A DNA stretch of 28,928 nt from a virus, in IMG/VR virus record IMGVR_UViG_3300034073_003927, positions 1 through 28,928 of that record. One strand, 5' to 3'. The position numbers and the translations under genes were made by a program. This document shows, in pieces, positions 1 to 28,928 of the stretch (position 1 is the first letter of the stretch; each line of letters opens with the position of its first letter). The notes under the pieces are model-generated. The model was not told the origin of the DNA. It saw nothing but the letters and a program-made list of their open reading frames with translations, and ran no database searches.

Positions 1-10
1 TTATAACCCA

Positions 11-565
11 ATGCTACAAATCACAAATGATGTCGCTGCAGCTCTTGCCGGCGAGCATAGCTATTGCCATTTGGTTAAGTTAGAGCTGGCTAATGATGTA
101 ACCATACGGCTGACAGACAGCGGTATTGATATCGACTTGAATGGTGAACTTTACGAGCATAACGGCCTGCTACTTGGTATGGACGCGCCAACTTTTAACG
201 CAGAACTCCGCATAGGTGAAATCAGCCTCGCTTTTACTGCTGCTGATCAGAGCGTGGTTGCTTTGATGCTGGGTGTTAACCAGATAAATCGCTATGCACA
301 TATTTACCGCGCCTACCTAAATGACCAGGGGCAAGTGATCCCTAACCCTATTTTGCTGCACTCCTGGTTGATTAATGCGCCTGACGTTTCCGATTCTAAA
401 GACGATTCACAAATCACTGTCCCTCTGACTAGCGAATGGGCCGATTTTGAAGCCCCGCGTGGCCGTCGCTCAACTGATGCAAATCAGCGTCGGTTTTTTC
501 CTACCGACAAAGGGTTGGAATTTGCTTCGCAGGTGAAAAAAGATCTGAAATGGGGTGGTGAATAA
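11..565 (+). CDS. Phage tail hub/assembly protein (DUF2163-like)
   Basis: This 184-residue protein sits directly before the J-like tail-tip gene, the place where siphophages encode small tail-hub or tail-assembly proteins. It is rich in beta-type sequence (LVKLELAND, VTIRLTDSGIDIDL) and ends with an FFPTDKGLEF...KWG segment of a kind I associate with DUF2163-like tail proteins; that family call rests on resemblance and position only. There is no signal peptide or membrane segment. The stop codon overlaps the next start (TAATG at 563-567), so the two are probably translationally coupled. The start ATG at 11 has only a weak ribosome site and the upstream tail genes lie outside the window. A virion tail role is likely; the exact function is uncertain. 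Confidence 0.6.
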   Translation: MLQITNDVAAALAGEHSYCHLVKLELANDVTIRLTDSGIDIDLNGELYEHNGLLLGMDAPTFNAELRIGEISLAFTAADQSVVALMLGVNQINRYAHIYRAYLNDQGQVIPNPILLHSWLINAPDVSDSKDDSQITVPLTSEWADFEAPRGRRSTDANQRRFFPTDKGLEFASQVKKDLKWGGE

Positions 566-3468
566 TGGGGTTATTTAGCAGTGTTTGGAAAGCAGTTACA
601 AAGCCCTTTAAGAAAATTCTAAGCTGGTTGGTTCCAACTCCGGATACTCCTAATGCACAAGCAGTAACAGTAGAAAAGCAGGGCAGTGATCATGCTATTC
701 CTGTGGTTTATGGAACCCGCCGTATTGGTGGCATCAAAGTTCACAAGTATGTGACTGATGCCAATGGCGGTGCCAAAAACGAGTTTTTACACCTGATTAT
801 TGTGTTCTGTGAAGGTGAGATAGATGCTATTTCTGAGTTGTACTTTGATGGAGTAAGTGAGCATGACGCCCGCTGGAACAAAAAGGGCGGCGGCAAATGG
901 TTTACTGTTCAGCGCAAAACAGGCGCCGACGACCAGTTAGCCTTAGTTACTGGTATTCCTAACTGGACCTCCAGCCATAGGCTACAAGGTTTAGCGTATA
1001 TCCATTTACGTCTTCAAATGGACGAAAACCAGAGCGTCTGGCGCGGAGAACCAGAAGTCACAGCTCTTATCCGCGGAAAGAAAATATTAGACCCTCGCAC
1101 AGGTGTTACTGCATACAGCGAAAACCTGCCATTGCAATTGCTCGACTACCTGACAAACAGCAGGTACGGCAAAGGTATGCTGTCAAGCCGGCTGATGCAG
1201 CAGTCTTTCATTGACGCTGCTACGTGGGCTGATGTGCAACTTACCAGTACAGTCACAATAAACGGCGTAGCCACTCCAACTACATACAGCCGCATCACGG
1301 GTAACCTGGTTGTCGATACCAGCAAATCTGTGTTTAGCAATGTGAAGCTGATGCTATCCGGCATGCGCGGTATGTTGCCTATTGGTAGTGGTTTGCTTAG
1401 GCTAGTGCCTGAAAAAGAAGGTGAACCGGTCTTTTTCTTCACTCACAACCGATCTGAAAACCCTAACTCCGCACGCATAGAATCACCCATTAAAAGCAAA
1501 TCTGGCCGCAAAAACGATAGGTATAACCGTGTAATCATCCGTTTTCCAAACAAACTGACAAATTACGAACGCGACGAAGTGCATTACCCCAATGCCACTG
1601 ATCCAATTTTTGAAGATTGGATGGCTGAAGATAACGGCGTACTGCTTGAGCAAAGCTTCGAATTTGACACCATCACAAACAAAGCTGAAGCCTACCAAAT
1701 GGCTGAAATCATTGCGAAGCGCAGTCGTAATCGCACTGAAGTTAGTTTCACCGCATCACCAGCAGCCATAGTTGTAGAGCCCGGCGACATTGTAGGGATT
1801 ACCGACGATACCCGCGGCTGGGCTGAAAAACCGTTTTTAGTCGATCAGTGCAAGCTGCGTGAAGATGGAACAGTCGACTTTGAATTTATCGAACATCAAA
1901 ACGCTATTTACCCGTGGTCTGGCGTTGATTATTCCGACCGTGTAGGCGGTACCAATTTAGGCGACCCAACGCAGGTTGCTGCTGTAACTGACCTGGTATT
2001 TATCCCTGATGTTACTTTTGACAGCACTGGCCAGTTGAAGTGGGACAACGTATCGGATGCATTTGTCCGTAGTTATGTTGTCGTTGTTGAACAGAACGGT
2101 GTTCAGATTCAGCGCGAGCAGCGTTTATCTAAATACTACACGGTGCCAAAACTGGGTGTTGGATCCTATGAATTTACAGTCTATGCACGTTCAACACTGG
2201 GGTATTTGTCGCCAGCGTCAACAATCAGTCTTGTGCTGGACATTCCTGCAGCACCAACAGCAATTACAACCAGTGTTGGTAATTTTCATGTCAGCGTTTA
2301 TCCAGCTTTAGCCGGACATCCAACTGCTGAATTTAAGGTGTACGGCTCAGACTATAACGATTTTGCCACAGCAACTTTAGTAGGCGTTGGCCGTGTCGTT
2401 ACAGATCAGGGCCTAAAACCAGACTCTCTGCGCTATTACTGGGCCTCAACAACAACGTGGTTTGCTGATAGTGATTTGTTTGGCCCTGTAAGCGCTGTAA
2501 CACTGAAAGATCCAAGCCAGATATCAGATTTACTATCAAATATTGCTGAGTACAGTCCTGACGGTATTGAGGATTGGTCGCGACCATACAGGATCACTGA
2601 CAAATGGATGAGGCTCAGTTACGACAATGGTTTAACATTTGATGACCCCGTTAAAATAACCGGCGAAGATGGCGCCTCCGGCAATTTTGTCGATTATCTA
2701 TTTGCTAGTTCACAGTCAAAACCACCACTGCCATCGGCCAGTCCAGAAATTTGGTTTGATACGCCTCAGCTTCCACCAGTGTGGATGAGCAAAGCGTTAA
2801 AAGCGTCAGATGGTGAATTGATCGGTAGTTGGTCTTCGCCGGTCAAACTATCAGGTGATTCCGGCCAAGATGGTGTGAGCTACTGGTTAACGCGATCTGC
2901 ATCAGTCATAAAGTTGGGTGCGAACAATAGCTATGACATTAATGCAGTTACGGTGCAGTCGTGGAGTCAAGTTGGCTTACAACCAGCGCAGCCTTACTTT
3001 GGCTTATTCAAAATCAAAGTCAAAAATACTAATGGGTTATGGAGTGATGTTTACTCATCATCCTATCCAGAATCCAGTAAAACTATCGATGTTCCGCAGA
3101 ATATTACAACAATACAGTTTCAACTGTTTGATCAATCCAACCTAAAAATGGACGAAGAAAGCACGATTATCGTCGAAGATGGTGTGTCTTTAGATGTTCA
3201 CATAGAAAGCTCCAACGGTACTATTTTTAGACCCGGTCAGGGCCGCAGTACATTACTGATTGCCAGAGTATTCAGAAATGCAGAAGACATTACCGAACAA
3301 ATATCACCTTCTAAATTTCGCTGGCGTCGTGTTTCTCAAGACCCACAGCCCCCCCCTAACGACGATTCTACATGGAATGCAAGCTACAACACCGGCTTTA
3401 AACAAGTGATGGTCAGCGTTGATGACGTGGCCGCCAGAGCAACTTTTTTTTGTGAAATTTTGGAGTAA
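565..3468 (+). CDS. J: Tail tip attachment protein J (host specificity)
   Basis: At 967 residues this is a J-type central fibre/tail-tip protein that builds the distal tip of a flexible tail and contacts the host. The N-terminal third carries the typical J core (AIPVVYGTRRIGG, then FLHLIIVFCEGEIDAI near residues 65-95). The middle has phage tail-hub and fibronectin-type sequence (AVTDLVFIPDVTF, SYEFTVYARSTLGYLSP). The C-terminal third contains GEDGASG and GDSGQDG stretches and is probably the variable receptor-contacting part. It overlaps the upstream gene by TAATG and is followed after three bases by the next tail gene. An uninterrupted C8 run at 3349-3356 lies near the C-terminus (QPPPND). 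The family call is confident; the receptor is unknown. Confidence 0.85.
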   Translation: MGLFSSVWKAVTKPFKKILSWLVPTPDTPNAQAVTVEKQGSDHAIPVVYGTRRIGGIKVHKYVTDANGGAKNEFLHLIIVFCEGEIDAISELYFDGVSEHDARWNKKGGGKWFTVQRKTGADDQLALVTGIPNWTSSHRLQGLAYIHLRLQMDENQSVWRGEPEVTALIRGKKILDPRTGVTAYSENLPLQLLDYLTNSRYGKGMLSSRLMQQSFIDAATWADVQLTSTVTINGVATPTTYSRITGNLVVDTSKSVFSNVKLMLSGMRGMLPIGSGLLRLVPEKEGEPVFFFTHNRSENPNSARIESPIKSKSGRKNDRYNRVIIRFPNKLTNYERDEVHYPNATDPIFEDWMAEDNGVLLEQSFEFDTITNKAEAYQMAEIIAKRSRNRTEVSFTASPAAIVVEPGDIVGITDDTRGWAEKPFLVDQCKLREDGTVDFEFIEHQNAIYPWSGVDYSDRVGGTNLGDPTQVAAVTDLVFIPDVTFDSTGQLKWDNVSDAFVRSYVVVVEQNGVQIQREQRLSKYYTVPKLGVGSYEFTVYARSTLGYLSPASTISLVLDIPAAPTAITTSVGNFHVSVYPALAGHPTAEFKVYGSDYNDFATATLVGVGRVVTDQGLKPDSLRYYWASTTTWFADSDLFGPVSAVTLKDPSQISDLLSNIAEYSPDGIEDWSRPYRITDKWMRLSYDNGLTFDDPVKITGEDGASGNFVDYLFASSQSKPPLPSASPEIWFDTPQLPPVWMSKALKASDGELIGSWSSPVKLSGDSGQDGVSYWLTRSASVIKLGANNSYDINAVTVQSWSQVGLQPAQPYFGLFKIKVKNTNGLWSDVYSSSYPESSKTIDVPQNITTIQFQLFDQSNLKMDEESTIIVEDGVSLDVHIESSNGTIFRPGQGRSTLLIARVFRNAEDITEQISPSKFRWRRVSQDPQPPPNDDSTWNASYNTGFKQVMVSVDDVAARATFFCEILE

Positions 3469-3471
3469 AAC

Positions 3472-4914
3472 ATGGCAATAGTATCAGTAGGGCAAATTAC
3501 CCTCGTCGACAACAATGATGCACGTCCGTTAACCGCGTATCTGACTGTGAGCCCAGGCCCTCAGCAAGTTTTCAGTAAGGACGAATCGACAGTCTCTTAC
3601 TCACCAGATTGGACGCAGGGATCCGGTCTTGTGATAACTGCAAAAGTTTTTGCTGGAGCAATGTCAGCTGCCGAAGAGGTTACAGGACAGCTATCTAATC
3701 GTCGTTTTACATTAGATCTGACTACTGGCATCACTGGTACCAACGCTGCGATCAGTTCTAATACAGGTATGAATAACCAGTTTGCGACCGGTACTTACAC
3801 TGTGTTGCATGACGCAAGTAGTTCAGTTTTTACAGTGAAAGCAAATCTAAAGGATACAGTGCCGCAAGTTGTCGTCTATTTTGAGGGCGATTATCAGGAT
3901 CCTGTTACCGGCTTGGTCAGTCGAATAGTTGCCCAAATCACTCTCGGGCTGGTAAAGACTGGAACGAATGCGGTTTATCTGCTGACTCGTGGCAGCAGCT
4001 CAATTGAGCAAGCTTCTGGTGGTACGAAAAATGTAGTCGCATTGTCTGCAGATCTAATTAGGGCTGCAGGTGTTGATACAACCAGCGTAACGTACCAGTG
4101 GTTCAAAGGTGCGACTCAAATCATCAGCTCCGCGCCGTTTACAACACAGTTCGGTTTGAAAACTGTGGCCTCGCCAACGATACCAACGGGTTCTCAATCT
4201 GAAATTGGTGTCAATTTGCCCGCATCAAATGCCTGGTCAGCTCATAACACATTAGTTGTTCATGAGTCTGGTGTTACAGACATGCAAGTGTTCAGAGTTG
4301 TTGCCCGGGATGCTGATACAAAAACGTATCAGGCCTACTTTACGATTTACGACATATCAGATCCGTATGAAGTACGCATATTAAGCTCTGCTGGTGAAAA
4401 GTTTCAAAACGGTGTGGGTTCAACGCAACTAACGCCAGATGTGTTTTATGGCGCAACTCGAGTAACGGATTTATCAGGATGGACCTTTAGCTGGTCTCTG
4501 CGAGACAGAAATGGGAATAGGGCAGCTTTTGTCGACACAACAAAGACGGCCTTGGCTGGTGGCCGGTTGATATCGGGTAACACTGCCACAGCATTTACAT
4601 ACGGTGGCACAGCTATTTCTTTCGCCGCTACCGATTTAATAAAAGCGTTTAAGCCAGATGGAACAGCTCGGTTCTTTGAAGTAGCATCTGCAACGGGTAA
4701 CACGGTGACTATTAAAACATCTGGTTTCACTCACGCCGGCATCGATTTTACATCCTACCCACAGCCAACCGCCAGCGAGTTTGTCAACGGCAGATTGTTT
4801 GCGTGCACAACTAATGGAGGCCGGTTGACCACGACCGCCGCGGCATCAATAACAGTGACAGGTGATGATATTGATGTAAAAGGGTCAATCACCGTTGAAG
4901 CTGATCGTCCATAG
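3472..4914 (+). CDS. Tail fibre-like virion protein with J-proximal anchor domain
   Basis: A 480-residue, Ser/Thr/Gly-rich, probably all-beta protein without signal peptide. It begins MAIVSVGQITLVDNND, closely matching the start of the next gene (MAVVSVGQITLHDTYD), so the two probably share an N-terminal attachment domain that docks to the tail tip. The remainder resembles Ig-like or fibre domains (TYQWFKGATQI, FRVVARDADTKTYQ) but matches nothing I can name. A GGAG ribosome site precedes the ATG and includes the upstream stop, so translation is likely coupled to J. A role in host recognition or as an adaptor for the longer fibre is an inference from position. Confidence 0.6.
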   Translation: MAIVSVGQITLVDNNDARPLTAYLTVSPGPQQVFSKDESTVSYSPDWTQGSGLVITAKVFAGAMSAAEEVTGQLSNRRFTLDLTTGITGTNAAISSNTGMNNQFATGTYTVLHDASSSVFTVKANLKDTVPQVVVYFEGDYQDPVTGLVSRIVAQITLGLVKTGTNAVYLLTRGSSSIEQASGGTKNVVALSADLIRAAGVDTTSVTYQWFKGATQIISSAPFTTQFGLKTVASPTIPTGSQSEIGVNLPASNAWSAHNTLVVHESGVTDMQVFRVVARDADTKTYQAYFTIYDISDPYEVRILSSAGEKFQNGVGSTQLTPDVFYGATRVTDLSGWTFSWSLRDRNGNRAAFVDTTKTALAGGRLISGNTATAFTYGGTAISFAATDLIKAFKPDGTARFFEVASATGNTVTIKTSGFTHAGIDFTSYPQPTASEFVNGRLFACTTNGGRLTTTAAASITVTGDDIDVKGSITVEADRP

Positions 4915-4923
4915 GGAGCTAAC

Positions 4924-7900
4924 ATGGCGGTTGTATCAGTTGGTCAAATCACTCTGCACGACACCTATGATGGGTTGAATCTGCAATTATCCAGTTATTC
5001 TTTTGTTGTACCGACCAATGACCAAGGAGCTGCAGGGAACTACTCAGGCTGCTCTACAACAGCAAAAGTAATGAATGGTAATCAAGACGTCACAACTGAA
5101 TGGATGATCCAAGTAGCGTCACCAGTTGGCATCACGGGAAGCTTGTCAGGTGCAACCTATACTGTATCGGCAATGACGCTTGATATTGCTGTGATTGATT
5201 TCACGGCTAGCCGGCTTGGATACCCTGATCTAACCGCCAGGTTCAACGTTACAAAATCAAAGAATGCAGCGGATGGCCTGACTATCGTATTGAGTAACGA
5301 AAGTCATACGTTACCTGCCGATAATGCAGGCGCTGCTTTAAGTTACAGCAATTCAGGTACCACCATCCGAGTTCTAGAGGGATCTACGGAACTCAATGCT
5401 GCATCAAGTAATAGTGCGAATGGCTCGTTTACTGTTGGCACTCCGGTTGTGTCACCCAGTGGAAAAATCACTGCTGGAGGCCGCAGCTACAGCAGCAAAA
5501 CCGCAACGATATCAAACCACAGCGCGATGGCTGCGGATACGGATAGCGTCACCATTACTTACCCTATCAACATCAGACGCTCAAATGGGACCACAGTTAG
5601 TTTGAGCAAGACTCAGACCATCACCAAATCAAAACAAGGTAGTACGGGTGATACTGGTGGGCGCGGCACTGTCCATGTGTACGCGGCAACTGTTGGCACT
5701 GCATGGAATGACTCGGAAGCAAATGCGGCATTGGCTCCAGCTCCGTTCAACGGCGCGAAAGTTGCGGACAGAGTAACAATGTACAACCAAGGGGCTGGCT
5801 TTGCAGAAACCCGCTACTGGTCTGGCACTGTCTGGATATTAGTTGGCGAGGTCATTGACGGAAATCTGCTTGTTACCGGCTCAATAACCGCAGACAAGAT
5901 CAACGTTAATGATCTTTTTGCCCGAACTATCACACTACCCAATGATGGCGTGTTAAAAGCGGGGACTACTGAAGACTATGCCGAATTAGGGGGATCTGCC
6001 TACTTTAAAGCGCAATCTGGCAACTCGACAATATTTAAGATTGCTAAAGATGGTAGCCATTTTATTGATGGCCGTTTTATCACAAACACCCTGCCGCCAG
6101 AGGCTTTTGACGCTAACGTAATTCCGTATATTCGTAGTCAGTTGAGTCTGGGTACTCCAAGTGCCGGTGGAAGTTCGTCCATCACAGGCACATTAGGGGC
6201 ATACGGTGTGATGTTAACGACTACTGAGACTATTGCATCCTCAGGAGTCGGGGAACCGGCATCAATTGTGGTAGGTTACGGCGGTATTGAAGTATCCGTG
6301 CAATCAATGACCCTACCTAGTGCAGCCCCGAAAATCACCTTGCAAGTGCAACGGATAACGAATGGTGGCAGCCCTGTAAATGTCGGCTCACTTAAAGAAT
6401 TTATTGGGGAATTTCGCAGAACAGCATCCGGATCACCGGCTACGTATGAGTTTAGTGTGCCGAGTTTTAGAGTACTGGAAACTGACTCTGCACCCGGCGC
6501 AGGCAACCTACAGTACAAAGCAGTTATATCGCTAATCAGCCCAATCAATCTGGGAGATGATTTAGGTATTGTTACTTTGGCAGCAAGTCAAAGAGCTGCC
6601 GGTACAGTGTCAGGAACTATAACTTGGGATAGCTTAGTAGGCACTCCGAGCAACAAAATTACTCTGGCCAGTTCCGGCGCACAGTTAAATTTTCCAAACC
6701 TTGGAACCACGGATCCAGCAGGCACAGGTAATGGTGATGTCTGGTTTAGGTCAAATCAGCTGTATTTTAATAACAACGGCACGGTTCGTACTGTTATACA
6801 TAGCGGCAACCCAACTGCTTTAGCTAGTGATATATCTCAAGCCGAAGCAGAAGCGGGTACGATTACAACTCGCCGTTGGTTTACTGCCCAGAGAGTTGCA
6901 CAAGCAATTGCAGCGCAGGCCCCTAGCAAATCTGGTGGAGGTGCATCTGGTACTTGGGGTATAGATATTACTGGTGTTGCTTCCGGAGCAGGGTATTTAA
7001 CTACGGCTCGGACTTTTACTATAGGTAACACCGGTAAATCATTTAACGGAAGTGGTAATGTCAGTTGGACCCATGCTGAGATGGGAACTATCAGAAATTT
7101 TGGATCTGTCACTGTTAGTTTAGCATCCGGAACTACGCAAAATTTGATTACTTGGCTTACTGATTTAGGAGCTTTAAATCAGCCGTCAATAATGAAAGCC
7201 TCGTGGAGTTATGATAGTAATTCAGACATAACAGACACTGGATTTGGTACGCTGGAGTTAGCTGGCTGCGTAATTGAAACCTTTCCAGACGGTGGGACGT
7301 ACATTATTCGCGTAACAAGTCCAAGCACAGGAACCGGTGCGGGTGGCATACATGAATATGTTAATCAAGGCCCAAGTTATAGCCCTGGATGGCGTCGGGT
7401 TTATACCTCTACCTTGAATGGGAATATAAGTGGTAGTGCTAGCAGTATTTCTGGGTTTAATAACCCGACAGCCGCAGCAACTGCAAATACTATTGCGTAT
7501 CGTGATGGTAGTGCAGACATCAATGCTCGGCTTTTTAGAGCCAACTTTGGCAATGATTCTGTTCCCTCGGGAGCTGTAGCGTTCCGCGTAAATAACTCAA
7601 CGGATAACTACATTCGTTTTTGTAGTGATATGGTGCAAGTTAGAGCGTGGATAGGCGCTAACAATGCTGGCAACTTAACCACGGGGATATTGCCTGATGG
7701 TCGCTTAGTAGGGTCTTACTCTGGACTGGGTACTTTGACCTCCGAACGTTATATCGCTAATAGTGACAGTTTGCCTGCCCTACAGGTTAACACAAACTAC
7801 TCGTTGCACTCTGGCGGCTATGATGCCTCAATTAGCACCAGTGATATCGTTTTACTAGCCACCCTAATTCCGACAGGGAATAGTAGGAACTACGTTATCA

Positions 7901-9315
7901 AAGGGGTGGTGAACCACCAGAGTTCGCTATCCGCAGCATCAGTAGGATTTACGCTAGTTGTCAGAACGAACACGTTACCTTCTAAATCATGCTTATTGAC
8001 TATAGATCAGGAGATTATAGGCAGAGATTTAAACATACTGGTTTATAACGATACAGCATCAAATACGATCTATATTGCAGCCAACTCCCCAAATAGTTCT
8101 GCACAAAACATTAACTACAAATTTGAGATGTATTCGCGCCAAAATTACGCGTCGAACTTAAACGTTTACAACACAAAAACCTTGTTAGACGTTACTGGAT
8201 TGACGCTAATACCTGTAAGTACTGGATATACAAAAAGCATAAGTTACAACTTAGAAGCCACAAGCTTTTCATCTGAGTTATTCAAACTTGGTAGTGCTGG
8301 CGGAACAATAAGCCCCGGAGCAGCTGGGTCTGCAAGAATAAGCACCCTCTCAGGGTACATTGATGTTGGGTCTACAAATGCTAGTTATACACACTTTTCT
8401 ACAGACAGACCGGCTTACTACTTTAATCGCACTATATTAGCGGATGGTGAGTTTAAGATATACAACACAGGTACAGGACTTAACAGTAACGGCTTGTTTT
8501 TTTACAATGGTGAAACAACGCTGACAAGTGACAACAGCGGAGGTTTGGTTATTACCGGGCTGGATAACGAGAGTGCATTGTCTTTTCGCACAGCTGGTGG
8601 TGTAACCCGTGGTCTGGTTTATGCCGACTCCGGCAACAACATCGGATTTCTGGACAACACTGGAAACTGGGTTTTACGTACAAATAAAAGCACGGATACT
8701 GCAACTTTCCTCCTAAACAACGTTTATTTTAATAGTCGCAAGGCGGCTGCATATGAAACCAACAATCATCTGTTCTTGCCTTCGTGGGCACGTCAGTTAA
8801 ACGGGACTGGTATTTACTGGGATACCGGTATGTATCTTTACAGTACAGGAATAGGTCAAGACTTAAATTTACGGAGTGCGACCTCTGCTGTTGGGTTTCG
8901 TTTGGCTACGGTGGGGGACATTTCCCGTGGTTTTATTTATGCCGATTCAACCAACAGCATCGGATTCCTAGATCAAACAGGCAATTGGAAAATGCGTGTG
9001 GATTCTGCGGGAATGCTGCATGTCGCAGATGGTACATCAACATCGGATAGACGAGTAAAACGCAACATACAACCTATTCAAAATGCCTTAGCAAAAGTTA
9101 AGACGTTAACTGGTAATACCTATGACCAGATTGAAATGGGAATTCGACGTGCCGGACCTATAGCGCAGGAAGTTGAGGTCGTATTACCCGAGGCGGTATC
9201 CGCTGATGAAAATGGTAAACTTGCTGTGTCTCAGATGGGCCTGATTGCTTTATTGATTGAAGCTGTAAAAGACTTGTCAACCGAAGTTGATACCTTAAAA
9301 CGGAGGCTGCATTAA
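4924..9315 (+). CDS. Long tail fibre with S74 intramolecular chaperone
   Basis: This 1463-residue protein has the make-up of a side tail fibre. Residues 1-230 hold a repeated beta region (KSKNAADGL, ITKSKQGSTGDTGG). A linker with GNLLVTGSITADKINVNDLFA follows, as found in J/fibre connectors, then a long Gly/Ser/Asn-rich shaft. Near the end are two similar blocks (RGLVYADSGNNIGFLD and RGFIYADSTNSIGFLD). The last 90 residues form a peptidase S74 domain: SDRRVKRNI, with the Ser (residue 1374) and Lys of the self-cleaving dyad, then GPIAQEVEVVLPE and a helical tail. In this family the domain trimerises the fibre and cuts itself off before the Ser. A GGGAG ribosome site lies before the ATG. It probably determines host range. 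Confidence 0.8.
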   Translation: MAVVSVGQITLHDTYDGLNLQLSSYSFVVPTNDQGAAGNYSGCSTTAKVMNGNQDVTTEWMIQVASPVGITGSLSGATYTVSAMTLDIAVIDFTASRLGYPDLTARFNVTKSKNAADGLTIVLSNESHTLPADNAGAALSYSNSGTTIRVLEGSTELNAASSNSANGSFTVGTPVVSPSGKITAGGRSYSSKTATISNHSAMAADTDSVTITYPINIRRSNGTTVSLSKTQTITKSKQGSTGDTGGRGTVHVYAATVGTAWNDSEANAALAPAPFNGAKVADRVTMYNQGAGFAETRYWSGTVWILVGEVIDGNLLVTGSITADKINVNDLFARTITLPNDGVLKAGTTEDYAELGGSAYFKAQSGNSTIFKIAKDGSHFIDGRFITNTLPPEAFDANVIPYIRSQLSLGTPSAGGSSSITGTLGAYGVMLTTTETIASSGVGEPASIVVGYGGIEVSVQSMTLPSAAPKITLQVQRITNGGSPVNVGSLKEFIGEFRRTASGSPATYEFSVPSFRVLETDSAPGAGNLQYKAVISLISPINLGDDLGIVTLAASQRAAGTVSGTITWDSLVGTPSNKITLASSGAQLNFPNLGTTDPAGTGNGDVWFRSNQLYFNNNGTVRTVIHSGNPTALASDISQAEAEAGTITTRRWFTAQRVAQAIAAQAPSKSGGGASGTWGIDITGVASGAGYLTTARTFTIGNTGKSFNGSGNVSWTHAEMGTIRNFGSVTVSLASGTTQNLITWLTDLGALNQPSIMKASWSYDSNSDITDTGFGTLELAGCVIETFPDGGTYIIRVTSPSTGTGAGGIHEYVNQGPSYSPGWRRVYTSTLNGNISGSASSISGFNNPTAAATANTIAYRDGSADINARLFRANFGNDSVPSGAVAFRVNNSTDNYIRFCSDMVQVRAWIGANNAGNLTTGILPDGRLVGSYSGLGTLTSERYIANSDSLPALQVNTNYSLHSGGYDASISTSDIVLLATLIPTGNSRNYVIKGVVNHQSSLSAASVGFTLVVRTNTLPSKSCLLTIDQEIIGRDLNILVYNDTASNTIYIAANSPNSSAQNINYKFEMYSRQNYASNLNVYNTKTLLDVTGLTLIPVSTGYTKSISYNLEATSFSSELFKLGSAGGTISPGAAGSARISTLSGYIDVGSTNASYTHFSTDRPAYYFNRTILADGEFKIYNTGTGLNSNGLFFYNGETTLTSDNSGGLVITGLDNESALSFRTAGGVTRGLVYADSGNNIGFLDNTGNWVLRTNKSTDTATFLLNNVYFNSRKAAAYETNNHLFLPSWARQLNGTGIYWDTGMYLYSTGIGQDLNLRSATSAVGFRLATVGDISRGFIYADSTNSIGFLDQTGNWKMRVDSAGMLHVADGTSTSDRRVKRNIQPIQNALAKVKTLTGNTYDQIEMGIRRAGPIAQEVEVVLPEAVSADENGKLAVSQMGLIALLIEAVKDLSTEVDTLKRRLH

Positions 9316-10562
9316 TGGCTATTCGTAATGTGGGTGTGTACATATCCTACGAAGCTGGGACGACCTATTGGTCGCTCTCAGCTGGGGATAGTACCAACAA
9401 CAGGCTAGAGCTGGTCAAAGGGGATACCCTACAGATAACGCTGTATGACGTAGATAGCCGTGGAGTGACGCTAACAGCAAGTGGTTTTTCTTCTACGTAT
9501 TGGACTAATACAGCCAACATTGTCACGACAAGCACCGGGTCTAAAGTATCCCAAGCAGGTATGTCTACCCCTGTAGATGTAAACCTTACTCTGTCCGTGA
9601 CAGGTGGTAGCACTTCTGGATCTCAGACACTTTATTTAAGGTTTGTATCCGGCGACGACATAACCCCAGATGCTTTTGACCTGGGCGATAACGTTGTTGG
9701 TGCCCGGCTAGGCAACACGTACTTAAGCAGGACAATTAAGGTCACAGGTATTAACGTAGGTGTGACGGCCAGCGTGACTGCCGGAAACTTAATTGTAGAA
9801 GGGATCAATCGTGGCACCAGTTATACGGTTTACGCTAACCAAAATATGCAGGTTGCCTTAACCGCCTCGTCTGCATACAGCACAACTGTAGGAACAACGC
9901 TTACTATAGGCGGTGTTACAGATACCTGGTACATAGCAACAATGAATGACCCGGAAACCGGGCAATTGATTCCGTTTCCGGTAACGTCTTTACCTATAAA
10001 AATGAGTGATGTTATAAACTTTTGGGGCGGTTTATATCAGACCTATGACCAGCCAAGTGCCAGAAATATGCTGGCCTATGTGCGTGGTGGTTTATACGTC
10101 CCAAATATTTCTGCCAACGCAAACATACCCACAGCAGCGCCTTTGAAATGGTCTGACTTTATTGGTGGGGCAACGAGTTTTTTCTTGTTGTTTTCGCCTC
10201 AGTATAAAGAGGTTGCCCTATCAACGCTAAACAATGCGGTCAATGCTGAACTTACATGGACTGTAGGTACAGACTTTGATGTGGGGTTTGGACCAGGCAT
10301 GAGGCATAACTGTGAGTATCGTTATGCTGATTTAGTCGAGTACACAAGCCCTATCCATCATCAAGGTGTGACACTGGTATCGCAGTCAAACCCCGCGGTA
10401 TATAACAGCGTAAATAAGCAGCTGACAATTCAAGCTTCGGCCCCGAAGTTCAGTGAACGTTTATATGAGGGCCGGCTAACCGTTTATATCCGACTATTGT
10501 GGGACACCACAAAAGTTGTAACAGCCACAATCCACTACCGTATTTATTGTTTCGGCCCATAG
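9315..10562 (+). CDS. Probable virion/tail accessory protein, unknown family
   Basis: A 415-residue protein that starts inside the stop codon of the long fibre (TAATG), so it is very likely made together with it. It begins MAIRNVGVYISYEAGTTYWSL, which loosely recalls the anchor of the two preceding fibre proteins. It is rich in Thr, Ser, Gly and Val with beta-strand patterns (VDVNLTLSVTGGS, LYLRFVSGDD) and has no signal peptide. I do not recognise the family. Its place between the fibre and the late terminator suggests a tail-fibre partner, decoration or receptor-binding protein; this is inference. The coding region ends within the terminator hairpin. Confidence 0.5.
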   Translation: MAIRNVGVYISYEAGTTYWSLSAGDSTNNRLELVKGDTLQITLYDVDSRGVTLTASGFSSTYWTNTANIVTTSTGSKVSQAGMSTPVDVNLTLSVTGGSTSGSQTLYLRFVSGDDITPDAFDLGDNVVGARLGNTYLSRTIKVTGINVGVTASVTAGNLIVEGINRGTSYTVYANQNMQVALTASSAYSTTVGTTLTIGGVTDTWYIATMNDPETGQLIPFPVTSLPIKMSDVINFWGGLYQTYDQPSARNMLAYVRGGLYVPNISANANIPTAAPLKWSDFIGGATSFFLLFSPQYKEVALSTLNNAVNAELTWTVGTDFDVGFGPGMRHNCEYRYADLVEYTSPIHHQGVTLVSQSNPAVYNSVNKQLTIQASAPKFSERLYEGRLTVYIRLLWDTTKVVTATIHYRIYCFGP

Positions 10563-10574
10563 GGGCCGTTTTTT
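10553..10574 (+). terminator. Intrinsic terminator after the tail genes
   Basis: Inverted repeat CGGCCC / GGGCCG (10553-10558 and 10563-10568) followed by TTTTTT. It overlaps the last codon and stop of the preceding gene and probably ends or attenuates late transcription here. Confidence 0.75.
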
Positions 10575-10590
10575 ATTATGGAGAAACCAT

Positions 10591-10947
10591 ATGCTTACAA
10601 ATATCCAACCATTTACTGACTGTCATGGCATTCAGCACACTGCGGCCGTTATCCAAATAGCGCAGGCAAATTACAATGGCAACAACTCTATGCATATTGC
10701 TGCTGAGGGTGACAGCTATTTTGAGCGGCACAGCAACGTCAATCACAGTGTAAATTATCAGGCGCTTATTTGGATTGATGCCGCAGCGAAATTGGCTGGC
10801 ATGAAACCGTTGTCTCTGAGAGACAAAAACGGAAACGACTGGCACACAGTTGTGCTGCCTGGACCATTGTCTGACTCAACTGAAATCGTAGAGCTGTGCG
10901 AGCAGCACATACTGACAACTATCATCCCGCAATTAACTCAGGAGTAA
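10591..10947 (+). CDS. Conserved small phage protein, unknown function
   Basis: A 118-residue soluble protein beginning MLTNIQPFTDCHGIQHTAAV. A good GGAG ribosome site lies about eight bases before the ATG, and a coding-length open frame continues to TAA. It contains LIWIDAAAKLAGMKPLSLRDKNGNDW and a helical C-terminus. No recognised domain, signal peptide or membrane segment. It lies just after the tail terminator and three bases before a coiled-coil gene with which it is probably co-transcribed. It could be a late accessory gene; I cannot assign a function. Confidence 0.55.
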   Translation: MLTNIQPFTDCHGIQHTAAVIQIAQANYNGNNSMHIAAEGDSYFERHSNVNHSVNYQALIWIDAAAKLAGMKPLSLRDKNGNDWHTVVLPGPLSDSTEIVELCEQHILTTIIPQLTQE

Positions 10948-10950
10948 CAC

Positions 10951-11196
10951 ATGGATCAAATACAACAGCTGCAACAACAACTGGCTCTGGCTAAAGCGCG
11001 GGGCTTTGATTTGTATCAACAGTGCGAGCAGCAGGGGCATCAGATTCAGTACTTGAGTAGCATGCTCGGGCGAATTGCACACAAACTAGGAATATCAGAC
11101 TTAAATTCAATTGAACCGGATGAGCTATTTTCAGCGCTTGATAAGCAATTAGATGGAAAGAAAGGTCCTGATGATAAAGCTGCCGGACAACAGTAA
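10951..11196 (+). CDS. Small coiled-coil phage protein
   Basis: An 81-residue protein whose first 45 residues are Gln/Leu-rich with heptad-like spacing (IQQLQQQLALAKARGFDLYQQ), pointing to a coiled coil. The C-terminus is charged and probably flexible (KQLDGKKGPDDKAAGQQ). An AGGAG ribosome site overlaps the end of the preceding gene, so both are likely in one unit. It is the last gene before the attachment region. No catalytic motif is visible and the function is unknown. Confidence 0.55.
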   Translation: MDQIQQLQQQLALAKARGFDLYQQCEQQGHQIQYLSSMLGRIAHKLGISDLNSIEPDELFSALDKQLDGKKGPDDKAAGQQ

Positions 11197-11234
11197 ACAT
11201 GATTGCATGGGACAAAAATGGGGCGGACTGGTAG

Positions 11235-11268
11235 CACTACAAGAGAGGGTTCGAATCCCTCGTTAGTG
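11235..11268. other. tRNA-like T-arm mini-helix (possible decayed tRNA piece)
   Basis: A perfect tRNA T-arm, GAGGG-TTCGAAT-CCCTC (11245-11261), is enclosed by a second short stem CACTA/TAGTG (11235-11239 with 11264-11268). Just upstream is a D-loop-like GACTGGTAGC. No anticodon arm and no CCA end are seen, so this is not a functional tRNA gene. It may be a tRNA remnant or a structured RNA. Confidence 0.35.
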
Positions 11269-11390
11269 GCAGGATCATATTGGAAAAACGACCCTGTAAC
11301 TCATTGATCTATAATGAGCGAATTGCACTATTTTGAAACTGACAAAACAGCCATATTTATTTTGTTTATCAATAGCATAGGCCTGATAAG

Positions 11391-11443
11391 GCATCACCTT
11401 GACATGGTGGGGGTCGGTGGTTCGAATCCACTAGGACGCACCA
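11391..11443 (+). other. Phage attachment core (attP/att): 3' part of tRNA-Val(GAC)
   Basis: From the anticodon arm (TCACC-TTGACAT-GGTGG) through the variable loop, T-arm (GGTGG-TTCGAAT-CCACT), acceptor strand AGGACGC and ACCA, this matches the 3' part of bacterial tRNA-Val with anticodon GAC. The matching 5' acceptor strand (GCGTCC) and D-arm are missing upstream, so it is a fragment, the usual form of a tRNA-targeted attachment core. A near-match to an IHF site (TATCAA...ATA) lies at about 11377-11389. It sits between the tail module and int, as attP does in lambda. Confidence 0.75.
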
Positions 11444-11450
11444 AATTCCT

Positions 11451-11487
11451 AAACAAAAACAGCACCTTACGGGTGCTGTTTTTGTTT
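11451..11487 (+). terminator. Strong terminator beside the attachment core
   Basis: A 16-bp perfect inverted repeat (AAACAAAAACAGCACC and its complement, 11451-11466 and 11472-11487) with a 5-base loop, a GC-rich top and a long T-run. After integration such an element would end transcription of the restored tRNA. The A-run on the other side makes it potentially bidirectional. Confidence 0.8.
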
Positions 11488-11497
11488 GTGCTTTTCG

Positions 11498-11530
11498 TTT
11501 GGAAAAATTTTGGAAAAATTTTGGAAAAAT
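11498..11530. repeat. Three phased GGAAAAATTTT direct repeats
   Basis: The unit GGAAAAATTTT recurs at exactly 11-bp intervals (11501, 11512 and a shortened copy at 11523). A5 tracts at this helical spacing are expected to bend DNA. Their place beside the attachment core suggests integrase arm sites or an architectural bend, which is inference. Confidence 0.45.
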
Positions 11531-11584
11531 AACTACTATTCCAGAACCTGATAAGCGAAGTAATAGTTTAAGTACGGAGTTCAG

Positions 11585-12133
11585 ATGGATCCTCGCTCTT
11601 ATTATAAGGAAATTCGACAATTCACTTATGCGAAATCTTATGAAAAATGTTGTGAAAAATGGCCTGATCTAAAAGATAGACTCCAGCTTCGAGAAATTGA
11701 TACCGATGCATTACTTGAAATTAAAGATAATTGGAAACAGGTTCTCATATCAGGAAATTATGCTTTAACAGCAAAAGGATGGAACCAAGTAGCGTCACGG
11801 TTCAAAAGAAATCACCACAGCAGACTCGATTTAGCTTTGTGGTGTGATGGCTACCTTTGTGCGGTGATGCTCGGTAAACCTTCAAAGAAAAAGTTGGTTT
11901 TAAGTCTTCATTTTCTGGATGGTGATAGAGATGAAGGCCCTTTAAGTGGGAAGCGAGCAGATATATGTCTATTGACTGCTGAGCTATACGGGCTGGCTCT
12001 TAGTGCGCATTATGTAGCGTTAAGAAATCCACTACCAGGAGCAGTGCCTTTGTACGAAACCTTAGGTTATTCAGAAAAGAAAGTCTTCGGCGCTGTAGAT
12101 AGTGCCTTGTATAAAGAATTACCTAAAGTCTAA
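11585..12133 (+). CDS. GNAT-like acetyltransferase-fold protein (accessory gene)
   Basis: A 182-residue soluble protein. The strongest clue is the C-terminal segment ALRNPLPGAVPLYETLGY, matching the conserved end of GNAT N-acetyltransferases (asparagine, proline and LYexLGY). The N-terminal half is Lys- and Tyr-rich and unusual, and a clear acetyl-CoA R/QxxGxG loop is not obvious, so the protein may be divergent or inactive. A GGAG ribosome site precedes the ATG. It lies alone just inside the attachment region, a common place for lysogenic-conversion genes. The acetyl acceptor is unknown; a toxin-like or host-modifying role would be speculation. Confidence 0.5.
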   Translation: MDPRSYYKEIRQFTYAKSYEKCCEKWPDLKDRLQLREIDTDALLEIKDNWKQVLISGNYALTAKGWNQVASRFKRNHHSRLDLALWCDGYLCAVMLGKPSKKKLVLSLHFLDGDRDEGPLSGKRADICLLTAELYGLALSAHYVALRNPLPGAVPLYETLGYSEKKVFGAVDSALYKELPKV

Positions 12134-12152
12134 ATAAAATGTTTAATTTGTG

Positions 12153-12173
12153 TATAATATAAACTATAGTTTA
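12153..12173 (+). promoter_or_regulatory. Promoter with palindromic operator
   Basis: A TATAAT -10 box (12153-12158) is followed at once by the 14-bp perfect palindrome TAAACTATAGTTTA (12160-12173), placed to control the small gene starting at 12205. No convincing -35 box was seen. The palindrome over the start site suggests repression, perhaps by the gene product. Confidence 0.45.
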
Positions 12174-12204
12174 CAGCGAACAACTACTGCTATTTAGGTG
12201 ATTT

Positions 12205-12402
12205 ATGAAAACACAAAAAAGACGGGAATTTTCTGCTGCTGATTTAGCTGCTGCAAAACAACGTGTTTTAGTGGGCGGCGCTGCAATAAATTTTTCACTA
12301 AAAGAACGTGGTTTTGACGCAGTTGTTCTTGCAGAAATGGAAAGGAATGCATTTTCGTTTGTGAAGAGAAACGGAAAAGAGAAGCAACAGAAGAGTGCTT
12401 AA
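12205..12402 (+). CDS. Small basic protein, unknown
   Basis: A 65-residue, Lys/Arg- and Ala-rich protein (KTQKRREFSAADLAAAKQRV...). Helical regions are likely; no recognised motif, signal peptide or membrane segment. It has its own promoter-like sequence with a palindrome just upstream, an AGGTGA ribosome site, and a bidirectional terminator after it. Size, charge and palindromic promoter would fit a small DNA-binding regulator, but no HTH is evident, so I leave the function open. Confidence 0.45.
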   Translation: MKTQKRREFSAADLAAAKQRVLVGGAAINFSLKERGFDAVVLAEMERNAFSFVKRNGKEKQQKSA

Positions 12403-12470
12403 TGCATTTTAAACAGTGAAAGTCAGCATTCTCTGATACATTATTAATTTGTAAGTTTTTCAGTTAATAA

Positions 12471-12497
12471 AAAGCCCAGCGTGAAAACCTGGGCTTT
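12471..12497. terminator. Bidirectional terminator between convergent genes
   Basis: Nine-base inverted repeat AAAGCCCAG / CTGGGCTTT (12471-12479, 12489-12497) with A- and T-rich flanks on both sides. It separates the plus-strand gene ending at 12402 from the minus-strand zinc-ribbon gene ending at 12531 and can serve both. Confidence 0.7.
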
Positions 12498-12530
12498 GAA
12501 TTTAGATCGCCGACTGAATTAATTTTTTAC

Positions 12531-12674
12531 TTACTTGCTTTTACAGCAGTTGCATTGAGGTATAACAAAAACCGGACTATTTTTTGGATAGATGGTTTTG
12601 CCGTTCTTCACAATGTAGCGCGTGAAGATAACCTCGCAAGCGTTGCCACATTTAGGACATGTTCCTGTCTTCAT
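12531..12674 (-). CDS. Small zinc-ribbon protein (47 aa)
   Basis: Translation of the minus strand gives a 47-residue protein starting MKTGTCPKCGNACEVI and ending PQCNCCKSK. The paired CPKC and CNCC knuckles are about 30 residues apart, a complete zinc-ribbon arrangement. A GGGAG ribosome site lies six to eight bases before the ATG, and the stop is followed by the bidirectional terminator. Small zinc ribbons of this kind are frequent in phage early regions and may bind nucleic acid or a host protein. The exact role is unknown. The competing plus-strand reading frame here lacks such features. Confidence 0.65.
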   Translation of the reverse strand: MKTGTCPKCGNACEVIFTRYIVKNGKTIYPKNSPVFVIPQCNCCKSK

Positions 12675-12748
12675 GCGGTTTCTCCCACGATTGTCGCAAA
12701 TAAAGAACTCACAAATATTTGCGATTTGTTTGGAGAACCACTAAACTT

Positions 12749-12841
12749 ATGAACGCCAATTCAAAAGTGTCATGGTTGAGTTATCTCCATACACACGGTA
12801 AATGTGCCAACATCTACCACCTCAAAGCCCTATGCCAATAG
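12749..12841 (+). CDS. Possible 30-residue peptide before a terminator
   Basis: An ATG at 12749 opens a 30-codon frame (MNANSKVSWLSYLHTHGKC...) whose TAG lies inside the terminator hairpin at 12824-12847. The plus-strand T-run of that hairpin implies rightward transcription arriving here. The only ribosome-site-like GGAG is too far from the ATG, so translation is doubtful. Confidence 0.2.
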   Translation: MNANSKVSWLSYLHTHGKCANIYHLKALCQ

Positions 12842-12847
12842 GGCTTT
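12824..12847 (+). terminator. Intrinsic terminator between convergent units
   Basis: Inverted repeat AAAGCCCTA / TAGGGCTTT (12824-12832, 12839-12847) with a T-run on the plus strand. It also lies directly after the ImmA-like gene on the minus strand, where the T-run is poorer. Confidence 0.65.
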
Positions 12848-12848
12848 T

Positions 12849-13322
12849 TCAATAAAACTCTAAAGATAATTGTATCGAGTCATAACCTAAAAAGTTAAGC
12901 GCGTGGTCAGCGAAAGCATCTGCTTGCCATTCTGCATCTTCATTTTGCGTAGCTGGACCTGTCGCAAAGTGAAGTACTGGTTGATGACCTAATATCATGT
13001 GACCAATCTCATGCAGGACGACTGACAGAGCGAAGCGGTCACCAGAACAGGCATCAAGATAGATATGCTCTGGGACACTGATCGTAGCAGTGCTTGGGTC
13101 GTAGTGACCTAATATCCTCCCGTGAAGAGCAGCTGACCATTCCGCGTCATCTACTGGATTTATTGTGATCCCGTAGATACTTAGTCTTTCTAAAGAATCA
13201 TCATATCTTTTTTTCCGGCCCCTCTTTGATTTCATTTCAAAGTAGTTACAAAACGCCATAGCAGCACGTCTGATGTGTTCATCAGATAGTGCTTCTACTC
13301 TTTGACCTCTTAACTGATACAT
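12849..13322 (-). CDS. ImmA/IrrE-family metallopeptidase
   Basis: A 157-residue protein with the zinc-peptidase signature HEIGH in LSVVLHEIGHMILGHQ (about residues 100-115) and a downstream acidic helix EDAEWQADAFADHAL that supplies the third zinc ligand in this family. ImmA/IrrE proteases cleave a partner HTH repressor and so switch it off, typically after DNA damage or on phage or ICE induction. The gene overlaps the end of the HTH gene upstream by 41 bases, the usual ImmR-ImmA pairing. I infer that it inactivates the product of 13282-13692. A toxin-antitoxin-like or host-gene-control role is the alternative. Confidence 0.8.
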   Translation of the reverse strand: MYQLRGQRVEALSDEHIRRAAMAFCNYFEMKSKRGRKKRYDDSLERLSIYGITINPVDDAEWSAALHGRILGHYDPSTATISVPEHIYLDACSGDRFALSVVLHEIGHMILGHQPVLHFATGPATQNEDAEWQADAFADHALNFLGYDSIQLSLEFY

Positions 13323-13692
13323 CGTTATTCAATCCTTCTTGTTGGTTATTTATTTGTTCCAGCAACTCAGCAAACTGCTTGAGCTGGTCAGGGTTCCAGG
13401 GAGATTTAGCAAAGCCAGCAACTAACATCTTCTGTTGATGTGTAAGTCCTTCGACAGAAACGACTTCATTCGCTGATGCGGCTAGATCTTCTAATTTTTC
13501 CAAATGAATGCCTTTTTCTTCGAAGAATGAAGAAATTAGCTTGACCCATTTATCTGCAATTTTTTTACTACCTGTTTCCATTGCGCTCAAGAACGCTGGA
13601 GTAGTTTCTAGTGCCTTCGCCATTGTCACCAATGTTTCATTTGCATCAATTCTGGCTTTTCTTACCGCTTTACCAAACTCTGTAAGTGCCAT
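13282..13692 (-). CDS. XRE-family HTH regulator paired with ImmA
   Basis: A 136-residue protein with an N-terminal helix-turn-helix of the Cro/CI type (FGKAVRKARIDANETLVTMAKALETTPAFLSAMETGSKKI, residues 6-45). A helical linker (HQQKMLVAGFAK) and a low-complexity basic tail follow, where ImmA would be expected to cut. An ACGAGG ribosome site precedes the ATG. It overlaps the ImmA-like gene, so the pair is one unit. The upstream region holds an inverted repeat that may be its operator. A second repressor-like gene exists at 27437-27901, so this may control an accessory switch or int rather than the main lytic decision. Confidence 0.75.
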   Translation of the reverse strand: MALTEFGKAVRKARIDANETLVTMAKALETTPAFLSAMETGSKKIADKWVKLISSFFEEKGIHLEKLEDLAASANEVVSVEGLTHQQKMLVAGFAKSPWNPDQLKQFAELLEQINNQQEGLNNDVSVKRSKSRSTI

Positions 13693-13765
13693 TTTTTGCG
13701 TCCTCGTGTTTTAGTTTAACTATCATTAAATGAACAGTTTCTTGTAATTGTTGACATCACTACCA

Positions 13766-13777
13766 TGCATAAATGCA
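13766..13777. promoter_or_regulatory. Inverted repeat upstream of the XRE/ImmA pair
   Basis: TGCAT-AA-ATGCA (13766-13777) lies in the gap between the XRE gene and int. It is the best operator candidate for the XRE regulator. A good -35-like TTGACA lies at 13751-13756 on the plus strand, but without a convincing -10 at the right distance. Apart from this and the int terminator I see nothing else in 13693-13903. Confidence 0.3.
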
Positions 13778-13804
13778 CGCAGGTTAATATAATCAAAAAA
13801 TGAT

Positions 13805-13833
13805 AATAATTCAACTAAATTGGTTGAATTATT
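13805..13833 (-). terminator. Terminator after int
   Basis: An 11-bp perfect inverted repeat AATAATTCAAC / GTTGAATTATT (13805-13815, 13823-13833), followed on the minus strand by TATCATTTTTT. It lies about 70 bases after the int stop and probably ends the long leftward early operon. Confidence 0.65.
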
Positions 13834-13903
13834 TTCAGATTTTAAAGTGTTAATTGGTTGGCATGGACTTATGAAGTTTTTCGACAGTAATTTATGCGAT
13901 GTT

Positions 13904-15004
13904 TTAGCGTTTCAGGGCTTGGTCACATATAGTCCACTCAGGCTCATGCCTATCAGTGTAATGAGCCGTCATCTTCGCTGTGCTATGGGCCATTAGTGTT
14001 TGAACGTACTCTTCAGTAAAGCCAGCTTGCAGATATAGGTGCCCACCAAGAGCTCGTATTTCGTGGAAAGTAGGGCGCTGCTCAGGCTTTAGCTTGGCAA
14101 TCTCCGTTACCAGATCACGCACTGCTGCAAACTCTTTACTCAGTATCTCCGGACGAACCTGCGTCCAATGTGTCTTGTCCTTACTGGCTACAACCTTCTC
14201 CGGCCGACGATGAACTATATATGGGCTTGCGATGCCGGATGTTCTCGCTGCACGAACCACATCAGCTAAACCACCATCGACTTTAATTTTCAGGAATGAA
14301 CGGTTACCAAAGGACTCTGTTTTGCGTGAAATGATCTGCAGGTAACCGTCTTTAATATCATCAAACTTAGCCAGGCATAAATCGCCACGGCGCTGCAAAG
14401 TAACTAAGCCGAAGTCCATCGCATTTTTTAACCAAGGCTCGGCCAGGTCATGGATAGCGCGGTACCAATCATAAGAAAGTGGCATACGCTGTTTTTCTTC
14501 AGCCGCTTTAGCCAGAGTGCTTTCTACCGGGTTATCGTCCACGATGCCTTTGGTCAACGCAAACCTGAATATATCTACAAGCAAACCACGCATTTTCACG
14601 TAAGCATTGCTCTTAAATCCATTGTCCAGGTAGTCAGCCATAAAGCGCACTGACATATCGATCACCAGCATTTTTGACAGGTCTCGCTCCAAACGGTTTA
14701 GCCGGTATTCGGTTTCGGATAAAGTACGTTCCTTCAGCTTTTTGGTGGGTAAATACTCTTTGCGGTATCGCGTTAAGACATCGCTAAAGTGATTGGCTCC
14801 ATCTGAAATGACCCTGTGTGTCAGGTCAGATCCTTGTATCAGAATGGCGTTTAGTTTTCGGGCAGCAGTGTTAGCGGCCTTTTTGTTTTTGCCCATTCCG
14901 TGGAATTTGCCTGTCTGCGGGTGCTTGTATTTAAAGTACCCGTCAAACTGGTATAAATTCGGCTCTAAATCGTGGTTAATACCCAGCCGACGCCTTGCAT
15001 TCAT
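13904..15004 (-). CDS. int: Lambda-type tyrosine integrase
   Basis: A 366-residue site-specific recombinase that integrates and excises the phage at its attachment site. The N-terminus (DLEPNLYQFDGYFKYKHPQTGKFHGMG) matches the arm-binding domain of lambda Int. The core-binding region follows, then the catalytic domain: Arg in TLQRRGDL (about 205), Lys in SRKT (228), HEIR (314-317), His in LMAHST (340) and the nucleophile Tyr in TAHYTD (349). All key residues are present. It begins inside the xis stop (TAATG) and is followed by a terminator. The presumed target is the tRNA-Val fragment at 11391-11443, about 2.5 kb away with accessory genes between. Confidence 0.93.
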   Translation of the reverse strand: MNARRRLGINHDLEPNLYQFDGYFKYKHPQTGKFHGMGKNKKAANTAARKLNAILIQGSDLTHRVISDGANHFSDVLTRYRKEYLPTKKLKERTLSETEYRLNRLERDLSKMLVIDMSVRFMADYLDNGFKSNAYVKMRGLLVDIFRFALTKGIVDDNPVESTLAKAAEEKQRMPLSYDWYRAIHDLAEPWLKNAMDFGLVTLQRRGDLCLAKFDDIKDGYLQIISRKTESFGNRSFLKIKVDGGLADVVRAARTSGIASPYIVHRRPEKVVASKDKTHWTQVRPEILSKEFAAVRDLVTEIAKLKPEQRPTFHEIRALGGHLYLQAGFTEEYVQTLMAHSTAKMTAHYTDRHEPEWTICDQALKR

Positions 15005-15204
15005 TAACTCGCCCTCAGTACCTGATCAACCAGTTCGTCACCAGTTGATATGCTCTCTAATTCAACATCTATATACCAAGATCCGCCTATTTTCTTTGCG
15101 CCTGGTACATCTCCATTTTTCACCCAGCGTCGAACCGTTGCTGATGAAGGGGGAGTGGTAAAGCGTTTTGTTCGCCATTCTTCAAGCGGCATAAGCTTTT
15201 TCAT
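15004..15204 (-). CDS. xis: Excisionase (recombination directionality factor)
   Basis: A 66-residue, basic, winged-helix-type protein with the Xis signature: a W..KRF..PPSSATVRRWVKNGDVPGAKKIGGSWYID pattern equivalent to the lambda Xis DNA-binding region. It would bind beside the attachment site and steer the integrase towards excision. The gene directly precedes int with a TAATG overlap and has a GGAGG ribosome site. As the second-last gene of the leftward early operon it is placed as in lambda. Confidence 0.85.
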   Translation of the reverse strand: MKKLMPLEEWRTKRFTTPPSSATVRRWVKNGDVPGAKKIGGSWYIDVELESISTGDELVDQVLRAS

Positions 15205-15206
15205 GA

Positions 15207-15668
15207 TCAGCCTCCGATATGTGGCAACAGCGGCGGCATCTTGCCTGTGCGTTGCGCTTCGTCAATTTCGGGCAGCAGTCGCTGGCCTACTGTTTGGCCA
15301 CCTGGCAGCACCAGATGAGCCATGAATTCTTCTTCAAATGTAGTGATCCCGGCTTCTACTGCTTCCAGCTTTGCTTTAACCACCAGAGATAGAGCGCGGT
15401 ACTTTTGCTTACAGGCCTGTTCCCACTCTTTAAGTGCGACTGACTCTGAGCGGTCGCGGCCTGTGTCGGTAACCCAGAATTGGCGATCGGCTTTATCTGG
15501 CAGCGGCACAGTGATCCGGACCTGACGACCAGACATGACAAAGCCGATAACAGCGTATTGGCCTGTTTTGCCGTACATGAACTGATCGGCGCCGTATCTG
15601 GCCAGCACCTTTTCAATTTCTAACAGGCTGGCCGTTTGGCTAACTTGCGTGTCTTTTGCGTAGGCCAT
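15207..15668 (-). CDS. Conserved phage protein, unknown function
   Basis: A 153-residue soluble alpha/beta protein in the early operon, starting inside the stop codon of the cytosine methyltransferase gene (TAATG) and ending just before xis. Notable parts are YAVIGFVMSGRQVRITVPLP, a charged middle helix (EWEQACKQKYRALSLVVKAKLEAVEAG) and TFEEEFMAHLVLPGGQTVGQ. The last of these recalls a conserved phage/prophage family of unknown function often found among replication and recombination genes. No catalytic motif is clear. Confidence 0.6.
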   Translation of the reverse strand: MAYAKDTQVSQTASLLEIEKVLARYGADQFMYGKTGQYAVIGFVMSGRQVRITVPLPDKADRQFWVTDTGRDRSESVALKEWEQACKQKYRALSLVVKAKLEAVEAGITTFEEEFMAHLVLPGGQTVGQRLLPEIDEAQRTGKMPPLLPHIGG

Positions 15669-17491
15669 TATGCTGCTTGCTCCTGTTTGCCGGTGCAGAG
15701 TTCTGGTAAGTTCGCCCGGGTCAGTGCCTCGGCAAATACTGGTGGTACGGCATTACCACATCGAGCCACCTGAACTTTTTTAGATACCTTGTTACCTTTG
15801 GCATCCCGGTCAATTTTGTAATCTGAAGGGAATGACGTTGCTAAAAACAGTTCATCAGGATCAACCATCCTCATGAAAAGGTCGGTCATTATTCTTTTGC
15901 CCACAGAGATAAACTGTTTGCGTGGCTCTGGAATAATTAACCTTTCTTCTTCAGGGCCATACATTTCCATAAAACGTGCGACCCACCAGGCATCAAGTCG
16001 TTGCTGTTCAGTTAGTGGAGGTATTTCTAACTGGCAATTCACAGCAGAGAATCTATCTCTGGTGGTCACCGTGCCAAGTGGATTATCAACAGACTGGGCT
16101 ACACTGGAACCGTAGTATTTGACGAGTAGTGAGCGGATTTCACCGAAATGATTACCGCCTGCAGTGATTGTGTCTAAAGGCTGGTCTAGCGACTGGCCGA
16201 GATTAGTACCTTTCATCTTTATAATATGGCCAAAGACTAACGATTGATGATCAATCGGTTCGTCAGAAGCGGGCATTGGCACCAGAACTGGCGCTGCCAC
16301 ATAGCTATGCTGAGTAGCGCAAAGAGTATTCATTGGGCTTTCTAACGATTTTGGATTTCTGGCGTATGCGGGTCCACCTATACCCATGGCAAAGGGTGCA
16401 AGTTGTGCGTTCACTAATGCAAAGTGACCACCTTTAACCTGAGCGCATATAGTCCGCATTGGTTCATCTGCTGCCATATTTCTCTGATTGCTTGCGTTGG
16501 CATGTTCAGTGAGGAAAGGAGCAAGGCCTGGTTTCACAAGACCATGTGCATCATGGGCCGCGACTATAGTGTTAAATGGTTCATCAATAGACTGTCCTCT
16601 AAAATGGTCACCGCCATGGTTGCAGGTAACGATAAAAGGACGTTCGGCATCAATCACAAATCGTTTAGTTCCCTTTGCTATCCGTTTTAGCGTGTTAAGA
16701 GCCAACCATTTTGGACGATCGAAAATAGAGGTGATTGGCCTGGTGAAATCAATACACTCAGCTGCAGTTCTGTAGGGCAGTAGTTTGCCTGATTTAACAT
16801 CTGCGCTATTGGGTGCGCCGTGAGTTGGTTCTGGCCATACGACAGGCCGACCATCACAACGGGCCACCATAAACAGACGTTTGCGAATCGTTGGGGCGCC
16901 ATAATCACAGGCGCGCAGTTCTTTGTATTCCACCTTGTAGCCAAGGCCCTTGATAAGCGGTGCAGGATCTTCGATACCCAACACATCACAGCACTCAGCT
17001 AAGCCCGGATGATCGGGTGCTATGCCAGTACTGAGGATGGCAACGAATGCTTTAAAGGTTTCGCCTTTGCGTTCAGGGCAAGGGTAAGCACGGCCTTCAA
17101 GGTCGACAACAACAGGCCCCCACGTTTTGAACTCTTCGACGTTTTCAAGCATCAGCACTTTAGGGCGTACCAGCAGAGCCCAGCGCACACCAATCCATGC
17201 TAAACCACGGATCTCTTTGTTTACCGGCTTACCACCCTTAGCTTTCGAAAAGTGTTTGCAGTCCGGCGACAACCAGCACAGATCAACAGGACGGCCAGCT
17301 GTGGCCTGCACTGGGTCCACATCAAACACAGATTCGCAGTAGTGCAGGGTGTTCGGGTGATTGGCTGTGTGCATGGCAATAGCATCCGGATCATGGTTTA
17401 TTGCTATATCCACTGAGCAACCTGTTGCATCTTCAATTCCGGTACTGGCGCCACCACCACCAGCAAAGTTATCAACGATTAAGCCGCGCAT
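15668..17491 (-). CDS. C5-cytosine DNA methyltransferase
   Basis: A 607-residue Dcm-type enzyme that would methylate cytosine C5 in phage DNA. Motif I is DNFAGGGGASTGIE (residues 7-20), motif IV is LSPDCKHFSKAKGG with catalytic Cys at about 78 (SPDC instead of the usual PPC), motif VI is ENVEEF (about 116), motif VIII is RKRLFMVA and motif X is GNAVPPVFAEAL near the C-terminus. Between VIII and X lies a long region with five loose repeats of an S-x-D/E-x-P-x-x-T pattern, probably the target-recognition part. It overlaps the preceding adenine methyltransferase gene and has no restriction partner, fitting anti-restriction. Confidence 0.88.
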   Translation of the reverse strand: MRGLIVDNFAGGGGASTGIEDATGCSVDIAINHDPDAIAMHTANHPNTLHYCESVFDVDPVQATAGRPVDLCWLSPDCKHFSKAKGGKPVNKEIRGLAWIGVRWALLVRPKVLMLENVEEFKTWGPVVVDLEGRAYPCPERKGETFKAFVAILSTGIAPDHPGLAECCDVLGIEDPAPLIKGLGYKVEYKELRACDYGAPTIRKRLFMVARCDGRPVVWPEPTHGAPNSADVKSGKLLPYRTAAECIDFTRPITSIFDRPKWLALNTLKRIAKGTKRFVIDAERPFIVTCNHGGDHFRGQSIDEPFNTIVAAHDAHGLVKPGLAPFLTEHANASNQRNMAADEPMRTICAQVKGGHFALVNAQLAPFAMGIGGPAYARNPKSLESPMNTLCATQHSYVAAPVLVPMPASDEPIDHQSLVFGHIIKMKGTNLGQSLDQPLDTITAGGNHFGEIRSLLVKYYGSSVAQSVDNPLGTVTTRDRFSAVNCQLEIPPLTEQQRLDAWWVARFMEMYGPEEERLIIPEPRKQFISVGKRIMTDLFMRMVDPDELFLATSFPSDYKIDRDAKGNKVSKKVQVARCGNAVPPVFAEALTRANLPELCTGKQEQAA

Positions 17492-18327
17492 TGTTCAGCT
17501 TCCTTTTCTTTTGCCGCAACAGCAGCTGGGTTAATCCAAAGGCATTCAGTACGTAAGCCAGTACCACGGCCAGCGCTCATTCGGGCTGTTGTTTTGCTCA
17601 ACTGCCAACCAGGTAATAAATCGTTGTATAGGTCGCTCTCATAACCGCTGATGATGATCATGCCTTCCAGCTGCTTCAGGCCTGAAAGTAAAACCTCATG
17701 ATCTGCTACAGTCATTTCGTGGCGGTAATAGCGGTTTCTGCTGCACCTGGTTTCTGGTAGGTACGGAGGATCGACGTAATGCAAAGTGTCCGGTGTGTCG
17801 TGTGCTTGCATGACCTGCAGGGCATCACGGTTTTCAATGAGTACTCCGGTAAATCGTTTACCCAGCTCAGCCATGTGGTCTGGATATTCAGCCCAAAGGT
17901 GCATGGCATTGCCATATTTGCGTTTGGTGTCTGTTCTGAATCCGGTATTACCTGCTGTTCCAGCTGCTACACCAAAACCCATGGTGGCCCGAACAACTAC
18001 ACGCCTTGCACGTTCAACAGGGCAATCGCCTTCGTAGGCCTGACATGCAAGCACGAATTCTTCTCTGCTGTATGGCGTCAATCTGCAGGCCCGTTCCAGC
18101 TGCTGATTGGCAACTGGGTCACGCAGGACCTGAAAGAAGTTCACGATTTCAGAATCAAGGTCGTTATACACTTCGCTGTAAGACGGCTCTTTGCGCAGCA
18201 GTACGCCAGCAGCACCGCCGAAACACTCGACATAGCATCTATGTGCCGGAAAATGGCTGATCACCCAGGGGGCCAGCCGGAACTTGGCGCCGTGGTAACG
18301 CATTGCTGGTTTTTTTAATGGAGTCAT
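17479..18327 (-). CDS. Dam-like (D12 class) N6-adenine methyltransferase
   Basis: A 282-residue DNA adenine methyltransferase. MRYHGAKFRLAPWVISHFP (from residue 9) is the D12-class N-terminal motif, YVECFGGAAGVLLRK the S-adenosylmethionine site (motif I), YNDLDSEIVNFFQVL the following acidic strand, and HYVDPPYLPETR the catalytic DPPY motif IV. The start overlaps the MT-A70 stop by ATGA and the end overlaps the cytosine methyltransferase start by 13 bases, so all three enzymes are translated together. The recognition site cannot be read from sequence; GATC is possible but unproven. Confidence 0.88.
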   Translation of the reverse strand: MTPLKKPAMRYHGAKFRLAPWVISHFPAHRCYVECFGGAAGVLLRKEPSYSEVYNDLDSEIVNFFQVLRDPVANQQLERACRLTPYSREEFVLACQAYEGDCPVERARRVVVRATMGFGVAAGTAGNTGFRTDTKRKYGNAMHLWAEYPDHMAELGKRFTGVLIENRDALQVMQAHDTPDTLHYVDPPYLPETRCSRNRYYRHEMTVADHEVLLSGLKQLEGMIIISGYESDLYNDLLPGWQLSKTTARMSAGRGTGLRTECLWINPAAVAAKEKEAEQCAA

Positions 18328-19130
18328 GCCGCATCACCCTGTAAGTACACGGCCGCAACTTCCTTCAAAGTTGCCACTACCGCCTGTATAGCTTCGTCAT
18401 TGGTTTTACCGGAAAGGCGCAGCGAATTGGCCTGAGCGCAAAGCTCTGCATAGAACTGGTCGTTAGGTTCACAGGGGCACTGGTCCAGTGCTGATTCAAC
18501 CAGTTCGGTTACTTCGATAGGCCAGGTGTCGTTTACTACAGGCAAAGCCGGTTCTGTTTCAGCTGGTGCTGCCTCTCCAGCAATAGTGAGGCTTTTCTCT
18601 ACTTCATTACCCCAAACGTCCCAGCCTTCCGGTACGCAACGGGCAAACATTTCAAGGCGCGGCAGATCACCACACAGCTTTACTATGTCGTCGCGGAATA
18701 TAGCCGGCTTCTCTGAGTGTTCGCCCATCATTTCAGCGCGGACTTGGCGGATAGCTTTGTTTTCAGACTTAGGCTTTCCACGAACAGCGATCAAAGCGCA
18801 CTCAGCTCCGGCTCTGGTCCAGTAGCCCATACCAAAATGAGGCATCAGGTTAGTTGTCAGTTTTTGCCACACAAAGCAGTTCATGTTTTTCAACGTAAAG
18901 CCCCAAGCTTTCACCAGGTCCAGCGCTTCTTGAGGCTGGCTGCTCACGTACCACATGATCAGCACACAGTCTTTTTCGCAGATAGCTGGCACATCTAAAG
19001 CCTTCAGCTGATCCAGTGTCATGGTCGGATACTTAGCTGCAGCGCCTGACTTCATGCTGCCGCCAGTTTTAACACTGCTGAATGACCATGGCGGATCTGC
19101 GTAAATGATGCTGTATTTCTTGTCGCTCAC
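18324..19130 (-). CDS. MT-A70 family adenine methyltransferase
   Basis: A 268-residue protein with the MT-A70 catalytic motif DPPW (YSIIYADPPWSFSS, residues 7-20), the YPTMTLDQL substrate loop, and the C-terminal core motif EKPAIFRDDIVKLC...RLEMFAR. Phage members methylate adenine in DNA. An extra 80-residue acidic C-terminus (from about residue 185) lies outside the catalytic fold and is unexplained. The start is GTG overlapping the upstream stop (GTGA), which implies coupled, possibly lower, translation. It is the first of three adjacent methyltransferases in the operon. Confidence 0.88.
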   Translation of the reverse strand: MSDKKYSIIYADPPWSFSSVKTGGSMKSGAAAKYPTMTLDQLKALDVPAICEKDCVLIMWYVSSQPQEALDLVKAWGFTLKNMNCFVWQKLTTNLMPHFGMGYWTRAGAECALIAVRGKPKSENKAIRQVRAEMMGEHSEKPAIFRDDIVKLCGDLPRLEMFARCVPEGWDVWGNEVEKSLTIAGEAAPAETEPALPVVNDTWPIEVTELVESALDQCPCEPNDQFYAELCAQANSLRLSGKTNDEAIQAVVATLKEVAAVYLQGDAA

Positions 19131-19339
19131 TTGGCCACCTCACTGACTTCAATAGGCCAGCCGACCCAGCTTTTGCAGCTGCGTGATTCAACCAGGCGAT
19201 CATTCGTTACTTTGCGGCTTACCATTTCTTCGGCGCAGTATTCCGCCCGAGTGGATACAGGGCGAGGGTAGACGGCAACCACTATTACCGCGGCGAATCC
19301 GGCAATGCCGATGGCTGTTAAAAATTCGGGGCGTTTCAT
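19127..19339 (-). CDS. Small membrane-anchored protein, unknown
   Basis: A 70-residue protein with one hydrophobic helix near the N-terminus (TAIGIAGFAAVIVVAVYP, residues 8-25), followed by a Cys-containing, probably periplasmic tail (EYCAEEMVSRKV). The start overlaps the preceding stop (ATGA) and the end overlaps the GTG of the MT-A70 gene. Function unknown; superinfection exclusion is a general possibility for such proteins, but nothing here shows it. Confidence 0.55.
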   Translation of the reverse strand: MKRPEFLTAIGIAGFAAVIVVAVYPRPVSTRAEYCAEEMVSRKVTNDRLVESRSCKSWVGWPIEVSEVAK

Positions 19340-19638
19340 GCTGACACCTCATTAAGCAGTACCAAAGGTTCGTCGGCGTCTACACAGGCCAGCAACCAAT
19401 CATCATTGGCCTGGTACTCAACGAACAAAGTAGCTGTGGCTTGGTACTCAACGAACAAAGCTGCTGTATTTTCCTCGTCGAACTCGCAAAGCTCTGGATC
19501 CGCAATTTCGCCAAAGATCATATCGACTGAACCGTTGCCATAGGCCTGGGCTATAACCACACATTTGCGGCCGATAAGCTGGGGCAGAGTGAATTGCTGC
19601 AGTGCTTCTTGAGCGGTTAGGGTGATGCCGTTGATCAT
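19336..19638 (-). CDS. Small acidic phage protein with internal duplication
   Basis: A 100-residue acidic protein. The start overlaps the upstream stop as ATGA, and the end overlaps the next start the same way. Residues about 60-80 hold a recent tandem duplication: LFVEYQATAT followed by LFVEYQANDD, encoded by a 30-bp near-exact repeat around 19410-19460. The N-terminus (INGITLTAQEALQQFTLPQLIGRKCVV) looks folded. No known domain; function unknown. Confidence 0.55.
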   Translation of the reverse strand: MINGITLTAQEALQQFTLPQLIGRKCVVIAQAYGNGSVDMIFGEIADPELCEFDEENTAALFVEYQATATLFVEYQANDDWLLACVDADEPLVLLNEVSA

Positions 19639-20270
19639 GCTGCCACCTCACGTACTACACCGTTTGTTGTCAGTACTTTGAATTCGATAACCCAAACCCA
19701 TGGGTTCGCGTTCCAGTCTCCACCTGTTTGTTCCCATACACGGCGGAAAGCAGCGATCGGCTTTTCGCACCAACCTACAGCAAGTGCAGCTTCACTTTTG
19801 GAGTTGTCACAGCCTTCTGCACAAGCGTCTGCCTCGGTGATATCATGCAGCCTCTCAACGCGCACACTGGCTATTTCAAGGATGATCCGGCAGGCCCAGC
19901 GAGGCATGTGGATTGATGGGCGCCAGCGACAAACCGTTTCATCATCTAAAGTTGTGAATTCAGGCCTTGCTGTACCGTCAGCTGCATAAACACAGAACCC
20001 TGGCTTTTCGTAGCCATCTGGATAATCGCCACCCTGATCAATTAACGGGCCTTGGAATGTCTCTCGCACCCAAAGCCGATCACCAGGTTGACCAACTTTG
20101 CTGTTAATAAAATCACCGGCATTAATTTCACCGGCTATTTCATGCAAAGCGAGTTCACAGTTAAAGTTTGCGTCCTTGCACGGTTTAAGTAGCCTGCGAG
20201 TCTGAGTTTTCCGGCCTGCCAAAATGGCCTGCACCATGGCGGTGTTGAATAAAATAGGACGTTCTTTCAT
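19635..20270 (-). CDS. Conserved phage protein, possibly ASCH/PUA-like
   Basis: A 211-residue member of a common phage family that begins MKERPILFNTAMVQAILAGRKTQTRR and ends in WVWVIEFKVL; a central GDRLWVRETF and a MPRWACRIILEI segment are also typical. The pattern (KTQTRR near the start, GDRLWVRE, then HDITEADA) resembles ASCH/PUA-like proteins, which may bind RNA or modified nucleotides. Some homologues are labelled morphogenetic without proof. Coupled by ATGA overlaps on both sides within the early operon. The family resemblance is from memory. Confidence 0.6.
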   Translation of the reverse strand: MKERPILFNTAMVQAILAGRKTQTRRLLKPCKDANFNCELALHEIAGEINAGDFINSKVGQPGDRLWVRETFQGPLIDQGGDYPDGYEKPGFCVYAADGTARPEFTTLDDETVCRWRPSIHMPRWACRIILEIASVRVERLHDITEADACAEGCDNSKSEAALAVGWCEKPIAAFRRVWEQTGGDWNANPWVWVIEFKVLTTNGVVREVAA

Positions 20271-20905
20271 GCTGACACCTCGCCAGATTTAAGCGTGTCG
20301 TACATGTGGATCGCGTGCACAATGGCGTAGCAGCACCAGATATAGTGAAAGCGAAACTTGTCTAAGCCACCGTCCCAAAAGTCGACAAGCTCCATACCGC
20401 CAGCAATAGAGCTGTCCCATTCGTTTATTCGATATACAACGTCATATTCACTTCTTTCGTAATAGTTAATGAAGTCGTTCACAGCACCCGTAGCTTCTTC
20501 AATTTTCTGAGCTTCGCTTTCGTCTTCCGGATCTAAACTCTCGACAAACTCAGCAAGGTATTCTTTAAGCCTTGTTTCGTATGCGTCGAAATCAGGCTCT
20601 GAGGTGATAGCGTTGGCGCCAGAATGACCAGCTCCTGCTTGAACCTTTTCTTCCCAGTAAGTCGGGTTTATTGCGCCAGGCGTACCACGAAAAAATTCAA
20701 ACATGTCGGTCAAACGGTAAAAAGTAAAACAGCCCATATCGCCACTTATGCAAAGGTAACCAGGCCATGTGGTGATGTTGTAGTGCATGCTATTGGTGTT
20801 TGGCTTTGCTACCTTTAAATGACGATAAAGCCCATCATCTTTAAGAACTGTTAGCTGGTGCAGCTCTACATCTTTTGTAAAGCGCTCAAAAGTGCAACTG
20901 GTCAT
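20267..20905 (-). CDS. Conserved phage early protein, unknown function
   Basis: A 212-residue acidic protein of a family frequent in gammaproteobacterial prophages. The recognisable part is LTVLKDDGLYRHLKV...NITTWPGYLCISGDMGCFTFYRLTDMFEFFR (residues 18-75), followed by an acidic helical region and an aromatic C-terminus (FHYIWCCYAIVHAI). Its function is unknown. It starts inside the RT stop codon (ATGA overlap), so it is translated directly after the reverse transcriptase, but there is no reason to count it as a DGR component. Confidence 0.6.
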   Translation of the reverse strand: MTSCTFERFTKDVELHQLTVLKDDGLYRHLKVAKPNTNSMHYNITTWPGYLCISGDMGCFTFYRLTDMFEFFRGTPGAINPTYWEEKVQAGAGHSGANAITSEPDFDAYETRLKEYLAEFVESLDPEDESEAQKIEEATGAVNDFINYYERSEYDVVYRINEWDSSIAGGMELVDFWDGGLDKFRFHYIWCCYAIVHAIHMYDTLKSGEVSA

Positions 20906-22209
20906 AAAATTAACCTCTGAACATTGTTAGTCTTTATCTCAACCAGCTGACCTTCCAGCCGGTAATCAAACTTGCGGTTTACTGTGACTGAGCTGATCCA
21001 CGGGTAGCGGTCCAGAATCTTGCCCATCAGCCTGGTACTGTTCGATTGCTTAATGTGGCCTGTGTAGCTGGCAACCACAGAACGGATATGCCGGATATCT
21101 TCAGGTGTTGCTGTGATTGCGTCAGGAGTGACGAACTGGCTTTCAAAGCTGGCCAGAGCCTCTTGGAAGTGGCTTACAACACGACGGCGTGTTTGTGTGT
21201 GAGTGGGGCGGACTACATACCCAAGAAAATCGATACCATCGGTTAAGGGGCGCAGCTTAATATCCGGCTTTAACTTCAGACGTAAGCGCGTGGCAATAAA
21301 CTGCTCTATCTCGGCCTGCCAGCTCTGCAGCTGAGCTTTGTCGTGGTGAATAAGCACAAAGTCATCCACATAACGCAGATAGCGCTTTGCTTTTAAAACG
21401 TGCTTAACGAATTGATCCAACTCGTTCAGATAGACGTTGGCGAAGAACTGCGAACTCAAATTGCCAATAGGTAGGCCGCAACCAGGTGCAGAGTTTTCTA
21501 AACGCTTATGCATTGGCACTATGGAGCGCTCAGCGTCTGAACACAGGTATCTAACACCTTGCTGCAACGGATGGTGTTTCAGTAGCGCATGAGTGGCATG
21601 CATCACCTGGTTGGATGCACCTGATTTCACCAGCTTCGCCTTTAACTGACTCCACAGAGTCTGGCGGTGAATTGAGTTAAAGAAGTTGTGAATATCCAGC
21701 TGCAGGTAAAAGGCTTTAGGAGCCTGCCGGATAAACTGCTGCAAACGCTCAACTGCTTTGTGTGAGCCTTTACCTTGTTGGTTTGCATAGCTGTCGTAAA
21801 TAAAAGCCGGCTGCCACAGTTTTTCCAGCTGTGGTACCAACCAATGGTGTACAACACGGTCTGAAAAATCAGGCGCATGTATTTCACGGGCTTTTGGCCG
21901 AGCAGCAATAAAACAGGTGCTTGGCTTTGGCTGCCATGAACAGTCGTTAATGCTGTGCTGCAGTTCCAGTAGGCCAGTTGACCAACTGGTGTCGAAATGC
22001 AGTTGGTTTGAGCTTGGCTTTTTGCCTTTGCGGGCCTTCACCCAAGCGTTATAAATTTGCTGGAGCGAAACGACTTCATTGCACTGACACTCACCGCCGC
22101 GAACCGCACGGACACAGGCGTTGTTGTTGATGTCGTTGTTGTTGACATTGCCGTTGTTGAAATTGACCACCCAGCGGGCAGACTTGTTACCGTTCACTTG
22201 AAGCGTCAT
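20902..22209 (-). CDS. DGR reverse transcriptase with in-frame template repeat
   Basis: A 435-residue reverse transcriptase that copies the template RNA with adenine errors so that the cDNA can replace target repeats. Motifs: PKAREIHAPDFSDRVVHHWL (about 105-124), NQQGKGSH (143-150), LDIHNFFNSI with the first catalytic Asp (172), LPIGNLSSQFFANVYL (the DGR-type IGxxxSQ motif, 247-261), RYVDDFVLI (YVDD 280-283), and LGYVVRPTHTQTRRR. The ATG at 22209 overlaps the avd stop as ATGA and has an AAGGGG ribosome site. Residues about 10-39 are encoded by TR; no in-frame start exists between TR and the conserved domain, so the RT seems to begin with a TR-encoded, Asn-rich peptide. Confidence 0.93.
   Translation of the reverse strand: MTLQVNGNKSARWVVNFNNGNVNNNDINNNACVRAVRGGECQCNEVVSLQQIYNAWVKARKGKKPSSNQLHFDTSWSTGLLELQHSINDCSWQPKPSTCFIAARPKAREIHAPDFSDRVVHHWLVPQLEKLWQPAFIYDSYANQQGKGSHKAVERLQQFIRQAPKAFYLQLDIHNFFNSIHRQTLWSQLKAKLVKSGASNQVMHATHALLKHHPLQQGVRYLCSDAERSIVPMHKRLENSAPGCGLPIGNLSSQFFANVYLNELDQFVKHVLKAKRYLRYVDDFVLIHHDKAQLQSWQAEIEQFIATRLRLKLKPDIKLRPLTDGIDFLGYVVRPTHTQTRRRVVSHFQEALASFESQFVTPDAITATPEDIRHIRSVVASYTGHIKQSNSTRLMGKILDRYPWISSVTVNRKFDYRLEGQLVEIKTNNVQRLIL
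22093..22184 (-). repeat. DGR template repeat (TR)
   Basis: A 92-bp repeat shared with the ends of three target genes. On the minus strand it holds ten AAC/AAT codons plus GAC and ATC in a 45-base core, flanked by adenine-free arms, including the A-free 3' end that matches all VRs. It differs from the VRs almost only at adenines, as expected of a DGR template. It lies between avd and RT, inside the RT reading frame. Confidence 0.95.
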
Positions 22210-22688
22210 TGCACATCCCCTTGGGTAGCACAACGTTGCCGATGTTTTGGCCCCGATTGAGAGGCGTAACGGTCACTCAGTATCTGAGCACGCTCCTGCT
22301 GTGACACAACAGAATTCTGGCCCTTATCGTGCAATGCGCGTTTCCATCCACCAGCACAGCGGCCTAAATCATCAGCTGCACGAATAATCACTTCAAACTG
22401 AGCGAAGCTTTTAAACGCATACAGCTGCTTGGCCAGCTGAATAACTACTTTCAGTTCGTCAATCACCCAAACCAGTTCGTTCACCCAATGAATTTGACGG
22501 CTACGGTCACGCCAGGCGCGGTTGCATACCTGAACAACCAGCATCACTGCTGTTCTCAGGTTGGCCCCGATCGCGTACTTGTTGTACTTGGCAAAACCCC
22601 TGACTGCATTCTCAATAGCAACAGCCAGGCTTTCTGCCTTACGAGCAATTTCTGGTAATCCGTTTCTGTTAGCCGTCATAGCACTCAC
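22206..22688 (-). CDS. avd: Avd-like accessory variability determinant
   Basis: A protein of up to 160 residues (157 from the ATG at 22679), helical, and matching the Avd/four-helix-bundle pattern: basic helices KAESLAVAIENAVRGFAKYNKYAIGANLRTAVM, then VCNRAWRDRSRQIHWVNELVWVIDELKVVIQLAKQL and FAQFEVIIRAADDLGRCAGGW. Avd proteins form a pentameric barrel that binds the RT and template RNA and is needed for mutagenic homing. It follows VP1 by about 25-30 bases and overlaps the RT start (ATGA). Start choice is open between GTG 22688 and ATG 22679. The basic C-terminal tail is longer than typical. Confidence 0.88.
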   Translation of the reverse strand: MSAMTANRNGLPEIARKAESLAVAIENAVRGFAKYNKYAIGANLRTAVMLVVQVCNRAWRDRSRQIHWVNELVWVIDELKVVIQLAKQLYAFKSFAQFEVIIRAADDLGRCAGGWKRALHDKGQNSVVSQQERAQILSDRYASQSGPKHRQRCATQGDVQ

Positions 22689-22711
22689 TCACAAATCAAA
22701 AAGACAAAAAT

Positions 22712-23083
22712 TTACTGACCGCCGCGAACCGCACGGACACAGGCGTAGGTGCCGACGTCGTAGCCGTTGACAAAGCCGTTGAAGAAATAGACCACCCAGC
22801 GGGCAGACTCTGGACGTCTGACCCATGGTGTACTTGTCCAATAACAGTCGCTTTCAGTATCCGGAAAAACTTCTGCATCGATTGCTGGGTCGTATTTAGT
22901 GCGGTCGACAATGGTTTGCAGCTCGTCTACCGTAGGTAAACGCCAGCCTTCGCCTAAAGCCTCAACGGCCTTTACTGCATCTTCAAAAGTGACATCGCTC
23001 GCCACTGTGTTTTGGCTCCACACCAGACCTGTTACTGAATCTGTTACTGTTTTGCCGTCTTCGCTTTTAGTAAAACGTGACAT
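22712..23083 (-). CDS. DGR target protein VP1 (DUF1566-type)
   Basis: A 123-residue protein in which nearly the whole length is a DUF1566/Lcl-C-like domain: VTGLVWSQN, ALGEGWRLPTVDELQTIVD, then FPDTESDCYWTSTPWV and the variable C-terminus. Residues 99-113 are the diversified positions, encoded by VR1; framework residues RWVV, Phe100, Gly103, Val105, Asp109 and ACVRAVRGG match TR. The fold is probably C-type-lectin-like, displaying variable side chains for ligand binding, which is inference from other DGR targets. No signal peptide is seen. The ribosome site is AAGGA; the gene directly precedes avd. Confidence 0.88.
   Translation of the reverse strand: MSRFTKSEDGKTVTDSVTGLVWSQNTVASDVTFEDAVKAVEALGEGWRLPTVDELQTIVDRTKYDPAIDAEVFPDTESDCYWTSTPWVRRPESARWVVYFFNGFVNGYDVGTYACVRAVRGGQ
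22718..22809 (-). repeat. Variable repeat VR1
   Basis: Aligned to TR over 92 bp, it has 13 differences, all at positions where the coding strand of TR has A. The last ~28 bases before the VP1 stop, which are adenine-free in TR, are identical to it. Confidence 0.95.
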
Positions 23084-23124
23084 TGGTTTTTTCCTTCTGG
23101 GTTGGTTAAATCAAAAAACAGAAA

Positions 23125-23562
23125 CTACTGACCGCCGCGAACCGCACGGACACAGGCGCCGTGGCTGATGCCGTTGCCGTCGACATTGCCGTCGTTGAAA
23201 TCGACCACCCAGCGGGCAGACTCTTTGTTCCAGGCGCATGGCGTTGCCGTCCAGTACCAGGTGCTTTTGGTATCCGGATACTTGTCGGTATCAATGCATG
23301 GGTCGTGGCGCTCTAAATCGACAAGCGTCAGCAGTTCTTCACGGGTAGGCAGGCGCCAGCCTTCGCCTAATTCAGCCACTACCTTTTTGGCTTTTTCGAA
23401 GTTAGCCTTCTCGCCGTCCAGCAGTGTTTTGCTCCACTCAAGGCCAGTGGCTGGCTCAAGTACAGCTGAAGTGACAGCAGGGGCTTCAGCAGCTGGCGAA
23501 CCGGCAGCGGTGAAGTGAACGTTTACCGTCGCACCCTTTTCGCATGTGATATGTAAATTCAT
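23125..23562 (-). CDS. DGR target protein VP2 (DUF1566-type)
   Basis: A 145-residue target with a 45-residue N-terminal extension absent from VP1 (MNLHITCEKGATVNVHFTAAG, then an Ala/Pro/Ser-rich linker), followed by the DUF1566-type domain (ATGLEWSKTLLDG, ELGEGWRLPTREELLTLVD, FPDT-like YPDTKSTWYWTATPC). Residues 121-135 are VR2-encoded and differ from VP1 and VP3. The extension may attach the domain to a partner; this is inference. Its ATG overlaps the stop of the frame-split gene upstream (ATGA), and an AAGG ribosome site is present. No signal peptide. Confidence 0.88.
   Translation of the reverse strand: MNLHITCEKGATVNVHFTAAGSPAAEAPAVTSAVLEPATGLEWSKTLLDGEKANFEKAKKVVAELGEGWRLPTREELLTLVDLERHDPCIDTDKYPDTKSTWYWTATPCAWNKESARWVVDFNDGNVDGNGISHGACVRAVRGGQ
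23131..23222 (-). repeat. Variable repeat VR2
   Basis: Aligned to TR over 92 bp, it has 10 differences, all at TR adenines. The result is a Gly/Asp/His/Ser-rich face unlike the aromatic-rich VR1 and VR3. Ends are identical to TR. Confidence 0.95.
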
Positions 23563-23943
23563 AGTGATTGACCTTTCAGTTGATAATCATTGCCCGGCAC
23601 AAACTGCACATAACGCTGCACGGTTTTGCTGCGGCCTTTTTTGTCTTTCGATACGGCTGGTGCTTTGATAAACACGCTGCACCGGACAAAGCCCTGTTTC
23701 TCTGCCATGGCTATGTACTGGTCGCACGTAGTCGGCATGCTGTATTCGGGACTGACGCGCACAGGGGGGGGCAGTCTCAAGCAGCTTTGCTAATAACTCA
23801 GCCTCTACAGCCTCGACGGCCGGAACTTTGGTTTTACCCTTGGTTTCCTTCGCCTTCTTCTGCGCTTTACCGACAACAGCCAGAGCCTGTTTATGGGCCT
23901 TCTCTTTCACTTTTTTAGGGTCGACACCGAATACAGCAAACAT
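23559..23943 (-). pseudogene. Frame-split gene at a C8 tract (phase-variable or indel)
   Basis: A good start (ATG 23943, GGAGG site) opens MFAVFGVDPKKVKEKAHKQA, rich in Lys/Ala, to residue 58 (LLETA). At 23764-23771 a run of eight C (minus strand) puts the rest out of frame. The other frame continues VRVSPEYSMPTTCDQYIAMAEKQGFVRC to VPGNDYQLKGQSL and overlaps the VP2 ATG as ATGA. With seven C the two parts join into a 127-residue protein. As read, translation runs on in the wrong frame to about 23587. The good start and coupled end argue that both halves belong to one gene. Function unknown; ON/OFF slippage, programmed shift or sequencing error are all possible. Confidence 0.7.
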
Positions 23944-23945
23944 GG

Positions 23946-24845
23946 TTAGGCCTCCGGTTTCAGGTTGGCCAACAGGCTGGCAAGGTTTTGTTTGAACTGA
24001 CCGGACATCAGAATAAAGTCGGCATCTAAGCGGCCTATAACATCGTCCCAGCCCAGTTCTTCGTTGTCGTTGCAAAGCAGGTCGTGGAATTTAATGCCGG
24101 TTAAGCTGCCGTCATCGCGCACGGTAAAGCTGATTTTCTCGTCCTGCTCTAACTGCAGCTGAGTAACCAGCTTGTCCTCTAAGTGGCTTTGCACTTCATC
24201 AGCGGATAACAGGTGGTTGATAAACTTGGCCTGAGCGCCTTCTTCATCTGGGGCTTTCAGCACAGCAGAACTGCCCAGCGTAATACCAGCAGGCAACTCT
24301 TTCCCCTGCAGCCAGAAGTGCATTTGTTGGTTTAACTGGTGGTTGTCCAGCAGCGGCATAGCTGGCAGTGAGCCAAAGGCCTTACGCAGCAGGGCCAGAA
24401 ACTCTTCGGCCGTTGAAGCGCTTGCCGTATCGACTATCAGCATGCTGGTGCTACGGTCGTAGTACGCAGTGGTTACAGTCGATTTACTGAAAGCACGTGG
24501 CAACAGGGTCTGGATCAACTCTTCTTTTAAGGCCTGCTTTTCTTTACGGCTTAATGGGCGGCCTTTTTCTTGCTCCATGGCTTCTACTTTCGGCGCCAGT
24601 TCTTCATTCACTACGGCAGATGGCAACAGCTTTTCCTGCTTCTTGATGCTGAACACCATCAAATCGCCCACCTGGTGGCAATACTCTTTAGTGCCCGGGT
24701 GCATTGCAAAGCAGAAGCCCAGCTTTAAGGCTTCTTGTGAAGTGCATGGCGTAAACTTGAAAGCCGCTAAGGCCTGTTCAATTTGCCCGTGATCATTGTC
24801 TAAAAGTTCGGTAATGGCATACAGCCTGGCATTTTTAAACCACAT
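23946..24845 (-). CDS. rdgC: RdgC-like recombination-associated protein
   Basis: A 299-residue homologue of RdgC, the ring-shaped DNA-binding protein that limits RecA loading. It shows the family start MWFKNARLYAIT, FTPCTSQEALKLGFCF, IKKQEKLLPSAVV, LKEELIQTLLPRAFSKS, MLIVDTASASTAEEFLALLRKAFGSLP and RLDADFILMSGQFKQNLASLL. The length matches bacterial RdgC (about 300). The ATG at 24845 overlaps the upstream gene by 11 bases, and the next gene begins three bases after its stop. In a phage it could modulate RecA-dependent recombination or induction. Its nearness to the DGR may be coincidental. Confidence 0.9.
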   Translation of the reverse strand: MWFKNARLYAITELLDNDHGQIEQALAAFKFTPCTSQEALKLGFCFAMHPGTKEYCHQVGDLMVFSIKKQEKLLPSAVVNEELAPKVEAMEQEKGRPLSRKEKQALKEELIQTLLPRAFSKSTVTTAYYDRSTSMLIVDTASASTAEEFLALLRKAFGSLPAMPLLDNHQLNQQMHFWLQGKELPAGITLGSSAVLKAPDEEGAQAKFINHLLSADEVQSHLEDKLVTQLQLEQDEKISFTVRDDGSLTGIKFHDLLCNDNEELGWDDVIGRLDADFILMSGQFKQNLASLLANLKPEA

Positions 24846-25173
24846 GGTTCTGCTCCTGTGTAACGGCAGATAAGCCAGCTCTTGCGCCTTGAGCTATCAG
24901 CCAGTTGATTGCTTTTGGTGAAGGCCTGTAAGTGCCTTCGTGTGATAACAGCCAGCCGCGATCAGCAAGTTCACCAACTTGATAAACGGCCTGTGCATGG
25001 CTGTGAAAGGTGCCTAAACGTTTAATGGCGCCAATAGCCATGACACTGTCAGGACCAATGCAGTGCTGATCCATCAGTTGCAGCGTGTTGATCTGCTTCT
25101 CTGTCAATTCAGGGCAAGAAGGCATTGCAAAAACCGAAGTAGGGCATAGCTCTGCTGTCTGAACTGCGCTCAT
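24835..25173 (-). CDS. Small early protein, possible winged-helix
   Basis: Starting at ATG 25173, which overlaps the upstream stop as ATGA, this is a 112-residue protein. The middle and C-terminal parts (LTEKQINTLQLMDQH, VYQVGELADRGWLLSHEGTYRPSPKAINWLIAQG) resemble a winged-helix arrangement, where GWL..EGTYRPSPKA would be the wing. No family name can be given. It overlaps rdgC and is surely part of the same operon. A DNA-binding regulator is possible. Confidence 0.5.
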   Translation of the reverse strand: MSAVQTAELCPTSVFAMPSCPELTEKQINTLQLMDQHCIGPDSVMAIGAIKRLGTFHSHAQAVYQVGELADRGWLLSHEGTYRPSPKAINWLIAQGARAGLSAVTQEQNHVV

Positions 25174-25496
25174 GCTGCCCACCGACAAAACTGCAACACA
25201 TTGGTGAACGTTTCGGTGCGCACAACAGTGACGCCGATCATGTTGTGGTCGATATACAGGGCAAAGCGGCCATCAAAACCAATGGTGGCCATTCGGTCCA
25301 TGTAAGTGCTCTGGAACTCTGGTGATGGTAGGTGCGCTTTAATGCGGCGTAATAGCCGGTGAGCTGACGCTAGAACTGCAGGGTCAGTATTCAAATCTTC
25401 AGCTTTACTCATAAAACAACGAAAGCGCAGGCTCAACAGCAGCAGCTCTTCCATAGCGTGTTTGCGGCGGTGGGTGGTTTTTGTTAAGACTGACAT
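25170..25496 (-). CDS. Small early phage protein, unknown
   Basis: A 108-residue, partly basic protein beginning MSVLTKTTHRRKHAMEELLLLSLRFRCFM. The start is preceded by a GAGG ribosome site. Its first seven codons nearly duplicate those of VP3 (MTVLTKTT) through a 20-bp repeat. The second half (IGFDGRFALYIDHNMIGVTVVRTETFTNVLQF) is beta-rich. It is the second gene of the leftward operon and ends in an ATGA overlap with the next. No known domain. Confidence 0.55.
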   Translation of the reverse strand: MSVLTKTTHRRKHAMEELLLLSLRFRCFMSKAEDLNTDPAVLASAHRLLRRIKAHLPSPEFQSTYMDRMATIGFDGRFALYIDHNMIGVTVVRTETFTNVLQFCRWAA

Positions 25497-25945
25497 TTGT
25501 TAAACCCTCGTTTGGTTGTTAAAAGCAAAAAGGCAAAGAACTACTGACCGCCGCGAACCGCACGGACACAGGCGTCGTAGTAGATGTCGTGGTAGTAGAC
25601 ATGGCCGATGACAAAAAAGACCACCCAGCGGGCAGCGTTCTCGCCTGAGCCCTCATCCCATTTGCATGGTGTGCCGGTCCAGTACCAGGTGCTTTTGGTG
25701 TCAGGGAATAAATCGGTATTGATGGCTGGGCCAAGGCGGGTATCGTCAACCAGTGACACCAATTCAGCGCGGGTTGGTAGGCGCCAGCCTTCGCCTAAGG
25801 CTGCTACTGCTTCAGCCGCAGCTTTGTAATCCACTCTACGGCCATCCAGTAAAGTAGGGCTCCACTCCAGCGTTGTGGCTGGTGTAGTAATGGTCACAGT
25901 TGCAAACGGTGCTGCTTGTTCGGTTTGGGTGGTTTTTGTTAAGAC
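25471..25945. repeat. 20-bp direct repeats bracketing the VP3 gene
   Basis: An identical 20-bp sequence starting TGGGTGGTTTT and ending GTTAAGAC occurs at 25471-25490 and 25926-25945, at the start codons of the unknown gene and of VP3. The repeats enclose VP3 as a 455-bp unit that could have arisen by duplication or be lost by recombination. Confidence 0.6.
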
Positions 25946-25951
25946 AGTCAT
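25541..25951 (-). CDS. DGR target protein VP3 (DUF1566-type), first early gene
   Basis: A 136-residue target protein with a short, Thr-rich N-terminal extension (MTVLTKTTQTEQAAP...). The DUF1566-type domain follows (ATTLEWSPTLLDG, ALGEGWRLPTRAELVSLVD, LFPDTKSTWYWTGTPC), and the variable end occupies residues 112-126, encoded by VR3 and Tyr/His/Phe-rich. An insertion (GSGEN) precedes the RWVV framework compared with VP1. It is the promoter-proximal gene of the leftward operon, with an AGGA ribosome site. No signal peptide. Expression is probably under repressor control through the operators near 26.0 kb. Confidence 0.88.
   Translation of the reverse strand: MTVLTKTTQTEQAAPFATVTITTPATTLEWSPTLLDGRRVDYKAAAEAVAALGEGWRLPTRAELVSLVDDTRLGPAINTDLFPDTKSTWYWTGTPCKWDEGSGENAARWVVFFVIGHVYYHDIYYDACVRAVRGGQ
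25547..25635 (-). repeat. Variable repeat VR3
   Basis: Over 89 bp it has 12 differences from TR at TR adenines and one silent C-to-T change (TTC to TTT). The upstream match ends three bases earlier than in VR1 and VR2. Confidence 0.93.
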
Positions 25952-25962
25952 CTTTTAGTCCT

Positions 25963-25997
25963 TATAGTCATTTTTCATGCTGCGTAAAATGACTATA
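25963..25997. promoter_or_regulatory. 12-bp inverted repeat in the leader of the early operon
   Basis: TATAGTCATTTT and AAAATGACTATA (25963-25974, 25986-25997) are separated by 11 bases. The right arm covers the leftward -10 box, so it is a likely repressor operator; as RNA it would also form a hairpin just before VP3. Confidence 0.55.
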
Positions 25998-26020
25998 ATC
26001 ACCTTTGTGTTGCTTGTAAA
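25992..26020 (-). promoter_or_regulatory. Leftward early promoter (PL-like)
   Basis: On the minus strand TTTACA (26015-26020), a 17-base spacer and TATAGT (25992-25997) form a near-consensus sigma-70 promoter, 41 bases before the VP3 start. It would drive the whole operon to int. It overlaps the inverted repeat and a TATAATCACCTT element shared with two other promoters. Confidence 0.65.
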
Positions 26021-26048
26021 CATAAAAAATGACAATATGCACCCTAAA

Positions 26049-26061
26049 GTTGCATATATGC
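26049..26061 (+). promoter_or_regulatory. GTTGCATATA operator-like element
   Basis: GTTGCATATATGC, containing the palindrome GCATATATGC, recurs as GTTGCATATA at 28474 and 28506. It is probably a binding site of a phage regulator. The rest of 26021-26234 is AT-rich with no recognisable gene; a start for the next gene presumably lies within. Confidence 0.45.
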
Positions 26062-26234
26062 CTTTTGGTGGGTTGTTGAATGGTCTTCAAAAGGTGGATT
26101 CCGCTGCAATGGACTTTCATATTTTTCACATATAAAGAAATTATCAAAAGTTGGGACTTATAAGATGTGTTTAGTCGTGTTAGATTTGGTTCATCAACAA
26201 TCTGTTATAGCGAATAATCAACTTGGGGTTGTCT

Positions 26235-26576
26235 ATGAACATTTCGCAAATTGGAAGTAACTCAGCTGGTGCAGTGTCAACTGGAACCGTAGCTGCCAAC
26301 CCAGCTACTGAGTTAGGAGCAAAAGAGCCTATTGTTAGCAGTGCTGATAAAGTGACTTTGTCCGCAGAAGCACTGGCTCTTTTAAAGCGGGATGAAGATT
26401 CTGGTTCAGAAACTATGGGTAGTGGTTCTGGTGGTGTGCCGGATTTGCCCGTTAAGCAGCCTGAAGTCCAAACTTTAGGTAGTGGTTCTGGTGGTGTGCC
26501 GGATTTGCCAGTTAAGCAGCCTGAAGTCCAAACTTTAGGTAGCGGTTCTGGCGGCGTGCCAGATTTACCGAAATAA
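26235..26576 (+). CDS. Small protein with 20-residue tandem repeats
   Basis: Starting at ATG 26235 with a GGGG ribosome site (an upstream TTG is possible), it encodes 113 residues. The N-terminal half (MNISQIGSNSAGAVSTGTV ... VTLSAEALALLKRDED) is Ser/Ala-rich and could be helical around residues 40-55. The C-terminal half is two and a half copies of GSGSGGVPDLPVKQPEVQTL, flexible and Gly/Pro-rich. No signal peptide is evident. It begins a plus-strand accessory group between the two early promoters, perhaps expressed in the lysogen. Function unknown. Confidence 0.55.
   Translation: MNISQIGSNSAGAVSTGTVAANPATELGAKEPIVSSADKVTLSAEALALLKRDEDSGSETMGSGSGGVPDLPVKQPEVQTLGSGSGGVPDLPVKQPEVQTLGSGSGGVPDLPK
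26418..26573 (+). repeat. 60-bp coding tandem repeat
   Basis: Units start at 26418, 26478 and 26538 (last one partial). The first two are almost identical and the third has several silent changes. The period is a multiple of three, so copy-number change would keep the frame. Confidence 0.85.
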
Positions 26577-26590
26577 AGTAGGTCATAGAT

Positions 26591-27091
26591 ATGTGGCCAG
26601 AGGGTTTTCTATCACTCGATTCAATTCAGTTGGCAGTAACTGCATTTTTTCTTCTGTTGTTTTACGCAGTGAAAATAGATAGTTCATCGACTGCATCACT
26701 TTTTATTTGGGTGATACACGATGTGAGTTGTCAGTTGTTAAATGGGACTGTAATGGGTCTAGCACAAAGTTACCCTGATGTTGGCTACGGGATCTGGTAT
26801 GGCAGTTGGTCGATTGCGGCAGCTGCTTCTATCTACTGTATTTATCATGTTCATTTGAAGTGGAAGTTGGTTCCAACCAGGCTTTCGTTATTTTTATCTG
26901 TTTCTCTAGTAACAGTTATTTTCTTGCAGTGTTTCGGATTTTATCTAAGAGCTGTTTTGCACGAAAGATCTTTAGATTGGGTTTACCAGTACGGGATTAT
27001 TACTATCTACGTAGCGGTTGTGCCGTTTGTTATTTTTGAGTTTTATTCTAAATATTTTAAAAACATACTTAAAACGAGGGAACTGTTTTGA
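26591..27091 (+). CDS. Multi-pass membrane protein, unknown
   Basis: A 166-residue, very hydrophobic protein with four to five predicted membrane helices, about residues 12-28, 36-55, 70-88, 98-118 and 133-152 (for example LSLFLSVSLVTVIFLQCFGFYL). No transporter or enzyme motif is recognised. It ends in an overlap with the following TTG start (TTGA), so the two are coupled. Membrane proteins in this part of a lysogenic phage sometimes act in superinfection exclusion or host modification; that is only a hypothesis here. AT-richer than its neighbours. Confidence 0.6.
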   Translation: MWPEGFLSLDSIQLAVTAFFLLLFYAVKIDSSSTASLFIWVIHDVSCQLLNGTVMGLAQSYPDVGYGIWYGSWSIAAAASIYCIYHVHLKWKLVPTRLSLFLSVSLVTVIFLQCFGFYLRAVLHERSLDWVYQYGIITIYVAVVPFVIFEFYSKYFKNILKTRELF

Positions 27092-27420
27092 ATATCAACT
27101 TCATCTTTCTGTTACTGATAATATCTATCGCCATATTTGCTGTCGTGCTTCATTTCAGAATGATTCAGATCAGCAAAGCAGCAGCTGATCCAGCTGGCTC
27201 AGTTGTTAATTTGTACGCAAGGTATGAATTACTTATATTGCGCTGGGCTGAGATTCGCGATATGCCTAAAGATGTCAATCAGATCGTTGCTTATGACTCA
27301 TGGATAGAGGATATGAATAGAGTTATAAGCGAAAGGGCTGCAATACAAGCTAAGGATGATGAAATCAGGAAATTGAGTTTATATAAGAACGTGGCACGTC
27401 TTATCAGGAATGGACGATAG
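27088..27420 (+). CDS. Single-pass membrane protein coupled to the preceding gene
   Basis: A 110-residue protein starting at TTG, overlapping the previous stop. The first 21 residues are a membrane helix (FIFLLLIISIAIFAVVLHF), and the remainder is a charged, helical cytoplasmic region (RYELLILRWAEIRDMPKD, DSWIEDMNRVISERAAIQAKDDEIRKL). It probably works with the multi-pass protein before it. No family recognised. It converges with the repressor-like gene on the other strand without an obvious strong terminator between them. Confidence 0.5.
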   Translation: MNINFIFLLLIISIAIFAVVLHFRMIQISKAAADPAGSVVNLYARYELLILRWAEIRDMPKDVNQIVAYDSWIEDMNRVISERAAIQAKDDEIRKLSLYKNVARLIRNGR

Positions 27421-27436
27421 ACCATTCCTGACCTTA

Positions 27437-27901
27437 CTAGCCGGATTGCTTCACTACTAAAGGCTCTACATGGCCTTTATTCTTTTTGAGTAAATAGCTG
27501 GAAAAATTCATAATCTGCTCGTACTGCGCAGGGGATAAGTCGATAATTTTCAGCTCTTTCACGCCGTAAAGTATGTCGTGCACGAAGCTTTTCAGCGCGT
27601 CTTCTGATAATAGAGCAGCGGAGACATCAGAGTTGTTTAAATTCTTGAAATAGTCGGGAATGAAAAACATCCACATTTCGACATTACTGCATCCGTCAAG
27701 CATCCTGGCGATACGAACCATTTGCTCAACCTTTTCAATGGTAGGGTTTGATTTTAGCTGCAAAACCCTATTGAAATAGGTGTAGTCAAAATCTTCATCT
27801 AAACCTTTAGCTTTCAGTACCAAAGACTTCACGTCTAGTTTCCGCTGAGTAAGCAGGTACTGATAGTTATTTGAAAAAGTCTGCCTCGCCTGATCGTTCA
27901 T
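27437..27901 (-). CDS. Phage repressor-like HTH protein
   Basis: A 154-residue protein with an N-terminal region like short phage repressors: NNYQYLLTQRKLDVKSLVLKAKGLDEDFDYTYFNRVLQLKSNPTIEKVEQMVRIARML (residues 11-68), fitting an XRE helix-turn-helix with the NR.L..K..PT..KVE recognition end. The C-terminal half is helical and has no LexA-type Ser/Lys peptidase, so induction would need another mechanism. It is flanked by a promoter with a palindrome and a sequence shared with the leftward and rightward early promoters. It is the best candidate for the lysogeny repressor (CI analogue), an inference from position. Confidence 0.65.
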   Translation of the reverse strand: MNDQARQTFSNNYQYLLTQRKLDVKSLVLKAKGLDEDFDYTYFNRVLQLKSNPTIEKVEQMVRIARMLDGCSNVEMWMFFIPDYFKNLNNSDVSAALLSEDALKSFVHDILYGVKELKIIDLSPAQYEQIMNFSSYLLKKNKGHVEPLVVKQSG

Positions 27902-27925
27902 TTTTTAGTCTTTTCCATAATCGTT

Positions 27926-27961
27926 AAAGTGATTATAGTCAGCTTGTATTGTGCAATACAA
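27926..27961 (-). promoter_or_regulatory. Promoter and operator of the repressor-like gene
   Basis: On the minus strand TATAAT (27932-27937) lies 18 bases after TTGTAT. The -35 sits in a perfect palindrome TTGTATTG-TG-CAATACAA (27944-27961). The element AAAGTGATTATA (27926-27937) is the reverse of that at the rightward promoter. Autoregulation is likely. A G7 run (27969-27975) follows; 27976-28090 holds no evident gene, only AT-rich DNA with an apparent start region for the lipoprotein. Confidence 0.55.
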
Positions 27962-28090
27962 TCCTATTGGGGGGGTTTTTGGATTAATTTACGTAAAAGT
28001 AAATTGGAAATTTAATTTTTATCAAATTGCTAGACTGCTTTATGTGATTGGTTATACTGGTATTAGTCTAAACAGGTACGAGGATAAATA

Positions 28091-28390
28091 GTGAAAGGGA
28101 TTATATCGATATTTTTTGCACTGCTCATGTCAGCATGTGTTAGCCACGGCTCTGTCATTTCTGACCAAGATCTTGCTAACCTAAAAATAGGTATCACAAC
28201 GAAATCAGAAATGATGGTTAAGTTTGGAAAGCCAGTTGTAAAAACAATGTCTTCTGATGGCAGTGAAATTTTAGCTTGGTCTTATGTCAAAGCCGGTCCT
28301 TTTGTAGCAGCAGAGGTCAAGAGTGTCAGTTTGACTTTTGACCAGTCAGGTAAGCTGACTCACTATTCTGTCGTTGACTCTAGCTCATAA
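28091..28390 (+). CDS. Small lipoprotein, SmpA/OmlA-like
   Basis: A 99-residue exported lipoprotein: signal helix MKGIISIFFALLMSAC with lipobox LMSAC (Cys 16), then a domain with LKIGITTKSEMMVKFGKPVVKT...GSEILAWSYV and a final beta part, resembling SmpA/OmlA (BamE-like) lipoproteins. The start is GTG with a GAGG ribosome site. It would be placed in the outer membrane of the host, typical for a lysogenic-conversion or superinfection-exclusion gene. The gene has its own terminator and lies between repressor and rightward early promoter. The specific role is unknown. Confidence 0.65.
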   Translation: MKGIISIFFALLMSACVSHGSVISDQDLANLKIGITTKSEMMVKFGKPVVKTMSSDGSEILAWSYVKAGPFVAAEVKSVSLTFDQSGKLTHYSVVDSSS

Positions 28391-28408
28391 GCAAACCTTC
28401 TATAAAAG

Positions 28409-28431
28409 ACCCGCACATTGCGGGTTTTTTT
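28409..28431 (+). terminator. Terminator after the lipoprotein gene
   Basis: ACCCGCA / TGCGGGT (28409-28415, 28419-28425) with a CAT loop and a run of T. Strong intrinsic terminator isolating the lipoprotein gene from the early operon that starts beyond it. Confidence 0.85.
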
Positions 28432-28473
28432 ACGTCCAAAAATAACCTTCCTAAGATCTGAATAAAATTACAG

Positions 28474-28523
28474 GTTGCATATAGGCATTATTGATCTTAT
28501 TCTAAGTTGCATATAATCACTTT
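28474..28523 (+). promoter_or_regulatory. Rightward early promoter with two operator-like repeats
   Basis: A perfect -10 TATAAT (28512-28517) has a -35-like TTGATC (28491-28496, spacing 15). GTTGCATATA occurs at 28474 and 28506, 32 bp (about three turns) apart. The -10 lies in TATAATCACTTT, shared with the other two early promoters. It resembles a PR with repressor sites. Confidence 0.6.
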
Positions 28524-28536
28524 AAGGTGACTGAAA

Positions 28537-28737
28537 TTGTCTATGCCAACTGAAGATTTGCGAACAGCATTAAAGAAACTTTTATCGACGAGAGGTGCAT
28601 TAAAAGCGCTGGCCAAAGAGTCGACTGTTAAATACAACACTCTACTCAAGTTTACCCACGGAAAAATAAAGTCCCCTGGTCATGACTTTGCACAGAATGT
28701 TATCAAGTGCCTACCAAAAAGCGAGGAGGCAGCATGA
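28537..28737 (+). CDS. Small HTH protein (Cro/CII-like)
   Basis: A 64-66 residue protein; the TTG at 28537 has an AAGGTGA ribosome site at better spacing than the ATG at 28543. The pattern LKALAKESTVKYNTLLKFTHGKIKSPG is a classic short phage helix-turn-helix. It is the first gene of the rightward operon and ends in an ATGA overlap with the next gene. By position it would be the Cro- or CII-like counterpart of the repressor-like gene. Confidence 0.65.
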   Translation: MSMPTEDLRTALKKLLSTRGALKALAKESTVKYNTLLKFTHGKIKSPGHDFAQNVIKCLPKSEEAA

Positions 28738-28928
28738 ATCCGTGCCCACAAAGCGCTGAGCCACTACCAGCGGATCTAACTGTGCCTCTGCAAAGCTCCC
28801 CAGTGGAACTGATTTTTCAAAACATCTGCTTTTGGTGCCGTAGGCCTATTCCAGCACATGAAATGGGCTTGTGGTGTAGCAGTACTTGTAAAAGTCAGGA
28901 TGATTATGCACAAAAGCTGAACGGGGGT
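28734..28928 (+). CDS. Partial zinc-finger phage protein
   Basis: Starts at ATG 28734 inside the preceding stop (ATGA), with a GAGGAG ribosome site, and runs off the window after 65 codons. It contains ICFWCRRPIPAHEMGLWCSSTC, two Cys pairs (CFWC and CSSTC) that form a small zinc finger. Early replication or regulatory genes usually follow here. The function cannot be stated from the fragment. Confidence 0.55.
   Translation, partial: MNPCPQSAEPLPADLTVPLQSSPVELIFQNICFWCRRPIPAHEMGLWCSSTCKSQDDYAQKLNGG

Follow-up and report, generated by a model that had tools for sequence, protein, structure and literature searches.

The DNA analysed here (the window, that is, the whole record IMGVR_UViG_3300034073_003927 of 28,928 nt) carries on its minus strand a diversity-generating retroelement (DGR) whose template repeat (TR) lies inside the open reading frame (ORF) of the reverse transcriptase (RT), directly behind a structured RNA that encloses the RT start codon. 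We consider it probable that this DGR is active and that one polycistronic transcript (avd, RNA element and TR inside rt) serves two roles: because the TR is inside rt, behind an RNA overlapping the RT start, a single transcript seems to be both message and template.

The element is certainly a DGR and shows nearly every feature of such elements that could be tested. As the original prediction held, it is complete, with an RT (motifs IGNLSSQ and YVDD, both intact), an Avd gene, a TR and three variable repeats (VRs) at the 3' ends of DUF1566 genes, all on one strand (here the minus strand). The RT ORF (435 aa; 20902..22209, minus strand) matched RVT_1 (E 4e-18) and phrog_1423 (E 3e-102), and the best match of the clade RT profile was PDB entry 8ub7, 'Reverse transcriptase' (E 6e-54). 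The Avd gene (160 aa; 22206..22688, minus strand) was recognized by phrog_3206, 'Avd protein of DGR' (E 5e-13); the Pfam bAvd match (E 1e-6) was below the Pfam curated cut-off. The extent first proposed for the cassette, 22093-25951, does take in the TR, the Avd gene and the VRs, but leaves the RT largely outside, its stop being at 20902. The three target genes encode proteins of 123 aa (22712..23083), 145 aa (23125..23562) and 136 aa (25541..25951), all on the minus strand, and each of them has its VR at its 3' end (22718..22809, 23131..23222 and 25547..25635, respectively, minus strand). They were assigned to Lcl_C/DUF1566 by profile (Lcl_C, E 1e-18 to 2e-28), the structure model of a target being of too low quality to show a C-type-lectin-like fold; a CLec fold is reported for DUF1566/Lcl_C in PMC6642488.

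Comparison of the TR (22093..22184, minus strand) with the three VRs revealed that 35 of 36 mismatches fell on TR adenines: 13 of 13 in the 123-aa target, 10 of 10 in the 145-aa target and 12 of 13 in the 136-aa target. The single non-adenine mismatch is in the VR at 25547-25635. The predicted capacity for variation without stop codons was also borne out, since ten AAY codons together with GAC and ATC allow 15^10 x 16, or about 9e12, variants. Two sister records (L005 and L006) carry this cassette too, with a DNA identity of about 88%, and their TRs differ from that of the window at 5 and 2 positions, respectively. The private non-adenine TR bases of each sister recur in its own VRs, and the adenine sites of the VRs vary freely. 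In addition, 74 orthologous VR pairs from clade relatives, not all of them independent, were examined, with same-contig duplicates and clones (no VR variation) left out. Among these pairs, 1065 of 1710 TR-adenine sites differed, compared with 8 of 6099 other VR sites, a several hundred-fold contrast; in the gene body directly upstream of the VR, 1361 of 14668 sites differed. Furthermore, 74 of 77 non-adenine TR changes were found in both VRs of the pair.

Such an adenine-site contrast, together with VRs that follow their TR, is the expected mark of ongoing TR-to-VR copying with adenine mutagenesis. The sequences themselves thus show that information flows from TR to VR with adenine-specific change, and, judged by the same comparisons, retrohoming is active on an evolutionary scale. 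This agrees with the activity originally predicted, and the check proposed for it, a look for adenine-site variability of the VRs among sister genomes, was passed in sister and clade phages: their VRs vary at adenines and otherwise equal the TR of their own phage. It is very improbable that the DGR has decayed and that its VRs are fossils no longer overwritten. The one non-adenine mismatch noted above would fit such decay, and the comparisons cover assembled sequence records; however, the RT motifs are intact, the VRs of the sisters differ at adenines, and private TR bases are common to all VRs of a phage.

The TR had been correctly recognized, but it is placed not beside the RT gene but within it, at about codons 9-39 of the RT ORF. 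Both this nesting and the structured RNA 5' of the TR had been overlooked. The RT ATG is at 22209, and its ATGA overlaps the Avd stop. RT and targets read the TR in one and the same frame, and for this reason the RT N-terminus resembles the C-termini of all three targets. That the nesting extends across a clade of some 80 loci is well supported by the surveyed sequences: a TR was detected at 82 loci of relatives sharing 48% or more RT identity, and at 80 of these it lay inside the RT ORF, an ATGA-type start preceding it in nearly every case; in 78 of the 80 nested loci an Avd-length ORF was coupled to the RT start. One locus (L014) was without a coupled in-frame RT start. In 64 of 66 non-redundant members (63 by script, and L160 by eye) the TR was read in the target's frame; this frame could also be seen in the translations of L165, L167, L196 and L204. 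In the two exceptions (L009 and L186) the TR is in another frame and the RT ORF stays open through it, a frame shift before the TR being compensated after it, so that the frame is kept and the TR peptide is lost. Indels on either side of the TR preserve the RT frame, and the observed TR-to-RT gaps (-2, 1, 4, 7, 10, 13, 16, 19, 22 and 25 nt) keep it in all cases. An in-frame arrangement by chance was rejected, given that all of these gaps are frame-keeping and both frame-shifted cases are compensated.

A quick tree of 132 RTs (SH-aLRT support, without bootstrap) separated most loci with a TR 100-200 nt upstream, in BPP-1 style, from loci whose TR is at the RT 5' end or inside it. The group containing the window (54 rows, SH-aLRT 98) consisted entirely of nested loci. 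In the AlphaFold model, RT residues 1-42 had pLDDT below 50 and are predicted to be disordered, whereas most of the RT core reached 85-98; 16 nt separate the TR end from RT residue 45.

Another reading of the nested arrangement, which we consider unlikely, is that of an ordinary DGR whose RT truly starts at a GTG or TTG within or after the TR, so that the overlap would be a functionless compact relic and the frame would be open through the TR merely because no NNY codon can be a stop when read as in the target. TRs are indeed stop-free in that frame by design, a GTG or TTG is present inside the TR in 53 of 66 members and after it in 22 of 66, and overlap between a TR and the RT ORF end was already on record in 2012 as structural group 3 (Schillinger et al., PMC3521204). 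However, both the ATGA overlap that couples the RT to Avd and the leader ahead of the TR are conserved, with a dN/dS of 0.25 in the leader, like that of the RT body (0.22). The frame-keeping indels before and after the TR, and the ORFs of L009 and L186 that stay open with the TR in another frame, also argue against a relic, and no in-frame start codon could be found from the TR end to residue 55 in the window and 40 of 66 members. Translation of the RT from the ATG coupled to avd, through the TR, is the reading we prefer.

Approximately 90 bases before the TR (22188..22280, minus strand; covariance model 62.4 bits, E 6e-12) fold into three helices. Sequence covariation gives good support to this RNA, which borders the TR on its 5' side and encloses the RT start codon. 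P1 is the closing stem, with its 5' arm in avd and its 3' arm in the RT leader, and ends at the TR border; P2 is a hairpin whose 3' strand is an SD-like GAGG/GGGG in most members; and P3 is a hairpin around CTACC...GGATG. In the window's group the RT ATG is on the 3' strand of P3, the start codon being shifted relative to the hairpins, which remain beside the TR. The structure was read from single folds; RNAalifold on a codon-based alignment nearly missed the element because hairpins of unequal length were misaligned there. In a MAFFT alignment of 18 sequences that was free of gaps, standard pairs made up 91.9% of the pair cells, and changes on both sides were observed in 13 of 24 pairs against 6.2 in shuffles, with none of 500 shuffles as high. 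When the partner was slid by 1-3 columns in the same 18 sequences, pairing fell to 32-44%, a control that somewhat favours the structure because the structure was read from the same sequences; the shuffles are free of that fault.

A covariance model built from these 18 aligned sequences, with the window not in the seed, matched all 65 clade records searched, each 5' of the TR and the window included. The resulting 65-sequence alignment contained 160 double-change cells versus 34, all six P1 pairs covaried, and 98.7% of P1 cells paired; as this alignment was fitted to the model, the 18-sequence ungapped alignment is the cleaner test. We rejected protein coding as the source of the P1 covariation: P1 pairs avd codons with RT-leader codons, thus joining two genes, and protein constraint cannot explain changes of this kind. 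By itself, the window's element was not clearly better folded than its shuffles (z -1.1), and the case for the RNA element therefore rests on covariation. Rfam had no family for it, its sole match within 19000-27000 lying elsewhere and under the gathering score.

The model gave one match in each of three whole genomes. When 200 genomes belonging to one order were searched, it gave two: one was in the starting genome, and beside the other an RT, a TR and two VRs were found, a further DGR located through the RNA alone. Two loci (L077 and L078) have the element directly 5' of the TR even though that TR is not nested in the RT, and three others (L081, L082 and L098) gave weaker matches, likewise 5' of the TR. 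BPP-1-like clades had no match to the model. In two other clades the TR is preceded by a different fold, which covaries as well (consensus -23.8 and -22.7 kcal/mol; double changes in 12 of 21 and 16 of 25 pairs, from few sequences), and is followed by almost none.

It is possible, though we think it the lesser likelihood, that the element acts on RT translation alone, as a coupling hairpin or one resembling a thermosensor, and plays no role in templating. The start codon does fall within its helices, as does the SD-like sequence in most members. A purely translational role is harder to reconcile with L077 and L078, in which the element remains immediately 5' of the TR even though the TR is apart from the RT start, with the closing of P1 exactly at the TR border, and with the window's group, in which the start codon moved with respect to the hairpins and the hairpins stayed beside the TR. 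These observations are more consistent with our preferred reading, that the RNA would serve the template as well as the message.

On the other side of the TR, no conserved structure could be observed in the RT coding region (consensus -1.2 kcal/mol), in a test that could miss structure poorly conserved in sequence. Perfect stems 3' of the VRs were no commoner than in shuffles (119 VRs, perfect stems only). The TR 3' junction (GGTGAGTGTCAG; 22084..22095, minus strand) is an IMH*-like motif, conserved at the nucleotide level in the clade as GTGAGTnTCAG. It uses T-ending codons, where the GC-rich genomes here would mostly use C, and both its conservation and its codon usage are as expected of IMH*. 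The VRs have GGTCAGT at this place, and across the clade nearly every VR has GTCAGT where the TR has GTGAGT.

In four groups these VR ends, but not the TR ends, also complement the unpaired 5' tail of the RNA. The tail ACTGA of the main clade is complementary to the VR end TCAGT, the TR having TGAGT. In a sister clade the tail is TCACTGT and the VR end ACAGTGA, with the TR mismatched; in L077 and L078 the tail CACTGA is complementary to the VR end TCAGTG, the TR having TCAATG; and in the clade of L017, for which complementarity was predicted before looking, the tail is TCACTGG and the VR end CCAGTGA. One might speculate that the 5' RNA domain switches the transcript between message and template and that its unpaired tail is a guide pairing with the VR end (IMH) and not the TR end, which would give retrohoming its direction; we regard this combined idea as tentative and rather doubtful. 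The base flanking the tail and VR end showed no covariation within the main clade (p 0.14), and in a length-only test over all loci the longest tail match to the VR end was no better than that to the TR end. Because neither test was significant, tail-IMH complementarity remains a lead.

Most detailed knowledge of how DGRs work comes from BPP-1, in which a spacer 3' of the TR brings in the RT and primes cDNA synthesis. The widespread lineage described here lacks such a spacer, has its template nested in the RT gene and conserves the folded RNA on the other side, so that its ways of recognizing the template and of priming are probably different ones. We propose that avd, RNA element, TR and rt would be carried on one polycistronic transcript, and that the 5' RNA may mark and position the template for an RT-Avd complex, the role played by the 3' spacer in BPP-1. 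From the anatomy, the folded element could hide the RT ribosome site, committing the transcript to use as template, and a ribosome translating avd could open the element, making the transcript an RT message. The TR-encoded peptide would be a tolerated disordered tail on the RT, and the cDNA would then overwrite the three VRs (ends GTCAGT; TR GTGAGT). How cDNA is primed without a 3' spacer is left unexplained by this proposal.

In BPP-1, a structured spacer between TR and rt recruits bRT-Avd and primes the cDNA, and a stem-loop is present 3' of the VR (PMC12875486). The two systems have in common an RT, Avd, a TR, adenine mutagenesis, a VR at the target 3' end, a small IMH/IMH* difference at the 3' end and the order avd-TR-rt, whereas the window's DGR differs in lacking the TR-rt spacer and in having the TR inside rt and a conserved fold 5' of the TR. 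Its architecture, with a TR overlapping the RT ORF end, is that of DiGReF structural group 3, which the accessible text of PMC3521204 describes by position, with target-frame nesting, Avd coupling and an RNA element unmentioned there. Multi-VR DGRs with DUF1566/Lcl_C targets, such as that of Stenotrophomonas sp. SKA14, likewise have one cassette and several DUF1566 targets with VRs; the TR-inside-RT arrangement is not discussed for them in the available portion of PMC6642488. Thus, the kind of DGR is known, and what appears new is the nested in-frame TR with Avd coupling and the 5' RNA domain. No description of these features was found in the open-access literature, but priority is uncertain because subscription papers were mostly outside the search. 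With these features defined, template choice by DGRs and the sharing of a transcript between translation and reverse transcription become testable, and the covariance model finds such DGRs from the RNA alone.

With regard to the phage that carries this cassette, no close nucleotide relative of the window could be found in the phage collection searched. The 28.9 kb record contains a phage integrase (13904..15004, minus strand; phrog_1, E 1e-37), lambda-J-like and fibre genes on the plus strand and three DNA methyltransferases, and with this gene content the record can fairly be described as part of a temperate tailed phage, which supports the temperate phage originally predicted. The Lcl_C targets are distinct from the tail fibres, whose genes form a separate plus-strand block.

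Several reading-frame variants were observed around the Avd gene, the template repeat (TR) and the reverse transcriptase (RT) gene in related diversity-generating retroelement (DGR) loci from other records. In L183 (about 3460-4010), an Avd-like stretch lies in the RT frame and continues, uninterrupted by a stop, through the leader (the RT codons preceding the TR) and the TR into RT; Avd and RT may be naturally fused there, or the continuous frame may be an artefact of sequencing. L009 (6827-6995) and L186 (3848-4020) have compensated frame shifts on either side of the TR; the RT ORF stays open, but the peptide read from the TR is altered and becomes rich in Thr. Different covarying folds occur about 120 nt 5' of the TR in other DGR clades, represented by L017-L022, L040 and L030-L055.

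Among the DGR targets of the window, a gene for an RdgC-like recombination protein (23946-24845, minus strand) belongs to the same operon and is positioned between target genes. Between it and the 145-aa target lies a small gene (23559-23943, minus strand) whose reading frame is interrupted at a run of eight C, where the sister locus L005 has one base fewer; the break could be an artefact of sequencing or stem from a frameshift that arose recently.

Upstream of the DGR operon, a 1.9 kb block is bracketed by a 40-nt inverted repeat (25990-26029/27902-27941; 70% complementary), and a small plus-strand gene adjoining the operon contains two tandem copies of a 60-nt repeat (26410-26529, plus strand; 95% alike). 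Close to the integrase gene, three consecutive DNA methyltransferase genes were found (15668-19130, minus strand).

Follow-up and report, generated by a model that had tools for sequence, protein, structure and literature searches.

The 28,928-base virus record analysed here (the window) carries, on its minus strand, a diversity-generating retroelement (DGR) whose template repeat (TR) lies within the open reading frame of the reverse transcriptase (RT). This locus raises the question of whether the template is also translated as the N-terminus of the RT and, if so, how a single RNA might serve as both message and template.

Layout of the retroelement

The RT gene (20902..22209, minus strand) encodes 435 amino acids from ATG 22209 and matches Pfam RVT_1 (3.8e-18). 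It follows the avd accessory gene (22206..22679, minus strand), which is recognised by the PHROG 'Avd protein of DGR' (4.8e-13) and whose product stays below the curated cutoffs of NCBIfam NF033474 and Pfam PF22296. The five best PDB matches of the RT model in Foldseek are DGR RNP structures (8ub7 at the top, then 8ubd, 8ubf, 8ubc and 8ube), and the RT of the 8ub7 DGR RNP is also a phmmer match of the window RT (3.9e-33). Three target genes with Lcl_C domains, a (22712..23083), b (23125..23562) and c (25541..25951), all on the minus strand, carry VRs at 22714-22809, 23127-23222 and 25543-25635, in each case at the C-terminal end and ending at the stop. The TR core (22089..22184, minus strand), delimited by comparison with the three VRs, contains 24 A and covers RT codons ~9-40, where the RT frame and the target register coincide (KSARWVVNFNNGNVNNNDINNNACVRAVRGG). 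Differences from TR to VR fall at A 10, 13 and 12 times for the three VRs and at other bases 1, 1 and 2 times (35 of 39 at A when pooled). By its RT type, its A-specific TR/VR pair, its VRs at the C-terminal ends of receptor-like target genes and its Avd the locus is a DGR, and the A-specific differences suggest that it has mutagenic retrohoming activity.

At its 3′ end the TR reads GAG TGT (22087..22092, minus strand), with a fixed G>C difference (22092) to the CAG of the VRs and a sense TGT where the VRs have a stop. Nearly all TR/VR pairs, in the window and in the relatives described below, share this fixed exchange of a TR G for a VR C (215 G>C differences, 225 pairs), and it is a candidate IMH*/IMH discriminator. 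The codon that follows the GAG/CAG is sense in 122 of 122 TR copies; of the 226 VR copies, 179 have a stop there.

The window holds three further items of note outside these genes. Downstream of the DGR, three likely DNA methyltransferase genes, identified by eye from their translations, are clustered at 15668-19130; a 30-nt tandem duplication lies within a small ORF at 19394-19453; and a small ORF at 26223-26576 contains a near-perfect repeated peptide (TLGSGSGGVPDLPVKQPEVQ).

The sequence-only reading had taken the TR to be the in-frame start of the RT gene, and the anatomy that it described is present in the window. The RT start overlaps the avd stop in an ATGA (22206..22209, minus strand), and a Shine-Dalgarno-like AAGGGG (22217..22222, minus strand) lies 7 nt before ATG 22209, both where that reading had put them. 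From ATG 22209 the RT frame runs without a stop through the TR and down to 20902, and the other two frames over this stretch contain 2 and 4 stops. No ATG, GTG or TTG occurs in frame between the end of the TR and codon 57 in the window, and codon 57 itself, a GTG (22039..22041, minus strand) that lies within the domain, as had been claimed, is the first possible in-frame start beyond the TR. In the AlphaFold model codon 57 falls within the confidently modelled helix 49-60 (pLDDT ~95), and a start there would therefore cut the first helix. The remaining in-frame starts are GTG 22197 before the TR, GTG 22170 within it and TTG 22233 upstream of the ATG.

Evidence for translation through the template repeat

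Openness of a frame through a TR is weak evidence of translation, because two other DGRs are open through theirs by chance. In BPP-1 (L086) the RT frame stays open across the TR for 765 nt upstream, although the annotated brt begins at an ATG downstream of both the TR and a spacer; the annotated RT of Aeromonas phage phiARM81mr (L084) begins at an ATG upstream of its TR, though an ATG at -45, which looks like its normal start, follows the TR. An open frame was thus ruled out as sufficient evidence, and we therefore sought evidence of translation that is independent of openness. The weight of the claim rests on conserved phase, a coupled start and the codon pattern.

Relatives were drawn from IMG/VR, GTDB genomes and nine phage records, four of the IMG/VR sets being the best 80 of 316, 557, 365 and 134. 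The RT was placed by profile in 341 of 342 loci, 197 of them unique, and in a FastTree tree of 145 representatives the window belongs to one clade of 86 representatives (support 100) that has 128 unique members among the 197 unique RT loci. A TR is detectable in 122 members (the exceptions are L015, L018, L132, L260, L266 and L283), and all 122 are open through it; the survey of related DGRs that the sequence-only reading had suggested as a check thus finds the arrangement recurring in this clade. Judged by the Asn or Thr content of the TR as read in the RT frame, 116 of these loci keep the TR in the target register and the other 6 are shifted out of it; assignment by the longest ORF over the VR proved unreliable in GC-rich loci, and its 'shift' labels were not used.

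Two departures from this layout were seen among the surveyed loci. In one clade member, at a contig end (L132:1-258), a target gene with a VR-like copy stands in frame ahead of the RT, in place of the leader and the TR; this is either an assembly chimera through the repeat or a real recombination. Another RT lineage (L133-L137, L140, L144) starts its RT within the invariant 3′ end of the TR (MC..S.PA), with the ATG at -75 or -72 from the anchor, and stands midway between loci without overlap and those with complete overlap.

One such signal is phase. A start overlapping the avd stop was searched for regardless of frame in 121 clade members (L018 is too short, and L098, L132, L260, L261, L262 and L266 have no recognised avd-overlapping start), and it is in the RT phase in 119 of them, over 21 different lengths from 168 to 252 nt; the leader ATG is out of frame in L022, which contains N, and in L265. 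In 95 of 96 loci the overlap reads ATGA or GTGA, and most have a G-rich Shine-Dalgarno sequence (SD) ~6-8 nt upstream. This phase search is the independent count, the 48 length changes of the pair analysis being approximate (inner-start coordinates) and multiples of 3 by construction.

The leader, that is, the stretch downstream of avd and upstream of the TR, also bears a coding signature. Across 33 independent pairs its pN/pS in the RT frame is 0.52 (95% CI 0.38-0.67), the other two frames giving 1.18 and 1.15, and its substitutions are distributed 45/53/77 over the three codon positions (third-position excess, p 0.0086), an excess that is modest in a leader that is also constrained as RNA. 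For comparison, pN/pS is 0.39 in the TR, 0.44 in the linker after it and 0.13-0.27 in the RT domain, and pS is 0.16 in the leader and 0.12 in the TR, below the 0.34-0.38 of the RT domain.

A further signal comes from the six loci with a shifted register (L014, L059, L152, L159, L218 and L228), which occupy at least 5 tree positions. Their TR is read +1 off the target register, giving a Thr-rich peptide, and yet their leader and linker both keep the RT frame, a shift on one side of the TR being offset by one on the other. Stops or frameshifts in the TRs of homologues had been named as what would speak against the proposal; no stops were seen, and the shifts found are these compensated ones.

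Because the start is coupled and in phase, the stretch upstream of the TR has a coding signature, register shifts are compensated and no start after the TR is conserved, the view that ribosomes read the TR as part of the N-terminus of the RT is, as far as comparative sequence analysis can carry it, well supported. The alternative that the frame is incidental, with a non-coding TR and an RT that starts downstream of it, at GTG 22041 or at some weak start, draws on BPP-1, where a chance-open frame coexists with a downstream brt annotation, on phiARM81mr, where the upstream annotation disregards the ATG at -45, and on the 58 of 122 loci in which some ATG, GTG or TTG, mostly TTG at -15 and GTG at -30, occurs after the TR but before codon 57. 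These 58 loci may make an additional short RT. The other 64 have no such codon, however, and an ATG is found in just 6 of the 122; together with the position of codon 57 inside helix 49-60, the phase kept over 21 lengths, the coding signature upstream of the TR and the compensated shifts, this makes an incidental frame highly improbable. A different alternative accepts translation and gives the TR peptide a function of its own, imitating the unmutated target end so as, for example, to bind the target's partner or chaperone, or marking the RT. The preponderance of the target register and the TR pN/pS of 0.39 would fit such a role, but the codon constraint is sufficiently explained by target coding via VR homology, six members make a different, Thr-rich peptide, and most of residues 1-43 of the RT are modelled at low pLDDT. 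On the last two grounds the earlier suggestion of an Asn-rich N-terminus that mimics the target end does not hold up as a conserved function, and a functional peptide seems to us improbable. The peptide encoded by the TR is probably a flexible tail that the RT tolerates and no functional target mimic, its Asn-rich character being, most simply, the price of the layout.

For annotation, it follows that RT starts in the clade with the TR inside the RT ORF belong upstream of the TR, and that comparable open frames elsewhere, as in BPP-1 and phiARM81mr, do not warrant an upstream start.

A structured RNA on the 5′ side of the template

An alignment of 39 clade members across the start region yields a consensus three-way-junction RNA, R1, which in the window occupies 22184..22279 on the minus strand (cmsearch 53.8 bits, E 7e-12), spanning the avd 3′ end, the RT start and the RT leader and meeting the TR with its 3′ end. 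The alignments A6 and A7 hold 39 of the 42 listed loci, leaving out L040 and L195 (inner-start coordinates) and L229; the 3′-side alignment A8 holds 40 of 42 (without L195 and L229), as does A9 (without L040 and L195). On the trimmed alignment used for counting covariation, 96.8% of cells are paired and both partners have changed in 13 of 17 pairs, values reached by 0 of 500 shuffles; when the partners are displaced by 1 to 3 columns, the paired fraction drops to 22-52%. A covariance-model scan of 85 other loci recovers R1 in 57 of 58 clade members (L250 is among the model rows), the single miss being L132, which begins at the contig end. Among the 27 non-members no hit falls below E 1, bar a chance-level hit in BPP-1 (E 0.58). 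R1 has no match in Rfam, either in the window and L021 at E up to 5, where only unrelated weak hits appear (osmY elsewhere, Ocean-VII), or at gathering scores in L008, L016, L021, L035 and L056. Folded as a single sequence, window positions 22140-22260 are no better than shuffles (z 0.21). A long-range pairing noticed by eye between ACUGAG before R1 and UCAG after the TR was dropped, since loci with UCAC have no compensating change.

In most relatives helix 1 closes the junction, the ATG sits in the junction and helix 3 lies in the RT leader, and in most clade members the G-rich SD of the RT is the 3′ strand of helix 2 (H2). The window belongs to a sublineage in which the original start is altered and the ATG has shifted ~45 nt downstream, yet within R1. 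The arrangement with the SD in H2 is absent there: by the cmsearch alignment the 5′ strand of H2 (22262..22265, minus strand) pairs with 22250-22253, and it is the H3 hairpin (22208..22234, minus strand) that holds the window SD in its 13-nt loop and overlaps the ATG with its 3′ strand.

The 3′ side of the TR presents a different picture. No intergenic spacer separates TR and RT in the window, and thus no structured 3′ spacer of the BPP-1 kind, and no match to Rfam Phage_DGR was found at 20800-26200. Across the 40 relatives of A8 there is no conserved structure 3′ of the TR beyond a 5-pair hairpin, a near-invariant element (UGA..UCA in the consensus) at the TR/RT junction (22083..22100, minus strand). 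The idea that a spacer RNA is hidden in the first 150 nt of the RT domain was rejected: pS there is 0.351 against 0.34-0.38 further on, and so not reduced, and A8 has no covarying structure.

Ribosomes and reverse transcriptase cannot share the TR simultaneously, and the competition between translation and reverse transcription that the sequence-only reading proposed therefore follows from the anatomy. Such competition is made more plausible by a conserved RNA that holds the RT start region and abuts the TR, although the location of R1 is by itself no proof of regulation. The account that we consider likely is that of a DGR whose RT starts upstream of the TR, coupled to avd, whose template is the same RNA, and in which binding of R1 by RT-Avd would switch that RNA from translation to templating. 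One RNA would then be both RT mRNA and template, with the two uses mutually exclusive; the switch itself is an inference. In such a cycle, ribosomes finishing avd would restart at the overlapping RT ATG, a coupling for which the sequence signal is evident and the event itself presumed; on leaving avd they would unfold R1, allowing RT to be made; and RT-Avd, once present, would bind or refold R1, blocking RT initiation and committing the RNA to reverse transcription.

R1 may instead serve the DGR RNA only as a 5′ scaffold or a stop signal, for RT-Avd binding or as the cDNA end point, and play no part in RT translation, the start overlap reflecting compact-genome packing. It abuts the TR, the RT-15 RNA of a sister group (below) occupies the same place, and in BPP-1 a motif at the avd 3′ end terminates cDNA synthesis (PMC12875486); moreover, in the window lineage the start has moved while the RNA stayed. 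Against this, most clade members build the SD into H2 as its 3′ strand and have the start in the junction, and the window start, though moved, is still within H3. We regard a scaffold-only R1 as a serious prospect that falls somewhat short of an even chance. We advance with similar caution, as a tentative proposal, that the bifunctional RNA is message and then template, that binding of RT-Avd in cis to the 5′ junction stops its own translation and starts reverse transcription, and that the recruitment element of the DGR has changed sides, from 3′ to 5′ of the TR.

Comparison with known systems

BPP-1, with the order avd-TR-spacer-brt, shares with the window an RT, an Avd, an A-specific TR/VR pair and an avd gene directly upstream of the TR. 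It differs in having a non-coding, structured spacer 3′ of the TR, which matches Rfam Phage_DGR and is followed by brt; in the window, in contrast, there is no spacer, the RT begins before the TR and the conserved structure is 5′ of it. The structured TR-brt spacer of BPP-1 recruits RT-Avd and primes cDNA (PMC12875486).

The sequence-only reading had started from the premise that TRs usually lie in a non-coding gap. This describes BPP-1 correctly, but overlap of the TR with the RT ORF was already a class in 2012: structural group 3 of DiGReF comprises TRs overlapping the 5′ or 3′ end of the annotated RT ORF (Schillinger 2012, PMC3521204). The window falls into this group. In the passages considered here it is an annotation-based class in which 5′ and 3′ overlaps are mixed and listed without further test (PMC3521204), whereas the clade with the TR inside the RT ORF, to which the window also belongs, is marked by an in-phase, avd-overlapping start upstream of the TR and by R1.

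A closer parallel is the RT-15 group of Pseudomonas, Burkholderia and Shewanella phages, which likewise has a structured RNA 5′ of the TR and, in most of its loci, an RT frame that is open through the repeat. Rfam RT-15 (RF03018) lies between avd and the TR, ending ~2 nt into the TR, in 9 of 9 loci with a match (L078, L079, L080, L081, L082, L160, L172, L175 and L188), which suggests that it may be the 5′ part of a DGR template RNA; because it adjoins the 5′ end of the TR, the 5′ position of a structured RNA is common to the clade and this sister group. RT-15 has 192 positions versus 96 in R1. It is unmatched in the window at 20800-26200 (E up to 5) and, at gathering scores, in L008, L016, L021, L035 and L056, and R1 for its part is not significant in the sister groups, where there are weak hits only, those in L134 and L141 (12.9 bits) ending exactly at the TR start. 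In the codon test of the RT-15 sister group (13 pairs) the RT phase is kept in 1334 of 1334 TR columns and 601 of 601 linker columns; the stretch further upstream loses it and has no third-position excess.

What is new here is the covarying R1 RNA without an Rfam match, overlap between a TR and an annotated RT ORF having been known since 2012. We found no paper showing translation through a TR or the R1 RNA, and prior notice is possible in large DGR surveys such as NAR gkx1150.

With template, mRNA start site and structured RNA contiguous, the clade makes the sharing of one locus by RT production and template supply testable. Its layout ties the TR to a reading frame, such that frame damage in the template costs the enzyme, and it indicates that the structured partner of a template can sit 5′ of the TR.

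Group II intron-encoded proteins offer a parallel for the proposed regulatory part of this layout. In the autoregulation of LtrA, the RNA has its start site near the structure to which the RT binds, and binding can repress translation; the window resembles this system in encoding an RT whose own RNA carries the start site near a structure. The two differ in that group II introns place the ORF in an intron domain and their RNA is a ribozyme, whereas in the window the template itself consists of codons of the enzyme.
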